DNA of 64,000 nucleotides, taken from Bacillota bacterium (GTDB taxonomy: Bacteria > Bacillota > Dethiobacteria > DTU022 > PWGO01). The notes beneath the pieces are model-generated. The model had not been told where the DNA came from. It searched no databases and saw nothing but the letters and a program-made list of their open reading frames with translations. Below are positions 1-64,000 of this stretch, one piece after another. Every line of letters starts with the position of its first letter. Position 1 is the stretch's first letter. Position numbers and translations under genes: made by a program. Location: NCBI GenBank assembly GCA_012518215.1, contig JAAYSV010000006.1, forward strand, positions 1 through 64,000, read 5' to 3'.

Positions 1-32
1 CCGGGAAATTCCAGAGGGCTTAACCTACGAAG

Positions 33-55
33 ATTTGCTGTACACAACAGCAAAT
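33..55. other. Inverted repeat downstream of the first gene
   Basis: A perfect 9-bp inverted repeat (arms 33-41 and 47-55, five-base loop) lies about 35 bases beyond the stop codon of the minus-strand gene at 91-825. It could be a weak terminator, but no clear T-tract follows the stem on either strand. Confidence 0.35.
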
Positions 56-90
56 TATTCTTGATTATAGCTATACCTTGGGGCTAATGT

Positions 91-825
91 TTACTCGTTT
101 TCAGGACATTTTCCCTTTTCCTTGACAACTTTTCGCTTTTCGGAGGATATGTTCAAGGTACGCTGCACAATCTGCTTTTCATCGGCGGAATTGGCCAGAA
201 CCAGATTGATTCTGAATTGACATATGGTACAATCGATGGCTGCTATTTCCATACCGAGGGTGCCTTCTTCCACGGTGGCCGGATCCAGGGCGGGGAAGAG
301 GCTTTCAATGATTTCGGGGGTTTCGATAACCCAGTATACAGTTTTATATATTCTGTCATCACGGCCTTTTTCCGGCCCCATGAGAACATTGGCAAGCTCG
401 TCACCGATCAGGGTCATTATTTCGTGAGGGGTGGTGAGGAAAGCTTCCAATTCTGCAAGTTCTGCATGCCCCGCACTTTCCCAATCCGAATCCTCATCAT
501 GACGGACATATAGTCGTCCGGGTTTATAAAGAATATGCACATTGTGCTCGAGGATCAGACCGGTCAAATTTCCCTCGGTGTAATGCCCCCTGAAACCCAG
601 GGAATTCTCTCCGGCATGTTCATAAATATAGAGAACATAATTGTCATTATTTTTCAAGTTATCAAGGGCTTTCACGGCCAGATTGTAGGCGGGAGATCCA
701 CGGGCGGGTGAACGTAAAAAAACCAGGCAGGCAAGGGAGACTATGATCAAAATATTCAAGATCGATATACCCAGCCAGAAGAGGTCGGGCCTGTGCCAAC
801 TGCGGGAATTGATTTTAAAATTCAT
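91..825 (-). CDS. Unrecognised membrane-anchored protein
   Basis: I do not recognise this 244-residue protein. It has one hydrophobic segment near the N-terminus (about residues 14-38, rich in Ile, Leu and Val) after a short basic stretch, so it is probably anchored in the membrane or secreted with an uncleaved signal. The rest is soluble, mostly acidic, and carries a C-x2-C pair (DCTIC) around residue 200 and a single Cys near the end; the C-terminus is very basic then acidic. The overall look, an anchor followed by one globular extracellular domain, resembles lipoprotein-like sensors, but there is no lipobox. It is the last gene of the probable minus-strand operon that holds rtcB, surE and the methionine salvage genes, about 100 bases after rtcB. 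The ATG start is preceded by a weak GGGG-type ribosome site. Confidence 0.7.
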   Translation of the reverse strand: MNFKINSRSWHRPDLFWLGISILNILIIVSLACLVFLRSPARGSPAYNLAVKALDNLKNNDNYVLYIYEHAGENSLGFRGHYTEGNLTGLILEHNVHILYKPGRLYVRHDEDSDWESAGHAELAELEAFLTTPHEIMTLIGDELANVLMGPEKGRDDRIYKTVYWVIETPEIIESLFPALDPATVEEGTLGMEIAAIDCTICQFRINLVLANSADEKQIVQRTLNISSEKRKVVKEKGKCPENE

Positions 826-924
826 GTGCTTTACCCCGGGTAAAATACATCCTTCTGGTTAATGGGTATGCCTCTACCGTTACAATAATGCACATGAGGA
901 TATGGAAATGACAATATAATGGGG

Positions 925-2349
925 CTATTCTTCACCCTTGATGACTGCCAGGGGGAAGAGGCGGGCTACCTTGCGGGTAATGCCGATTTCGGCCAGGGTG
1001 TCAATGACAGTTTCAATATCCTTGTATGCCTGGGGAGCTTCATCGAGATAGGCGCGGAAATCACGCCCCATGATCAGGATATCTTTCATTTTCTTCTCCA
1101 GTTCCTTGACCGATATTTCCCTTTTTGCTGCGGAACGGGAGAGGCGGCGGCCGGCGCCATGGTTGACCGAATTGAAGGTCGCCGACACCTTTTCGGTTGC
1201 GGTTACAATGTATGATGAGGTCCCCATGCTGCCCGGAATAATGGCCGGATGGCCGGTATGGCGGAATTTTGGTGGATTGAGCTGATGTCCGGGTGGGAGT
1301 GCACGCGTTGCACCTTTACGATGAATCAATAGCGTTTTTCCATCAATTTTTTCAAACTTGGCGATATTGTGGGCAACGTCGTAGACGATACCCAGGTCAT
1401 AATCGGTGTCTCTACCACCCAGAATTTCGGCGAAGGCTTCCCGTATGTCATGGGTGATCCATTGGCGATTGCAGAAAGCGAAGTTCACGGCGCAGGCCAT
1501 GGCTGCCAGGTATTTCCTGCCTTCCGGTGATCTGATAGGGACACAGGCAAGCCCGGCATTGGGCAGGGAAATTTTCATACGGGCAGCGTCCTTCTTCATG
1601 GTCCGCGAATAGTCGGTACAGATCTGATGGCCGAACCCCCGGCTTCCGGTATGGATGAGGACGGTAAGGTACCCCTCCCGTAACCCCATCCTGCCGGCAA
1701 AGTCTCTGTCAAAAACTTCGGCAACATGCCCGATTTCGATAAAATGGTTTCCGCCACCGATGGTGGATAGCTGGTTGCTTCTCGAGATTGCCTTCTTGCT
1801 CACGGATCCGAGGTCGGCACCGGGGAATTTGCCCCGTTCTTCGATGGAATCGATATCCTCTCCTCTGCCAAGGCCCATCTGGATCAATGCGGGAACCCCG
1901 CCGGTTACGACTTTGTTCAAGATATCTTTGATATTTCCAACATGTCGGCTTTCTTTTCCGATTCCGGTTGGGACTCTGGCAGTGATCGCCTGCATGATCT
2001 TGCGGAGTAACGGTTTGTCCATTTCACTTGCCGGAATATTTGTTTTCAGGAGACGGACACCGCAGTTGATGTCCATGCCCACTGCTCCGGAAGAAACTAC
2101 CCCATCCTCGCTGTCCATGGCCATCACTCCGCCGATGGGCAAGCCGAAACCTTTATGAATGTCAGGCATCCCCAGAACATACCTGTAAACGCCCGGGAGG
2201 GATGCCGCGTCCATGAGCTGGGCCAGGGTTTCTTTTTCAGCAAAAGAGCGGGCCATCTTTTTGGATAGATAAACCCGGGCTTCAACGCGCATCGCGCCCT
2301 GCCTGGGGATAACATAGCAGTTTTTGCTTGAAGGCCGCAATATGGTCAT
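925..2349 (-). CDS. rtcB: RNA-splicing ligase RtcB
   Basis: RtcB joins RNA ends carrying a 3'-phosphate or 2',3'-cyclic phosphate to 5'-hydroxyl ends, using GTP and manganese, in RNA repair. The protein is 474 residues, the usual length. The signature metal site (MDINCGVRLLKT, with the ligand Asp and Cys) lies near residue 95, a second His-rich segment (THDIREAF and VAHNIAKFE) lies in the middle, and the guanylated His is in NSVNHGAGRRLSR near residue 400. The ATG at 2349 follows a GGAGG about ten bases upstream. It sits 60 bases after surE in the same orientation. No archease gene, the common activating partner, is seen in the window. The identification is secure; the physiological RNA substrate is not known from sequence. 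Confidence 0.96.
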   Translation of the reverse strand: MTILRPSSKNCYVIPRQGAMRVEARVYLSKKMARSFAEKETLAQLMDAASLPGVYRYVLGMPDIHKGFGLPIGGVMAMDSEDGVVSSGAVGMDINCGVRLLKTNIPASEMDKPLLRKIMQAITARVPTGIGKESRHVGNIKDILNKVVTGGVPALIQMGLGRGEDIDSIEERGKFPGADLGSVSKKAISRSNQLSTIGGGNHFIEIGHVAEVFDRDFAGRMGLREGYLTVLIHTGSRGFGHQICTDYSRTMKKDAARMKISLPNAGLACVPIRSPEGRKYLAAMACAVNFAFCNRQWITHDIREAFAEILGGRDTDYDLGIVYDVAHNIAKFEKIDGKTLLIHRKGATRALPPGHQLNPPKFRHTGHPAIIPGSMGTSSYIVTATEKVSATFNSVNHGAGRRLSRSAAKREISVKELEKKMKDILIMGRDFRAYLDEAPQAYKDIETVIDTLAEIGITRKVARLFPLAVIKGEE

Positions 2350-2409
2350 GGCGGGGTTTCCTCCCTGTAATATAAATGATATCCAGAATTATTTATCCGG
2401 AAAAAATGG

Positions 2410-3234
2410 TCAAATCTCGGTATCAACACGTTCATTTTTGGCAAAAAGATCGATACGATCGATTGTTTTTTGCAGGGTTTCAAACAGATCGTAGCGTGTG
2501 AGGTCGAAATGGATCGGCGTGATGGAAATGTAACCTTCCTTGCTTGCGCCCACATCGAATTCTTCCTCATTTTGTGTTTCGATGACATCGCCGGCTAGCC
2601 AGTAATAGTGTTTGCCGCGAGGGTCGGTTCTCTTCTGGAAAGTGTTGCGGTAGCGGCGGTCTCCCAGGCGGGTTACGCGGGCCCCTTTGATCTTATCACC
2701 GGTGCCGGGCGGGACATTGATATTGAGCAAAGTCCCGGGTGGAAGGCTGGTTTCGATCAGAAGGGGTATCAGGCGGCAGGCGAACCTGGCCGAGAATTCA
2801 AAACCGGATTCATCAGGCTTGACAAGGGAGATGGCGATGGATGGTATTCCCAGAATGACCCCTTCCACGGCCGCCGACACGGTTCCCGAGTAGAAGATGT
2901 CGGTTCCAAGGTTGCTCCCTTGATTGATACCGGAAATGACCAATGAAGGTCTTTCCGGCAGGAGAGACTCGACGGCCAGTTTTACACAGTCCGATGGGGT
3001 GCCGTTAACGGACCATGCGGCCAATTCCGGATTGTGTAAATATCTAACAGGTTCCACACGGAGTGGGCGGTGCATGGTAATAGCATGCCCCACCGCACTT
3101 TGTTCGTGATCGGGAGCCACGATCGATATGCCCAACTCCTGACTGTATGCCTCGAATATTTTCTGGCTGAGAACCTGTATGCCTTCGGCAAAGATACCAT
3201 CGTCGTTGGTAACAAGGATTGAATTTTTGAACAT
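2410..3234 (-). CDS. surE: 5'/3'-nucleotidase SurE
   Basis: SurE is a metal-dependent phosphatase acting on nucleoside 5'- and 3'-monophosphates and sometimes on short polyphosphate. The N-terminal ILVTNDDGIFAEGI holds the paired Asp metal ligands, and INQGSNLGTDIFYSGTV is the second family motif, with Asn as a further ligand. The length, 274 residues, is normal. An in-frame GTG lies 12 bases further upstream, but it overlaps the GGAGTGG ribosome site; the ATG at 3234 is at proper spacing, so I use it. The gene lies 32 bases after mtaD. Next to methylthioadenosine and nucleoside salvage enzymes and an RNA ligase, a nucleotide-trimming or repair role is plausible, but that is inference from position. 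Confidence 0.95.
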   Translation of the reverse strand: MFKNSILVTNDDGIFAEGIQVLSQKIFEAYSQELGISIVAPDHEQSAVGHAITMHRPLRVEPVRYLHNPELAAWSVNGTPSDCVKLAVESLLPERPSLVISGINQGSNLGTDIFYSGTVSAAVEGVILGIPSIAISLVKPDESGFEFSARFACRLIPLLIETSLPPGTLLNINVPPGTGDKIKGARVTRLGDRRYRNTFQKRTDPRGKHYYWLAGDVIETQNEEEFDVGASKEGYISITPIHFDLTRYDLFETLQKTIDRIDLFAKNERVDTEI

Positions 3235-3266
3235 GAAATGAACCACTCCGTTTTTTTGAACAAAAA

Positions 3267-4586
3267 CTAATTATCTGTCGCCAGTCGTCTTGCTCTTCGA
3301 TCGGTTTCAAAAAATATTCTTTCCTCATCCATAGTAACAAGTTTACCCTCTTTCATCAATATTCTGCCATCGACAATGCTTAGTTCCACATCGGAACCGG
3401 AGGCAGAATAAACCAGATGAGCTTCAACATCATGGGGGGGCTGGAGATGGGGAAGATCTCTGGTTATACCGATGATGTCGGCGCGATATCCCTCTTCAAT
3501 CACCCCTGTCTTCGGCAAAAAAAGTATTTCAGCCCCGTTCGTGGTTGCCAGCTGAAGGGCTTTGGCGGCCGGCAGGAGAGAGGGGTTTTCTTCCAACCCC
3601 TTGGGCAGGAGGGCAGCGAGGCGCATCTCTTCAAACATGTCCAGGTTGTTATTGCTTGCTGCACCATCGGTGCCAATACCGACCTTGATGCCTGCTTGAA
3701 GCATATCTATGACGGGGGCAATCCCACTTCCCAATTTAAGATTGCTGGTCGGGTTGTGAGCAACCCCGGCTTTCCTTGCAGCCAATATATCAATGTCATG
3801 GTTACGAAGATGGACGCAATGAGCACAGATGACTTTTCGGCCTTCAAAAAGACCGACCCTGTCAACCAGTTCCACGGGGGTGACTCCGTGTTCTTTCAGG
3901 CAGTTTTCAATTTCGAGCCTGCTTTCAGACATGTGGATCTGGATGGGAAGGTTTACTTTTTCAGCCAGGGAAATTATTCTTTTCAAGGATTCCGGGGGGC
4001 AGGTGTAGGGTGCATGTGGGCCGAGGGTAACGGTTATACGCCCTCCCGCACCACCGTGCCAGTTTTCAACCAGTTTTTCGGTATCATACAGGTCTTTCTC
4101 CAGCCGCCCGCTTGTTCCCACTATTCCATGTGCCAGTACAGCCCTGATACCCGTGATTTCAACAGCCCTGGCTACCTGATCCATGGAAAAGTACATATCG
4201 GTAAAGGTGGTTGTTCCGCTGCGGATCATCTCCGCAATGCCGAGCATCGTTCCCCAGAAAATATCTTCCGCGGTCAGGAGGTTTTCAAGCGGCCATATTT
4301 TTTCTTCCAGCCATTCCTGCAGGGGCAGGTCATCGGCGAATCCCCTGAAAAGTGTCATGGCTGCGTGGCCATGGGTATTTATCATTCCTGGCATGACGAT
4401 CAGGCCGGAGGCATCGATTATTTCTGTGGTGGGTGGCAGTGCCAGGCGGGCCAGATTGTCATCCGTTGTGATGCCTTCAATTACACGCATGATGAGCCCA
4501 CCGCCGATCAAGAGAGAGCCTTCAAAGATATTTCGGTCATCATCCATGGTAACTATGGTGGCATTTCTGATAAAAAGAGACGGCAT
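3267..4586 (-). CDS. mtaD: 5-methylthioadenosine/S-adenosylhomocysteine deaminase
   Basis: This 439-residue amidohydrolase matches the MTA/SAH deaminase family, which converts methylthioadenosine to methylthioinosine and adenosylhomocysteine to inosylhomocysteine. The metal-binding HxH is in INTHGHAAMTLFRGFADDL (near residue 70), further metal and substrate His residues are in QIHMSES and ICAHCVHL, and the catalytic Asp is in IGTDGAASNNNLDMFEEM. The ATG follows GGGAGG at nine bases. It lies directly after mtnA and mtnP in the same direction, so the three enzymes are probably made together. Its presence beside a phosphorylase with a 6-oxopurine-type pocket suggests the deamination comes first in this pathway. 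Guanine or cytosine deaminase relatives share the fold, but the motifs and neighbours favour MtaD. Confidence 0.92.
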   Translation of the reverse strand: MPSLFIRNATIVTMDDDRNIFEGSLLIGGGLIMRVIEGITTDDNLARLALPPTTEIIDASGLIVMPGMINTHGHAAMTLFRGFADDLPLQEWLEEKIWPLENLLTAEDIFWGTMLGIAEMIRSGTTTFTDMYFSMDQVARAVEITGIRAVLAHGIVGTSGRLEKDLYDTEKLVENWHGGAGGRITVTLGPHAPYTCPPESLKRIISLAEKVNLPIQIHMSESRLEIENCLKEHGVTPVELVDRVGLFEGRKVICAHCVHLRNHDIDILAARKAGVAHNPTSNLKLGSGIAPVIDMLQAGIKVGIGTDGAASNNNLDMFEEMRLAALLPKGLEENPSLLPAAKALQLATTNGAEILFLPKTGVIEEGYRADIIGITRDLPHLQPPHDVEAHLVYSASGSDVELSIVDGRILMKEGKLVTMDEERIFFETDRRARRLATDN

Positions 4587-4647
4587 TTATTTTAACCTCC
4601 CTGCAAAAGGAATCTAATTGATAAACAAAAGCTGCCATGCCCGGGAT

Positions 4648-5685
4648 TCAGGTGCTTCTGTTCAATTCAATTATTTCATCATATTTGAATATGCCCCTTT
4701 CGGTGATAAAACCGTCAATCAATGTTCCCGGTGTTACATCGAAAGAGGGGTTGTAAGCGGTAACTCCTTCAGGAGCAATGAGTTTATCTGCAAAGTGAGT
4801 TACCTCGCGTGGATCCCGTTTTTCGATCTGTATGCGGCTGCCTTCATCCAGGTTGAAATCGATGGTAGAGACAGGGGCGGCGATATAAAATGGGATATGG
4901 TGATAATGAGCAAGGATGGCCAGCGCATATGTTCCGATCTTGTTGGCCGTGTCCCCGTTCGCGGCAATGCGGTCCGCCCCGGTTATAATCAGATCGATTT
5001 TTCCTTCAGCCATGACCGTGGCGGCGCAGCTATCGGTGATCAGGATAACTTCCATGCCCCCCCGCTGCAATTCAAAAGCCGTCAGCCGGGCACCCTGCAG
5101 GTACGGTCTTGTTTCACATGCGAATACGGCAAATTTTTTCCCCTCATGATATGCCGAGCGAAAAACTCCCAACGCTGTTCCCCAACCACCTGTGGCCAGT
5201 GCACCGGCGTTGCAGTGAGTCAGTACCGTGGCTCCATCGTTTACAAGTGCGGCACCGAAACCACCGATTTTTTTGTTGACCGCAATGTCCGCATGCATTA
5301 TTGATTTTGCTTCTTCAAGCCAAAGATCGGCGATCAGGGAAGGTGAACTTGCTCTGTCCTTGATTGACCATATACGTCTCAAGGCCCACTCCAGGTTGAC
5401 AGCGGTGGGGCGTGATTCGCTGAGGCGGTGGTAGGCGCTTCTCATTTCCGACCAGAAGTTTTCCTCTGCAATCCCCGGTCTGGCAATGGCAGAAAGAGCT
5501 TCCAGGGCCAGTCCGAATGCAGCGCATATTCCTATAGCGGGGGCCCCCCTGACAACCATGGAAGCAATGGCCCGGGCGACATCATCTGCATTGTGGCAAT
5601 GATGATAGAGAATCCGGTGAGGGAGGATTCTCTGATCCAGCAATTTCAAATTTCGGGCTTTATCATCCCAGATCATGGGTTGCAT
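4648..5685 (-). CDS. mtnA: Methylthioribose-1-phosphate isomerase
   Basis: MtnA isomerises 5-methylthioribose 1-phosphate to methylthioribulose 1-phosphate in methionine salvage. The 345 residues carry the family's substrate loop VVRGAPAIGICAAFGLAL near residue 45, the catalytic Cys in THCNAGALATGGWGTALG near residue 160, and the catalytic Asp in GADRIAANGDTANKIGTY near residue 240. These separate it from the related eIF2B-type regulators, which lack the Cys. It starts 18 bases after mtnP ends, which indicates translational coupling. No mtnB, mtnC, mtnD or mtnK is present in the window, so what happens to methylthioribulose 1-phosphate next (an aldolase shunt or the classical oxygen-dependent route) is not shown. 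Confidence 0.95.
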   Translation of the reverse strand: MQPMIWDDKARNLKLLDQRILPHRILYHHCHNADDVARAIASMVVRGAPAIGICAAFGLALEALSAIARPGIAEENFWSEMRSAYHRLSESRPTAVNLEWALRRIWSIKDRASSPSLIADLWLEEAKSIMHADIAVNKKIGGFGAALVNDGATVLTHCNAGALATGGWGTALGVFRSAYHEGKKFAVFACETRPYLQGARLTAFELQRGGMEVILITDSCAATVMAEGKIDLIITGADRIAANGDTANKIGTYALAILAHYHHIPFYIAAPVSTIDFNLDEGSRIQIEKRDPREVTHFADKLIAPEGVTAYNPSFDVTPGTLIDGFITERGIFKYDEIIELNRST

Positions 5686-5703
5686 ACAGTCAACACGACT
5701 CCA

Positions 5704-6525
5704 TTATTTTTCATCATAAACGTTATGTACGCTGCCGTTTATCTCGAAATGCTCGCCGGCAGAGAAGCAGGAACATTTTCCATGCTCCGGTGTATTAAGA
5801 ATCGATGACAGGAAAAGCTTGCTGATTCTTTCACCATGCAAGGCCATCACTTCGAGGACTTCTTCATGGCTGAGGATATCCGGGGATATCCCGGCAGCAT
5901 AGTTGGTAACCAATGCCACGGCTGCATAGCAGAGCCCGGCCTCACGTGCTAGCACAACCTCGGGGACATTGGTCATCCCCACCAGGTCGCCCCCCATATG
6001 CCGGTAAGCGCGAATTTCAGCAGGGGTTTCAAAACGGGGCCCTTCCGTTGCGATGTAGGTGCCCCGATCAAAATAATCGTGCCCAGCTTTTCGGCATTCA
6101 TCCATGATTACTTCACGCAACCCCGGACAATAAGGTTCCGTAAAGTCGGTATGCGCGACAGGGTAGTTGGTGCCGTCATAGAAAGTGGAGGGACGCCCGC
6201 TGGTCAGGTCAATAAATTGATCGATAATCACGATTGAACCCGGGGGCATTTTGCGGTTCAGGGAACCCGAAGCTGCGGTGGCAAATACCTTTTTTACACC
6301 CAAAAATTTCAAGGCGGCAACATTGGCCCGGTAATTGACAAGATGGGGGGGGACGCTGTGTTTGCTGCCATGCCGCGGCAGAAAAAACACTTCGATGCCG
6401 TCAACCGTTGCCTTGCTTATCCTTGCCTGGCCGTAGATGGTCGATACCATTATTTTTTCTACTTTTTCGAGAAATTCAAGGCCGTAAAGGCCTGTCCCTC
6501 CGATGAGGCCGATTTTCAGGGACAA
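5704..6525 (-). CDS. mtnP: Methylthio-purine nucleoside phosphorylase, probably methylthioinosine type
   Basis: This 273-residue protein belongs to the MTAP/PNP family, which splits methylthio-nucleosides with phosphate into the free base and methylthioribose 1-phosphate. The N-terminal IGLIGGTGLYG is the phosphate loop, LPRHGSKHSVPPH and TATEGPRF-like IATEGPRFETPAEI are family motifs, and GMTNVPEVVLAREAGLCYA is the Met/substrate region. At the base-binding loop human MTAP has two Asp residues (TDYD); here the loop reads TNYA (Asn208, Ala210), as in enzymes that take 6-oxopurines. I infer methylthioinosine, made by MtaD, as the substrate. The start is a TTG with AGGAGG nine bases upstream. 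The C-terminus has a small Cys cluster (KCSCF). Confidence 0.9.
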   Translation of the reverse strand: MSLKIGLIGGTGLYGLEFLEKVEKIMVSTIYGQARISKATVDGIEVFFLPRHGSKHSVPPHLVNYRANVAALKFLGVKKVFATAASGSLNRKMPPGSIVIIDQFIDLTSGRPSTFYDGTNYPVAHTDFTEPYCPGLREVIMDECRKAGHDYFDRGTYIATEGPRFETPAEIRAYRHMGGDLVGMTNVPEVVLAREAGLCYAAVALVTNYAAGISPDILSHEEVLEVMALHGERISKLFLSSILNTPEHGKCSCFSAGEHFEINGSVHNVYDEK

Positions 6526-6626
6526 TGAAATTTACCTCCTGTTTATATGCAGATGGTGAAGAAGGATACTGCTCCCGAAGTTTATCAATTCGTCGGCAAA
6601 GTCCAAAAGTCCTGCATTCAGTGGAT

Positions 6627-7646
6627 CTACTTGAGCAATCTTTGGGTGGCAAAAAAATATAGTGATGCTTTGTTGCGGTGGCCCAGAAAACGATGGACGA
6701 CACCCAACTCGAAAGTTATGAATGGCTCGTGGGGATTCAAGCGATATGCTTTTTCCAGAAAATCAAGGGATTCATCCCATTTCCCCAGATACCCCATTGC
6801 TTTGCCCAGGTAAAAAAACACTTCCCAATCATCCGGGGTGGATTCCAGTACCTTCATGAAGGCTTTCACAGCTTTTTCATAGGATGCCATGTTGTAGAGG
6901 GCAGCACCCTGGTTGAAATGCGCTTCTACCAGACCGGCATCCGCCCCGATAGCCTTTTTGAAATTTTCCAGGCCCCATTGATATTTGCCCTGATCGGCAT
7001 AGATACTGCCGATGGTATTGTAAGCAAGTGCCTTGGTGGCAGGATCGCTGTCGAGGGCAGTAACGAGTTTCAACTCCTGAAGAGCTTTTTCATGATCCCC
7101 TTTCTGGTTTGAAGAGAGGCCGAGGCAGAAGTGGCCAATGATAAAATTCGGCTCCATCTTTGTCACCTTCTCGAATTCTTTTACCGCCTCGTCCAGCATG
7201 GCCAGATCCCAGAATCCAAGCCCCTTGCGGAAGGAAGTGATCGCTTTTTCTTCACTGATGCTGATAAAACTTGTTTTGATGTTATTGGCGGAAACTTTGT
7301 CGTTGGCATCGGTTTCCGGATTGATGCCGGACAACAGTTGACCGTCCTTTTTGATTTCAGTATCCTTTCCGGATGGTTCCTTGGACAGGAAGGAGTCCTC
7401 CCAATTCGTGAAATCATCGAGGAATCCATCCGGAAGAGTGTCGGGCAGAACAATATTATATTTTTCCTGGATGGCATTGACGCGTTCCTCGAATTTCAAC
7501 CAGTTTTGAACACACTTGTCCATGGTGCCGCGTAAAGAAATCATGATGTCGGCAACCTTGTTCTTTTCCTGCTCGTTGATTCCATTTTCGAGTTCACTCT
7601 CGATCAGATCGAGTGCTTCGAAGACGGCTGAAAATCCGGCGAACAT
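6627..7646 (-). CDS. Tetratricopeptide-repeat protein
   Basis: This 339-residue protein has an N-terminal helical part of about 130 residues without a recognised domain, followed by at least five consecutive TPR units (for example ALAYNTIGSIYADQGKYQWG, AHFNQGAALYNMASYEKA and VFFYLGKAMGYLGKWDES). TPR repeats form a superhelix that binds peptides or partner proteins; the partner is unknown here. There is no signal peptide or membrane segment, so it is cytoplasmic. It is the first gene of the minus-strand run leading into mtnP, 100 bases away. The ATG has AAGGAG about ten bases upstream. Whether it has any role in methionine salvage cannot be told from the sequence. Confidence 0.85.
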   Translation of the reverse strand: MFAGFSAVFEALDLIESELENGINEQEKNKVADIMISLRGTMDKCVQNWLKFEERVNAIQEKYNIVLPDTLPDGFLDDFTNWEDSFLSKEPSGKDTEIKKDGQLLSGINPETDANDKVSANNIKTSFISISEEKAITSFRKGLGFWDLAMLDEAVKEFEKVTKMEPNFIIGHFCLGLSSNQKGDHEKALQELKLVTALDSDPATKALAYNTIGSIYADQGKYQWGLENFKKAIGADAGLVEAHFNQGAALYNMASYEKAVKAFMKVLESTPDDWEVFFYLGKAMGYLGKWDESLDFLEKAYRLNPHEPFITFELGVVHRFLGHRNKASLYFFATQRLLK

Positions 7647-7986
7647 TATCCTTGCTCCTTTTGGGTCGACAATGATGGGCCGTCCATCATGCTTATGGTA
7701 ATATTAATTTGCCAATAGATTATTTCTTATGCAGTCCATGGAGGAACAGACAAAATAAGCGGAAAAAACATGAATCATCACGGACAAATTCATGTTCGCT
7801 GTTTCCTGGAAAATCGCACCTCGATTCGCTCATGGGGTGTGTTCCGGGCTTGATTTACCAACTTGATTACACCTTGCAACTTTGATAAAATTGATGGAGT
7901 TGCAGGGGAATGTTTTAACTGATCGGTTTTTCAATTCTACAAAACTTGTTATATTCAATAGTGGCACTCAAAGGAGGGCATGATTC
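7647..7986. other. Divergent intergenic region
   Basis: This region separates the minus-strand TPR operon from plus-strand pdxS. It holds the pdxS promoter and a good AAAGGAGGG ribosome site at 7971-7979. I see no further gene or riboswitch-like structure. Confidence 0.6.
7863..7891 (+). promoter_or_regulatory. Sigma-A type promoter for pdxS
   Basis: TTGATT (7863-7868) and TAAAAT (7886-7891) are separated by 17 bases, and the pdxS start lies about 95 bases further on. The boxes match the housekeeping consensus at four and five of six positions. Confidence 0.6.
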
Positions 7987-8868
7987 ATGAAAGAAACCGG
8001 GGCCGAGAAAATGGTGAAGGGGATCGAGATCAAAAAACGCGGCGTTATAATGGACGTTACAACTCCCGAGCAGGCCCGCATTGCCGAGGAAGCCGGGGCA
8101 GTTGCAGTTATGGCTCTGGAAAGGGTTCCCGCCGATATCAGGGCTGCGGGAGGGGTGGCGCGCATGGCCGATCCCGAAATAATTGTCAGGATAATGGAAG
8201 CGGTAGATATTCCGGTGATGGCCAAAGTAAGGATAGGGCATATCGCCGAGGCCCAGATACTTGAAGAGATCGGCGTGGATTATATTGATGAAAGCGAAGT
8301 GCTTACCCCGGTGGATGAGGTGTTTCATCTGGACAAGCACAACTTCAAAGTTCCGTTCGTTTGTGGAGCCAGGGATCTGGGGGAAGCGTTGAGGCGGTTG
8401 TCCGAGGGGGCTTCGATGATCCGCACCAAAGGTGAACCGGGCACCGGAAACGTGGTGGAAGCTGTGCGCCATATCCGTTGTGTCAATGCGGAATTGCGCC
8501 AGGTGATGGAGACTCCAGACGAGGAACTCGTCGTTCTGGCCAAGCAAATGGGAGTGAGTATAGAATTACTGAAGCTGGTCAAGAAGGAAGGGCGTCTTCC
8601 GGTGGCCAATTTTGCTGCCGGCGGCATTGCAACCCCTGCCGATGCATCCCTGATGATGCAACTGGGATCTGATGGGATCTTTGTTGGTTCAGGGATTTTC
8701 AAATCTGACCAACCGGCGGCGCGGGCGGCGGCCATCGTCAAGGCGACGTTGCACTACGATGATCCCTCTGTCCTGGTCAATATATCACGTGGACTGGGCG
8801 AGGCGATGAAAGGGATGGAAATCTCGTCGCTGGACGATTCCGATCGTATGCAGGAGCGCGGGGTGTAG
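7987..8868 (+). CDS. pdxS: Pyridoxal 5'-phosphate synthase, lyase subunit PdxS
   Basis: PdxS makes pyridoxal phosphate from ribose 5-phosphate, glyceraldehyde 3-phosphate and ammonia, in a twelve-fold ring. The 293 residues match the family throughout: [20 protein letters not shown], the first Schiff-base Lys in [16 protein letters not shown] (near residue 80) and the second Lys in [12 protein letters not shown] (near residue 150). A competing ATG seven bases upstream is in another frame; the chosen ATG has AAAGGAGGG at seven bases. The glutaminase partner gene pdxT normally follows immediately, but the 324 bases downstream do not encode it and the next gene is a sugar transporter. PdxT may be elsewhere, or the enzyme may use free ammonia. 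Confidence 0.97.
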
Positions 8869-9192
8869 GGCAGAAAAATGTCGGCAAGACACTCCTGGCC
8901 CGGAATGATCAAGGCTACTGCCGGGTCCGGGAATGGTTTCATTGGTATCATCTGTCCTGGAAGTAGTTTTCCGGGAAGTATTTATGGTAGTGATTTTTGA
9001 CGGCTCGTAACAAGTTGAACGGGGATGGGGGGACAGAGTTAAAAGGCTCATAAATTGGAAAAACATCTGATGGCCATGTCCGGGACCGGGAAATAATCCG
9101 TTTTTGAAAAAGGGTTATTTTTAACACTGTATTTGTTACCATGGGTTTTATATAATGGATATGCTTTATATCACACAGTAGCAGGTATATTT
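8869..9192. other. Intergenic region between pdxS and the transporter pair
   Basis: No gene is visible here. I looked for pdxT, a terminator with a T-tract and a riboswitch, and found none. An A/T-rich stretch near 9100-9170 could hold the transporter promoter, but no well-spaced box pair stands out. Confidence 0.5.
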
Positions 9193-10878
9193 ATGAACGT
9201 ACATGATAGCAGGGTTCAGGTTTCCGGCAATGAAAGCCCCCAGGATAGCAACACCCCCGTCAAAACCGAAGGCTTTTTTCAGAAGCTCCTCGGCTACGGA
9301 AAATATTTTGGAAAACACTGGAATGAACCTCCCCCCGGACGTCATCTTTCATTCAAAGAATTCTTCGCTTATTCGGTCGGGGGCATAGGTGTTTACGGCG
9401 GCCAGACGCTGCCATTTTTTGTTACCTTGACTTACGGACTCTACATAGCCGCAGCTTTGAATTTCACCAATGATGAGATCATGTGGGTAGGGATTGCCAG
9501 CAGCATATTTGTTTTGATCCGGTCACCGTTGATCGGCATGATCATTGACAATACCAACACCCGCTACGGAAAATTCAGGCCCTATCTGATTTCAATGCCC
9601 ATTCCTATCATTATCCTTTTTTTTGCCATCGGCTGGATCCCGCCCATGATTGGCAATCACCTTACCATGGTGATTGTTTTTGCCATTCTGTTCAATTTGC
9701 AACAGATTTTTATCGTCATTTATACCACCGCATTTACATCACTTGTTCAGGTTATCTCACCAAGCCCGGAAGAGCGGACCGATCTGATGTCTTATGGTGC
9801 ATTTATATATTCACTGGGTCCTTCCCTGATCAATATTATTTTCCCCCTGGCCGCCAATCTTCTGTTCACGGTCTGGGGGACAAACGAGTGGGGAAAGAAG
9901 ATCATCGTTGTTCAGGGAATCAATGCTATCGGGACTTTCAGATGGGTCCTGCCCATCCTGGCCATTTTGTTTTTTGGTTTTGGCCTGATTGCCGCTTTCT
10001 TTACCGAGGAGAGAATCGTTGTTCCCAAAAAATTCAAACATCGGATCGGGTTCCTTGAAGGAGTCAGGCGAACCCTGGAGAACAAGTATTTCTGGATTTT
10101 GAACGCTAGCACAGCTCTGGAAGCGTTGAAACTGATTGCCCTTACCTTTGTTGTCTGGATCTGCAATTATATGCTTGCCCCGCAAATGTCGGAGGCATTT
10201 GCTGCCAGCGTACAATCAATTTTCACAACGATCATGGGCATGGCATGTGTGCCGGGCATGCTTCTGGCGCCATGGCTTATCAACAGATTTGGCAAGCGGA
10301 ACTTGATTGTATATTCAAACATGGGCACCATTATTTTCACAGTGCCGATGATCTTTTTCCTCGATTATCCCTATTTGTTGCTGGCCAGCTGTTTTCTGAT
10401 CACTCTCTTCAATGCGGTACAGGTGGTCACCAAACCGGCTATCACCTCGCAGTTGTATGATTACCAGCAATATAAAACGGGTGACCGGCTGGAGGGGTTT
10501 CTGTCACAATTCACGGCCATAATCCTGGCCATTTTTACGATCATGATTGCTTTTATACAACCGAACGTTCAGAAATATTTTGGTTATATGGGCGAGATGG
10601 AAGGAGTCATCAGTCCCCTTTACAGTGCCGATGTGATCAATCCCATTATCAGAACGATGTGTATCATCGGAATAATCAGTGGAATCATCTGCACCATCCC
10701 CATGTTTTTCTGGGATCTCTCGGAAAAGAGACATAACCAGATCATGGACATCCTCAAAGTACGGGCCAATTTCGAGGATGGTCTCTGCGATGAAAAGACG
10801 AAGATAGAGCTTGAAGCCAGGATAGAAGCGGGAGAGAAAAATATTCTGGCATGGTTTGAAAACGTAGATAAAAAATAG
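9193..10878 (+). CDS. GPH-family (MelB-like) sugar:cation symporter, copy 1
   Basis: This is a 561-residue, twelve-helix secondary transporter of the glycoside-pentoside-hexuronide group in the major facilitator superfamily; members carry oligosaccharides or uronides with sodium or protons. The family signature between helices 2 and 3 is seen as GMIIDNTNTRYGKFRPYL near residue 120. Hydrophobic helices follow through to about residue 530, with a charged C-terminal tail. I take ATG 9193 as start; a longer reading frame from TTG 9133 would add 20 hydrophobic residues without a ribosome site. The next gene is a close copy, and a GH2 glycosidase lies 3.3 kb downstream, so a plant or animal glycoside is a reasonable but unproven substrate. 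The length is above the usual 450-500 because of N- and C-terminal extensions shared by both copies. Confidence 0.88.
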   Translation: MNVHDSRVQVSGNESPQDSNTPVKTEGFFQKLLGYGKYFGKHWNEPPPGRHLSFKEFFAYSVGGIGVYGGQTLPFFVTLTYGLYIAAALNFTNDEIMWVGIASSIFVLIRSPLIGMIIDNTNTRYGKFRPYLISMPIPIIILFFAIGWIPPMIGNHLTMVIVFAILFNLQQIFIVIYTTAFTSLVQVISPSPEERTDLMSYGAFIYSLGPSLINIIFPLAANLLFTVWGTNEWGKKIIVVQGINAIGTFRWVLPILAILFFGFGLIAAFFTEERIVVPKKFKHRIGFLEGVRRTLENKYFWILNASTALEALKLIALTFVVWICNYMLAPQMSEAFAASVQSIFTTIMGMACVPGMLLAPWLINRFGKRNLIVYSNMGTIIFTVPMIFFLDYPYLLLASCFLITLFNAVQVVTKPAITSQLYDYQQYKTGDRLEGFLSQFTAIILAIFTIMIAFIQPNVQKYFGYMGEMEGVISPLYSADVINPIIRTMCIIGIISGIICTIPMFFWDLSEKRHNQIMDILKVRANFEDGLCDEKTKIELEARIEAGEKNILAWFENVDKK

Positions 10879-10977
10879 TGTGGTAACAATCGCTGTCTGA
10901 ACCAGGGCGGGGATTTTTTGAAAAATGCCGGGTATGGTGATGTTTTCATGGAAAAAAAGAAATCAAGGTAACAAACA

Positions 10978-12666
10978 ATGGACAAATTTCAAAACAGGGT
11001 TCACCCCCCTCGCGAAAGTGCAACCGATGTTCCCGGGAGCACCGCCAGAACCGGAAACCCCTTCCAAAAAATCCCGGATTACATAAAATACCTGAAGGAT
11101 CATTGGCATGTTCCTCCCCCGGGACGCTATCTGCCATTCAAGGAATTTTTTGCTTATTCTGTTGGCGGTATGGGTGCGGTGGGCGGAACGATGTTACCGT
11201 TTTTCATTGCCCTTACTTACGGGATCTACATTGCCGCAGCTTTGAATTTTACCAATGATGAAATCATGTGGGTGGGGATAGCCGGCAGCCTGTTCGTATT
11301 GATTCGATCACCCTTGATTGGCATGATCATTGATAATACCAACACCAGGTATGGAAAATTCAGGCCTTATCTGATTTCAATGCCCATTCCCATCGTCATC
11401 CTCTTTTTTGCCATCGGGTGGATTCCGCCCATGATCGACAATCATCTTGCCATGGTGATCGTTTTTGCCATTCTGTTCAACTTGCAACAGATTTTTATTG
11501 TAATCTACTCCAACGCATTTATCGCCCTGGTTCAGGTGATCTCGCCCAGCCCCGAGGAACGAACCGAACTGATGTCTTACGGTGCTTTCATCTATTCACT
11601 GGGCCCGACCATTGTCAATTTCATCTTTCCATTGCTTGCCAATCTCCTCTTCACGGTCTACGGGGTAAATGAGCTGGGGGAGAAGACGGTCATAGTTCAA
11701 GGGGTCAATGCCATCGGCACCTTCCAATGGATCCTGCCCATCATGGCTATCGTTTGTTTTGGTTGGGGGCTGATCGCTGCTTTTTACACCAGGGAAAGAA
11801 TAGTAGTCCACAAAACCTTCAGACACAGGGTCAGTTTTCTTGATGGTGTCAAGCGGACCCTGGAAAACAAGTATTTCTGGATTTTGAATACTAGCACCGT
11901 TCTGGGAATATTCAAACTGGTCGGAACTTCTTTTTTCGTCTGGATCTGTGTCTATATGCTGGCCCCAAAAGCATCGGAGGCCTACGCTGCCAGCGTGCAG
12001 TCCATTTTCGCCACCATCCTGGGTACAGCCAGCGTTCCCGGAATGTTGCTGGCACCATGGCTTATCAACAAGGTCGGGAAGCGGAATCTGATCATATATT
12101 CCAATGCAGGTTCCATTTTCTTTACCATCCCGATGATATTTTTGCTCGATTACCCCTATCTGCTGTTGGCCTCCTGTTATCTGATTACGTTATTCAATGC
12201 GGTGCAGGTGGTCACCCAACCGGCCATCACATCGCAGTTGTACGACTATCAACAATACAGGACAGGTGACCGATTGGAAGGTTTTCTGTCACAGTTTTCG
12301 GGGATACTCATGGCCGTATTTGGCATATTACCTGCTTTCATCCAACCCAATGTGCAGAAATATTTTGGCTACATGGGAGAAGTGGAAGGAGTTATCAGCC
12401 CTCTTTACAACGCCGGCGTGATCAATCCCATCATCAGGGCAATGTGTCTGGTCGGTATAATCAGTGGTATTTTGGGGACCATACCCATGTTTTTCTGGGA
12501 TCTTTCCGAAAAAAGGCATGATCAGATCATGGACATACTGAAAGTACGGGCCAATTGCCGGGATGGCCTTTGCGATGAGAAGACAAGGATAGAGCTTGAA
12601 ACGAGGATAGAGGCGGGCGAGGAAGATGTAATGTCATGGTTTACAGAGAAAACCAATGGACTTTGA
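10978..12666 (+). CDS. GPH-family (MelB-like) sugar:cation symporter, copy 2
   Basis: This 562-residue protein is a paralogue of the preceding transporter: most residues are the same from the Pro-rich segment before helix 1 (FKEFFAYSVGG) to the C-terminal tail (KRHDQIMDILKVRAN). The GPH signature GMIIDNTNTRYGKFRPYL is identical in both. Differences cluster in the first 35 residues and in the loop between helices 6 and 7, which may bear on specificity or regulation. The ATG follows AAGGT at seven bases and the gene starts 99 bases after copy 1, so the two are probably co-transcribed. A tandem duplication is the simplest explanation. The substrate cannot be fixed from sequence; hetero-oligomer formation is possible but not shown. 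Confidence 0.88.
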   Translation: MDKFQNRVHPPRESATDVPGSTARTGNPFQKIPDYIKYLKDHWHVPPPGRYLPFKEFFAYSVGGMGAVGGTMLPFFIALTYGIYIAAALNFTNDEIMWVGIAGSLFVLIRSPLIGMIIDNTNTRYGKFRPYLISMPIPIVILFFAIGWIPPMIDNHLAMVIVFAILFNLQQIFIVIYSNAFIALVQVISPSPEERTELMSYGAFIYSLGPTIVNFIFPLLANLLFTVYGVNELGEKTVIVQGVNAIGTFQWILPIMAIVCFGWGLIAAFYTRERIVVHKTFRHRVSFLDGVKRTLENKYFWILNTSTVLGIFKLVGTSFFVWICVYMLAPKASEAYAASVQSIFATILGTASVPGMLLAPWLINKVGKRNLIIYSNAGSIFFTIPMIFLLDYPYLLLASCYLITLFNAVQVVTQPAITSQLYDYQQYRTGDRLEGFLSQFSGILMAVFGILPAFIQPNVQKYFGYMGEVEGVISPLYNAGVINPIIRAMCLVGIISGILGTIPMFFWDLSEKRHDQIMDILKVRANCRDGLCDEKTRIELETRIEAGEEDVMSWFTEKTNGL

Positions 12667-12724
12667 TTCAGCCAGGGATGGACACGATACATTGTTGGCG
12701 GCAGGCATTCGTTGTTTCTGCCCC

Positions 12725-12753
12725 TTGAAATATCATTGAACGTGGGATATAAT
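12725..12753 (+). promoter_or_regulatory. Sigma-A type promoter for tRNA-Thr
   Basis: TTGAAA (12725-12730), a 17-base spacer and a perfect TATAAT (12748-12753) lie 30 bases before the tRNA-Thr gene, an ideal arrangement for a short stable-RNA unit. Confidence 0.85.
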
Positions 12754-12783
12754 ATGTTTCGTCAGTCAGAAGGGGTAATCCGG

Positions 12784-12859
12784 GCCGACGTAGCTCAATT
12801 GGCAGAGCAGCTGATTTGTAATCAGCAGGTTGAGGGTTCGAGTCCCCCCGTCGGCTCCA
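12784..12859 (+). tRNA. tRNA-Thr (anticodon TGT)
   Basis: The 76-base gene folds as a full cloverleaf. The acceptor arms GCCGACG and CGTCGGC pair perfectly, the anticodon stem GCTGA/TCAGC encloses the loop TTTGTAA with anticodon TGT, the T-arm has GGTTCGAGTCC, and the CCA end is encoded. It has its own promoter and terminator. Confidence 0.97.
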
Positions 12860-12879
12860 GCAAAACAAATAGTTTCGAT

Positions 12880-12904
12880 CCCGGTACGAGATGCCGGGTT
12901 TTTT
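12880..12904 (+). terminator. Intrinsic terminator of tRNA-Thr
   Basis: The stem CCCGGTA/TGCCGGG (one G-T pair, five-base loop) is followed by a run of six T residues, 20 bases after the tRNA-Thr CCA end. Confidence 0.8.
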
Positions 12905-13074
12905 ATGTAATGGCGTGAAAGCTATCGGAGTCAGTCAAAAAAATATGCGATTCCGGGATCAACCATGATCCGGCATTGTAACTTGCTATTGCCCGAACGT
13001 ATGTACAGTTGAGGTGAAGGGTAATTGCTGTCATGAAACAGGGGCGGCTCGAAATATCTGACTCTCCGGCTTTC

Positions 13075-13103
13075 TTGACAGCCTTGCTATACTCATGTAA
13101 AAT
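13075..13103 (+). promoter_or_regulatory. Sigma-A type promoter for tRNA-Tyr
   Basis: A perfect TTGACA (13075-13080), a 17-base spacer and TAAAAT (13098-13103) lie about 95 bases before tRNA-Tyr. The 12905-13198 interval holds nothing else that I can recognise. Confidence 0.8.
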
Positions 13104-13198
13104 ATGCGTGGGGAAAAACGCAAACAGCACCGGATGGGTGGCGGTTACAGCTCGGATTTCCCCGGCCAAATAAAATTTGCTTTGACAGGGATTTGTGT

Positions 13199-13284
13199 GG
13201 AGAGGTACCCAAGTTGGCCAAAGGGGGCAGACTGTAAATCTGCTGGCAGTGCCTTCACTGGTTCGAATCCAGTCCTCTCCACCA
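13199..13284 (+). tRNA. tRNA-Tyr (anticodon GTA)
   Basis: The 86-base gene has acceptor arms GGAGAGG/CCTCTCC, an anticodon stem GCAGA/TCTGC around CTGTAAA with anticodon GTA, a long variable arm typical of bacterial tRNA-Tyr, a T-arm with GGTTCGAATCC and an encoded CCA. Confidence 0.97.
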
Positions 13285-13330
13285 TTTTTATTTCTTCACC
13301 CGATTTGACGGTCGAAGTCAGACGGTAAAG

Positions 13331-13366
13331 CAGGGGAAGGCCGGACAGGGCCTTCCCCTGTTTGTG
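13331..13366 (+). terminator. Terminator hairpin after tRNA-Tyr
   Basis: A perfect 12-bp GC-rich stem (arms 13331-13342 and 13349-13360, six-base loop) is followed by TTTGTG. The T-tract is short, but the strong stem 47 bases after tRNA-Tyr fits transcription termination. Confidence 0.65.
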
Positions 13367-13527
13367 TACGGATACGGAATGGGTGTTGTACATCCGATAC
13401 GCCGTGGGGCGACCCGGCCTGCGGAGCCCGAAGTTTGAATGAACTTTAATTATCGGGCAATAGATGGTAATATATAATATAAAAAAAGCCTGAAAAAGGT
13501 GAAATAAGGCCAAAGGGGTTGTTGCGG

Positions 13528-14187
13528 TTGAGGATCATCAAAGAACGGACGATAGAGCAAGCCTGGAGGATGTCGATGTGGTCCTGCGCCCGATACGGGT
13601 ACAGTTACAAGATCGAGAAAGGTAGCTACGAGGGACAGATACGAAAACAGCTCGATCACCTCGCTGTTGTCATTGAAAATCCGGGAATCAGGCCCCTGGC
13701 TGTTTCCATGCCAGAAAGTTCAAGCATTCCTGCACCCACATCCGAAGAGAAGATCCAGGCTTATTTTTATGAGTACCTGGCTACCGACACAAAAGGGGAG
13801 AAGGAAGACTACACCTATGGACAGTACATTTCCCGGCAGCTGGACAGGCTGATTTATTTGTTGAATGTTTCCGGGGGAGCCACCAACCAGGCTTGTATGA
13901 ATATTGGTGATCAGGACAGTATCGAACTTGAGGACCCTCCCTGCCTGCGGGTGGTTGATTTTAAAATCGTCGAAGGCAGGCTTCTCATGTCCCTTTTCTT
14001 CAGGTCCTGGGATCTTTTTGCCGGTTTTCCGGAGAACATAGGGGGGTTGCAATTGTTGAAAGAATATATCCTGATGCAACTTTCCTTTCCAGCCGAGGAC
14101 GGGCCGATAGTTGCTTATTCCTCGGGGGCTCACCTGTACGAACAGTATTTCCCCCTGGTAAATACGTTGAACATACATCAATGCTAA
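13528..14187 (+). CDS. thyA: Thymidylate synthase, short archaeal-type form
   Basis: The protein (219 residues) belongs to the folate-dependent thymidylate synthase/dCMP hydroxymethylase fold and most resembles the short form known from methanogens. The nucleophile Cys is in DPPCLRVVDF, followed by FFRSWDLFAGFPENIGG, which holds the Asp and Asn equivalent to those contacting the pyrimidine in E. coli ThyA, and by HLYEQYFP near the C-terminus, equivalent to HLYSNH. Asn rather than Asp at the discriminating position favours dUMP as substrate. The classical N-terminal Arg region of the 264-residue enzyme is missing. Three in-frame TTG codons are possible starts; 13528 has AAAGGGG nine bases upstream. 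It lies 30 bases before a GH2 gene. A role other than dTMP synthesis cannot be excluded. Confidence 0.8.
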   Translation: MRIIKERTIEQAWRMSMWSCARYGYSYKIEKGSYEGQIRKQLDHLAVVIENPGIRPLAVSMPESSSIPAPTSEEKIQAYFYEYLATDTKGEKEDYTYGQYISRQLDRLIYLLNVSGGATNQACMNIGDQDSIELEDPPCLRVVDFKIVEGRLLMSLFFRSWDLFAGFPENIGGLQLLKEYILMQLSFPAEDGPIVAYSSGAHLYEQYFPLVNTLNIHQC

Positions 14188-14217
14188 TCTGGAAAAATCG
14201 AAGGAGAGGAACTTGTA

Positions 14218-15972
14218 TTGGTAGACATAATGCCTCGGCCGGAGTACCCCCGCCCGGATTTTCAGAGAAAAACCTGGATGAATCTGAACGGCGAATGGGA
14301 TTTTGCCTATGATCCCGGAGGAGTGGGTGAGAAGGAGAAGTGGTTCAACAGGACATCCTTGCCCGACAAAATCATCGTTCCCTTCCCGGTGGAGTCCGAT
14401 GCCAGCGGAAAGTCCCGGGCGCATCCACCCCGTTTCCTCTGGTATCTAAAACGGTTTACCATGCCCCCGAAGATGAAGGGCAGACCAGCGCTGCTCCATT
14501 TCGGTGCAGTTGACTATCATGCCCGGTGCTGGATCAACGGGCATTTTGCAGGCGAGCACCGGGGGGGATACACTCCTTTCAGTTTTGATATCACCTCTTT
14601 CCTGAACGAAGGGGAGAATGTCCTGGTGGTCAAGGCCGAGGATTCTCGATCCATGTTCCAGGTGCGGGGCAAACAAAGTTTTCTCAAAAAAGACTTCATG
14701 ATATTTTATCGGCCGGTCAGCGGGATATGGCAGACGGTCTGGCTGGAAAGCGTTGGTTCAACATATCTGGAAGAGGTTCTGCTCCTGCCCGACTACAGGA
14801 AGGAGAGCATGGTTTTCAAGATCAGGTTGAACCGGGACACCGGAGCACGGATATTGATCAGGGTAGTCGATCCGGAGGGAGGCAGATCTGCTTCCGTGGA
14901 GACAGAACTCGAAGGAGTCCAAAGTTCGTTGAGCATCGCCTTGAAGAAAATATTTCCCTGGTCCCCGGACAAGCCAGATCTGTACAGGGTGTATTATACA
15001 CTGAAAGGCCCGGATGGGGCAGTAAGCGACCAGGTTGAAAGTTATTTCGGGTGGAGGGAGATCAGTATCAAGGGCGACCGGATCTTCCTTAACGGCCGCC
15101 CTCTTTATCAGAAACTTCTCCTCAACCAGGGTTATTACCCGGGGGGGCATTATACGGCCACTGATGATCAGGTGTTGCGGCGAGATGTTGAAATGGTCAA
15201 GGAAATGGGCTACAACGGGATCCGCATTCATCAGAAGATAGAGGATAAAAGGCTGCTTTACTGGTGCGACACTCTCGGCCTTCTGACCTGGGCGGAGATG
15301 CCCTCATTCTATCTACCATCCAGGGCCAGCAGGAAGGGCCTCTTTGAAGAATGGAAACAATTCATGAGGCGGGATTTCAACCATCCCTGCATCATTGCCT
15401 GGGTTCCTTTCAACGAAACCTGGGGGGTTATGGATCTGTTCTGGAAAAAAAGCACACGCCTCTTCATAAAGAAAGTGGTTGCATTTACCCGCAACTTTGA
15501 TCGCACACGCCCGGTGATCGACAATAGCGGTTTCGATCATGTGGATTCGGATATTGTCGATATCCATCTTTATCCTCTGGTCGCGCCTTCGGCGAAGAGA
15601 TTTCAACAGATGTTCAAGCGTTACCGTTCAGGAAAAAATATGGAATACGGGCTGTTGGGGCATCTCTACAACCTCCTGTTTCCCTGGATCCCGATTGTAA
15701 AAAGGCCCCTTGCGCCGGGAGCCAGATACAGTGGCCAACCTATCATGATCAGCGAATACGGCGGGTTCGGTTTTTATCGAAGCAAGAAAGGCAAGGGATT
15801 GGAAGAAAATCTTCGTGATTACACCCGGGCGATCATGGAAGAGGATTGGGTCTGTGGGTATTGTTATACACAGCAGTACGATACATACCAGGAACGCAAT
15901 GGATTGATTACCTTCGAGCGGAATTACAAGCTGTCTCCCGAAATAACAAGAAATATCAACCTTCCCCGGTAG
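14218..15972 (+). CDS. Glycoside hydrolase family 2 protein
   Basis: This 584-residue enzyme has the GH2 layout: a jelly-roll sugar-binding domain (about 1-170, with RPxYPRPDFQRKTWMNLNG-like opening and GAVDYHARCWINGHFAGEH), an immunoglobulin-like domain (about 175-270) and a TIM barrel. The acid/base Glu is in WVPFNETWG and the nucleophile Glu in MISEYGGFG, so it should be active as a retaining beta-glycosidase. Family members are beta-galactosidases, beta-glucuronidases and beta-mannosidases; I cannot assign the sugar. There is no signal peptide, so it acts inside the cell, consistent with uptake of a small glycoside by the GPH transporters upstream. The TTG start has AAGGAGAGG at eight bases. 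It is shorter than LacZ and lacks the extra C-terminal domains. Confidence 0.88.
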   Translation: MVDIMPRPEYPRPDFQRKTWMNLNGEWDFAYDPGGVGEKEKWFNRTSLPDKIIVPFPVESDASGKSRAHPPRFLWYLKRFTMPPKMKGRPALLHFGAVDYHARCWINGHFAGEHRGGYTPFSFDITSFLNEGENVLVVKAEDSRSMFQVRGKQSFLKKDFMIFYRPVSGIWQTVWLESVGSTYLEEVLLLPDYRKESMVFKIRLNRDTGARILIRVVDPEGGRSASVETELEGVQSSLSIALKKIFPWSPDKPDLYRVYYTLKGPDGAVSDQVESYFGWREISIKGDRIFLNGRPLYQKLLLNQGYYPGGHYTATDDQVLRRDVEMVKEMGYNGIRIHQKIEDKRLLYWCDTLGLLTWAEMPSFYLPSRASRKGLFEEWKQFMRRDFNHPCIIAWVPFNETWGVMDLFWKKSTRLFIKKVVAFTRNFDRTRPVIDNSGFDHVDSDIVDIHLYPLVAPSAKRFQQMFKRYRSGKNMEYGLLGHLYNLLFPWIPIVKRPLAPGARYSGQPIMISEYGGFGFYRSKKGKGLEENLRDYTRAIMEEDWVCGYCYTQQYDTYQERNGLITFERNYKLSPEITRNINLPR

Positions 15973-15998
15973 TTCCTTCAGTATATATTGCAAAGATG

Positions 15999-18900
15999 CT
16001 AACTGGAATGCTTCGTTTCTTTTTTTTCTGCACGGCGGCTAAACAGGTAATACAACACCGGTATGAAGACCAGCAGCAGCAAAGTGCCGCCGGTCTGGCC
16101 GCCGATGATGGCAATAGCCATCGGGGCCTGGATCTGGCTTCCCTGCCCCATGCCGAAAGCAAGCGGCAGAAGTCCCAGGATGGTAGTCAGGGTGGTCATC
16201 AGGATCGGTCTCAGGCGAGCCACCGCACCTTCGACAATGGCTTCTTTCAGGGGCAATTTGTGAATCTGACGCAGCTGATTGATGAAATCAACCATGATGA
16301 TGCCGCTGTTTACAAAAACTCCCGAGAGGACAATGGCCCCGATCATGGCCGGGACACTTACGCTGTTCCGGGTGATGAGAAGGGCCAGAATGGCACCTGT
16401 ATAGGCCAGCGGAAGACTCAATATGATGATAAAAGGATAGAGAACAGATTCAAACTGCGCGGCCATGACGAAATATACCAGCAACGCGGCAACAATGAAG
16501 ACCAGTTCCAGTTCACCGAAAGCTTCCTCCATTATCTTGGCGGTACCCGAAGGTTCAATCTTGTAGCCGGGCGGGATATCGATTTCTTCAAGGGCGTTCA
16601 GGGCCTCATCCTGCGCTGTGCCAAAATCAAGGCCCCGGTATTGGGCCTGTACCTGACCGATAATGTGTTTGTTCTTGCGGGGGATACTGAGCGGCCCGAA
16701 AGATTCCTCGAGAGTGGCTACATCTTCAAGCCGTACGTGAGATCCAGTCATGGTCTGCACGCTGATTTTCTCAAGTTCTTCCGTGGTGGAAAGTTCATCT
16801 TCCTTGTAGCCGACGATCAAACTGTACAGATTGTCATCTATTTCCAGATTGGTTACCGTTACACCCTGGATTGCCTGCCGTATGGCCATGGCAATCTGGA
16901 AGGTGGTAATCCCATTTTCGAGGGCTTTCTCCTGATCGATATTGATATGAATTTCGGGGCGGTTCTCTTCCATCAAGGATTTGACGTCGGTGAGAGTGGG
17001 CAAAGCCCCCAGTTTTTCGGCTACCACCGCTGAAAGGTCCTTCACCTTTTCCAGGGATTCTCCCTCGATGTCAAGCTCCAATCCCACTTCCATGCCGGAT
17101 GCTTCGAGGAGCGTTTCCCTGGTAAAGATCAGTTCTGCTTCCGGCAATATCTTTGCCGTCTGTTTTCGTATCCGGGCAATCAGGTTATCTATATCCCTGA
17201 ATGAATCCTGGTTCAGGCGAACTTTGATCCGGGCTTGATTGGTCATCCCGGATTCCATGGCCATCCCCAGGAAACCAGCATCACCGACCCGGGCAGAGAA
17301 AGAATCGATCTGATCGTACTGCTCGAGTATCTGTTCCACCTCTTTTACATAATCATCCGTATGATGCATCGGTGTACCGGGTGGCAGGGTGATATCTATG
17401 GAAAATGATGGCTCCTCCGGAATGGGAAAGAGGTCGGTGCCCAGCGACGGGTAAAACATCACTCCGAGCAGAAAAAAGAGGACCCCTCCGACAGCCACGG
17501 GCCACCTGTATTTGATGGCCCTGTCCATGATGCGGCGGTAAAATGGCAAACGTGGCGGGGCAGCTTCCATATCCTTGCCTGTTCCCAGAAGGATGGAAGC
17601 CAGAAGGGGGACGACGGTCAGGGCGATCACCAGTGAGGCCAGCAGGGCACAGGCTACCGTGACGGCGAATTCGGTGAACAGTTCACCGGCTATTCCGCTA
17701 AGAAACACCACGGGAAAGAAGACACATATGGTCGTGAGGGTGGAGGCAAATATGGCTCCAAAAACCTCGTTGCTGCCCTTGACGGCAGCATCCCTCGGTG
17801 TTGCCCCGAGCTGAAAATGACGATAGATATTTTCACTGACCACGATCGAGTTGTCAACGAGCATCCCGGCGGACAGGGCCAACCCTCCCAGGGTCATCAG
17901 GTTGATGGTCATCTTCGTGAAATAGAGAATGGAAAAAGTGAAGATGACGGCTGTGGGGATGGAAAGCCCGATGATCAAGGCGGTACGCCAATTTTTTAAA
18001 AAGAGCATGAGTATGACGATGGCCAGCAAGGCGCCTCCAAGAAGTGTCCACCCCAGATCCTTGAGTGCCATCTCTATTTCGCGTCCCTGGTCAAGCGGGA
18101 AGGCATAGGAGATCTCTTTCCCATCGGAAGCGAATTCATCTTTTATCTCATCAAGAACCTTGCGGACTTCACGGGCCACGGCCACGGTATTGGCGTCTCC
18201 CTCCTTCTGGAGGATAAGACTGATGCCCGGTTGCCGATTTATCCTCGTTATGGTGCTTTGGGGGTGTTTGGCGATTCCGATATCGCCTATCGACCCGAGA
18301 TATATGGGAATCAGGGGGAGATCCCCCTCGAACATCTGGGTTTGATCGGCCATGCCTGCCTGGGTAAGGATGTAAGTCAAGGCAAGTTCGGCCAGGGAAT
18401 CTTCGATTTTTCGTGATGCATGATCGAGCTCCCTGGTAACCCCCGCCTTGATCTGTTCCATCCACAATTCATAATCCGGGACCCTGCTGACAACCAGGTT
18501 CCCGATCTGCTCCTCGTCAATGTTCTTCAGGTAATCATCCTGAATCGGTATGATTATCTGTCCCTGATCCAGTTCTTCGGGGGGGAGAAGGTCATCGGCG
18601 GGTTCCCAGGGCAGATATTCTCTCCATTCCGGGGGGAGAAGATCGACCAGAGTGTCGGTAGAAACCGTATCGTCCTGCTGGTCAGGTGCAAGTGTGATAG
18701 ATACATAATTGCGATCTTTATCTATGTGAATATCTTCGACCATGTCTTTCAGATAGATGGTTTCCATCGGAATATCTTCCGGTTTGAACTCCGGAAGGTC
18801 CATGGAAGATAGATGCTTGTTGAGGTCGATGTTGATTGATTTTCCTATAATATTTTTTAATTTCTCCTCGTCCATGTTGAACCCGACGACGATATTCCTG

Positions 18901-19610
18901 ATCAAATCGATGTCCGGGGTTTTGCCCACGAATCGCAATCGGACATTGTGTTCGTCTATATCCTTGATGCCTGCCGGTATATCGAGTAGACTGGCTCTCA
19001 GAATATCCACGATCGTACTGAAGGATAGATTGTTCTCTTCCACCATTCTGGGAGAAAGGTGAACAAAAAGGTCCTGGTTGATTCCCCCCTCAACGCTGAC
19101 GCTGGCAATACCCGGGACGGTGTCCAAACGGGGGGCAATGACTTCATGGGCCTGGTCGGTGAGTGCAATCAGATCCTCGCTTCCGCTTACCGAAACCTGC
19201 ATGATAGGCATCATGGTCGGGTCGAATTCCAGTATTATGGGACGCTGGACGCCTTCCGGCAAGGTAAGCAGGTCCAGTCGTGCACCGATATCTTCCCTCA
19301 GTGCACTGACATTGGTACCCCATTTGAACTGGAGGACGATCAAGGAAAGGCTTTCCTGTGAAAAAGAATAAAGCGTGGTCAGACCGCTGGTGGTGGAGGC
19401 CATATCCTCGATTGGTTCTGTGACCAGGCTAAGAGTTTCCTGGGGGGCGCTTCCCGGAAAAAGGGTGATGACCGCAAGGACCGGGGGTTCTATATCTGGC
19501 AGAAGGCCGAGAGAAGCCTGGGACAATGAAACGATGCCGATAACCATGACAAGAAGTAGTATGGTGCATGTTGCAATCGGCCGTTCTACAGCCAGTTTTG
19601 CTAGATTCAT
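15999..19610 (-). CDS. RND-superfamily efflux transporter with enlarged periplasmic loop
   Basis: A 1203-residue AcrB/SwrC-like exporter. It opens with NLAKLAVERPIATCTILLLV, the usual HAE1 start, and has the two-fold plan of twelve helices with large outer loops after helices 1 and 7. Helix 4 carries GMLVDNSIVVSENI, so only the first of the two proton-relay Asp residues of AcrB is kept, the second being Asn as in many Gram-positive members. The first outer loop has about 170 extra residues (roughly 265-440) rich in Asp, Glu and Pro that are absent in typical 1030-1050 residue pumps. No membrane-fusion protein or outer-membrane channel gene is adjacent. I use ATG 19610, preceded by GAGGA, rather than an upstream start. 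It converges on the GH2 gene with a 26-base gap. The cargo is unknown: drugs, surfactants or lipids. Confidence 0.92.
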   Translation of the reverse strand: MNLAKLAVERPIATCTILLLVMVIGIVSLSQASLGLLPDIEPPVLAVITLFPGSAPQETLSLVTEPIEDMASTTSGLTTLYSFSQESLSLIVLQFKWGTNVSALREDIGARLDLLTLPEGVQRPIILEFDPTMMPIMQVSVSGSEDLIALTDQAHEVIAPRLDTVPGIASVSVEGGINQDLFVHLSPRMVEENNLSFSTIVDILRASLLDIPAGIKDIDEHNVRLRFVGKTPDIDLIRNIVVGFNMDEEKLKNIIGKSINIDLNKHLSSMDLPEFKPEDIPMETIYLKDMVEDIHIDKDRNYVSITLAPDQQDDTVSTDTLVDLLPPEWREYLPWEPADDLLPPEELDQGQIIIPIQDDYLKNIDEEQIGNLVVSRVPDYELWMEQIKAGVTRELDHASRKIEDSLAELALTYILTQAGMADQTQMFEGDLPLIPIYLGSIGDIGIAKHPQSTITRINRQPGISLILQKEGDANTVAVAREVRKVLDEIKDEFASDGKEISYAFPLDQGREIEMALKDLGWTLLGGALLAIVILMLFLKNWRTALIIGLSIPTAVIFTFSILYFTKMTINLMTLGGLALSAGMLVDNSIVVSENIYRHFQLGATPRDAAVKGSNEVFGAIFASTLTTICVFFPVVFLSGIAGELFTEFAVTVACALLASLVIALTVVPLLASILLGTGKDMEAAPPRLPFYRRIMDRAIKYRWPVAVGGVLFFLLGVMFYPSLGTDLFPIPEEPSFSIDITLPPGTPMHHTDDYVKEVEQILEQYDQIDSFSARVGDAGFLGMAMESGMTNQARIKVRLNQDSFRDIDNLIARIRKQTAKILPEAELIFTRETLLEASGMEVGLELDIEGESLEKVKDLSAVVAEKLGALPTLTDVKSLMEENRPEIHINIDQEKALENGITTFQIAMAIRQAIQGVTVTNLEIDDNLYSLIVGYKEDELSTTEELEKISVQTMTGSHVRLEDVATLEESFGPLSIPRKNKHIIGQVQAQYRGLDFGTAQDEALNALEEIDIPPGYKIEPSGTAKIMEEAFGELELVFIVAALLVYFVMAAQFESVLYPFIIILSLPLAYTGAILALLITRNSVSVPAMIGAIVLSGVFVNSGIIMVDFINQLRQIHKLPLKEAIVEGAVARLRPILMTTLTTILGLLPLAFGMGQGSQIQAPMAIAIIGGQTGGTLLLLVFIPVLYYLFSRRAEKKETKHSS

Positions 19611-19947
19611 TTTCTGGTCCTCATGGCTATACCTGCTTTTATCTAAAAAAATACAACACAAACATTTTAACATAACCGCATCTTGTTGGCCAAATAATAT
19701 TTATCGCCGGACCGCGGCAGTGAAGCCATTACTGCGAAAAACCCTCCGGCCAATGGCTTGAACCGGATCCTGATCGGAAAAGATTTTGAACTGGAAAAAG
19801 TCTGGGAATAGGAAGATAATTGTTGAAAATAATAACAATATCGCTCTTTGTCTTTACTTTGCTACCCCTGTTTCTTATACTAATGATAATGATCAGCATC
19901 TATAATATAAATATGGGGAGACATATTGAGAGGGTGGTTGTACAGTT
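19611..19947. other. Divergent intergenic region
   Basis: This stretch lies between the RND gene (minus) and the oxidoreductase (plus). A TATAAT at 19901-19906 could be the -10 box for the plus-strand gene, but no matching -35 box is at the right distance. No gene is seen. Confidence 0.45.
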
Positions 19948-21372
19948 ATGGTAACTGCTATCTTGATCGGTGCAGGTGACAGGGGAAGCGGTGTATACGG
20001 ACAGTGGGCACTGAAAAATAAAAAAAGAATAAGATTTGTAGCGGTTGCCGAGCCAAGGCCCGTCAGGCGTGAAAAGTTTGCTGCGGCGCATGGCATCGGC
20101 CCTGAAAAATGTTTCGAATCCTGGGAAGATATCCTGGAGCAGGAAAAAATGGCTGACATATGTTTTGTCGCCACCCAGGATCAGATGCATACAGCTCCGG
20201 TATTGAAGGCGCTGGGGCTTGGGTATCACGTCATGGTTGAGAAACCCATGGCCACGACACCGGAAGAATGTTACCGGATGATCAATATTGCTGAACAGTC
20301 TGGCAAGCAGTTGTGGGTTGCCCATGTCCTGCGCTATACACCATTCTTTTCCACGATTAAAAGAGTAGTTGAAGAAGGCCGGATCGGAAGAATTACAAAC
20401 ATAAACCATAGTGAAAATGTTTCCTACTGGCACTTTGCACATTCCTACGTGAGAGGCAACTGGAGCCGAACCGAAGAGTCGAGTCCCATGATTCTGGCCA
20501 AAACCTGTCATGACCTGGACATCATCCACTGGCTTGTTGGTTCCCCGGTGAAAAAGCTGAGCTCTTTTGGTGGACTGAATTTCTACCGGAAAGAGAATGC
20601 GCCGGAAAATGCTGCCCTTCGTTGCCTCGATAATTGTGCGCTCAAAGATAACTGTCAATGGTACGCCCCGCGTCTCTATGGCAGGGCCGAACCCTTGTTG
20701 CAGGTAGGTTTGCGATCCCGATATTTTTACAAGAGACTCGTGGCCAGGATTGCCCTGGACTGCCCCTTTATCATGAAATTTGCCAGCATGATCTACCGTC
20801 CTTTGAAGACACTCGTGGAATGGGACATGTGGCCGGCTTCTGTTATTACTGATGACTTTTCGAAAGAGGGCAAGGAGCGGGCTTTGAAAGAAGGGCCCTA
20901 CGGACGTTGCGTTTTCCATTGCGACAACGATGTATGCGATAACCAGATCGTCAGCATGGAATTCGAAAATGATGTAAAAGCGACTTTGACCGTTCATGGC
21001 TTTGCTTCTTCGGAGGGGCGATGGATCAGAATTGAAGGAACCAAGGGCACCTTGCTGGGGAAATTCACGGCCGAAAACCAGGAAATTGCGACTTATGATC
21101 ATCATAACGTGAGAAAGAGGGTTTTGATGAAAACCGATCTGTCCCTGTCGGGGCATCTGGGCGGGGATGACGGCATAATGAAGTCTCTGGTTAAATTTCT
21201 GGAAGAGGAAAAAAACAACAAGGTTTCCAAGGTGCTTACGTCTGCAAAAGCATCCCTGGAAAGCCATCTCATGGCTTTTGCGGCAGAAATATCGCGGCAA
21301 AAAGATAAAATAGTGTTGATGGATGAGCTGAGGGAATACAGCGATGGTGCCGAGCGCGGGTTTGCTGTTTGA
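19948..21372 (+). CDS. Gfo/Idh/MocA family oxidoreductase
   Basis: A 474-residue NAD(P)-dependent sugar or inositol oxidoreductase-like protein. The N-terminal Rossmann fold opens with VTAILIGAGDRGSG, and the family's catalytic Lys is in MVEKPMATTPEEC near residue 95. The C-terminal half has the alpha/beta domain with TCHDLDIIHWLVG, which matches the conserved H-D-xx-x-x-W segment of the family. A Cys cluster (CLDNCALKDNC, residues about 225-235) is typical of a subgroup often annotated only as Gfo/Idh/MocA. The exact substrate is unknown. It starts 338 bases from the divergent RND gene and is followed after 47 bases by a macro-domain gene, so the two could be co-transcribed before the terminator at 22023. 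The ATG has a GAGAGGG ribosome site a little far upstream. Confidence 0.88.
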   Translation: MVTAILIGAGDRGSGVYGQWALKNKKRIRFVAVAEPRPVRREKFAAAHGIGPEKCFESWEDILEQEKMADICFVATQDQMHTAPVLKALGLGYHVMVEKPMATTPEECYRMINIAEQSGKQLWVAHVLRYTPFFSTIKRVVEEGRIGRITNINHSENVSYWHFAHSYVRGNWSRTEESSPMILAKTCHDLDIIHWLVGSPVKKLSSFGGLNFYRKENAPENAALRCLDNCALKDNCQWYAPRLYGRAEPLLQVGLRSRYFYKRLVARIALDCPFIMKFASMIYRPLKTLVEWDMWPASVITDDFSKEGKERALKEGPYGRCVFHCDNDVCDNQIVSMEFENDVKATLTVHGFASSEGRWIRIEGTKGTLLGKFTAENQEIATYDHHNVRKRVLMKTDLSLSGHLGGDDGIMKSLVKFLEEEKNNKVSKVLTSAKASLESHLMAFAAEISRQKDKIVLMDELREYSDGAERGFAV

Positions 21373-21419
21373 GATGCCTGAAAGGGGCATTTTATATTTT
21401 GATGATGGGGGTCTGGTTC

Positions 21420-21956
21420 ATGAAAAAGGAGTATCATGGAGTTATGGTCGAGTGTATCAAGGGTGATATAGTGAAGCAGAAAGATATGGAGGCGATTGTC
21501 AATGCAGCCAATGCACGCCTTTTGCCTGGAGGCGGCGTGGCCGGGGCGATTCATCGGGCGGCAGGGCCGGGCCTCAAGGAAGAATGTGTACCACTTGGGC
21601 CGATCAAGCCCGGTGAGGCTGTGATAACCGGCGCTCACAATCTTCCCAATAAATATGTCATACATACCCTCGGGCCGGTTTATGGCGTTGATAAACCCGA
21701 GGATGAAATCTTGAGGAACTGCTACCGCAATTCTTTGCAGATTGCGGAAGACAGGAAGATCTCCTCGGTGGCTTTTCCGGCAATCTCCACGGGTATTTTT
21801 GGCTATCCGGTGGCCGAGGCAGCTGCAGTTGCCTTGAACCTGGTGGCCAGAATGGCCAGGGATCTGCAGCATGTCAAAGAAGTTCGCTTCGTGCTTCACA
21901 GTGATGCAGACCTGGCTGTTCACGAGAAGGCAATGCCCGCTTCAAACCCTGCATGA
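21420..21956 (+). CDS. Macro-domain protein (ADP-ribose binding or hydrolase)
   Basis: A 178-residue single macro domain. The core VECIKGDIVKQKDMEAIVNA followed by ANARLLPGGGVAGAIHRAAG is the ADP-ribose binding region, and the second loop ISTGIFGYPVAEAAAVAL is the diphosphate-binding segment. Bacterial members of this group remove ADP-ribose from proteins or convert O-acetyl-ADP-ribose, so it may act in NAD-linked deacetylation or ADP-ribosylation. The ATG at 21420 has GGGGG at eight bases; an upstream in-frame ATG at 21375 region overlaps the preceding gene and lacks a ribosome site. A strong terminator follows. No sirtuin or ADP-ribosyl transferase gene is adjacent, so the partner reaction is not visible. 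Confidence 0.92.
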   Translation: MKKEYHGVMVECIKGDIVKQKDMEAIVNAANARLLPGGGVAGAIHRAAGPGLKEECVPLGPIKPGEAVITGAHNLPNKYVIHTLGPVYGVDKPEDEILRNCYRNSLQIAEDRKISSVAFPAISTGIFGYPVAEAAAVALNLVARMARDLQHVKEVRFVLHSDADLAVHEKAMPASNPA

Positions 21957-22022
21957 ATGGAAAAGGAAACAGGCTGAACATGGCTCCTGTTCTCTACCGT
22001 TCGGATTCGGTCGAGTTGAAAA

Positions 22023-22062
22023 AAGAGGCCTCCTTCAAAGGAGGCCTCTTCGTATCTTTTTT
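22023..22062. terminator. Bidirectional intrinsic terminator
   Basis: A perfect 11-bp stem AAGAGGCCTCC/GGAGGCCTCTT with a six-base loop lies between the macro gene and the converging acyl-CoA synthetase. Six T residues follow on the plus strand a few bases on, and a T-run follows at once on the minus strand, so it can serve both genes. Confidence 0.9.
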
Positions 22063-22074
22063 CCGGGATCCGGA

Positions 22075-23778
22075 TTATCCCCGATCCCATTTTCCTTCCC
22101 CGCGCAGGATCTCGACGATTTTTTTGGCTTCTTCCTTCAACAAAAGATAATCTGTCTTGGCCACCCTGTTCAATGGGAACTGCCCCGTTTCCACTATTTC
22201 CACATGAGAGGGCCTTGAATAGGAAGATATATCCTGACATGCTTCCAGAACCTCTTCGGGTGAAACGCTTACCCCTTCCAGCGGCTCCACGAAAGCAATG
22301 ATCCCTTCAGAAAAGATGGCATGCTCTGCGCCTAGTACAGCGACCATATTGATCTTTTCTTTCAACTTCTTGATGATGTGGCGTTCAACATCGTCGGGAT
22401 AAACCTGATAGCCCTTGGGTTTGATCACCATCTTGGATCTTCCGGAGAAATGCAGTCCTTCTTCGTCATAATACCCCAGATCTCCGGTATAACAGATTCC
22501 ATCCCTGGATATGGTCTTTTCCGTATTCTCGGGATCATTCAGATAGCCCAGGAAGATCTGGGGGCCGCTGAAGCATATTTCTCCCACTTCGCCGGGGGGT
22601 TTTTCTTTGCCGGCATTGCCATCCCTGTCCATGGGGTCGCGGATGCTGATGGGGCATAGTGGCATATCGTAGCCGATACTGCGGCAGATTTCATCCACAT
22701 CGGCATTGACATCGGTATAGGTGCAGAAGCCGGACGTTTCGGTAAGACCCAATCCGGTTCCGATTCTCGGCGCCATCGCTTTCATCTTGACCAGAAACTC
22801 CCGCGAAACAGCCTGGCCACCATAGATGGCAAAGCGTAAACTGGAGAGATCGTAGGAGTCATATTCAGGTAAAAGCCATTCCATGTTGAAGAGGGCGGGT
22901 ATCTGCCCGATGCAAGTTACCTTGTGTTCTTGAATAGCCTCCAGGCTCAACTTGGGATCGAAGATATGCAAGATCACCTGGGTGCCACCGCCAAAGATGG
23001 TTGTAGCCAGTTGCTCGGTCGTACACCCGACATGGGACGGTGGAAGATTGACGAGAAATCTGTCTTCTTCCACGAGTTCAAAGGCTACCGCCAGGCCGAT
23101 ATTTTGTGTCAATATGCCTTCGTGGCAGAGCACTGCCGGTTTGGGTGAACCGGTCGATCCGGTGGTGAAGATGATGATGCACCCATCTCTCTTTTTAACT
23201 TTGGCTTTTGCCTTTTTCACACTACGCGTGAAAAGGCTCTTGATATAAACTTTCTTGATATCCTTGACAAATTCCGAGATGCCCTGAGCATTATCCATGA
23301 CCAGCTCGGGTTCTGTCTGGAATTGTATCCAGTGGCGCACGTAAGGGGCTGACTTCATCACCTTGGCAATCATGGGCCTGAAATCGGCAACGGGTGTTTT
23401 GCCCAGAAAAAAGTAGGCTTTGGGCTTCAACTTTTCAAGGCAGTACTTGATTTCAAGTTCTTTCAGCCTCAGGTCCAGCGGGGCAATGATTACCCCGATA
23501 CGGAAACAGGCGTACATAAGATACATATGTTCCTTCAACAGAGGTAAACTTGTAGCGATGATATCTCCTTTTTGCAGGCCTATGGAGAGGAGCTTGGCTG
23601 CAAATGCCGATACAGAAGTGTTGAATTCCTTCCAGGTGACTTTTTCACCGGTGTTATGTTCGATTATGGCCAACCCTTTGGGCTTTTCCCTGGCGTATTT
23701 TTCAACATAGTCAGCCAGATTGGGGAGAAGGTTCCGGTACATTTCCTTGGTCAATTGATCCTTGGCAGGGTCTTTCAT
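22075..23778 (-). CDS. AMP-forming acyl-CoA synthetase / ligase
   Basis: A 567-residue member of the ANL adenylate-forming family, which activates a carboxylic acid with ATP and joins it to CoA. The P-loop motif IIFTTGSTGSPKPAVLCHEG is near residue 205, the Y/LTET-type motif GLGLTETSGFCTYTD near 345, and the hinge and A8 motifs YTGDLGYYDEEGLHFSGRSK and VIKPKGYQVYPDDVE near 445-475. A Lys near the C-terminus (NRVAKTDYLLL) is placed as the catalytic Lys. The acid could be medium or long chain or aromatic; I cannot tell. It has its own promoter with perfect TATAAT, and GGAGGTG before the ATG. It stands alone, though fatty-acid oxidation genes are elsewhere in the window. Confidence 0.9.
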   Translation of the reverse strand: MKDPAKDQLTKEMYRNLLPNLADYVEKYAREKPKGLAIIEHNTGEKVTWKEFNTSVSAFAAKLLSIGLQKGDIIATSLPLLKEHMYLMYACFRIGVIIAPLDLRLKELEIKYCLEKLKPKAYFFLGKTPVADFRPMIAKVMKSAPYVRHWIQFQTEPELVMDNAQGISEFVKDIKKVYIKSLFTRSVKKAKAKVKKRDGCIIIFTTGSTGSPKPAVLCHEGILTQNIGLAVAFELVEEDRFLVNLPPSHVGCTTEQLATTIFGGGTQVILHIFDPKLSLEAIQEHKVTCIGQIPALFNMEWLLPEYDSYDLSSLRFAIYGGQAVSREFLVKMKAMAPRIGTGLGLTETSGFCTYTDVNADVDEICRSIGYDMPLCPISIRDPMDRDGNAGKEKPPGEVGEICFSGPQIFLGYLNDPENTEKTISRDGICYTGDLGYYDEEGLHFSGRSKMVIKPKGYQVYPDDVERHIIKKLKEKINMVAVLGAEHAIFSEGIIAFVEPLEGVSVSPEEVLEACQDISSYSRPSHVEIVETGQFPLNRVAKTDYLLLKEEAKKIVEILRGEGKWDRG

Positions 23779-23855
23779 TGCTTTATTTACACCTCCGTTT
23801 TCTGTGGAATCAGCAAGCAGAATGAAAGTTTACCATAATTATAAATGTTAAAATT

Positions 23856-23884
23856 ATTATATTATAGATAGAAATATTAATCAA
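23856..23884 (-). promoter_or_regulatory. Sigma-A type promoter for the acyl-CoA synthetase
   Basis: Read on the minus strand, TTGATT (23879-23884), a 17-base spacer and a perfect TATAAT (23856-23861) lie about 78 bases before the start codon. Confidence 0.75.
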
Positions 23885-24006
23885 TAGAGTTGTATGCAAC
23901 CAGGGAAAGCAATATGGGCATTATCGCCACAGCAGATATAATTCCAGTTTGTATGAACCGGTAAACCTTTACAAATAATTGGCAATATCAGGTAATGGGG
24001 CATGGA

Positions 24007-24035
24007 TTGATTGAAGGAATCTTTTAAGGTATATT
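24007..24035 (+). promoter_or_regulatory. Sigma-A type promoter for lemA
   Basis: TTGATT (24007-24012), a 17-base spacer and TATATT (24030-24035) lie 100 bases before the lemA start. Confidence 0.7.
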
Positions 24036-24135
24036 GTATTACATTTATTTTGATGGTAATATCCAACTATGACAAAAGAACCATGAGAGAAATGTTGTGT
24101 TTTGAAAAGAACAGAATTGAAAGGATCGGTGATCG

Positions 24136-24699
24136 ATGATGGGTACTGTAAAGATTGTTCTGGGGGTACTGGTAGTTGTTCTCCTGATATTCTTGATATT
24201 TACCTACAATGGTCTGGTGAGGTTGCGGCAAAGACTGAGAAATGCCTGGTCGCAGGTGGAGGTCCAGTTGAAACGTCGTTATGATTTGATTCCCAACCTG
24301 GTCAACTCGGTCAAGGGGTATGCCGCTCATGAAAAATCAACTTTTGAAGAAATTGCCCGGGTTCGGAATCAGGCTATTGCAGCCAAGACTGTAAAAGAAC
24401 AATCGCAGGCAGAAACAATGTTGTCCGGCGCCTTGCGCAGCCTCTTTGCAGTAGCCGAGGCGTATCCGGAACTCAAGGCCAATGCCAATTTCATGCAATT
24501 GCAGGAGGAACTGACCAACACGGAAAGCAAAATAGCTTTTTCTCGTCAATTTTACAATGACACGGTGCAGAAATTGAACACGAGGATCGAGTTATTCCCT
24601 ACCAACCTTGTAGCCGGCATGCTGGGATTCGGGCCGGCTGATTATTTCACATTGCAGGATGAGCCAGGAGCCCGCGAGCCGGTGGAGGTAAAATTCTAA
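24136..24699 (+). CDS. lemA: LemA family membrane protein
   Basis: LemA proteins have one N-terminal membrane helix and a long helical-bundle domain; their biochemical role is unresolved. Here the helix spans about residues 5-25 (VLVVVLLIFLIFTYNGL), followed by the conserved RLRNAWSQVEVQLKRRYDLI and PNLVNSVKGYAAHEKSTFEE segments and ELTNTESKIAFSRQFYNDTV. The length, 187 residues, is normal. The gene pairs with a DUF2207 protein downstream, a common partnership, but here the pair is split by about 400 bases containing broken copies of both genes' junction. Start choice is between two adjacent ATG codons; AAAGGA lies ten bases before the first. A surface or envelope-stress function is likely by family, not shown by sequence. 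Confidence 0.93.
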   Translation: MMGTVKIVLGVLVVVLLIFLIFTYNGLVRLRQRLRNAWSQVEVQLKRRYDLIPNLVNSVKGYAAHEKSTFEEIARVRNQAIAAKTVKEQSQAETMLSGALRSLFAVAEAYPELKANANFMQLQEELTNTESKIAFSRQFYNDTVQKLNTRIELFPTNLVAGMLGFGPADYFTLQDEPGAREPVEVKF

Positions 24700-25264
24700 A
24701 AGGGAGCATCAACTTGTTTAAACATCCTTTTTCAACTCGCATCATCTTGAGTTTCCTTTGCGCAATTTTGCTGTTGGCGATTTTCTTGCCGCGGACCGCG
24801 GAAGCCCGCAGTTTGAGGATGAATGAGTTGGTTTTTGAAGCTGAAATTTTTCCGGACGGTTCGATCTCGGTTATCGGGTAAATAACCTGGTAAAGGTTCA
24901 CAATGATGTGGCCGGGTTCTACCGTAAATTTGTTGGAGAGAAATTGCCTTTGCCTTGTTGAAACGGAGGAGATAATTGCCAGGGTGGATTGCATCTCACC
25001 GATCTGGTGGTCGGTATTCGGATTCGGCTGATTGTTCAACATTGCAGGATGAACCAGGAGCCCGCGAGCCGATGGAGATAAAATTATAAAGGGGAGGAAT
25101 CAACTTGTCTAAACGTCCTTTTTCAACACACATCATCTTGAGTTTCCTTTGCGCAATTTTGCTGTCGGCGATTTTCTTGCCGCAGACCGCGGAAGCCCGC
25201 AGTTTAAGGATGAATGAGTTGGTTTATGAAGCTGAACTTTTACCGGACGGTTCGATGTCGGTTA
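24635..25264 (+). repeat. Imperfect direct repeat spanning the lemA/DUF2207 junction
   Basis: The junction of lemA with the next gene is present twice. Positions 24635-24873 (lemA 3' end plus first 53 codons of a DUF2207 gene) match 25025-25264 with an offset of 390-391 bases and scattered substitutions. The second copy leads into the intact gene; the first leads into a broken one. This is the footprint of a tandem duplication followed by decay. Confidence 0.85.
24714..24950 (+). pseudogene. Truncated relic of a DUF2207-protein gene
   Basis: A TTG start with GGGAG upstream opens a frame whose first 53 codons are nearly the same as those of the intact gene at 25105: signal peptide, the FLPRTAEARSLRMNELV segment and FEAEIFPDGS. 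It then stops at TAA (24879-24881). Sequence identity to the intact gene resumes directly, but at a point 238 bases further along in the intact copy (around 25502), and continues for about 60 bases. A deletion between two GTTA tetranucleotides explains both the jump and the frameshift. After about 24950 the similarity is lost until the repeated lemA tail near 25025. It cannot make the full protein; a 55-residue peptide could be produced. Confidence 0.85.
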
Positions 25265-26997
25265 CCGAGCGGATCACTGTCACTTTCAACGGCACCTATG
25301 AAGGATATTTTGTATCCATTCCCCTGGACTCCACCACCATAAGTGATATCACGGTCGCCGAGGAGGGGGTCGCATACAGTTTCAATCCGGGGGAAGATTA
25401 TGGGCCACCAGGCACCTTTCTTGTCAAGCAGGATTCCAATGAAATGCTTGTCGATTGGAGTATCGATGCTACCGATGAGCAACGTACTTTCGACCTCAGT
25501 TATCGGGTGAATAACCTGGTAAAGGTGCACAATGATGTGGCCGAGTTCTACCGTAAATTTGTTGGAGAGAAGAACGAACAGAAAATTGAAAGGGTGGTTG
25601 TCCGGCTGCTGCTTCCGCCGGGAGCTGAAAATTTCACGCCGGGGACGGATATACGGATCTGGGGGCATGGTCCCCTGCACGGCGATGTTGATTTTGGAGG
25701 ACCGCGCGAGGTGATCTGGCAAATATCGGATATGCCGGCCGGCGAATTTCTGGAAGGGCGTCTGACCATGCCCGTGCAGCTTTTCCCGGAGACCCCCGCG
25801 GCCATGAAAACGGACCGGGATGCCCTGGCCTCGATTCTGGAAGAAGAGGAAGAATGGGCTGCCAAAGCCAATCTCGGCCGTTCGTGGGCGCGTCTGGAAA
25901 TTGTTGCTGCCGTGATACTCGCCCTGCTAACCATAGCTGCTCTCATATGGTTATGGTTCAGATATGGCAAGAGGCACAGACCCGAATTTCAGGGGGATTA
26001 TTACAGGGAACTACCCGCCGATTATCCCCCGGCGGTGATGTCAGTTCTTTGGAACTGGGGCAAGGTGAAGACGCACGATGTTACGGCCACCCTTATGGAT
26101 CTGGCCCGGCGCGGTTTTATTTATATCGAGCAGCAGATGTATGAAAAAAAGAGATTGTTGGGAAACAAAAATATCGTTACCTACCTGCTGACGCTGCAAA
26201 ATGAAAAATACGAAAGAGAAAAAGATGGGCTGCAACCACATGAACGTAAATTGATCGACTATTTTTTTACAACCATTTCGAAGGATAACCGCACGTTATA
26301 TCTGTATGATATCGAGCAATTTTCCCGAAAGCGCAGCCGCGAATTCTACTATAGTTTCTGGGTGCAGTGGAGTGATTCCCTGTCCAGCAAAGGGGATCAA
26401 TACAAATGGTTTGAAGGTATCCCCCAGAATGCCCGCTGGATACCGCTTGTAATCGGGATGGCATCCTTTGCCCTTGGTATGTTCCTGGTCAACAAAGATG
26501 TTTCCATTCTGGGGTGGACTGTATGTGCTTGCGCTATTCTGGTTGGTTTGCTCCCCCTCTTTTTCAAGCGGCGTTCCCGGGCGGCCAGCGAGGATTTCAG
26601 CAAATGGAAGGCGTTCCGCAAATTCCTGCTGCATTTTTCCGAAATGCAACGTCATGAAATACCCAGTCTGATTATCTGGGAACACTATCTGGTCTATGCT
26701 GTAAGCCTGGGGGTAGCCAGGGAAGTGATGAAACAACTGGAGATCGTCTTCCCCAATCTCCAGGATAGTGACTACCGCTTCGGGCAGCACTGGTATTACG
26801 GAACAGCTACCGCAGGGATGATCAGCCTGGGCGACAATTTTGAAAAAATTGGCCAGAGCCTGCAACAGTCCATAAGAGCCGCGGAAAGGACAGTGCGGGC
26901 TGCTGAAAGCAGATCCTCGAGCGGTTCGGGTGGCGGCGGTGGGTTCTCCGGCGGTGGCGGGGGAGGTTCCGGAGGAGGCAGCTACGGTGGCCGTTGA
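25105..26997 (+). CDS. DUF2207 domain membrane protein (LemA partner)
   Basis: A 630-residue secreted and membrane-bound protein. A signal peptide (about 1-32, ending AEA) precedes an extracellular beta-rich DUF2207 domain (about 33-250, opening MNELVYEAELLPDGSMSVTE). One membrane helix follows near 265-285, then a cytoplasmic domain (WNWGKVKTHDVTATLMDLAR is the family's winged-helix-like motif), two further helices near 447-490, and a C-terminal region ending in a Gly/Ser-rich tail (GGGGGFSGGGGGGSGGG). This tail is typical of the family. The TTG start follows GGGGAGG. It belongs with lemA upstream. The function of the family is unknown; envelope maintenance is the usual guess. It is the intact member of a duplicated pair. 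Confidence 0.92.
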   Translation: MSKRPFSTHIILSFLCAILLSAIFLPQTAEARSLRMNELVYEAELLPDGSMSVTERITVTFNGTYEGYFVSIPLDSTTISDITVAEEGVAYSFNPGEDYGPPGTFLVKQDSNEMLVDWSIDATDEQRTFDLSYRVNNLVKVHNDVAEFYRKFVGEKNEQKIERVVVRLLLPPGAENFTPGTDIRIWGHGPLHGDVDFGGPREVIWQISDMPAGEFLEGRLTMPVQLFPETPAAMKTDRDALASILEEEEEWAAKANLGRSWARLEIVAAVILALLTIAALIWLWFRYGKRHRPEFQGDYYRELPADYPPAVMSVLWNWGKVKTHDVTATLMDLARRGFIYIEQQMYEKKRLLGNKNIVTYLLTLQNEKYEREKDGLQPHERKLIDYFFTTISKDNRTLYLYDIEQFSRKRSREFYYSFWVQWSDSLSSKGDQYKWFEGIPQNARWIPLVIGMASFALGMFLVNKDVSILGWTVCACAILVGLLPLFFKRRSRAASEDFSKWKAFRKFLLHFSEMQRHEIPSLIIWEHYLVYAVSLGVAREVMKQLEIVFPNLQDSDYRFGQHWYYGTATAGMISLGDNFEKIGQSLQQSIRAAERTVRAAESRSSSGSGGGGGFSGGGGGGSGGGSYGGR

Positions 26998-27086
26998 TTT
27001 TCTGCCAGTTACCGGGTCAAAAGGAGGGCACCCGTGCCGCACGTGATGTGAAAACAGCGATGGGCGGAAAGGGCAATTCCGGCTGC

Positions 27087-28409
27087 CTACGTATTGCTTT
27101 CCCTGATAAATTCATCTTTCTTTTTGTCTTGCAGATAATAGAGTTCATGGGATTTTGCCTTCTTTTCCCGTTCCCATAATTCGTAACCCCTTTCCTGGCA
27201 ACGGGAGCAGGCATACAGTGGAATGCTGATTCCCAGAATCCGGTGGTCCCGGGGGCGGGCGCCGAGGCTTCGCGAGGAAACCTTGTAAATGCCGGGGCAG
27301 TCTGCACAGCAATATACAGATTCCTGTTGTTGTTCCCGGATACCGTCGGTGTCGTAATAGATCTGGCGGTTGTTTCTGTAGATTTTATCTGCGGGGAACA
27401 GTTCCTCCCTGTCAGGGGCTTGCCGGGCAAGTTTCTCCTGCCAGTAGCCTATCATATCCTTGATATATGCCGTAACCCGGGTGCTTTGCTCGAAATTTTG
27501 CTTGCGATATTCGGGTTCTATTACATGGTTGTAGTCCTGGCCGGCCAGGGCCAGTATGATGGCCAGATTGACGTAGGGAAGGGCTGTTTCGATCGCGTAT
27601 CCGCCTTCCAGAACGGCCAGATCGGGATTCAATTCCTCGGTGAGCCGGGCATAACCCTGGCTGGTGACTCGCATGTTGGCGAGGGGATCGGTAAAATGGT
27701 TGTCCTGCCCCGCGGAGTTGATAATCAACTCGGGGGCAAATTCTTTCAGCAGAGGGCGTATTATCTGCCGCCACACTTCAAGAAATCCCTCATCGGTAGT
27801 CTGGGGGGGCAGAGGGATATTGATGTTCTTCAAAAAAGCCCCCGGCCCTCCGGCCTCATCGACGAAACCCGATCCGGGATAGAGCGTTCTGCCATCCTGA
27901 TGCAGGGAGATAAAGAGCACGTCGGGATCATGATAGAAAATATCCTGTGTACCATCGCCGTGATGAACATCGGTGTCAACCACGGCAATTTTTTTCAGGC
28001 CGTATTTATGGCGTAGATACTCGACGAGGATGGCTTCATTGTTGATGTTGCAGAATCCCCGGTTGCCAAAAGCAACGCGCATGGCATGATGCCCCGGGGG
28101 GCGTACCAGGGAGAAACCGTTTCTTATCTCTCGATTCATCAGGGCATCGCCCAGCTTCAAGGCACTGCCGGCAGAGATAAAGTGGGCATTGGTTGCCTGC
28201 GCTTCGGTGTCGGGAACACAGAAATGAACCCTGTCAATATCTTTTTTCTCGGCCAGGCGGGGTGTATATTCAGTTATATTCAGATGGTCCAGAACCCCTT
28301 CCTCGAAGATCTGATCCCTGGTGTAAAGAAGACGTTCTTCCCGCTCCGGATGAGTGGGCGAGATGGCCCAATCAAAAGCCGGAAAAAAAATCAGCCCTGT
28401 TTTATTCAT
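27087..28409 (-). CDS. Histone-deacetylase-like amidohydrolase with C-terminal zinc ribbon
   Basis: A 440-residue protein with an arginase/HDAC fold. The His pair is in VRPPGHHAMR, zinc ligands in VDTDVHHGDGTQDIFY (Asp and His) and SAGQDNHFTDPL (Asp), and the catalytic-pocket Tyr in LEGGYAIET, so all active-site residues of acetoin-utilisation/acetylpolyamine-type deacetylases are present. After the catalytic domain (about 1-310) and a helical linker, a zinc-ribbon-like module carries C368-x2-C371 and C401-x2-C404, which is not part of the standard enzyme. It overlaps the upstream hydantoinase-like gene by eight bases and starts with GGAGG inside that gene's end, so translation is coupled. 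Substrate could be an acylated small molecule or protein; unknown. Confidence 0.9.
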   Translation of the reverse strand: MNKTGLIFFPAFDWAISPTHPEREERLLYTRDQIFEEGVLDHLNITEYTPRLAEKKDIDRVHFCVPDTEAQATNAHFISAGSALKLGDALMNREIRNGFSLVRPPGHHAMRVAFGNRGFCNINNEAILVEYLRHKYGLKKIAVVDTDVHHGDGTQDIFYHDPDVLFISLHQDGRTLYPGSGFVDEAGGPGAFLKNINIPLPPQTTDEGFLEVWRQIIRPLLKEFAPELIINSAGQDNHFTDPLANMRVTSQGYARLTEELNPDLAVLEGGYAIETALPYVNLAIILALAGQDYNHVIEPEYRKQNFEQSTRVTAYIKDMIGYWQEKLARQAPDREELFPADKIYRNNRQIYYDTDGIREQQQESVYCCADCPGIYKVSSRSLGARPRDHRILGISIPLYACSRCQERGYELWEREKKAKSHELYYLQDKKKDEFIRESNT

Positions 28410-30078
28410 GTGATTTCACCGCCTCCTCGACAAACCCCCTGATCCCCGGAACGGTCTGCAATCCGATCTGGAAGATCTTTCCCGTGGTAGCCCAGCCACG
28501 GACAATATTGAAACATTCCTCATAGGTAAATTCTGTTGCACTTTCGGGCAGATTCCATTCTTTTGCTGTCTTGTCAAAAAGGTCCTGAACAATTTTTCTG
28601 GCGTCCATGATATTTGACGGCGGGCGGTCGAGAGCCCCCTGTAGACCGCCGATATTCGTGGAATAGGATTTTCTTTCTGTGTCGGCGAAATAATCCAATT
28701 TCATGGTCGGTCTGGCCATCGCTGCACCTATGGCATTGGCGGTGGAATGGTAAGGGGGGACAATTACCTCCCGGTTTTTTTTCAGGGCCAGGTATTGGCC
28801 TATACCGGCTGCCGGCCCACCTATACAGATAATCTTGTGTGGGTGTTTTTTCTGCGCTGACAGAACCTGCCAGATGCGGTAGGCAGGTTCTTCCTCCCAT
28901 ATTTTGAACATCTCTTCCAACTTTGTTTTCAGCTTGTCGGTAAAAAGTTCAAGAACCTGTGCGCAAAAGTCAAGCGGCTCCGTATCCAGGGAAGCAGCCA
29001 TCATCTCCATCTCTTTTTTTATCGGTTCCGAAGAAGGAAAATCGCTGTACCCGATGTGGACAAGAGCGTCTGTAACCGTGAGGCGGGGACCCCCGGCGCA
29101 GAGGGCGGGACCTTCCCTCTTCCCCAGGCATATGGCGCCATCTTTTATGCGGAGGGAGCTATCTCCGCCGATGGACAGGGAGGCCACGGCCAGGGAGCGT
29201 AAAGGAATGGGATGGCCCTTGATAAAAGTGCCCCTTTCCGCCAGCAATGGTTTGCCATCCAGAAGCAATGCCATATCGGTTGTTGTACCTCCGATATCCA
29301 TTACCACGGCGGTGATCCGTTCTCCGGTAGTAGCCAGAGCACCCAATGTGCTGGCAGCCGGTCCGGAGAAGATCGTTTCCAGGGGATAGCGCAGCGATAC
29401 GTCAAGGGGCAATGTACCTCCATCGGCTTTCAATATCGAAAGAGGGCAATCAAGTTTTAGCTGCTGGAGTGTGGATGTTATTTTATCCTGAAAATCCTGA
29501 CAAGCTTCCCCGGTTGCCAGGGTGTAATATGCGCCGTTTGCCCTGCATACCCAGTTCAGCAAACCGCTTGCCCGGTGACTGGCCATCACTTCAAATGCAG
29601 GAAAATGTTTGCGGATGAAGTTAACGACCTCGAGCTCCAGGGAAGGATTCCTCTGGCTGAACTTGCATGCGACAACCATGTGTCCGATCTGTTTCTGTTG
29701 AAAATATGAACAAGCCTCCATGATTTCGGAGGAATCCACGGGTTCAATAACCCTGCCCCTGTAGTCGACAGATCCTTGCAGTATTCTGGTTTCTGCGGCA
29801 AAAGGAAGGTGGTGAGGGTTTGCACCGGGGCCGGGCAACAGAAGCAACCCGGTCTCGGGCAGGTTGCCCTGCAAGATCAAATTGGTGATAAGTGTGGTGC
29901 TTAAATTGACCTGGTCTATTTCCTGCGGTTTGACACCGATCAGTATTTCTTCCAGAGCGTTGTGTATCGAGATGGACAGATCCACCCCGGTCTCAACTTT
30001 GACCGATTTTATTATTTTCTGCCCATCAACAAGCACTCCGTCGGTAAAGGTTCCCCCGATATCGATGCCGATAAACAT
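28402..30078 (-). CDS. Hydantoinase/oxoprolinase family protein (HyuA-like)
   Basis: A 558-residue ASKHA-fold ATPase. The first phosphate loop MFIGIDIGGTFTDGVLVDG is at the very N-terminus and the second, MDIGGTTTDMALLLDGK, is near residue 270; SIGGDSSLRI and CIGGPAAGIGQYLAL are further nucleotide-site segments. Members hydrolyse cyclic amides (hydantoins, 5-oxoproline) or carboxylate ketones with ATP, usually with a B subunit; no HyuB gene is next to it. It is shorter than full-length HyuA (about 650-700) and lacks the distal part. The ATG follows GGGGGAAC. Its stop overlaps the HDAC-like gene, so the two proteins are probably made together and may act on the same amide substrate; that is inference. 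Confidence 0.87.
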   Translation of the reverse strand: MFIGIDIGGTFTDGVLVDGQKIIKSVKVETGVDLSISIHNALEEILIGVKPQEIDQVNLSTTLITNLILQGNLPETGLLLLPGPGANPHHLPFAAETRILQGSVDYRGRVIEPVDSSEIMEACSYFQQKQIGHMVVACKFSQRNPSLELEVVNFIRKHFPAFEVMASHRASGLLNWVCRANGAYYTLATGEACQDFQDKITSTLQQLKLDCPLSILKADGGTLPLDVSLRYPLETIFSGPAASTLGALATTGERITAVVMDIGGTTTDMALLLDGKPLLAERGTFIKGHPIPLRSLAVASLSIGGDSSLRIKDGAICLGKREGPALCAGGPRLTVTDALVHIGYSDFPSSEPIKKEMEMMAASLDTEPLDFCAQVLELFTDKLKTKLEEMFKIWEEEPAYRIWQVLSAQKKHPHKIICIGGPAAGIGQYLALKKNREVIVPPYHSTANAIGAAMARPTMKLDYFADTERKSYSTNIGGLQGALDRPPSNIMDARKIVQDLFDKTAKEWNLPESATEFTYEECFNIVRGWATTGKIFQIGLQTVPGIRGFVEEAVKSHE

Positions 30079-30464
30079 TTTGTTCCCCCGCGATATTGTT
30101 CTGCCTTATTTCCAACCATCTGGAAATGACCGGCAGCCTTTTTAAGAGATGGTGCAGCGATCCGGATGTTGTCATTCATGCAGGCGATGATTATCAGAAC
30201 AGAAAGGACCTGCAACCGTCTTTTCACTACGTCATCGTATCATGCTGGCAAACAGAATGTCAATTTGTGGAGATGGGCTACATCATTTTGTCTCCCTTCC
30301 GTAACAAGAGTTACCTTCCCTGGATCGTTGCTAAAATTTCCTGCATGGTGGTTCCAGGATATTTTCACCATGCCAAAAAAGGATTTTGGCTTGGAAAACA
30401 ATAAGTATATAGTTGGTGTCTGTTGCTTGACCCTGTTAGTTTTGCGAGATGGGAAGGTGGAGAA
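30079..30464. other. Divergent intergenic region
   Basis: This region separates the minus-strand HyuA-like gene from the plus-strand J-domain gene. Several open frames of 90-120 codons cross it on both strands, but none has a ribosome site or a recognisable protein. A TATATAGT-like sequence near 30406 may be part of the J-domain gene promoter. Confidence 0.45.
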
Positions 30465-31292
30465 ATGGAGGGGAAGGAACTCGATGTTTCCCGGGAGTAT
30501 ATTGCCCTCATGGAACAACTATCATCCCTGAAAACCGAACTTTCCAAACTTATTTCTGACCACGATTTTTTGATCAACACGGTCAAGCCCAATCTGGAAA
30601 TGAAGTATCATATCTGTATCGGGAAGGAACAGTACCGCCTGTACCTGGTCAGGAATGAAACGTTGAGAATACGTCGCAAAATAGAAATGATCCAGGCTTC
30701 CTTGAATCGGGGAGAGGTTCCCGATCTGCAGAAGATAGAACAGAAACTGGACATCGAGCTGCAAAAATGGAAAGAAGAAGTCCTTGAGTTGCAGCGCAAA
30801 ATAAAAGAAGCTCAAGAACGGGAAAAATTGTCCTGTCTATCTCCCGACGATTCCCGGGAACTCAGAAAGTTGTACCGGGAACTGGTCAAGAGGTTGCATC
30901 CCGACATCAACAAGAACCTTCCTGACAACTTGAAATACATATGGGCACGGGTTCTTGAAGCTTACAAAAACAGCGATCTGGAAGAATTGCAGGTGCTGGC
31001 GTCGTTTTTGCCGGAACAGGAAGAATCTGCTGCCGGTGCCTCTACAATGGAGCAGCTGTCCGCGGATATCGACAACCTTCGCGGGAAAATCGAGAGACTT
31101 CTGAAGACCCTTGCTACCATGCGGGATGAATTTCCATTCAACATGGAAAAAAAACTGGGGGATCCGGATTGGGTTGAAAAGGAGCAGAGAATGATTCGGA
31201 AAGAACTGAAAAGATATCAACTGCAGAAACAGACTTACAGTGCTTTTCTGGAGGACCTATTGAAACCCGATATTGACAAAAAAATTCATTGA
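30465..31292 (+). CDS. Coiled-coil protein with internal J-like domain
   Basis: A 275-residue soluble protein. Residues 1-125 are highly charged helices with heptad-like pattern (two coiled coils, the second about 85-122). A DnaJ-like stretch follows: RELRKLYRELVKRLHPDINK with the HPD triad at 145-147, the residues that stimulate DnaK ATPase. The rest of the J-domain helix III/IV region (YIWARVLEAYKNSDLEELQV) fits. A C-terminal helical region (about 200-275) completes it. The ATG at 30465 has AAGGTGG just upstream. It is 12 bases before a HIRAN protein gene, so the two form an operon. It may recruit DnaK to a specific client; DnaK itself is not in the window. J-domains placed mid-protein after a coiled coil are seen in several poorly known Firmicutes proteins. 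Confidence 0.85.
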   Translation: MEGKELDVSREYIALMEQLSSLKTELSKLISDHDFLINTVKPNLEMKYHICIGKEQYRLYLVRNETLRIRRKIEMIQASLNRGEVPDLQKIEQKLDIELQKWKEEVLELQRKIKEAQEREKLSCLSPDDSRELRKLYRELVKRLHPDINKNLPDNLKYIWARVLEAYKNSDLEELQVLASFLPEQEESAAGASTMEQLSADIDNLRGKIERLLKTLATMRDEFPFNMEKKLGDPDWVEKEQRMIRKELKRYQLQKQTYSAFLEDLLKPDIDKKIH

Positions 31293-31304
31293 GGGTGAAC
31301 AGGC

Positions 31305-31703
31305 ATGAGCCAGGAACTGGTCCCTTCCGACCGGGAAATGTGGCGTTTCATACAAAAATATTTTGACGGCGACACATCAATTGCTCCTTATGTACAGGAG
31401 ATCTTTTTGATGGATTCCCATATTGCCGGAACCAGTCATCTGAGCCTTGAGGAAATCGAACCGGATCTTGAACCGGGCGACCCCCTGTTATTTCGCCGGG
31501 AACCGGATAATGAATATGACAGTCTGGCCATTGTTATCTTCGACAGGAAGGAAAGAAAATTGGGTTACCTCCCCCGGGAGAAGAATGAGGTGCTGGCGCG
31601 CATGATGGATGCCGGGAAAATGCTTTTTGGCAAACTTGAATCCAAGGAATGGAAAGGCAAGTGGCTGAAGATCAAGATCAGGATATTTTTGAGGGATCTC
31701 TGA
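31305..31703 (+). CDS. HIRAN-domain protein
   Basis: A 132-residue protein whose C-terminal 90 residues form a HIRAN domain: IAGTSHLSLEEIEPDLEPGD, followed by LLFRREPDNEYDSLAIVIFD, with KLGYLPREKNEVLARMMDAG at the end. In eukaryotic HLTF and Rad5 this fold binds single-stranded 3' DNA ends; bacterial stand-alone versions are thought to sense unusual DNA or to act as adaptors. The N-terminal 40 residues are a short helical extension. The gene follows the J-domain coiled-coil gene at 12 bases, with GAGGGTGA before its ATG. There is no helicase or nuclease next to it. A link between chaperone recruitment and damaged DNA is possible but untested. Confidence 0.85.
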   Translation: MSQELVPSDREMWRFIQKYFDGDTSIAPYVQEIFLMDSHIAGTSHLSLEEIEPDLEPGDPLLFRREPDNEYDSLAIVIFDRKERKLGYLPREKNEVLARMMDAGKMLFGKLESKEWKGKWLKIKIRIFLRDL

Positions 31704-32041
31704 AACAAAGCAGAAAATTTGCGATACACCCCAAAAATAATTGTTGAATTGTCAGCCTTTCATTCCCGTTCGGCCGCCAACCTGTTCGGGGCAGATCGTC
31801 ATGTCCGGAACCTGGGATTTGAAATGGAATAAAAGGGACCGACATCTTTCTTCCGGGATCCTGTTCCAAAACAGGTAGAAACCACAAGGTATCGTACCAT
31901 TACCCAACGGGGAAAAACATTTGTATTATTTGCGTTTTGCTCAAGGAGGGGATTCTTTATCGCCAGCTTACATATAATGATTTATGAATGAATGCTTTGA
32001 TTCGGGGAGTGGCAGAATAAAGTTTTCCATTCAAAAAAGAG
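31704..32041. other. Intergenic region
   Basis: No gene is recognised in this stretch. It contains an AAGGAGGGG at 31943-31951 that is not followed by an open frame of any length, and a TATAAT at 31973-31978 without a well-spaced -35 box. Confidence 0.45.
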
Positions 32042-32488
32042 GTGGTTTTTCTGATAGAGGTGAACGTAAAGATGGTTGCCATGGACCGGGATCACAACTA
32101 TATAGTTTTGTTGGCCGATAAAGAAGAGAAACTGATGCTTCCCATATGGATCGGGCCATATGAAGCCAGAGCCATCGCCATGCCCCTCGAGAACGAACGC
32201 CCACCCAGGCCCATGTCACACGATTTGATCAAATTGTGCTGTGAAAAAATGGAGGGCAAAATTGAAAAAGTGGTTATTACCGATATAACGCCACAGGGAA
32301 CATACTACGCCGAGATATATCTTGCTTACGATGATGACCGCAAGATTATTGATTCAAGGCCCAGCGATGCCATTGCCCTGGCGCTGCGTTCGGATGCCCC
32401 GATCTACATCATGATGAAGTTGGTTGAGTTCACGCTTGACCCCCAGAACATTATCTTCGAAAGACCCGACGAAGAGGAATGCCATTGA
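32042..32488 (+). CDS. DUF151 bifunctional nuclease family protein
   Basis: A compact protein of about 145 residues of the BFN/DUF151 family, some members of which cut DNA and RNA. The core LLADKEEKLMLPIWIGPYEA, the conserved HDLIKLCCEKMEG, and the signature DSRPSDAIALALRSDAPIYI are all present. The start is uncertain. GTG 32042 lies inside the AGAGGTGG ribosome site, so the real start is more likely CTG 32051 or GTG 32060, giving IEVNVKMVAMD as the N-terminus, which matches the family opening. The gene stands alone, with Hbd 150 bases downstream. A role in nucleic-acid turnover is by family only. Confidence 0.9.
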   Translation: MVFLIEVNVKMVAMDRDHNYIVLLADKEEKLMLPIWIGPYEARAIAMPLENERPPRPMSHDLIKLCCEKMEGKIEKVVITDITPQGTYYAEIYLAYDDDRKIIDSRPSDAIALALRSDAPIYIMMKLVEFTLDPQNIIFERPDEEECH

Positions 32489-32638
32489 AAAAATCCCCGG
32501 TTTCACCCGCTGTCCGTTTATTTTTTTCAAACATGCACTCCCAATTTTAACTGAAAAGAGCAGGAAACCATCAATTGGATGGAGAAATTAGCTATTACAG
32601 TTGATTGTTGCCGCGAGGGAACACGGGGGAAACAAGAA

Positions 32639-33490
32639 ATGCAGATTGAAAATATCTTTGTGGTCGGTGCAGGCCAGATGGGGAGTGGGATTGCCCAGGT
32701 CAGTTCACAGGCCGGTTGCAGGGTTTGCATGCATGATGTGGCAGGCGCTTCCTTGAAACAAGGCATGGACAATATTGCCCGCAGCCTTGATCATCTACTT
32801 TCCAGGGGAAGAATCTCGGAGAAGGAACGGGAAGAAATATTTTCCCGGATAGACACGAGCTCTGATCTTGAACGAGCCGAAGATGCGGATTATGTTATCG
32901 AGGCAGCGACAGAAAATCTGGGAACCAAAAGTAAAATTTTCTCCCGGTTGGACAAAATTTGCCCTTCGCATACGATACTGGCTACCAACACATCTTCCTT
33001 GCCAATCACGGAGATTGCCGCGTCTACCAATCGGCCTGACAGAGTTGTCGGGATGCATTTCATGAATCCTGTACCTGTGATGAAACTTGTTGAAATTATC
33101 AGCGGCCATTTGACGGAAGATACGGTAATAGATATTACCGTGAATCTTGCCGTGAAGATGGGCAAGACTCCAGTAGTTGTAAATGATTACCCCGGTTTTG
33201 TTTCCAACCGGGTATTGATGCCGATGATCAATGAAGCCATTTTCTGTGTATATGAAGGCATAGCTTCGCCGGAGGGGGTTGATCAGGTTATGAGATTGGG
33301 CATGAATCACCCCATGGGGCCGCTGGAGCTTGCTGATCTGATCGGGCTGGATACCTGCCTGGCCATCATGGATGTGCTTCACGAGGGTTTTGGGGATCCC
33401 AGATATCGTCCTTGCCCCCTGTTGCGCCGTTACGTTAAAGCCGGGCTACTGGGAAGGAAAACGGGAAAAGGATTTTATCGGTACGATTGA
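32639..33490 (+). CDS. hbd: 3-hydroxybutyryl-CoA dehydrogenase
   Basis: Hbd oxidises 3-hydroxyacyl-CoA to 3-ketoacyl-CoA with NAD(P), or the reverse in butyrate formation. The 283 residues match the single-domain clostridial enzyme. The nucleotide fold is [33 protein letters not shown] and [17 protein letters not shown] carry the catalytic His and Asn, and the C-terminal dimer domain has [18 protein letters not shown] and [19 protein letters not shown] use ATG 32639, with GGGGGA nine bases upstream; a longer frame from 32579 would add 20 residues before the nucleotide motif. Thiolase and acyl-CoA dehydrogenases are 24 kb away in the same window, and a MaoC hydratase is 3 kb away, so together they cover the four-carbon cycle. 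Confidence 0.95.
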
Positions 33491-33606
33491 ATTTTGCTCC
33501 AAACAGTTCTCTTCAAGAACCCGGGCAGTTGAAGTATAATGAGTTGTAATATTTGCTATTTTGAACACAAATCTATCCATTCAAGCATTGGTAAAGAGGT
33601 GATAAG

Positions 33607-34902
33607 GTGTTTGATACAATTATTGTTGGAGGGGGTATAACCGGGCTTCAGCTTGGGGCACTGCTATCCCATGATGGTGAAAAAGTACTGATTCTGGAAA
33701 AAGGGAGCAGAACGGGAGGAAGAGCGGTCGTCCAGAAGAGAAAGGGTTTTATTGTCGATTATGGGGTTCACCTGATCAGGTTCGGCCCTCAAAGCGCAAT
33801 ATCAAAAACCTGCCGGCAGTTGGGTCATGAGATAGAATACGCTTCATTGGGAACATCCTGGGTTATGGATGCGGATGGCAAAACCAAAGTTTTTCCCACC
33901 GGGCCCAGAGCCTTCCTTACTACCAGACTGTTCAGCATCGGTGAAAAGTTCAGGATAATCAGGATGATGGGTAAAATCAGAAATGATGATCATACGCATC
34001 TACTGGATAAAAGTGTCAAGGAATGGATGGATGAGAATGATATCTCCGGAGGTTTGAGACGCTATTTTCACATGGTCAGTGCCTCGATAATGGTCTGTCC
34101 GTTTATCGAAAAAGCTTCGGCTGGTGAGATGCTCATCAACATGCAAAAGGTATTGCAGACCGGCATATCCGTCATGTATCCGAAAGGTGGATGGAAGCCG
34201 ATAATGGAACTTTTGCAAAACAAAGTCAAGGAGCGTGGGGAGATACGCCTGAAATCCACCGTGGAGAAGATCAAGGTCAAGGACGGCAAGGCGGTGGGTG
34301 TTTTTGTGGATGGCAAGCTTCATGAAGCCAGAAAAGTTGTAATTTCAATCCCTTCCCATCAGTTGTCAAAGCTTCTGCCGGGCAGGGTTGATGATGACTA
34401 CATTCAAAAATGCAAGAACAATCGCCCCACTGCCGGAATAGTGTTAGATTACGGTTTGAAACACTCCATATCGAATATCGATGGACTATGTTATCTCTAC
34501 AATCCGATGTCATTCGGTTTTTTCACTTCAAACGTGGAGCCATCGCTGGCACCGGAAGGCAAACAATTGTTTACCTGGTTGCAGCCTCTGCCCGAAAACA
34601 AGATAAAAGACAGGCCCTGGGCCAAGAAGAGGGAGGCTGAACTGGAAAAGGCACTTTTCAAATTCTTTCCGAAACTGGAGAAGGCCATAGAATGGCGCAG
34701 AATTCTGTTTCTGCCGGTTGTCGATGGTACCGAAGTAAACATTGAACAGACCGAAGACAAAAGGCCTTCCGCCATGGTTCCCGGCGTGGGGAATCTGTAT
34801 CTGGTAGGGGATTCGGTAGCAGCACCCGGCGCTGGCGGGGATGTGGGGCATGAATCCGTACATGTTACCTACGAAGCAATTCGGAATGGCCACCGAGATT
34901 GA
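33607..34902 (+). CDS. FAD-dependent NAD(P)-type oxidoreductase (phytoene-desaturase-like)
   Basis: A 431-residue flavoprotein. The N-terminal dinucleotide motif FDTIIVGGGITGLQLGALLS is followed by the ExxxxxGGRA segment (LEKGSRTGGRAVVQKRKGF), the pattern of amine oxidases, protoporphyrinogen oxidases and carotenoid desaturases. The C-terminal flavin motif is LYLVGDSVAAPGAGGDVGHE. In between are helices and a variable substrate region. The starting GTG is preceded by AAGAGGTGATAA. A TATAAT at 33535-33540 with TTCAAG 17 bases upstream is a plausible promoter. The substrate is unknown; no isoprenoid or carotenoid gene is adjacent. The tautomerase-like gene begins 22 bases after its stop, so the two may share a pathway involving an unsaturated keto compound. 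Confidence 0.87.
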   Translation: MFDTIIVGGGITGLQLGALLSHDGEKVLILEKGSRTGGRAVVQKRKGFIVDYGVHLIRFGPQSAISKTCRQLGHEIEYASLGTSWVMDADGKTKVFPTGPRAFLTTRLFSIGEKFRIIRMMGKIRNDDHTHLLDKSVKEWMDENDISGGLRRYFHMVSASIMVCPFIEKASAGEMLINMQKVLQTGISVMYPKGGWKPIMELLQNKVKERGEIRLKSTVEKIKVKDGKAVGVFVDGKLHEARKVVISIPSHQLSKLLPGRVDDDYIQKCKNNRPTAGIVLDYGLKHSISNIDGLCYLYNPMSFGFFTSNVEPSLAPEGKQLFTWLQPLPENKIKDRPWAKKREAELEKALFKFFPKLEKAIEWRRILFLPVVDGTEVNIEQTEDKRPSAMVPGVGNLYLVGDSVAAPGAGGDVGHESVHVTYEAIRNGHRD

Positions 34903-34924
34903 CACGGAAGGGAGGTATTGGATC

Positions 34925-35122
34925 TTGCCGACGATATTCTTTTATGGTCCCGAACTGGACAAAGAAAAAAAGAAAGAGATGATCAGTTCCTTTACCCAAA
35001 CAGCCAGCAAGCTGACAGGCATTGCTGAATCCGCTTTTGTCGTTTATTTGAGACCAAGCGGCCCGGAAAGTGTAGGTGTTGGCGGGGAACTGCTCGAGGA
35101 ACTTCAGAAAAGGCAGAAGTAA
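34925..35122 (+). CDS. Small 4-oxalocrotonate tautomerase-like protein
   Basis: A 65-residue protein of the 4-OT/MIF fold. After removal of the initiator, the first residue is Pro (PTIFFYGPELDKEKKKEMIS), the catalytic base of this family. The rest forms one beta-alpha-beta unit with a second strand AFVVYLRPSGPESVGVGG. The start is a TTG with GGGAGG nine bases upstream; longer in-frame starts run back into the oxidoreductase gene and would bury the Pro, so they are wrong. The usual Arg at position 11 is not obvious, so the activity is uncertain. Family members catalyse keto-enol shifts or dehalogenation. It lies 22 bases after the flavoprotein and is followed by a terminator. Confidence 0.85.
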   Translation: MPTIFFYGPELDKEKKKEMISSFTQTASKLTGIAESAFVVYLRPSGPESVGVGGELLEELQKRQK

Positions 35123-35144
35123 ATTCATTTCAACATCTATTGCC

Positions 35145-35180
35145 AGGGGCGGCTCCCAACATGGCCGCCCCTTTATTTTT
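35145..35180 (+). terminator. Intrinsic terminator after the tautomerase gene
   Basis: The perfect 8-bp stem GGGGCGGC/GCCGCCCC (arms 35146-35153 and 35164-35171, ten-base loop) is followed by TTTATTTTT. Confidence 0.85.
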
Positions 35181-35217
35181 GGCCCCGGGCATGAATATAA
35201 TGCCAGGCCGCAAATGC

Positions 35218-35245
35218 TTGACCGCATATGCAAAAGAGGTATAAT
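35218..35245 (+). promoter_or_regulatory. Sigma-A type promoter for the foldase gene
   Basis: TTGACC (35218-35223), a 16-base spacer and a perfect TATAAT (35240-35245) lie about 58 bases before the ATG. Confidence 0.75.
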
Positions 35246-35303
35246 CATTACTATGTTCATTATGAGCGATGTAACAAATAATAAATAACAAGGAGGTGGC
35301 ATC

Positions 35304-36272
35304 ATGGTCCACGATGGTGGAAATTATTTGGATAATGACAGGAGCCCAACAGACGATCAGTCCGATGACAACGGTGGAATGTCTTACAGGCGTGGGAATA
35401 TCATTACAACTGTCTTGCTGATAATATTGATTGTCGGCGCATTGATTGTAAACCTGGTTTTTTTCCAGCGTAGCCATGTCGCCGTGATGGTAAACGGAGA
35501 AAAAATTACCAAGGACGAACTCCTTGAAAATATGATTGAAGGCGGCGGTGAAACTATCGTCGAAAGCCTGATCAATGAAAAGTTGATTTTTCAGGAAGCC
35601 AGGAAGCTGAAAATTACCGTTGATGAAGGGGAAATCGAGAAAAAAATTGATGAGATAGTTTCACAATTTGGTTCCGAGGAAGAATTTTACCAATTGTTGG
35701 AGGAATACGGAGACACCATTGAAAATTTACAAAACAGATTCAGATCGCAGATCTTGCTTGAAAAAATAATTTTGGCGGATGAAGACATATCCGATCAGGA
35801 TCTGGAAAAATATTTTCAAGAAAACCGTTCCATGTTCGATGTCCTGTCCGAGGTTCAGGCCCGGCATATTCTGGTTGAAACAAAGAGTGAAGCGGAAGAT
35901 GTGATTGCCCGTCTGGCGCAAGGGGAAGCTTTTGCGGATCTTGCCCGCGAGCTTTCCCTGGACATGTTTACCCGGGAAGATGGAGGGAAACTTGAACCAT
36001 TGTTCAAACCGGTCAACGAGGAAGCGGAAGATACTCTGGTGGAGGCTGCCTTTGCATTGGAAAAAGGTGAATACAGCGCACCGGTTGAAACGGGAGAAGG
36101 GTTCCATGTCATTGAAGTTCTTGATAAAAAAGAAGGACGTGCTGTTAAATTCAGCGAGGTAAGGGATGATGTGCGTGAGGAATACCAGAACAGTATAATC
36201 GATTCCAAAGCGCAACAATTGATCGAACGGCTACGTGAGGAAGCCAAAATAAAGATCATGTACGAAAAATGA
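35304..36272 (+). CDS. PrsA-like peptidyl-prolyl cis-trans isomerase
   Basis: A 322-residue extracytoplasmic foldase. An unusually long cytoplasmic lead of about 35 acidic residues precedes one membrane helix (about 33-52, IITTVLLIILIVGALIVNLV). The external part has an N-terminal SurA-like helical chaperone region (GEKITKDELLENMIEGGG) and a parvulin domain with VQARHILVETKSEAEDVIAR, EDGGKLEPLF and AFALEKGEYSAPVETGEGFH. There is no lipobox Cys, so it is anchored by its helix rather than by lipid as in B. subtilis PrsA. AAGGAGG precedes the ATG, a promoter is just upstream and a terminator follows, so it is a single-gene unit. Exported proteins are the expected clients. Confidence 0.92.
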   Translation: MVHDGGNYLDNDRSPTDDQSDDNGGMSYRRGNIITTVLLIILIVGALIVNLVFFQRSHVAVMVNGEKITKDELLENMIEGGGETIVESLINEKLIFQEARKLKITVDEGEIEKKIDEIVSQFGSEEEFYQLLEEYGDTIENLQNRFRSQILLEKIILADEDISDQDLEKYFQENRSMFDVLSEVQARHILVETKSEAEDVIARLAQGEAFADLARELSLDMFTREDGGKLEPLFKPVNEEAEDTLVEAAFALEKGEYSAPVETGEGFHVIEVLDKKEGRAVKFSEVRDDVREEYQNSIIDSKAQQLIERLREEAKIKIMYEK

Positions 36273-36285
36273 TTCGTGTAGGGAG

Positions 36286-36313
36286 AAACCCGGCAGCAAT
36301 GCCGGGTTTTTTT
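36286..36313 (+). terminator. Intrinsic terminator after the foldase gene
   Basis: The stem AAACCCGGC/GCCGGGTTT with a six-base loop is followed by a continuous run of T residues, 14 bases after the stop codon. Confidence 0.92.
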
Positions 36314-36565
36314 GTCGTTTCTTGCTGTTCCGAACATCCCGGGCATGACAAAAAGATGAAATACGGGAACGGATACAATTATAATATCGATAAGAGGAAC
36401 AGGAAGATCGTTCAAAACGTAGAACCAAGTATCACATGGACAAAATATTGGTAAACCATATGGAAAGGAAGGTGACCCCCCAGACACCCCGGATATCGGG
36501 GATCTATTTTTTGTAGGTACGCAGGGAAAACGGCATTATATCGATATTAACAAGGAGGTCAGAAA

Positions 36566-37414
36566 ATGCCTATCGATCTTTCAGTTGTTGGCAAGGAATT
36601 GCAACCCTTGGAATATACATATACATCCAAAGACACGATTCTGTATGCACTGGGTGTCGGTGCCGGAGAAGAACCGGATGAGCTGAAATTCGTATATGAA
36701 AATGAATTGCTGGCTCTGCCCACCTTCGGGGTAATTCCGCCTTTTCCGGCATTGTTGGGTCTGGCTGCCGTGGATGGCGTGGATATCAATCTGGCGATGT
36801 TGCTCCACGGAGAACAGTATCTGGAAGTTCTGAAACACCCGATACCGGTTGAAGGGAGGCTTACCTCGAAGCCCAAAATTTCAGCTGTTTTTGACAAGGG
36901 GAAAAGTGCGCTGGTTGAACTTGATGCCGTAACCGTGAATGAGAAGAATGAAGACATTTTCTTTAACAGGTTTGGTGTGGTTATTCGTGGGGAAGGAGGG
37001 TTTGGCGGTGAAAGGGGCCCCGATGCAGGAAACGAACCTCCAGCCCGTGAGCCGGATAGGGTGGTGAAAATGAAAACTTTACCCCAACAAGCTTTGATAT
37101 ACAGATTGTCGGGTGATTACAACCCCTTGCATGCGGATCCTGCTTTTGCAGCCATGGCCATGTTCGATCGGCCGATCTTGCACGGACTGTGTTCATTTGG
37201 TTTTGCAGGGAGGGCGGTGCTGCGGGAATATGCCGATAATGATCCGACGATGTTCAAATCCATAAAGGTTCGTTTCTCCAGGCCTGTTTACCCCGGTGAT
37301 ACGATTGTAACCGAAATGTGGAAGGAATCGGAAGAGAAAATAGTTTTTCGCTGCAAGACCGGGGAAAGGGAGGAGTATGTTCTTACCAATGGCGCGGTGA
37401 CGCTAAACATTTGA
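36566..37414 (+). CDS. MaoC-like (R)-specific enoyl-CoA hydratase, double hotdog
   Basis: A 282-residue hydratase-2 type enzyme with two hotdog domains, as in the hydratase part of peroxisomal multifunctional enzyme 2. The N-terminal domain (about 1-130) lacks the catalytic residues; the C-terminal one carries the signature YRLSGDYNPLHADPAFAAMA, with the catalytic Asp and His, followed by RPILHGLCSFGFAGRAV. It hydrates trans-2-enoyl-CoA to (R)-3-hydroxyacyl-CoA or the reverse. The ATG has AAGGAGG. It stands alone between two terminators or promoters. Because Hbd makes or uses the (S)-isomer, this hydratase probably serves another path, such as polyester or lipid metabolism or branched substrates, which is an inference. 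Confidence 0.9.
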   Translation: MPIDLSVVGKELQPLEYTYTSKDTILYALGVGAGEEPDELKFVYENELLALPTFGVIPPFPALLGLAAVDGVDINLAMLLHGEQYLEVLKHPIPVEGRLTSKPKISAVFDKGKSALVELDAVTVNEKNEDIFFNRFGVVIRGEGGFGGERGPDAGNEPPAREPDRVVKMKTLPQQALIYRLSGDYNPLHADPAFAAMAMFDRPILHGLCSFGFAGRAVLREYADNDPTMFKSIKVRFSRPVYPGDTIVTEMWKESEEKIVFRCKTGEREEYVLTNGAVTLNI

Positions 37415-37494
37415 AATGCCATGGAATGTTCCCGGCCGATTGTTGCAGTGCCATTTTTATAAAAAGTTTCTGACCGGTAGTCGGATCAAAATAA

Positions 37495-37523
37495 TTGTAA
37501 CAGGCAAAGTTATGTAGTATTAT
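37495..37523 (+). promoter_or_regulatory. Sigma-A type promoter for the FapA-like gene
   Basis: TTGTAA (37495-37500), a 17-base spacer and TATTAT (37518-37523) lie about 65 bases before the start at 37589. Confidence 0.65.
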
Positions 37524-37588
37524 TGTTAGTAGTATCTGAATGTTTTATGAATATCTTGTGCACTATCATTCGGGATGGAGAGAGTGTC

Positions 37589-39412
37589 ATGGTTGAAAAT
37601 GGCAAGAACCTGGACCAGGGCAATGAGGATGTAAACACCGACGGTTTGGCCGAGATCAGCGATGGTGAAATCCGGGTTACCAATCCCCGTGGGCAGGGAA
37701 AAGCGGTACTTTTGATTCCTGCAGAGGGTGCTGAAGTCATGGTCAACGGGGAGGCAGTGAAAGAGAAGCAGTATGTGTACACCGAAGACAAGATCAAAGT
37801 CAATCTGGTAGAAGAAATTATTCCCCCCAAAATAGAAATAACCATTTCCCGGGATGGCATGACTGCCGAGGCAAAGGTAACTCCGGAGATGAAGATCACT
37901 CATGAGTTGCTGGATCAACCATCCTTGAATATCTTGAAGGTCTCCACGGCCAGAATTGAAACTGTCACCAGGGGCATCACGCGTGAAGAGATCATGGAAG
38001 CATTGGAAGAAGAGCAGGTGGTCTTTGGCATTGACGCGGATATTGTCCTGGAACTTTCCGAAGCATGGGAAACCATTACCAGGACAGTAGCCATAGGAGA
38101 CCCGATGGAAGCAGGCAAAGACGGATATGTTGAATATCTGGTCAAAACTGAAAAAGAACTCGTTTCCTACAAGGAAAATGAGGCCAGGGTCGATTATCGT
38201 GAGCGCTACAATATTCCCCAGGTCAATGAAGGAGATGTCCTGGCGACCATCCATCCCCCCGAAGAGGGAATACCCGGCCGCAAGGTCACCGGTGAGGAGA
38301 TTCCGCCCCCTCCGGTCAAGGAAGCGGTGGTGAACTGCAAGGAGGGGGCTGCCCTGAGTGCGGATCGTGCCCAGGTGATTGCGACCGGCAAGGGACGCCC
38401 CATAGTCAAGAAGGGCCGCGAAGATCTGATCTATATTGAAAAGTTCTATGTCCACTACAATGATGTCAACATGGAAAGCGGAAATGTCAAATTCCAGGGG
38501 CATTTGAAAGTGGAGGGATCGGTGGACGAAGGTATGACCGTTTTTGCGGACGGGGATGTCGTGATCACCAGGAATACCGCCGGAGCGAGGATAATTGGTG
38601 GGGGCAATGTAAATATTTTCGGAAACTGTATCAATTGCCAGGTTCGCGCCGGAGGGCTGCAACTGCTCTGTCAGGAATTGGCCGAAATACTGGAATTCAC
38701 GAGGGTCTCCCTGGAAATTGCCGTGGAAAACCTCGATCAGGTTACCGCTGCCCTGAAACAAAGGGGAGACTTTCCCCAGGAAAAGTTCCCGTACGTATTG
38801 AACACTTTGCTGAAATCGAAGTTCCCGGAAGTGAACGAGTTCATGGAAAGGATCAGAAAACTGCTTGTGGAAAAAAAGGAATTTCTTCCTCCTTCGAACG
38901 CCATGGAACGGATTGAAGAACTTCTGTCTTTTTTCCTTGATGATGGATGGGAACAGGCCAAAAATGAAAAATATCTGAAGAAGATGTACCGCCTGGTCGA
39001 CGAAACCCTGATAATTATTTTGGCCATTGCCGAGGCTGAATCGGACATAAATGTTCAATATGTTCAGAACAGCAAACTGGAATGCACGGGTAGCATTGCA
39101 GTGGAGGGTGCCGGGGCTTACAATTCCTCCTTTCTCTGCGGCGGTGGGGTAGTCATCAAGAGGGTATTCAGGGGAGGAAATATAGAGGCTGGCGGTGATG
39201 TTGTCATCGGGGAACTTGGTAGCCCGGGAACTTCCGTATCACATGGCCTGGTGCATGTACCCGAGAATAACAGCATCAAACTGGGGAAGGTGCACGAAGG
39301 ATCCAGGATAAGGATCGGCGAGCGTATCTATCGTCTCGATTCCACGTATTCGAATATAAAAGTGTACCTTGACATTCCCGAAGACAAGGTCAGGGTTACT
39401 TACTGGAGATGA
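37589..39412 (+). CDS. FapA (DUF342) family protein
   Basis: A 607-residue polymer-like protein of the FapA/DUF342 family. The N-terminal half holds the conserved GMTAEAKVTPEMKITHELLD and the DGYVEYLVKTEKE and GVEGIPGRKVTGEEIPPPP-like segment seen here as EEGIPGRKVTGEEIPPPP. The C-terminal half is a beta-helix of short strands (GNVKFQGHLKVEGSVDEGM, ADGDVVITRNTAGARIIGGG and GGNIEAGGDVVIGELG) interrupted by a helical insert of about 120 residues (about 375-495) with basic-acidic coiled coil. Some family members assist flagellar assembly or polar organisation. ATG 37589 has GGAGAGAG upstream; an earlier ATG at 37547 or the TTG-like upstream frame lacks it. No flagellar genes are in the window. 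Confidence 0.88.
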   Translation: MVENGKNLDQGNEDVNTDGLAEISDGEIRVTNPRGQGKAVLLIPAEGAEVMVNGEAVKEKQYVYTEDKIKVNLVEEIIPPKIEITISRDGMTAEAKVTPEMKITHELLDQPSLNILKVSTARIETVTRGITREEIMEALEEEQVVFGIDADIVLELSEAWETITRTVAIGDPMEAGKDGYVEYLVKTEKELVSYKENEARVDYRERYNIPQVNEGDVLATIHPPEEGIPGRKVTGEEIPPPPVKEAVVNCKEGAALSADRAQVIATGKGRPIVKKGREDLIYIEKFYVHYNDVNMESGNVKFQGHLKVEGSVDEGMTVFADGDVVITRNTAGARIIGGGNVNIFGNCINCQVRAGGLQLLCQELAEILEFTRVSLEIAVENLDQVTAALKQRGDFPQEKFPYVLNTLLKSKFPEVNEFMERIRKLLVEKKEFLPPSNAMERIEELLSFFLDDGWEQAKNEKYLKKMYRLVDETLIIILAIAEAESDINVQYVQNSKLECTGSIAVEGAGAYNSSFLCGGGVVIKRVFRGGNIEAGGDVVIGELGSPGTSVSHGLVHVPENNSIKLGKVHEGSRIRIGERIYRLDSTYSNIKVYLDIPEDKVRVTYWR

Positions 39413-39437
39413 CAGAAGTCAGGAAAGCAGCAGCCAT

Positions 39438-40208
39438 TCATTCCGGTTGGCTCTTGTCGCGTGATAAAAGATGAACCAGTAGAAAACCGGCTAGCAGAGG
39501 AATCAGCAGATGAAGATCATATTTTTCGGGAAAAAGGGCCTTTGTGGATCCGAGTAGCAATCCGGCAAGAAACAAAGAAACCGGTGCTTTGAATTTTTTG
39601 TACAACATGCTGATGATTCTTGCAAATACGACCAATCCCGCTGCCAGCCCCAGGGCGAAAACAACCAGCTTTGGCCAGATTTCCAGGTTGACAAGTGCTT
39701 GCAACAGTTCGTCGTACAGATTGAGCAAGATAAGAAGTGAACTGCCGGAAACACCGGGAAGTAGCATGGTGGCAGCAGTTACAATTCCGCATCCGAACAG
39801 AAAATATAAATTGTGGTCGGCCGTCTCCTGCATCTGAACCAATGGTTCCCCAACAATCATCCAGGCGAGAGCAAAACCAACAAAGGCGAACAGAAGATGG
39901 AAGACATTCAGCCGATTTCCTTTGAGGGGGTTCAACACCAATATGATCGAGGCCAGAAGCATCCCCATCAGAAAGGTCACGATCTGGTTCGGGTAAGAGT
40001 TGAGAAGCCTGGTAACCGTCAGGGCGCAGGCAAAGACACCGATAACGATGCCAACGGCAACCAGGAAATATTTTTTTATGTTGAACTTCGATATATCCTC
40101 GAGGAAACGATGATAAAAACCAAGAATTATCAAAGCTGTCCCCCCGCTCATCCCCGGCAAAACCAGGGACACTCCAATAAAAATACCCTGCAGCAATTCT
40201 AACAGCAA
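39438..40208 (-). CDS. DUF368 (PopT-like) polyprenyl-phosphate transporter family protein
   Basis: A 256-residue membrane protein with about eight helices. The family signature SLVLPGMSGGTALIILGFYH opens it and a second copy, ATMLLPGVSGSSLLILLNLY, lies in the middle, so the protein is an internal repeat with two re-entrant Gly-rich loops. DUF368 proteins are reported to return undecaprenyl phosphate across the membrane for cell wall recycling. The start is TTG with AGGGG at nine bases. It converges with the FapA gene, leaving 25 bases and no visible terminator. A PAP2 phosphatase, another possible undecaprenyl-cycle enzyme, lies at the end of the window but is not linked. Confidence 0.88.
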   Translation of the reverse strand: MLLELLQGIFIGVSLVLPGMSGGTALIILGFYHRFLEDISKFNIKKYFLVAVGIVIGVFACALTVTRLLNSYPNQIVTFLMGMLLASIILVLNPLKGNRLNVFHLLFAFVGFALAWMIVGEPLVQMQETADHNLYFLFGCGIVTAATMLLPGVSGSSLLILLNLYDELLQALVNLEIWPKLVVFALGLAAGLVVFARIISMLYKKFKAPVSLFLAGLLLGSTKALFPEKYDLHLLIPLLAGFLLVHLLSRDKSQPE

Positions 40209-40373
40209 TTATGCATCCCCTTTCTTGACCGCTCCAATAATCATTTAATTCGTTAAGCAAAAGTGATTCCCTTTTGTTTCGGGCCATCATTCTGAAAATC
40301 GCATATTATAGTATTAATTGTTTCTATCAATAGTGACAAAAATAATGCAAGGGAAGGGGGCTCTGGCAGAATC

Positions 40374-41513
40374 ATGAAAGTGAACGACAGGGATGCCAAA
40401 GGGCATGTGAAAAAATATTTTCCCGGTTCAAACTCTGCTTACGGGTTCTATTCGTTCTACGACCAGATCATTGCAGATGATGCTACGAGGAAATACATAA
40501 TAAAGGGGGGCCCCGGTGTAGGAAAATCCACCTTCATGCGTTCCATAGCCGAGAAATTTTTGGGAATGGGTTATGATCTGGAGTTCCATTGCTGTTCATC
40601 AGACAACGATTCACTCGACGGCATCGTTATACCCCTGTTGGGTATTGCATGCATTGACGGTACGGCACCACACACAGTGGACCCCCGGAATCCAGGGGTG
40701 GTTGATGAGATAATCCATCTGGGGGATTTCTGGGATGAAAAAGGGATCTTGCGTCATCGCGAAGCTATCCTGGAAACGAATCGGGAAAAATCAAGGTTGT
40801 TCAGGCGTGCATACAATTATCTTGCGGCAGCAAAATTGTTTCTGGATGAGGTAGAAGGGTATTATATTGAAAATGATGCCCTGGACAAAGTTGGTTTGGA
40901 CAAACTCGCTTTGCAGATGAACAGGGAAATATTTCAGGACCGGGTCAACGAACACGTGGGAGATAAGCCAATACGCCGGGAGAGGCATATGTTTGCCACG
41001 GCGATAACCCCGGCCGGGCCGATCAGTTACCTCGAATCATTGCTTTCCGGTATTGAAAAAAAGTATATTATCGACGGAGACGATGGGACCGGCAAGAACG
41101 ATCTGATATCCAGAGTTATGGATGCTGCAAAAATGCGCGGTTTTTTCGTGGAAATATATCACTGCGCCCTGGATCCCCACAAGATTGACCATGTAATTAT
41201 CCCCGAACTCGGAGTTGCAGTTTTGAACAGCGTTACCCCGCACATCCTGCAACCGGGCCCGGAAGATACTGTGATTGAAACCGGTCAATATACCCGTGAT
41301 CCGGGGGGGGAACGAGTGCAGGAAAGGGAGACGGCACGGGAATTGTATCATCGTTCGATGGACACTGCTGTTTCCTTTTTTCATAGAGCAAAGGCAGCCC
41401 ATGATGAACTGGAATCATATTATATCCCCAACATGAACTTCGGGGACATTGACCGCCTCCGACATCAAATAATCAAAAAGATCAGCTCGTATGCCCACGG
41501 CGGTGAACAGTGA
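40374..41513 (+). CDS. Two-lobed P-loop NTPase of unknown function
   Basis: A 379-residue protein built from two related P-loop halves. The first has a complete Walker A, IKGGPGVGKSTF at residues 45-53, followed by a Cys-Cys segment (FHCCSSDNDSLDGIVIPLLG). The second half repeats the plan: KKYIIDGDDGTGKNDLISRV near residue 236, IYHCALDPHKIDHVIIPELG and AVLNSVTPHIL. In the second loop the Ser/Thr after Lys is replaced by Asn, so ATP-driven chemistry there is doubtful. It resembles an uncharacterised Firmicutes NTPase family; I cannot give a function. It has a Met start 23 bases after a GGGGG stretch and no clear partner genes, with the 57-residue Cys protein 250 bases downstream. Confidence 0.82.
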   Translation: MKVNDRDAKGHVKKYFPGSNSAYGFYSFYDQIIADDATRKYIIKGGPGVGKSTFMRSIAEKFLGMGYDLEFHCCSSDNDSLDGIVIPLLGIACIDGTAPHTVDPRNPGVVDEIIHLGDFWDEKGILRHREAILETNREKSRLFRRAYNYLAAAKLFLDEVEGYYIENDALDKVGLDKLALQMNREIFQDRVNEHVGDKPIRRERHMFATAITPAGPISYLESLLSGIEKKYIIDGDDGTGKNDLISRVMDAAKMRGFFVEIYHCALDPHKIDHVIIPELGVAVLNSVTPHILQPGPEDTVIETGQYTRDPGGERVQERETARELYHRSMDTAVSFFHRAKAAHDELESYYIPNMNFGDIDRLRHQIIKKISSYAHGGEQ

Positions 41514-41766
41514 TCCTGTTTTGAATCTTCGAATCTATCCGCATCGATTCAGCGTAAAAATGGCAGTTGCCATACCCTGTCTGTTGATGTATCTGGAGGC
41601 AAAAAAAACAAGAGATATGTTCCTGTCTTTCCGCCCCGAAGACAGTTTCTTGAAATACATTTGAATTCATCCAGACGCTATTGCAGCAGCCCTTCCTGGA
41701 GGGGTTGAGTATTTGATTCATCTTGATTACAATGGGATTGATCATCATAGCAGGGAGGGAAAACAA

Positions 41767-41940
41767 ATGGATTTTGAAATGGTTAAAGAAAAAGTCAAGG
41801 AAAATTCGGCGGATGGAACCATTTCCTGTGCCACTTCTTTTCGGTTGGCAGAGGAACTTGGATGCGATCTCATGGAGATTGGCAAAGCAGCCGACGCACT
41901 CAAAATCAAGATCATGCATTGCCAACTGGGCTGTTTTTGA
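41767..41940 (+). CDS. Small Cys-containing HTH-like protein
   Basis: A 57-residue protein, too short to place with certainty but with good support: GGGAGGGAAAACAA precedes the ATG, and the sequence is not a shadow of another gene. The middle part (ISCATSFRLAEELGCDLMEI) looks like a helix-turn-helix or ModE-like DNA-binding fragment, and the C-terminus ends in HCQLGCF, with two Cys separated by three residues; two more Cys lie in the middle. Such a set could bind a metal or an Fe-S cluster. Small proteins with a CQLGCF-like end are familiar to me from anaerobe genomes without an assigned function. Starts further upstream would add a segment without similarity to this pattern. Confidence 0.7.
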   Translation: MDFEMVKEKVKENSADGTISCATSFRLAEELGCDLMEIGKAADALKIKIMHCQLGCF

Positions 41941-42104
41941 TGAAAGTACAAGCTTTGCTGTATATTTTTTCTCCGGTTTGTTAATTATAATTTTTGTTTG
42001 TATTGTATTTTGAGTAAAAAGACAAAACAAACAGGGAAAAACCGATAATGGCCACTACAAAGGGACAAGGGCAGATATCGGGAATAATCAGCTCGTATTG
42101 TGGG

Positions 42105-42133
42105 TTGAATACTTTTTCGGTATTTAATAAAAT
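42105..42133 (+). promoter_or_regulatory. Sigma-A type promoter for groES-groEL
   Basis: TTGAAT (42105-42110), a 17-base spacer and TAAAAT (42128-42133) lie just before the CIRCE element, where transcript start is expected near 42140. Confidence 0.8.
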
Positions 42134-42147
42134 AAATGTCGAAATGA

Positions 42148-42174
42148 TTAGCACTCTACCCGGTTGAGTGCTGC
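42148..42174 (+). promoter_or_regulatory. CIRCE operator (HrcA binding site)
   Basis: TTAGCACTC, nine bases, then GAGTGCTGC. The left arm is the full consensus and the right arm matches seven of nine, differing only at the last two positions from GAGTGCTAA. HrcA binding here represses the chaperonin operon until heat shock. Confidence 0.93.
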
Positions 42175-42208
42175 TAATCGAAAAACATATCAAAGAGGAG
42201 GTTATATA

Positions 42209-42496
42209 ATGAACCTGAAACCCCTGGGAGATCGTCTGGTAGTCAAAGTGTTGGAAGCGGAAGAAAAAACAGCAAGTGGGATTGTATTGCCCGACAAAGC
42301 CAAGGAAAAGCCCCAGGAAGGGGAAGTAATGGCCGTTGGTTCAGGAAAGATCCTGGAAAATGGCACAAGGGTTGACATGGAGGTAAAGGTGGGAGATCGG
42401 GTGCTGTATTCAAAATATGCCGGCACGGAGATCAAGATCAAGGGTGAGGAATACCTCATTCTTCGCCAGGATGATGTGTTGGCGCTGGTTAACTAG
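42209..42496 (+). CDS. groES: Co-chaperonin GroES
   Basis: GroES caps the GroEL barrel during folding. The 95 residues have the usual start [20 protein letters not shown], the mobile loop with [15 protein letters not shown] and the end [22 protein letters not shown] is seven bases before the ATG at 42209. In-frame codons further upstream run into the CIRCE element and are not used. The gene is the first of the chaperonin operon, 58 bases before groEL, and is regulated by HrcA through CIRCE. Nothing unusual. Confidence 0.98.
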
Positions 42497-42551
42497 CATT
42501 GCAGAAAAAATAGAAAAGATGTTATTCAAATAACAAGTAATGGGAGGTTAA

Positions 42552-44210
<1,659 letters not shown>

Positions 44211-44231
44211 GATACAGAAACGATGACGAAG

Positions 44232-44264
44232 AAAGAACCCGGTTATTTTCCGGGTTCTTTTTTT
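44232..44264 (+). terminator. Intrinsic terminator of groES-groEL
   Basis: A perfect 11-bp stem AAAGAACCCGG/CCGGGTTCTTT with a seven-base loop ends in a run of T residues, 22 bases after the groEL stop. Confidence 0.92.
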
Positions 44265-44634
44265 AATCGACGTCGTTTTGAAGACATAACAGCAACCTGA
44301 AAGAGTGTCTGTACAGCAAGAAAGCAAAATTGTTTTCCGGAAGACCCTCGCCATCGATTGGAATAGCCTGTCCTCCATTTCATTGTCTTTATTGTAATGA
44401 GGTAACCTTTTGCGGGAATCTGATTTTGACGGAATAAAGTGAAATTTGGATGACATTGTAATATAATAGGTGGTGTTTTGGGGGATAGACGTTGCCTGAT
44501 TGATACGGAAGCAGGAAAAAGACCCATTTTGGATAACCTGCAGTACCGGGAGATCTTGCGGGTCGGGCCATACGGACTGTCCATGGTTTGGAGGCCGTAG
44601 AAGTTTTGATGTCGGTTCGGCCACGGGGGGTATT
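44265..44634 (+). other. Promoter and long leader region of guaA
   Basis: TATAAT at 44462-44467 is the likely -10 box, but no good -35 box lies 16-18 bases upstream. The leader of about 165 bases between it and the guaA start contains complementary segments such as GACCC (about 44520) and GGGTC (about 44559). I compared it by eye with guanine, PRPP, ZTP and THF riboswitch patterns and found no convincing match. The reading frame of guaA stays open back to 44500, but without a ribosome site. Confidence 0.4.
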
Positions 44635-46059
44635 ATGGAATTGCAGAAAGTTTTGCTCATCGATCTGGGTGGGAGTTACACACAACTGATAGCTCGAAAG
44701 ATCAGGGAAAAGGGTGTTTACAGTGAAATAACACCCTGTACCACCGGACTGAAAAAAATAAGAAATCGTGATGCCCGCGCCTTGATAATCAGTGGCGGGC
44801 CTGAACAGCTGGATGAGAAAATTTTTTCCATGCTGGAGAAAGATATCTTCCAGCTGGGGCGGCCGATCATGGCGGTGGGTCATGGCTTGAGAGTTCTGCC
44901 TGGTGTTGAATCATCTGACACGACGGATATTGCAGGCCAGCTTCATGGATTGCATTACAGGGCTATTTTTGATGGATTCGAAGCGGGGAGAGACACCCCC
45001 GGGGGGGCCACAGTGCCATTGCTGGGCGCCCTGTCACTGCCGGAGGAAAAAAGCGGAGGGGACCTCCTGGATTATTTTCTTTTCGAGGTGGCAGGCCTTG
45101 AACCCACGTGGACACCCGCTTCCTTCATAAAGCATGCCATCGAAGCAGCAGGATCGCAGATACCGGAAGATGCGCATGCCGTCTGCGGCCTAAGCGGGGG
45201 TATCGATTCCGTGGTCGCCGCCTTGCTTGTTCATCGGGCCATCGGTGATCGTCTGACCTGCATTTTTGTCGATCACGGGCTGATGCGTGAGGGCGAGGCA
45301 GAAGAGGTTACGGAAATATATCGTCGGAATTACAACCTGCCTGTAATGGTGGTGGATGCCGCCGCGGAGTTTATCGAAAGACTCAAGGGCATTACCGATC
45401 CTGAGGAAAAACGCCAAATTATCGGCGAACATTTTATCCGAGTTTTTGAGAGGGAAGCCAGTTATCTGAAAGGGGTGGAGTACCTGGTGCAGGGAACGAT
45501 CTACCCCGACATTATTGAAAGCATTTCCCCCTCGGGAGAAATAATCAAGAGCCATCACAATGTAGGCGGGCTTCCGGAGAAGATGCGTCTGAAACTGATT
45601 GAACCGATAAGAGAATTATTCAAGGACGAAGTGCGTGATGTTGCTGAAATCATGGGTTTGCCCGCTGAAATTGTCTGGAGACAACCCTTCCCCGGCCCCG
45701 GCCTGGGAGTAAGAATCCTTGGTGAAGTCACCGAAGAAAAAATAAGGATTGTCAGGCGTGCCAATGCCATCGTGGAAGAAGAAGTCGAAAGGGCAGGCCT
45801 TACCTATTCTATCTGGCAATGTTTTGCCATCCTGCCGGAAATAAGATCCGTCGGTGTTGAAAAGGGGAAGCGAACTTATGCACACTCCATCATTCTGCGA
45901 GCTGTGACCAGCCGCGACGCCATGACAGCTGACTGGTACCGTTTCCCGCATGATTTTCTGGACAGGCTGGCCAGGCGCATTACCGATGAAATCCCGGAAA
46001 TAAACAGGGTCCTCTACGATATAACATCCAAACCCCCGGCCACGATAGAGTGGGAGTAG
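44635..46059 (+). CDS. guaA: GMP synthase with degenerate amidotransferase domain
   Basis: GuaA turns XMP into GMP with ATP and an amide nitrogen. The synthetase part is intact: pyrophosphatase loop CGLSGGIDSVVAALLVHRAI at residues 184-203, FVDHGLMREGEAEEVTEIYR, the HHNVGGLPEKM loop, PFPGPGLGVRILGEVTEEKI and the C-terminal DITSKPPATIEWE. The N-terminal glutaminase domain is not. Where the nucleophile Cys should sit (GICYG), the sequence reads AVGHG with Gly82 in place of Cys. The domain is also about 50 residues short, since the SGGIDS loop comes at 187 rather than near 235, and the HPE motif with the catalytic His and Glu is absent, as is the SHGD segment. The domain end (GGDLLDYFLFEVAGLEPTW) still aligns. 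It should therefore use free ammonia, or borrow a separate glutaminase. ATG 44635 has GGGGGG upstream. Confidence 0.93.
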   Translation: MELQKVLLIDLGGSYTQLIARKIREKGVYSEITPCTTGLKKIRNRDARALIISGGPEQLDEKIFSMLEKDIFQLGRPIMAVGHGLRVLPGVESSDTTDIAGQLHGLHYRAIFDGFEAGRDTPGGATVPLLGALSLPEEKSGGDLLDYFLFEVAGLEPTWTPASFIKHAIEAAGSQIPEDAHAVCGLSGGIDSVVAALLVHRAIGDRLTCIFVDHGLMREGEAEEVTEIYRRNYNLPVMVVDAAAEFIERLKGITDPEEKRQIIGEHFIRVFEREASYLKGVEYLVQGTIYPDIIESISPSGEIIKSHHNVGGLPEKMRLKLIEPIRELFKDEVRDVAEIMGLPAEIVWRQPFPGPGLGVRILGEVTEEKIRIVRRANAIVEEEVERAGLTYSIWQCFAILPEIRSVGVEKGKRTYAHSIILRAVTSRDAMTADWYRFPHDFLDRLARRITDEIPEINRVLYDITSKPPATIEWE

Positions 46060-46139
46060 TCAACATCACCCCGGAAACCTGACAAAACGGCGCAATTTCT
46101 TCTGGCGCAAAAAAGCTGAGGTGAGGCGCCTGGGGGCAG

Positions 46140-46369
46140 TTGGTGAATCTGTTTTATGCCTTCAAGAAAAACCGAAATATTGTTCGTATAGAGATCAAGA
46201 AGGGGAATATATTGCTCTGCATGAAGCTGAATACGGCACATATTCCGGAAGAACAAAAGGAAAGCTTGGTTGGTGATGCTGGTGATGTGGAGCGCCAGGT
46301 ACAGGTGATTTAGAATCAGCAATAAAATACGGTTCCGATTTTGAACGAATCAAATTTTTGGATGATTGA
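46140..46369 (+). pseudogene. Frameshifted relic resembling a DUF5655 C-terminus
   Basis: Between guaA and purE a 57-codon frame (46140-46313) encodes FYAFKKNRNIVRIEIKKGNI, LLCMKLNTAHIPEEQKESLV and GDAGDVERQVQ, then hits TAG. Reading in the next frame from 46307 (GDLESAIKYGSDFERIKFLD) continues the same type of protein to TGA at 46367-46369. Joined, the two look like the C-terminal part of DUF5655-type domains (YYIAFK..NF..I ... GHYGTGDLE ... DFEKA). The N-terminal remainder is missing. I read it as a broken gene fragment with one frameshift. Confidence 0.5.
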
Positions 46370-46394
46370 TAACTGATATCAAAATTAATAAAAG
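46366..46394 (+). promoter_or_regulatory. Possible promoter for purE
   Basis: TTGATA (46366-46371), a 17-base spacer and TAAAAG (46389-46394) lie about 90 bases before purE. The -10 box is weak; a second candidate TATTAT is at 46397. No PurR-box-like repeat is recognised. Confidence 0.35.
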
Positions 46395-46484
46395 GATATT
46401 ATAACGCTTGAACAGAATTGTTTGGAATAAGCTAGTAATTTGTGGGTGGAAATAAAAATCAATGTATCAGAAGGAGCCGAAATC

Positions 46485-47021
46485 ATGAATCCCAAACTGG
46501 TCTCGATTGTCATGGGCAGCGATTCCGATCTTCCGGTGATGCAGGAATCAGCATTGGCCCTCGATAAATTTGGCATCGGCTACGATATTTTCATTGCCAG
46601 CGCCCACCGCCATCCGGAAAAAACGGCATCTCTGGCCCGCAATGCAGCCGGGGATGGAAAGAAGGTCATTATTGCCGGGGCCGGGGGGGCAGCTCATCTG
46701 CCGGGTGTTCTTGCTTCGATGACCACTCTTCCGGTCATCGGTATTCCGATACGGGGCCGGGCCCTTGAAGGCATGGATTCCCTTTTATCGATTGTTCAGA
46801 TGCCCCGGGGCATACCGGTAGCCACGGTGGCCGTGGATGGTGCTTTCAATGCAGGACTGCTTGCCGTGCAGATCATTGCCATTGCTGATCCGGTATTGCA
46901 AGAAAAATTGAACGGGTATCGCCATGATCTATCAAAGGATGTTGAGCAGAAAGACAGGTATTTGCAGGAAGGGGGCTTTCGAAAATACCTCAAGGAAAAA
47001 CTTCCTCCCAGGAGAACCTGA
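46485..47021 (+). CDS. purE: N5-carboxyaminoimidazole ribonucleotide mutase PurE
   Basis: PurE moves the carboxyl group of N5-CAIR to give CAIR in purine synthesis. The 178 residues have MGSDSDLPVMQESALALDKF, the active-site SAHRHPEKT and the class I signature AGAGGAAHLPGVLAS, so it is the mutase type that needs PurK. No purK is in the cluster; it must be elsewhere, or N5-CAIR arises another way. AAGGAG precedes ATG 46485; in-frame codons from 46440 lack a site. The stop is 63 bases before the preferred purF start. This is the first intact gene of the run purE-purF-hppA. Confidence 0.96.
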   Translation: MNPKLVSIVMGSDSDLPVMQESALALDKFGIGYDIFIASAHRHPEKTASLARNAAGDGKKVIIAGAGGAAHLPGVLASMTTLPVIGIPIRGRALEGMDSLLSIVQMPRGIPVATVAVDGAFNAGLLAVQIIAIADPVLQEKLNGYRHDLSKDVEQKDRYLQEGGFRKYLKEKLPPRRT

Positions 47022-47084
47022 AAAACAATAGATGGAGATATGATTTTGGAAGTGGAAATATCGTTTGAAAATGGGGGTCCCGAC

Positions 47085-48479
47085 ATGGATGCTGAAAAAA
47101 ATGGTGCCGATCCCGGGGATAATGAGATAAGGGAAGAATGTGGTCTTTTCGGCGGTATAATAAAAAATAAAAGCGCGGTTCAGACGGCCTGTTTTGCTCT
47201 CTACGCCTTGCAGCACAGGGGCCAGGAGAGTGCCGGCATTGCTGTAGAGAATGGAGAGAGAATCTGGATCAAGAAAGGGATGGGCCTGGTTTCGGAAGTT
47301 TTTGGGGATATGGGGTCTCTTGATCGGCACAAGGGAAATCTGGTCCTGGGGCATGTTCGTTACTCCTATGGAGAAGATGGCCTCTGTCCCGAGAACACGC
47401 AGCCTTTGTTGTTCAGGTATCGTTTCGGTGAATTGGCCATAGCCCACAACGGTAACCTTTTGAATCATTGCCAGCTTCGTAACGGTCTGGAGTCACAGGG
47501 GGCTATATTCCAAACTTCGACAGATAGCGAACTGCTGGCTCATTTTGTTGCCCGCGAAGGAAGTCCCGAAATAGAAGAATCTTTGAAGAGAGTTGTCCCC
47601 GCCCTTCGGGGGGGGTATGCATTTATTATCCTGACCAGGGGCAAGGTCATCGGCCTGAGGGACCCGTTGGGAATCAGGCCGCTATCCATTGGCCTTCTGA
47701 ACGGGAAGGATTATGTACTGGCTTCGGAAACGTGTGCTTTCGATACGATAGGTGCTGAATTCGTACGTGAGGTCGAACCGGGGGAAATGGTTATCATCTC
47801 CGACAAATGGCTCAGTTCCCACAGGATTGCCCCATCCCCGCGGTCCGCTCTTTGCATATTTGAATTCATATATTTTGCACGGCCTGACAGTGATCTTTGC
47901 GGCAAGAATGTTCATCTGGTACGCAGGGAGTTGGGGCGCATACTTGCCCGTGAACATCCGGTTGAGGCGGACATCGTTATCGGTGTCCCTGATTCCAGTA
48001 TTTCTGCAGCCTCCGGTTTTGCTGAAAAGTTGGGCCTGCCCTTCGAGATGGGGCTGATCAAGAATCGCTATATCGGAAGGAACTTTTTACAGCCAAGCCC
48101 CGAGATGAGAAAACTCAAGGTGGGTATCAAGCTCAACCCTGTACGGAGCATCGTCGATGGGAAAAAAGTGGCGATTATTGATGATTCCATAGTTCGGGGA
48201 ACGACGAGCCTTCAGTTGATCAAGATGGTGAAGCAAGCCGGTGCCAGAGAAGTTCATATGCGCATCAGCTCCCCGCCGGTCATCTCGCCATGTTACTACG
48301 GGATCAATATTCCCGTTCCGGGAGAACTGATCGCTTCAAGGGGGGAGAAAGAAATTCAAAAATTGATCAAGGCCGATTCTCTCGGGTTCCTGAGCATGGA
48401 AGAGATGATCGCGGCGGTTGATATCCCGAGGGACAAATTGTGCCTGGCATGTTTTACCGGCGATTATCCCCTTGATTGA
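47085..48479 (+). CDS. purF: Amidophosphoribosyltransferase PurF
   Basis: PurF starts purine synthesis by transferring glutamine nitrogen to PRPP, releasing PPi. The glutaminase Cys is in EECGLFGG at about residue 19 and would be exposed by propeptide removal, as in B. subtilis. The PRPP site is VAIIDDSIVRGTTSLQLIKM. The Fe-S cluster Cys positions of the Bacillus type are present: ALCIFEFIYFARPDS, ISPCYYGI and LCLACFTGDYP at the end. Start choice: ATG 47085 has GGGGGT seven bases upstream, while ATG 47040 has a GGAG only two bases away and would give a long propeptide. hppA, which consumes PPi, follows after 120 bases. Confidence 0.96.
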   Translation: MDAEKNGADPGDNEIREECGLFGGIIKNKSAVQTACFALYALQHRGQESAGIAVENGERIWIKKGMGLVSEVFGDMGSLDRHKGNLVLGHVRYSYGEDGLCPENTQPLLFRYRFGELAIAHNGNLLNHCQLRNGLESQGAIFQTSTDSELLAHFVAREGSPEIEESLKRVVPALRGGYAFIILTRGKVIGLRDPLGIRPLSIGLLNGKDYVLASETCAFDTIGAEFVREVEPGEMVIISDKWLSSHRIAPSPRSALCIFEFIYFARPDSDLCGKNVHLVRRELGRILAREHPVEADIVIGVPDSSISAASGFAEKLGLPFEMGLIKNRYIGRNFLQPSPEMRKLKVGIKLNPVRSIVDGKKVAIIDDSIVRGTTSLQLIKMVKQAGAREVHMRISSPPVISPCYYGINIPVPGELIASRGEKEIQKLIKADSLGFLSMEEMIAAVDIPRDKLCLACFTGDYPLD

Positions 48480-48599
48480 GATGATCCACCATCTTATTTT
48501 TGTTCAGCTTAAAGGATTTACCGTTTTTATTTATAATATATTATAATATACCAATAATATATAATTTCTGTAATTTTTGAAGGGAGGTTTTAACGGGTA

Positions 48600-50585
48600 A
48601 TGGCAGAAGAATTGTTTTGGTGGGTTCCTGCCTGCGGCGTTGTCGGATTGATATTTGCCGTAATATTATGGTTGCGTATAGGCAAAGCCGAGGCCGGGAC
48701 GCAGAAGATGGCGAGCATTGCTGCCGCTATCAGGGAGGGAGCGATGACTTTTATTAAAAGGGAGTATTTTTATCTCGCTTTTTTTGTTATCGCTCTGTTT
48801 GCAGTCCTTGGATACCAGGTGGATATACAGACGGCGATCAGCTTTTTTGTCGGTGCTGTATTTTCCGCCCTGGCCGGTTTTGTGGGGATGCGCGTGGCCA
48901 CGATGGCCAATGTCAGGACTGCGGCGGCGGCCAGAAAAGGGATCAGCCCTGCCCTGACGTTGGCCTTTTCCAGCGGAACGGTGATGGGAATGATGGTGGC
49001 CGGGCTGGGATTGTTGGGTGTGGGAATTCTTTACATATTCATCAAGGATCCTGCAATGGTGAACGGTTACGCGCTGGGTGGAAGTTCGATTGCACTTTTT
49101 GCGCGGGTGGGTGGCGGGATCTATACCAAAGCCGCCGACGTGGGTTCGGACCTGGTGGGTAAAATAGAGGCGGGGATACCTGAAGATGATCCTCGCAACG
49201 CCGGTGTCATTGCTGACAACGTGGGGGACAATGTAGGTGATGTGGCCGGGATGGGCGCCGACCTTTTTGAATCATACGTGGGCTCCCTGATAGCCACGAT
49301 GACCCTGGGAGTGGTCGTCTATGCGAACCAGGGTTTGTCCATGCAGGCAGTCCTGCTGCCGCTTCTGGTAGCTTCTGTAGGGATACTTGCTTCCCTGGTC
49401 GGATTCTTTTTCGTACGGGCGAGGGAAGGGGTGCGCCTCGGTGCGGTCCTTGACCGTGGCGTTATTGTCAGTGCAATCATCGTGGTGGTGGCATCTTATT
49501 TTCTAACTATCAATTTGCTGGGTGATCTGAATGTTTTCTGGGCTATTCTATCCGGTCTTCTGGCCGGGATCATTATTGGCCGGCTGACCGAATATTACAC
49601 ATCCGATCACTTCAAGCCGGTTAAAAATATCGCCCAGGCTTCGGAAACCGGTACAGCGACCAACATCATCGGCGGCCTGGCCATCGGTATGAGAAGTACG
49701 GTGCTGCCCGTTCTGGCCATCGTCGTCGCCATATTGGTATCATATCATCTGGCGGGTATATACGGAATTGCCATTGCTGCTGTGGGTATGCTTTCCACGG
49801 TGGGCATGACGGTGGCTGTTGATGCCTACGGCCCCGTGGCGGACAACGCCGGGGGTATTGCGGAGATGGCAGAACTTGAACCGGAAGTGCGCAAGGTGAC
49901 GGATGAACTGGACTCGCTGGGCAATACAACCGCGGCTATTGGCAAGGGGTTTGCCATCGGTTCGGCAGCGCTTACGGCTCTTGCACTTTTTACCGCTTAT
50001 ACCCAGGTCGCAGGCCTGGAACGGATCGATATAACCAATGCCAGCGTGATCGCGGGGTTGCTGATCGGCGGGGTTATTACTTTCTTCTTTGCGGCTCATA
50101 CTATGGATGCCGTGGGTAAAGCTGCCGGAATGCTTATCGAAGAAATCCGGAGGCAGTTCCGGGAGATACCCGGCCTGATGGATGGAAAGGCAAAACCTGA
50201 ATATGCACGTTGTGTAGATATAAGCACCAAGGCAGCCCTGAAACAGATGATCATTCCGGGTGTGGCAGCCGTGGTTGTTCCCATTGCGGTGGGAGTGATT
50301 CCTTTCCTGGGCCCGGAGGCGCTGGGTGGGCTTCTGGCCGGTTCCCTCGTTACCGGGGTTTTGCTGGCCATATTCATGGCCAATGCCGGCGGAGCCTGGG
50401 ATAATGCCAAAAAATACATCGAGTCAGGCGAGCATGGAGGCAAAGGTAGCGAAGCACATAAAGCTGCCGTTGTGGGAGACACGGTCGGCGACCCGTTCAA
50501 AGACACATCGGGGCCGTCGATGAACATTCTTATCAAGCTGATGAGCATTGTCGCCCTGGTCTTCGCGCCCCTGTTCATGAAGTAG
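48600..50585 (+). CDS. hppA: Membrane-bound proton/sodium-pumping pyrophosphatase
   Basis: HppA couples PPi hydrolysis to ion pumping. The 661 residues span about 16 helices. The catalytic loops are present: [19 protein letters not shown] with the catalytic Lys-Glu region, [40 protein letters not shown] and [38 protein letters not shown] has Ala where potassium-independent enzymes have Lys, so this is a potassium-dependent type; the ion pumped (proton or sodium) cannot be decided by eye. GGGAGG precedes the ATG. Its place between purF and purM is unusual: it would remove the PPi made by PurF and GuaA and store its energy. The region 48520-48575 upstream is very A/T-rich with several TATAAT-like strings, so it may also have its own promoter. 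Confidence 0.97.
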
Positions 50586-50621
50586 AAGCGTAGCCGAAAA
50601 GCTCCGGGGTGGACGGGATCG

Positions 50622-50657
50622 AAACCCTCCCCATGTTCATCGGGGAGGGTTTTTATT
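50622..50657 (+). terminator. Intrinsic terminator between hppA and purM
   Basis: An 11-bp perfect stem AAACCCTCCCC/GGGGAGGGTTT with a nine-base loop is followed by TTTTTATTT, 36 bases after the hppA stop and about 50 before purM. It should end or weaken transcription inside the purine cluster. Confidence 0.9.
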
Positions 50658-50703
50658 TGGCTGTAAATATTTACCGGACAAATCCACAGGAGGATCAACG
50701 AAG

Positions 50704-51765
50704 ATGCCCGAAAAGATAGATTACAGGAAATCTGGCGTGAACCTGGCCGCGGCTGACCGGGTTGTGGATGAAATAAGAAATCTGGTGAGAAAGGCCGACC
50801 GTGACGAAGTCATGCATGGAATAGGGGGGTTCGCCGGCCTTTTTGCCCTTGATACGAAGAAATACCGTGAACCGGTTCTGGTGTCGGGAACCGATGGTGT
50901 GGGAACAAAGTTGAAACTGGCATTCGAGATGAACAGGCATGATACCGTCGGTGAGGATTGTGTGGCCATGTGCGTCAACGATATCCTTGTCCAGGGTGCA
51001 GAGCCGCTTTTTTTTCTGGATTATCTTGCTGTCGGGGAATTGAAGCCGAAACAGGTAGCCCGGATCGTGGCCGGAGTGGTGGCCGGATGCCGGAAGGCCG
51101 GTTGTGCCCTGCTGGGTGGGGAGACGGCGGAGATGCCCGGTTTTTATCCGCCGGATGAGTACGACCTGGCCGGATTTGCCGTCGGGGTGGTGGAGAGGGA
51201 ACGGATCGTGGATGGTTCCGCCATCGAATCGGGACATCTTCTGCTGGGGATAGCATCTTCCGGGGTGCACAGCAATGGATTCTCACTGGTCAGAAAGGTT
51301 CTGGAAATCAAAAATATTCCCCTGGATACCAGAATGCCTTACAAGGGCGAGGACGGCAGGGAAGCCATTCTTGGAACGGAGTTGCTCAAACCGACCGAGA
51401 TATACGTCCCGGCGGTGTTGCCCCTGCTGGACAGATTTGCAATCGGGGGGATGGCGCATATCACCGGCGGGGGGCTGCCCGGAAACCTTGCCAGGATACT
51501 CCCTGCAGGATTGAACATTCGCCTTTGCACTGACAGATGGGAGAGGCCCGGGATATTCGACTTTATACGTGAGCAGGGGGGTATCGATATGGAGGAGATG
51601 TACCGTGTTTTCAACATGGGCATCGGTTTTGTATTGATCGTTTCCCCGCAGGATGCACCGGAAATACAGGAGGCCCTGCAGCAGAATACCACCAACAGGA
51701 CATGGATTATCGGTGAGGTTACGGGCGAAAAAGGTGACGTAGGCAGGAAAGTGATTTTTGCCTGA
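50704..51765 (+). CDS. purM: Phosphoribosylformylglycinamidine cyclo-ligase PurM
   Basis: PurM closes the imidazole ring of FGAM to AIR with ATP. The 353 residues show the family landmarks [60 protein letters not shown] and [26 protein letters not shown] lies ten bases before the ATG. It is the first gene after the intergenic terminator, and its own promoter must lie within about 50 bases; nothing clear is seen, so read-through from hppA is likely. The purL, purQ and purS genes that make its substrate are not here. Confidence 0.97.
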
Positions 51766-51928
51766 GTTCTGAAAAATGGCGGAAACCTGTATTCCGGTAT
51801 GCCCCATGGCCCGGCATGGCCTCGACATTGCCAGTCAATTTTTCATCTACTGCAAAAACGTCAAAAATGGATGCAAGTGTTGTTGCCGGCTTTTTTGAAA
51901 ATAATAGATATTCAAGGGGATGATCTGT

Positions 51929-52543
51929 TTGAAAAATATTGCGGTTCTCGCCTCCGGAGAGGGAACCAATTTGCAGGCGATCATGGATGCTGTCGACAAG
52001 GGCGAGATAACAGGAAAGGTTGTCCTCGTGATATCCGATCGGCATGAAGCCAGGGCCCTGGTGCGGGCAAGGAAAAAAAACATCAAGGCTTTATTTATCG
52101 ATCCCGCAGGATATCGGGAAAGGGAAGATTATGATTCTGCCCTGGTTTCCGTACTGCAAGAAGAAGATGTGGACCTGGTGGTCCTGGCCGGTTTCATGAG
52201 ATTGCTCTCGGCAACGATGATCGATATTTTCCGGGGAAAGATCATGAATATCCATCCTTCCCTGTTGCCTTCCTTCCCGGGTTGCGATGGTGTGAAGCAG
52301 GCGATTGAACATGGGGTGAAGATTACCGGTTGCACGGTCCATTTTGTGGATGAAGGTCTGGATACAGGGCCCATCATCATCCAGGACAGCGTGGTTGTAT
52401 TGCAGGATGATACTTTGGAAACACTGCAACAGAGGATACATTCGGTCGAACACCGGGCTTACATCCGGGCTATTGACCTTTATTGTCGCGACATGATCGA
52501 GATTGAAGGGAGAAGGTGTGTCATTCATGAAAAGCAAAGATAG
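51929..52543 (+). CDS. purN: Phosphoribosylglycinamide formyltransferase PurN
   Basis: PurN formylates GAR with 10-formyl-tetrahydrofolate. The 204 residues contain IAVLASGEGTNLQAIMDAVD and the catalytic NIHPSLLPSFPGCDGVKQAI with the Asn and His, then the Asp in VDEGLDTGPIIIQ. The TTG at 51929 has AAGGGG nine bases upstream; an ATG at 51920 would touch that site, so I prefer the TTG. It follows purM by 163 bases, with no recognised gene between, and overlaps purH by 17 bases. Folate-dependent enzyme, so PurT is not needed here. Confidence 0.95.
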   Translation: MKNIAVLASGEGTNLQAIMDAVDKGEITGKVVLVISDRHEARALVRARKKNIKALFIDPAGYREREDYDSALVSVLQEEDVDLVVLAGFMRLLSATMIDIFRGKIMNIHPSLLPSFPGCDGVKQAIEHGVKITGCTVHFVDEGLDTGPIIIQDSVVVLQDDTLETLQQRIHSVEHRAYIRAIDLYCRDMIEIEGRRCVIHEKQR

Positions 52544-54089
52544 AATTGCACTGATCAGCGTATCCGACAAGGGTGGAATTTGCGATTTTGCCCGGGAACT
52601 GCATCGGAAAGGATGGAAGATCATCTCCACGGGAGGGACGGCCGCGTTGCTGGCCGATGATGGCTTGCCGGTCAAGAAAGTAAGTGAAGTCACCGATTTT
52701 CCCGAAATCCTGGGGGGAAGGGTCAAAACCCTGCATCCTCGCATACACGGCGGGATCCTTGCCCGGCGCGAGCAACAGGAACATTGTCGGGAAATCGAAA
52801 TGCACAACATAGATTACATAGATATGGTCGTGGTAAATCTTTATCCCTTCGTGCAGACAATCTCCAGGGAGGGTGTCACCCTGGAGGAGGCCATAGAAAA
52901 CATAGATATTGGCGGGCCGACCATGGTGCGTGCTGCGGCCAAAAATTACAGGGATGTGATCGTGGTCGTCAATCCCGAAAGATACAGGGATGTGCTGATG
53001 GACCTCGACAGGTATGGAGATGCAAGTCCGGAATTGCGTTTCGCCCTGTCCGTGGAGGCATTTTCACACACGGCAGAATATGATTCTTTTATCTCCGGTT
53101 ACCTTTCCCGGTGTGAAGGCAAGAAAGGGTTTTTCCCGCATCGACAGACAATGCCTTTCTTGAAAAAGCAGGATCTGCGATACGGCGAAAACCCGCAGCA
53201 GAAGGCGGCATTCTATATCGACGCCGGTGGTGCAGCGAGGGGAAATACGATTGCCTCTGCCAGGCAGTGGCAGGGCAAGGAGCTTTCATTCAACAACATC
53301 AATGATCTTGATGCGGCCTGGGGACTCGTGCAGGAATTTGAGGATATTGCCGTGGTGGCTGTAAAACATGCCAACCCCTGTGGTGTGGGAGGGGGAGAAG
53401 ATGTTGCCGAAGCATACCGGAGGGCACACGATGCCGATCCTGTCTCCATATTCGGGGGGATCGTGGCCGTGAACAGAGAAGTGGACGAAGATGCGGCACG
53501 GATGATGGCCGAAATATTTTTGGAGGTGGTGGTTGCTCCTTCATTCACGCCGGAAGCACTGGAAGTATTCAAGCAAAACCCCGGGGTGCGCCTGTTGACA
53601 ATACCACCTGGCAATTTCATTCAACATGGGCCGATCATGGATTACAAAAAGGTCTCCGGGGGGTTGCTCGTGCAGGAGAAAGATACAGCAGCCATCGAAA
53701 GCCGGGACTGGAAAACGGTAACCGGATCCGTTCCAACGTCCGGGGAACGGGAAGCATTGGTGTTCAACCTTAAAGTGGCCAAACATGTCAAGTCCAATGC
53801 CATTGTCATCGGCACCGGAAAGCAGACCCTGGGAATCGGAGCAGGCCAGATGAGCCGGATAGGGGCGGCGCGTATTGCCCTCGAGCAGGCCGGCAAGAAA
53901 GCCGCGGGTGCGGTGATGGCTTCCGATGCATTTTTCCCATTTCCCGACACCGTGGAAGAGGCAGCCAAAGCGGGAATTAAAGCAATCGTCCAGCCGGGGG
54001 GGTCCCTCAAAGACCGGGAATCGATCGAGGCCTGCAACAAACATGGGATAGCCATGGTCTTCACGGGGAGAAGATATTTTAAACATTAG
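52527..54089 (+). CDS. purH: AICAR transformylase/IMP cyclohydrolase PurH
   Basis: PurH performs the last two steps to IMP. The N-terminal cyclohydrolase (about 1-195) has ALISVSDKGGICDFAREL and ILGGRVKTLHPRIHGGILAR, and the C-terminal transformylase has KQDLRYGENPQQKAAFYIDA, the catalytic Lys-His in VVAVKHANPCGVGG, and SDAFFPFPDTVEEAAKAGIK. The length, 520 residues, is normal. I use ATG 52527 with an AAGGTG upstream; earlier in-frame TTG and GTG codons lie inside purN. It overlaps the purN end by 17 bases, so translation is coupled. The next gene, purD, is 67 bases away. Confidence 0.96.
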   Translation: MKSKDRIALISVSDKGGICDFARELHRKGWKIISTGGTAALLADDGLPVKKVSEVTDFPEILGGRVKTLHPRIHGGILARREQQEHCREIEMHNIDYIDMVVVNLYPFVQTISREGVTLEEAIENIDIGGPTMVRAAAKNYRDVIVVVNPERYRDVLMDLDRYGDASPELRFALSVEAFSHTAEYDSFISGYLSRCEGKKGFFPHRQTMPFLKKQDLRYGENPQQKAAFYIDAGGAARGNTIASARQWQGKELSFNNINDLDAAWGLVQEFEDIAVVAVKHANPCGVGGGEDVAEAYRRAHDADPVSIFGGIVAVNREVDEDAARMMAEIFLEVVVAPSFTPEALEVFKQNPGVRLLTIPPGNFIQHGPIMDYKKVSGGLLVQEKDTAAIESRDWKTVTGSVPTSGEREALVFNLKVAKHVKSNAIVIGTGKQTLGIGAGQMSRIGAARIALEQAGKKAAGAVMASDAFFPFPDTVEEAAKAGIKAIVQPGGSLKDRESIEACNKHGIAMVFTGRRYFKH

Positions 54090-54156
54090 CCTTTATTTTT
54101 ATTTATGGTTGCCTGATAGATAAAAAATGGATTCATATTCTGGAGGGAAGAGTGTC

Positions 54157-55422
54157 ATGCGTATAATGGTTATCGGTGGCGGGGGAAGGGAACATGCCCT
54201 GGTCTGGAGTCTCTCCCGAAGCCCGCAGGTGGATGCAATCCATTGTGTTCCCGGCAACGCCGGCATTGCCGCGCTGGCCGAATGCCATGCCATGGATCCG
54301 GAAGACTTGCCCGCTCTGGCCGGGCTGGCCCACAACCGGGGGATCGACCTGACCGTGGTGGGTCCGGAAGCACCTCTGGTTGCAGGGATCGTGGATCATT
54401 TCATGGACAGGGGTTTGACTGTCATGGGGCCGGAAAGGAAAGCTTCACTCCTGGAGGGCAGCAAATCCTGGGCCAAGGAATTCATGGCCGAATGTGGTAT
54501 CCCCACGGCCGATTTTGAGGTTTTTGAAAGTTTCGACAGGGCAAGGAAATTTGCGAGGGAAAGTCGCTCCAGGGTGGTTGTAAAAGCTGACGGCCTGGCT
54601 GCCGGCAAAGGAGTTTTTGTGACCGATGGTCCCGATGAGGCGGAATCGGCACTTCGGCAGATCATGCTCGATAGAATCTTTGGGGATGCCGGAAATAAAG
54701 TTATCATCGAGGAAAGGCTTGAAGGGGAGGAGGCAACGTTGCTCGCCCTGACCGATGGGAAATCATTCCTGACCATGCCTTCCTCCCAGGATCACAAAGC
54801 GGTTGGTGAAGGTGACACGGGGCCCAATACCGGCGGCATGGGTGCCTATGCTCCGGCTCCGGTGATGACCGGGGAGATGGTCAGCTCTGTCGAGGAAAAC
54901 GTTTTCCAACCTCTTCTGGAGGGGATGCGCAAGAGGGGTCTGCTTTACCGGGGTGTGATCTATGCCGGGCTGATGGTTACCGCGGAGGGCCCTCGCATAC
55001 TGGAATTCAACGTTCGTTTCGGGGACCCGGAGGCACAGGCTATCCTGCCCCTCCTTGATGATGACCTGGCCTCGGTTCTGTTCACGGCCGCCGGGGGGAA
55101 TCTCGTTGCGGATTGGAAATGGAGAAACGAAGTTGCCGTCTGTGTGGTGATGGCCTCCGGCGGCTATCCCGGAGCATATCAGCAGGGGAAAATAATCAGC
55201 GGCCTGGAAGAATCGGTTTCCGATCCTCATGCGGTAGTATTCCACGCGGGCACCGTTGCAAAGGCGGGAAAAATATTGACGGCGGGGGGAAGAGTCCTCG
55301 GCATCACTTCCTGGAGCCGGGACCTGCAAAGTGCGGTTGACAGAGCTTACTCCATCGTGGAGAAGATCAAATTTGAAGGAGCCTACTACCGGCGAGACAT
55401 AGCCCACCGCGCTTTGAAATGA
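54157..55422 (+). CDS. purD: Phosphoribosylamine-glycine ligase PurD
   Basis: PurD joins glycine to phosphoribosylamine with ATP. The 421 residues show RIMVIGGGGREHALVWSL, the ATP-grasp fold with VVKADGLAAGKGVFVTDGPD and IIEERLEGEEATLLALTDGK, SQDHKAVGEGDTGPNTGGMG, and LEFNVRFGDPEAQAILPLLD. The ATG at 54157 has GGAGGG nine bases upstream, which rules out the earlier ATG at 54127. It ends the purine cluster. No terminator is seen after it. Confidence 0.97.
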   Translation: MRIMVIGGGGREHALVWSLSRSPQVDAIHCVPGNAGIAALAECHAMDPEDLPALAGLAHNRGIDLTVVGPEAPLVAGIVDHFMDRGLTVMGPERKASLLEGSKSWAKEFMAECGIPTADFEVFESFDRARKFARESRSRVVVKADGLAAGKGVFVTDGPDEAESALRQIMLDRIFGDAGNKVIIEERLEGEEATLLALTDGKSFLTMPSSQDHKAVGEGDTGPNTGGMGAYAPAPVMTGEMVSSVEENVFQPLLEGMRKRGLLYRGVIYAGLMVTAEGPRILEFNVRFGDPEAQAILPLLDDDLASVLFTAAGGNLVADWKWRNEVAVCVVMASGGYPGAYQQGKIISGLEESVSDPHAVVFHAGTVAKAGKILTAGGRVLGITSWSRDLQSAVDRAYSIVEKIKFEGAYYRRDIAHRALK

Positions 55423-56153
55423 TAATACTGCAAAACGGCATACAATTGATGTTGTTGAGCGGGGAGAAAATAACAAACCGGGAAACTTTCTGGCGCAAAC
55501 TCATCTTGTTTTGGCCCGATGCCTGCTCCGGAAAACAATTCTGCCGGCGGCGTCTGCTCCCCTGTTTGTGTCAAGGTTCGCTCATTGATTCCGATTTTCG
55601 TACTCACCCGGTGACCAGTCCCCTGGCACCGGAGTTTTCTCTTCCCCTTTACAAATCCTTTCTTCCTGTCATCGCTATGAAAGTAGATTAACCCCATTGA
55701 TTTTCATAATCATTGTTGAAAAACTTTGTTCTTCCATTCTGGCACCGGGAGAATTATTTTTCGGTGCGGGAAGTGCGTGAAATTACGGGTTCCTTGATCT
55801 TCCCCTTCGGAATCTGCCCCCTTTACACCTTTCATGACGAACACATTTCCCCTGTCGTTCCGGGCACGGCGCGGAATCTTGAGCGGAACGAACAATTATT
55901 TTCCGGGGCGCGGCGGGGGCAGACGCCTCCCTCTCCTTCCCTCCAGCAGCAAGGCAAGGCCAATCGGAAGATGGAATACCCGGCCGGGGAGGGCATTCTG
56001 TTTTGCTCGAGATTGGCTGACAAATAGTGATATTTGGAGCGCGGCCATTCATATCAATTAGTTGACGGGCATGGAATCAGCTTGCCGGGATCGGCTTTCG
56101 AAGATGAAGGTTTTATTCGCCCAATGTTTGGCGCTGGACGGGGGAGAGTGTCA
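55423..56153. other. Gene-poor region with a repeat-like segment
   Basis: No convincing gene lies in these 730 bases, although short frames without ribosome sites occur on both strands. The stretch near 55853-55885 (CGTTCCGGGCACGGCGCGGA and beyond) resembles a widely scattered intergenic motif of the type TGTCATTCCGAGCGAAGCGAGGAATCT, so it may be a degenerate repetitive element. The rest shows nothing I can name. Confidence 0.4.
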
Positions 56154-56579
56154 ATGATCAGAAAGTGGATGGCAGGGGAGTCAACGACAGTTGCTTGCAA
56201 AGGTTACAGGATTCTTTCGGGGGGCTCTGCCTCACCCGATTCCAGGGGCTGGTACCGGCTGGAAAAGTCAGCAGGTTTCTATCGCGGGGCGGTCGATAGG
56301 TTTACAGGAACCCCGCATGATATCCGGGGCGAGTTGAGGCTGCAGTACGGTGATCGGCACTGCAGGATGATGGTAACGTACGTCGGCCCCCTCTTTTATG
56401 GGCTGATGCAGGGTAGCGGACGGATGGTCTGGCCCTGTGGCACCATCTACAAGGGAAGTTTCAGAGATGGCTGCAGGCACGGAAGCGGCCTGCTGATATT
56501 GCCGGATGGGCAGGAAGTGTGGTTGGATTACGACCGAGGATCTGAAATTTACGCCTTTTCGGACAGGACCCCGGTTTGA
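56154..56579 (+). CDS. Short MORN-repeat protein
   Basis: A 141-residue protein. Its C-terminal half has two or three MORN-type repeats, glycine-spaced segments of the form Y-x-G-x-x-x-x-G-x-G: LFYGLMQGSGRMVWPCG, TIYKGSFRDGCRHGSGLLIL and PDGQEVWLDYDRG. MORN repeats form beta-hairpins that bind lipids or partner proteins in eukaryotes and bacteria. The N-terminal 70 residues are basic and unrecognised. ATG 56154 has GGGGGAGAG eight bases upstream; a longer frame from 56034 lacks a site. It stands alone between a gene-poor region and the thiolase. I cannot give a function. Confidence 0.72.
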   Translation: MIRKWMAGESTTVACKGYRILSGGSASPDSRGWYRLEKSAGFYRGAVDRFTGTPHDIRGELRLQYGDRHCRMMVTYVGPLFYGLMQGSGRMVWPCGTIYKGSFRDGCRHGSGLLILPDGQEVWLDYDRGSEIYAFSDRTPV

Positions 56580-56702
56580 ACCTCGAAAACAAATACCTCT
56601 TCCAATCTAAAGAAGGCAAAGCCGATAAAAAAGGCAGGAATTGTTGCCTCTTTTCACGAATTCCTACAATTGTTTGAATTATTCCGAAACAGGGTGATAA
56701 AT

Positions 56703-57884
56703 TTGTCAAAAGTTGTTATTACCGGTTGGTCGCGCACTCCTTTCGGGCGTTTCCTGGGTTCATTGTCCTCGGTGCCGGCCACCGAACTTGGAGCATTGGT
56801 CATCAAAGGAGCACTGGAAAAAGCAGGGGTAGCGCCGGAAATGGTCGATTACGTGCTGCTGGGCATGGTCGTTCAAGCTGGCACGGGGCAGATACCCTCG
56901 AGGCAATCCACGATAAAGGCGGGGCTTTCCCCGGAAGTCCCTTCCGATACGATCAACAAGGTCTGTGCATCAAGTTTGAGGGCTGTAAACCTTGCAGCGA
57001 TGATGATTCATTCGGGGGAAGCGGAGATTATTGTCGCCGGTGGCATGGAAAATATGAGCGCTGCGCCCTATCTTGTGGAGAAGGGGCGCGAAGGATACCG
57101 CATGGGAAATGGTCTGCTGGTTGATGCGATGATCAAAGACGGTCTCTGGTGCCCGGTTTACGATGTCCACATGGGGGTCCATGGAGGAAGGGTACCCGCG
57201 GAACATGGGGTGACGAGGGAGGAGGCCGATCTGTGGTCTTTGCGGAGTCATCAACTTGCCATCCGGGCCATGGAGAAGGGTTACTTCGAGGATGAGATCA
57301 TTCCGGTCGAGGTTGTGCAGAAGAAAGGTGTAAAAATATTTGATAAAGACGAGCTGCCCCGGGTGGACACAAGCTATGAAAAATTGGCCCGCCTCCACCC
57401 GGTTTTCGAGAAAGAAGGGTTTATCACGGCCGGAAATGCACCCCCGATCAGCGATGGTGCCTCTGCTGTAGTGGTGATGTCTGAAGAAAAAGCCAACGAG
57501 CTGGGTGTCGAAATTCTGGCCGAATTGATCTCTTCCGGGGTTGCCTCCGCCGATCCCACACAGATCTCCACGGTCCCTTTCCACGCTGCCCGCAAGGCAT
57601 TGAAAAAAGCGGGACTGGGAAAGGAAGACCTTGATCTGATAGAAGTGAACGAAGCTTTTGCTGCTGTCGCTCGTACCTGTATCCGTCTTGGGGATTGGGA
57701 CGAGGAGAAGGTGAACATTAACGGTGGGGCCGTGGCTATCGGGCATCCTATCGGTGCCAGCGGAACACGTATTTTGATGACATTGCTGGCTTCGTTGCGG
57801 CGTCGGGGAGGGGGATATGGCCTGGCCACCATCTGCAGCGGTGCGGCACAGGGGGAAGCCACGATAGTGAGGGTGCCGGGATAG
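56703..57884 (+). CDS. Acetyl-CoA acetyltransferase (thiolase)
   Basis: A 393-residue thiolase condensing or cleaving acetyl-CoA units. The nucleophile Cys is in NKVCASSLRAVNLAAMM near residue 87, the His in GHPIGASGTRILMTLLASL, NEAFAAVARTCIRL holds the Asn, and the second catalytic Cys in TICSGAAQGEA at the end. The start is TTG 56703 (MSKVVITGWSRTPFGRF) with AGGGTGA upstream; an earlier ATG at 56670 has no site. Two acyl-CoA dehydrogenase genes follow after 29 and 104 bases in the same direction, so the group is a beta-oxidation or butyrate-type operon. Biosynthetic and degradative forms cannot be told apart here. Confidence 0.94.
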   Translation: MSKVVITGWSRTPFGRFLGSLSSVPATELGALVIKGALEKAGVAPEMVDYVLLGMVVQAGTGQIPSRQSTIKAGLSPEVPSDTINKVCASSLRAVNLAAMMIHSGEAEIIVAGGMENMSAAPYLVEKGREGYRMGNGLLVDAMIKDGLWCPVYDVHMGVHGGRVPAEHGVTREEADLWSLRSHQLAIRAMEKGYFEDEIIPVEVVQKKGVKIFDKDELPRVDTSYEKLARLHPVFEKEGFITAGNAPPISDGASAVVVMSEEKANELGVEILAELISSGVASADPTQISTVPFHAARKALKKAGLGKEDLDLIEVNEAFAAVARTCIRLGDWDEEKVNINGGAVAIGHPIGASGTRILMTLLASLRRRGGGYGLATICSGAAQGEATIVRVPG

Positions 57885-57913
57885 AGGAGTAGAAGCAAAG
57901 GAGAGGTACGGCA

Positions 57914-59059
57914 GTGGATTTCAGTTTTACCGGAGCGGAAGCCGGAAGGCGTGCGGAGTTCAAGAAGTTTGCCCGGGAAAAGATTGCACCCCTGTCAAAG
58001 AGGACCGACAGCGAATGTCGATTTCCCCGGGAAAACATAGAGCACATGGCGAAAAGGGGATATATGGGTCTGCCCATACCCAGGGAATGGGGCGGGGAAG
58101 GGGCCGATTTTTTGAGCTATATATTTCTGATCGAAGAGATTTCAGCGACCTGTGCTTCAACCGGTGTTATCCTGGCGGTTCACACCTCCGTGGGCACCTT
58201 TCCCATCTTGATGTTCGGCACACCCGGGCAGAAGGAACGTTACCTCCCTCTTCTGGCTCGGGGCAAATGGTTGGCTGCTTTCGCCCTGACGGAGGCGGGG
58301 GCGGGATCGGATCCCTCCGCTATTGCCACCACGGCGGAACGCCGGGGCGGGTATTATTATCTCAACGGCAGCAAGTTGTTCATAACCAGCGGGGGTGAGG
58401 CGGATGTTTACACCGTGTTTGCCACCGTCGACAGGGAACAGGGGCGCAAGGGCATAACCGCTTTCCTGGTGGAGAAGGATACCCCTGGCATGATCATCGG
58501 CAAGAAGGAAAAAAAGATGGGCATGAATGGGTCGGTGACCGTCGAGTTGCTCATGGAGGATGCGAAGGTACCGCTCGAAAGCCGGCTGGGGGACGAGGGC
58601 GAGGGTTTCAAGATAGCGCTTTCGTTGCTTGACGGGGGGCGTATCGGAATAGCGGCGCAGGGGCTGGGAATCGCTTCAGCTGCCATCGATTGTGCCCTGG
58701 AATACACGCGGGAGCGAAGACAGTTTGGCAGGGCCCTGACTGATTTTCAGGGGGTGGCTTTTGTACTGGCGGACCTTCATACCCGCCTGGAAGCGGCGAG
58801 GCTTCTGGTTTACAGGGCGGCATGGTTGAAGGGGCAAGGTTATCCATGTACCAAGGAAGCTTCGATGGCCAAGGTATATGCAACCGACCTGGCCATGGAT
58901 GCCTCCTCCAGGGCCATATCCCTCATGGGAGCACGGGGGGCAACTACAGAATATCCGGTGGAACGGTATTTCCGTGATGCCAAGGTCACCCAGATATATG
59001 AAGGGACAAACCAGATACAGAGGATGGTGATTGCGCGGGAATTGAATAAACAGACATAG
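57914..59059 (+). CDS. Acyl-CoA dehydrogenase, first of two
   Basis: A 381-residue FAD enzyme oxidising acyl-CoA to enoyl-CoA. FAD and substrate motifs are LAAFALTEAGAGSDPSAIAT and YYYLNGSKLFITSGGEADVY, the helical C-terminus has RRQFGRALTDFQGVAFVLAD, and the catalytic Glu is in QIYEGTNQIQRMVIARELN. The start is GTG with GGAGAGG seven bases upstream. The C-terminal loop has LMGARGATTEYPVERYFRDA rather than the usual GGxGY, so substrate specificity may be different from its neighbour. It lies 29 bases after the thiolase. No etfA or etfB is nearby, so the electron acceptor is encoded elsewhere. Confidence 0.93.
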   Translation: MDFSFTGAEAGRRAEFKKFAREKIAPLSKRTDSECRFPRENIEHMAKRGYMGLPIPREWGGEGADFLSYIFLIEEISATCASTGVILAVHTSVGTFPILMFGTPGQKERYLPLLARGKWLAAFALTEAGAGSDPSAIATTAERRGGYYYLNGSKLFITSGGEADVYTVFATVDREQGRKGITAFLVEKDTPGMIIGKKEKKMGMNGSVTVELLMEDAKVPLESRLGDEGEGFKIALSLLDGGRIGIAAQGLGIASAAIDCALEYTRERRQFGRALTDFQGVAFVLADLHTRLEAARLLVYRAAWLKGQGYPCTKEASMAKVYATDLAMDASSRAISLMGARGATTEYPVERYFRDAKVTQIYEGTNQIQRMVIARELNKQT

Positions 59060-59163
59060 CCAATTGGTTTGATCCGGCGAGATGCGGCGGGGTGCACCTT
59101 CGTGCAACCTGTGCCTGCGGTTGAAAAAGATAAGATCAATGTAAAAGCAAGGAGGAAAAAGCA

Positions 59164-60306
59164 ATGGATTTCAAACTATCCGAAGAACACGAAATGATGA
59201 GGAAGATGATCAGGGAATTTGCCGAAAATGAAGTGGAACCGGGTGCTGCGGAACGGGATGAAAAGGAGGAGTTTTCCCGCGAATTGTTTGACAAGATGGG
59301 GGAGATAGGGATCACCGGAATACCCTGGCCTGAAGAATATGGCGGAGAGGGTGCCGATTACCTCAGCTATGTGATTGCCGTGGAGGAGCTTTCCCGGGTG
59401 GAGGCTGCGGCAGGAACGACCCTGTCTGCCCATGTTTCCCTCTGCAGCTGGCCGATCTTCAAGTTTGGCAATGAGGAACAGAAACAGAAATATCTGAAGC
59501 CGCTGGCCCTGGGTGAGAAGCTGGGGGCCTTTGCTTTGACCGAACAACTGGCCGGTACGGATGCGGGCGCTCAGAAGACCACGGCGGTTCTGGACGGCGA
59601 TGAATATGTTTTGAACGGTACCAAGATTTTCATCAGCAATGCCGGGAGTGCAGAAATATACGTGGTCTTTGCCATGACCTCGCCGGAAAAGAAATCGAGA
59701 GGAATAAGCGCTTTCATCGTGGAGAAGGATACCCCGGGCTTCACTTTTGGCAAGAAGGAAAACAAAATGGGCTTGCGCGCCTCACCGACTCTTGAAACAA
59801 TCTTCGATAATTGCCGCATTCCCAGGGAGAATCTACTCGGGCAGGAAGGTGAAGGTTTCAAAATTGCCATGGCTGTTCTCGATGGTGGGCGAAACGGTAT
59901 TGCCGCGCAGGCGGTGGGAATTGCCCAGGGGGCGCTGGATGCAGCTCTTGATTATGCCCGGCAAAGAGAACAGTTCGGGCAACCCATCGCAAACTTTCAA
60001 GGCATAGGGTTCATGCTTGCCGACTGCGCCACCAAGATCGAGGCTTCCCGCTTGCTGACCTACAAGGCCGCTTTTCTGGAAAGCGCCGGTATGCCTTATG
60101 GAAAAGCTTCCTCCATGGCCAAGCTCTTTGCTTCCGAAACGGCGATGGAGGTTACCACCAAGGCGGTTCAGATCTTTGGCGGTTATGGTTATACGCGTGA
60201 TTACCCGGTGGAACGTTTCATGCGCGATGCCAAGATCACGGAAATATATGAAGGCACTTCCGAGGTACAGAGGATGGTCATATCCAGGTATCTCATCAAA
60301 GGTTGA
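59164..60306 (+). CDS. Acyl-CoA dehydrogenase, second of two
   Basis: A 380-residue member of the same family, closer to clostridial butyryl-CoA dehydrogenase. [20 protein letters not shown] and [20 protein letters not shown] form the FAD region, [20 protein letters not shown] is in the C-terminal helices, [20 protein letters not shown] has the standard GGYGY loop, and the catalytic Glu is in [25 protein letters not shown] lies before the ATG. It starts 104 bases after the first dehydrogenase and is followed by a cobalamin adenosyltransferase. Two different dehydrogenases in a row suggest two chain lengths or isomers. Bcd-type electron-bifurcating partners are not visible. Confidence 0.94.
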
Positions 60307-60354
60307 TGGCAGGCAAACCGGGTTGAAATCTGGTAAAATGGGAGGGGGATGCTG

Positions 60355-60891
60355 ATGGGTGGCGACAAAAACAGCCCGGCGGGGTTGATCATGGTCAACA
60401 CCGGTGACGGCAAGGGGAAAACTACTGCGGCAATCGGACAGGCCATGAGAGCACTTGGCCACGGTTACCGTGTTTTCATGATACACTTCATGAAGGGACG
60501 CGAGTATGGAGAATTCAATGCCCTGCAAAAAATGGCCGGATTGAAAATAGTCAAAGCAGGTCGCGATAACTTTGTGGACAGTAACAATCCCGACACTGTT
60601 GATGTAAAGATGGCCCGGGAAGGGTTGGCCATGGCCCGTGAAGCATTGCTTGGCCATGAATACGACCTGGTTGTTCTGGATGAGATAAATGTTGCTATGG
60701 ATTACAACCTCATCTCCACGGGCGAGGTGCTGGAGATGCTGAAACAAAAAACGGCGAATGTGGATGTGATATTGACAGGAAGGAATGCACCACCGGAAAT
60801 CATTGCCATCGCTGATATTGTCAGTGAAATCAAGGAAGTCAAGCACCCTTACGCCGATGGAACAAGGATGAGGAAAGGAATAGAATTCTGA
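60355..60891 (+). CDS. cobA: Cob(I)alamin adenosyltransferase (CobA/BtuR type)
   Basis: A 178-residue P-loop enzyme that attaches the adenosyl group to cobalamin. The unusual Walker loop is MVNTGDGKGKTTAAIGQAMR near residue 13, IHFMKGREYGEFNALQKM follows, and LVVLDEINVAMDYNLISTGE is the Walker B and catalytic region; LTGRNAPPEIIAIADIVSEI and VKHPYADGTRMRKGIEF end the family pattern. ATG 60355 has GGAGGG eight bases upstream; the ATG at 60349 is too close to it. It lies 48 bases after the acyl-CoA dehydrogenase. A cobalamin-dependent mutase in fatty-acid metabolism would explain its place, but none is in the window. Confidence 0.94.
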   Translation: MGGDKNSPAGLIMVNTGDGKGKTTAAIGQAMRALGHGYRVFMIHFMKGREYGEFNALQKMAGLKIVKAGRDNFVDSNNPDTVDVKMAREGLAMAREALLGHEYDLVVLDEINVAMDYNLISTGEVLEMLKQKTANVDVILTGRNAPPEIIAIADIVSEIKEVKHPYADGTRMRKGIEF

Positions 60892-61072
60892 TCATGCTCT
60901 GCCGTCTGGATAGTAAAATTTTTACCCGGTTGATAACTCGGGTAAGGACGGCGGGCGAGGTTGCGCGGGGAATTACTCCGCGGCTTGAAAGATTCTGGGA
61001 TGGGTTCCGTGGAAGGGTATCGGGGAATATTATCATTCAAAGCGGGCAGAGTATTTTCAACCAAGGGGGTAA

Positions 61073-63076
<2,004 letters not shown>

Positions 63077-63094
63077 AGTGAAAGGAAAGATGGT

Positions 63095-64000
63095 ATGAAA
63101 ACTGCTTCCGGGAAACGTCATTATTTTTCTGAAAAGTGGGAGATGGAGCGCATCTGCAGATGGGGTTGCCTGGCCCTGGTAGTTGCTCTGGGCATCATCC
63201 TTTATCTTTACTGGGATCCGTTGCGATCCAATGATCTTGTAAAAGCTTTTCATGTTAGAACTGCTGTTCCGGCAGTGGAATATTTCTTCCGCTTCATCAC
63301 TTTCTGGGGCGACGAGCAAGGGCTCGTCATCGCCATCGCTCTGTTTTTCTGGTGTATCGACAAGGCATTGGGATTCGGAACGATGGTGGCATTGTTGGTT
63401 TCCGGGATCTATTCTTTTCTGCTCAAAGGATATTTCATGGAACCGAGGCCGATGATCGAAGGGGTGACCCCTCCGGCCAATTCTTCCTACCCCAGCGGGC
63501 ACACGCTTTCCATAACCGTTGTCTGGGCTTATCTGGCCGCCAACATCAGGAACAAAAAGTTCTGGTTTTTGTCGGTTATCATGATCGTTATGGTGGGCCT
63601 GTCACGGATATTTCTCGGCGTACATTTTCCCGGCGATATAGTCGGTGGGCTTATCTTCGGAATCATCTTTGTTGCGGTTTTTCTATGGGGGGGCCGTCTT
63701 CTGGCAGAACGGCAATTCAAGATATCTCCCGGAGTGAATTTTCTTGTTCAACTCGTCATATTCATCATTATATTTTTTGTATCAACCATGCTGATACCCG
63801 GGACCGATCCTCCCAAGGTGATGGGCTTTTTTGCCGGAATTTGCCTCGGGCATCTTCTGGAAAGGGAATCGATAAAATTTGATGTCAGGGGCAAGTTTTA
63901 TCAGCACCTGCTGAAGATGATTGTCGGCCTTGTTGTGCTGCTCTCCATACAGGCGGGCCTGAAAGTATTGATACCGACTACCGGAACCGTTCCCTCCCTC
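63095..64000 (+). CDS. PAP2-family membrane phosphatase (cut by window end)
   Basis: At least 302 residues of a membrane phosphatase of the PAP2 family, with the end beyond the window. The three phosphatase motifs are in order: KGYFMEPRP (K-x6-RP), YPSGHT (PSGH) and SRIFLGVHFPGD (SR-x5-H-x3-D). About six helices follow the plan of the family, and a long hydrophobic C-terminal part continues to the edge, longer than the simplest members. Candidates are undecaprenyl diphosphate phosphatase and phosphatidic-acid phosphatase. It begins 18 bases after ligA; GGAAAG is a weak site before ATG 63095. It may be co-transcribed with ligA. Confidence 0.92.
   Translation, partial: MKTASGKRHYFSEKWEMERICRWGCLALVVALGIILYLYWDPLRSNDLVKAFHVRTAVPAVEYFFRFITFWGDEQGLVIAIALFFWCIDKALGFGTMVALLVSGIYSFLLKGYFMEPRPMIEGVTPPANSSYPSGHTLSITVVWAYLAANIRNKKFWFLSVIMIVMVGLSRIFLGVHFPGDIVGGLIFGIIFVAVFLWGGRLLAERQFKISPGVNFLVQLVIFIIIFFVSTMLIPGTDPPKVMGFFAGICLGHLLERESIKFDVRGKFYQHLLKMIVGLVVLLSIQAGLKVLIPTTGTVPSL

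Follow-up and report, generated by a model that had tools for sequence, protein, structure and literature searches.

A gene coding for a histone deacetylase (HDAC)-fold protein with a C-terminal cysteine ribbon and an adjacent gene coding for a HyuA-like ATPase, found in a 64,000-nt stretch of Bacillota DNA (hereafter the window), constitute a widespread old family and no local curiosity. We consider it nearly certain that this pair is a real, old, and near-obligate functional unit. Each of the two halves belongs to a known superfamily, whereas the search of openly licensed papers (main texts without supplements) yielded no description of the two combined. The features of the pair in the window are collected in Table 1.

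Table 1. Genes, domains, and sites of the HDAC/HyuA-like pair in the window
Feature	Position	Strand	Basis
HyuA-like ASKHA ATPase gene (P0002), 558 aa, upstream of the HDAC gene	28402..30078	(-)	Pfam, AF2 model
HDAC-fold gene with C-terminal ribbon (P0001), predicted zinc deacylase, 440 aa	27087..28409	(-)	PF00850, E 2.2e-68
Catalytic core (PF00850 match, residues 73-275)	27585..28193	(-)	
Residues in the HDAC core: H107/H108, D147, H149, D236, Y271; RPPGHH 103-108; EGGY 268-271			
Ribbon domain, residues 343-438, CxxC...CxxC (C368, C371, C401, C404)	27096..27383	(-)	AF2 model, conservation
8-nt overlap ATGAATAA (minus strand; HDAC start / HyuA-like stop)	28402..28409	(-)	
GAGGAGG, resembling a ribosome-binding site, 12 nt ahead of the HDAC ATG, within the HyuA-like gene	28422..28428	(-)	By eye

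Distribution, arrangement, and co-evolution of the pair

Orthologs were collected from 99 relatives, the best 80 loci from GTDB genome contigs, 398 genomes of the phylum, and 196 genomes of the Methanosarcina phylum. With thresholds of E 1e-60 for the HDAC and E 1e-90 for the HyuA-like protein, the HDAC was identified in 161 and the HyuA-like protein in 154 of the 398 phylum genomes; 152 genomes contain both, 9 only the HDAC, 2 only the HyuA-like protein, and 235 neither, so that the two genes are jointly present or jointly absent in 387/398 genomes (tallies that ignore shared descent). The first-pass annotation had allowed that the pair might be unique to the genome of the window, and these 152 genomes demonstrate the opposite. 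Nine of the 11 genomes with a single gene were looked into, two HDAC-only genomes (G314 and G337) being left out. In four of them (G098, G100, G146, and G371), the HDAC match ranges from E 1e-61 to 1e-64, the level of the ribbonless HDAC of G098 (locus L027), with G100, G146, and G371 judged from the score alone; in the other five (G072, G319, G476, G196, and G462), fragments of the partner are visible in broken frames or where a contig ends. Approximately two-fifths of the sampled genera of the phylum possess the genes (101/267 for the HDAC at its threshold and 100/267 for the HyuA-like protein). In the Methanosarcina phylum, the ribboned HDAC scores at least 786 bits in 14/196 genomes, and the next HDAC match has 339 bits and ends at position 328 of 436.

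The HyuA-like gene lies beside the HDAC gene on the same strand in 180/183 loci, with a gap of 400 nt or less in 176 of them; the window is counted twice here (as WIN and L135), and rows with identical first 300 residues were taken once. Two of the three exceptions (L010 and L197) are located at a contig edge, whereas in L220 the genes are apart and on opposite strands, which indicates that strict operon coupling is not essential. Three further loci with no HDAC ORF above 250 bits were left out of the count: L229 and L230, both short contigs, include just part of the HDAC, which precedes the HyuA-like gene in L229, and in L228 the HDAC is broken after 28 codons. No HDAC-HyuA fusion was observed among the ORFs examined.

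The eight-base overlap reported by the first-pass annotation is real, the bases listed in Table 1 being common to both ORFs. The translational coupling deduced from it stands as a fair inference for the window, but the overlap is not a conserved feature: as judged from approximate start positions, the genes overlap in 70 of 180 loci. For the remainder, the distance between the genes is 0-20 nt in 47 loci, 21-100 nt in 30, 101-400 nt in 29, and more in 4.

Among the best 80 genome-contig loci, a mutS cluster is located upstream of the pair in 36 and a mutL cluster downstream in 37, forming the gene string miaB-ylbF-mutS-pair-mutL-miaA-hfq, for which one member each of the mutS and mutL clusters was annotated by Pfam. 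The pair stands apart from mutS and mutL in the window itself, as it does in archaea and many further Bacillota. Flanking genes outside this string vary and include those for a histidine kinase and a NosD-type surface protein in Methanosarcina and, elsewhere, MurB, MgtE, an aminotransferase, a solute-binding protein, DnaB, and ABC and antiporter-type genes; given these variable flanks, which indicated no direction, an assignment of function from neighboring genes was rejected. A defense system was likewise rejected (zero PADLOC matches at E 0.01), as was a mobile element, with one partial match (25%) among viral contigs and none of the 170 matching plasmid records reaching 80% query coverage.

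A phylogenetic tree was built for a drawn set of 83 ribboned and 8 ribbonless HDAC proteins. The archaeal HDACs (Methanosarcina, Methanothrix, and kin) form a single clade (support 100/98) nested in Bacillota, where the sole Armatimonadota row is also nested. The window protein clusters with those of L031, L032, L034, and L039, three of which have mutS, the pair, and mutL and one (L034) mutS only; hence, the lineage of the window has probably lost the placement between mutS and mutL.

Co-evolution of the two proteins was assessed in 42 loci where the HDAC, HyuA-like, mutS, and mutL genes are all complete. The partial correlation of pairwise distances between the HDAC and the HyuA-like protein is 0.63 (0.49-0.74), which compares with 0.68 for MutS and MutL, used as a positive control in the same loci, and the four cross pairs between these couples are weakly correlated (-0.11 to 0.27). 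When the loci were bootstrapped 500 times, the HDAC-HyuA value was higher than every cross pair in 99.8% of the replicates. Joint retention through long evolution suggests that the HDAC and the HyuA-like protein very probably act as a unit.

The HDAC and its C-terminal ribbon

Both sequence family and fold place the HDAC in the HDAC superfamily. Besides the PF00850 match, its AF2 model superimposes on HdaH (5g3w_A) with Z 37.2 over 316 residues at 2.2 A, the VIA-align rows covering residues 1-332 of the model, i.e., the protein without the ribbon. Residue roles were taken from the alignment to HDAC6 and from a figure legend (PMC11532494). The first-pass annotation had described an HDAC with all catalytic residues, and this description holds across the family: the double His and the Asp-His metal residues (H107, H108, D147, and H149) are kept in 184/184 ortholog rows, and D236 and the catalytic Tyr Y271 in all 183 rows with a letter at the position. 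The stretch R103 P104 P105 G106 H107 H108 is free of variation in a 40-row alignment, and E268 of EGGY is found in 174/183 rows, with Q in 9/183. The window HDAC thus carries RPPxHH (as RPPGHH) together with EGGY, a combination presented in passages of one report as the mark of robust deacetylases whose pocket fits acetate and no longer acyl chain (PMC11532494). As judged from its sequence, the protein is a ribbon-bearing variant within the classical zinc-dependent deacylase superfamily, with predicted deacylase activity. No NCBIfam model fits it or any of the family members scanned (0/40).

The HDAC shares with class II HDACs (HdaH, HDAC6, and Kdac1; cluster 1) the arginase-deacetylase fold (Z 35-37 over 306-322 residues), the double His, the Asp-His-Asp metal site, and both signature motifs. 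It differs from them in approximately 100 additional C-terminal residues with the invariant CxxC...CxxC and in the near-obligate HyuA-like partner, and from HDAC6 in the motif SAGQDNH, which occupies the site of AGFDA in the HDAC6 sequences compared. Residues 13-25, part of a conserved N-terminal loop (residues 8-38), are almost wholly invariant and modeled by AF2 with pLDDT below 50; this stretch would fit a surface ordered by a partner, or may merely reflect the absent metal or substrate.

The added cysteine module was found exactly where the first-pass annotation had placed it. C368, C371, C401, and C404 are all kept in 182/182 aligned ortholog rows that reach them (the window again counted twice; rows L022 and L023, which stop before these cysteines at contig ends, are outside the 182), the reverse of the absence from orthologs that had been allowed for. 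In the AF2 model, built from a 40-row alignment, residues 343-438 are predicted as a separate beta-rich mini-domain of strands and one helix, where, of the ten-residue blocks starting at 341, seven have pLDDT of 91-97, one 88, and two 68-71. Two conserved CxxC knuckles on such a mini-domain are characteristic of a zinc ribbon, and zinc binding is predicted. No Pfam family scored over its cut-off for the ribbon in five members (sub-threshold matches in three and nothing in two), and the best match of a 17-sequence ribbon profile to the PDB has E 0.062. The tree separates ribboned from ribbonless proteins by a 100/100 branch. The terms zinc ribbon, zinc finger, and hydantoin have zero occurrences in the main text of PMC11532494.

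The HyuA-like partner and related ATPase subunits

The HyuA-like protein is matched by PF05378 (E 1.1e-27) and PF01968 (E 1.5e-33). The NCBIfam models for the caprolactamase and acetophenone carboxylase ATPase subunits matched far under their cut-offs. The top structural matches of its AF2 model are the ATPase subunits of acetone carboxylase (5svc_B, Z 32.0 over 514 residues at 4.0 A) and acetophenone carboxylase (ApcA, 5l9w_b, Z 27.0), followed by caprolactamase (6yra_A, Z 22.5). In spite of this likeness to the carboxylase subunits, identity over the aligned residues is 19%, and no carboxylase subunit gene is present next to the HyuA-like gene among the window genes scanned.

Mutation of D11 or D295 in the caprolactamase subunit CapA lowers the amount of product formed, according to parts of PMC8453981. 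In the alignment these residues correspond to D6 and D261 of the HyuA-like protein, both kept in all 130 full-length rows, the set that underlies all residue counts given here; the HyuA-like protein therefore has both phosphate-binding aspartates of a HyuA-type ATPase subunit. P240 (CapA P272) is likewise kept in 130/130 rows and D268 (CapA D302) in 128/130. The QSNGG motif of CapA is replaced by KADGG, with K217 and D219 each found in 129/130 rows, which suggests a possible difference in substrate chemistry. Of the CapA adenosine motif GxxPGP, only part can be recognized, as REGPA (P324 in 74/130 rows).

The presence of a HyuA-like subunit with phosphate-binding aspartates is shared with CapAB, 5-oxoprolinase, and N-methylhydantoinase, HyuA/HyuB enzymes that combine an ATPase subunit with a metal-dependent hydrolase subunit, the hydrolytic step of caprolactamase being assigned to the HyuB-type subunit (in the parts of PMC8453981 drawn on here). 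The pair differs from these enzymes in the absence of HyuB and in the different fold of its hydrolase, and the HyuA-like subunit is shorter than CapA (558 vs. 696 aa). The lack of HyuB noted in the first-pass annotation extends to the whole genome of the window (zero PF02538 matches, approximately 97% complete), and therefore the pair was not classed as a HyuAB enzyme. HyuB, PxpA, and the phylum-wide HDAC counts were taken from the first 40 of 50 drawn pair-bearing genomes and the first 40 of 50 others, 13 ambiguous genomes being excluded. HyuB was not found in 30/40 pair-bearing genomes; it is present in 10/40 pair-bearing and 5/40 pair-less genomes. With HyuB absent and QSNGG replaced, two earlier suggestions, an amide degradation pathway formed by the pair and cyclic-amide hydrolysis by the HyuA-like protein, gained no support.

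Candidate functions of the pair

The reading that we put forward tentatively, at somewhat less than even chances, is that the two proteins would together form an obligate ATP-linked enzyme for amide deacylation, in which the HDAC would be the hydrolytic half. It is favored since lactamases join a HyuA ATPase to a metal hydrolase, and here the metal hydrolase is an HDAC. By analogy with these enzymes, we infer a physical complex in which the HDAC-fold subunit would be an active zinc amidohydrolase that takes a small (acetyl-sized) acyl group off an amide, and the C-terminal ribbon would have a structural or docking role. Its partner, the HyuA-like subunit, would be a working ATPase or kinase of the HyuA/CapA/acetone-carboxylase type that either uses ATP to gate the HDAC subunit or activates the amide by phosphorylating the carbonyl oxygen, the mechanism proposed for CapA; the HDAC subunit would then hydrolyze, in the role held by the HyuB-type subunit of lactamases. 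The two-protein reading draws on the co-occurrence, the tight pairing across contexts, the co-evolution, the intact motifs, and the missing HyuB in the genome of the window and in 30/40 pair-bearing genomes. Counted against it are the pair-bearing genomes with a HyuB, which may or may not belong with this HyuA-like protein, and the partly recognizable GxxPGP motif. To our knowledge, HDACs as described need no ATP; hence, the chemistry as such does not call for an ATP partner. The more specific proposal of a new ATP-dependent amidohydrolase in which the HDAC replaces HyuB, as a function conserved among many anaerobic Bacillota and acquired once by the Methanosarcina/Methanothrix lineage, is rather unlikely.

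Closely behind the ATP-linked deacylase ranks a serious competitor, in which the HDAC is an ATP-independent deacetylase of lysine (protein) or small molecules, and the HyuA-like protein is a regulator or acts on the same metabolite in a step of its own, e.g., phosphorylation of the substrate or product. The class II catalytic and acetyl-specific motifs agree with it, and ASKHA proteins comprise both regulators and metabolite kinases, as seen in the list of structural matches. Among the 99 relatives, moreover, a plain class II HDAC (100-172 bits) is found in 0/23 pair-bearing vs. 55/76 other genomes, as if one had been swapped for the other. However, this strong exclusion is weak phylum-wide, where another class II HDAC above 100 bits is present in 5/40 pair-bearing vs. 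10/40 other genomes, and it was therefore kept out of the supporting evidence; the tight pairing and co-evolution also suggest more than loose regulation. An ATP-dependent lactamase or 5-oxoprolinase replacing PxpABC appears improbable. The HyuA-like protein is similar to the A subunit of caprolactamase and its relatives, and the HDAC would provide a zinc hydrolase site instead of HyuB, but PxpA (PF03746) coexists with the pair (11/40 pair-bearing vs. 18/40 other genomes, p 0.16), which leaves the replacement unsupported, the acetyl-sized pocket motifs would be ill suited to a lactam, and QSNGG of CapA is changed.

The two readings that start from gene order are less probable still. A role as mismatch-repair accessory proteins, suggested by the mutS and mutL clusters around the pair in the best 80 loci, is very improbable and was rejected on the weak partial distance correlations of both proteins with MutS and MutL and on the contexts free of these genes. 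Two unrelated genes, joined merely by a conserved operon, would account for the stable gene string common to many Bacillota loci, but this explanation, the least credible of all, is largely contradicted by the persistence of the pair outside the string and in archaea and by the joint presence or absence of its genes.

If the ATP-linked reading is true, an HDAC dependent on an ATPase would be enzymology new to this heavily studied fold, encoded in approximately two-fifths of the sampled genera of the phylum and in a methanogen group, and yet lacking an NCBIfam model for the HDAC. Acyl-lysine modification is abundant in syntrophic bacteria, and the acylome study of Syntrophomonas wolfei names, in the sections consulted, a putative sirtuin as the eraser (PMC9676460). 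The terms "histone deacetylase" and "hydantoinase" are absent from the main text of that paper. The pair, present in two Syntrophomonas loci (L082 and L101), is a candidate player in acyl-lysine modification in Syntrophomonas.

Distribution of plain class II HDACs

Ribbonless class II HDACs were matched in 55 of the 76 relatives of the window's genome that lack the pair of ribbon-bearing HDAC and HyuA-like ATPase genes, versus none of the 23 pair-bearing relatives; their frames are mostly about 350-375 aa long. The mutual exclusion observed among the relatives breaks down across the wider phylum.

Genomic context of the pair

Among the best 80 loci from GTDB genome contigs, the pair is embedded in the gene string miaB-ylbF-mutS-[pair]-mutL-miaA-hfq-AAA ATPase in many Bacillota, often with a putative methyltransferase gene (PF04445) 3' of mutL, whereas the window's pair is sited outside this string. 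At least four Methanothrix-type loci of the same 80 have, 3' of the HDAC gene, a cysteine-motif protein (cluster 18 of the neighbour-gene clustering), whose L067 representative matched no Pfam family at E 1e-5. In locus L228, from genome G462 of the wider phylum set, just 28 codons of the HDAC come after the HyuA-like gene before a different gene (a 341-aa ORF) takes over; the contig is possibly chimeric.

Features of the window and of three other loci
Feature	Location	Remark
LemA family gene, then DUF2207 membrane protein gene	window 24136-26997	convergent to HDAC gene
DnaJ-like gene (match below Pfam cut-off), HIRAN-domain gene	window 30423-31703	divergent from pair
379-aa ORF	window 40374-41513	no Pfam match at E 1e-5
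TCP-1/cpn60-family chaperonin gene, purine genes, H+-pyrophosphatase gene	window 42555-55422	chaperonin gene adjoins purine genes
mutS-[pair]-mutL string	L032:261-11622	example
HyuA-like gene with broken HDAC	L228:793-2557	G462
Cysteine-motif protein	L067:7350-8057	

Other genes of the window

The DUF2207 membrane protein has a Gly/Ser-rich tail. The purine genes encode GMP synthase, an amidotransferase/phosphoribosyltransferase protein, AICARFT, and GARS, and an H+-pyrophosphatase gene is interspersed among them.
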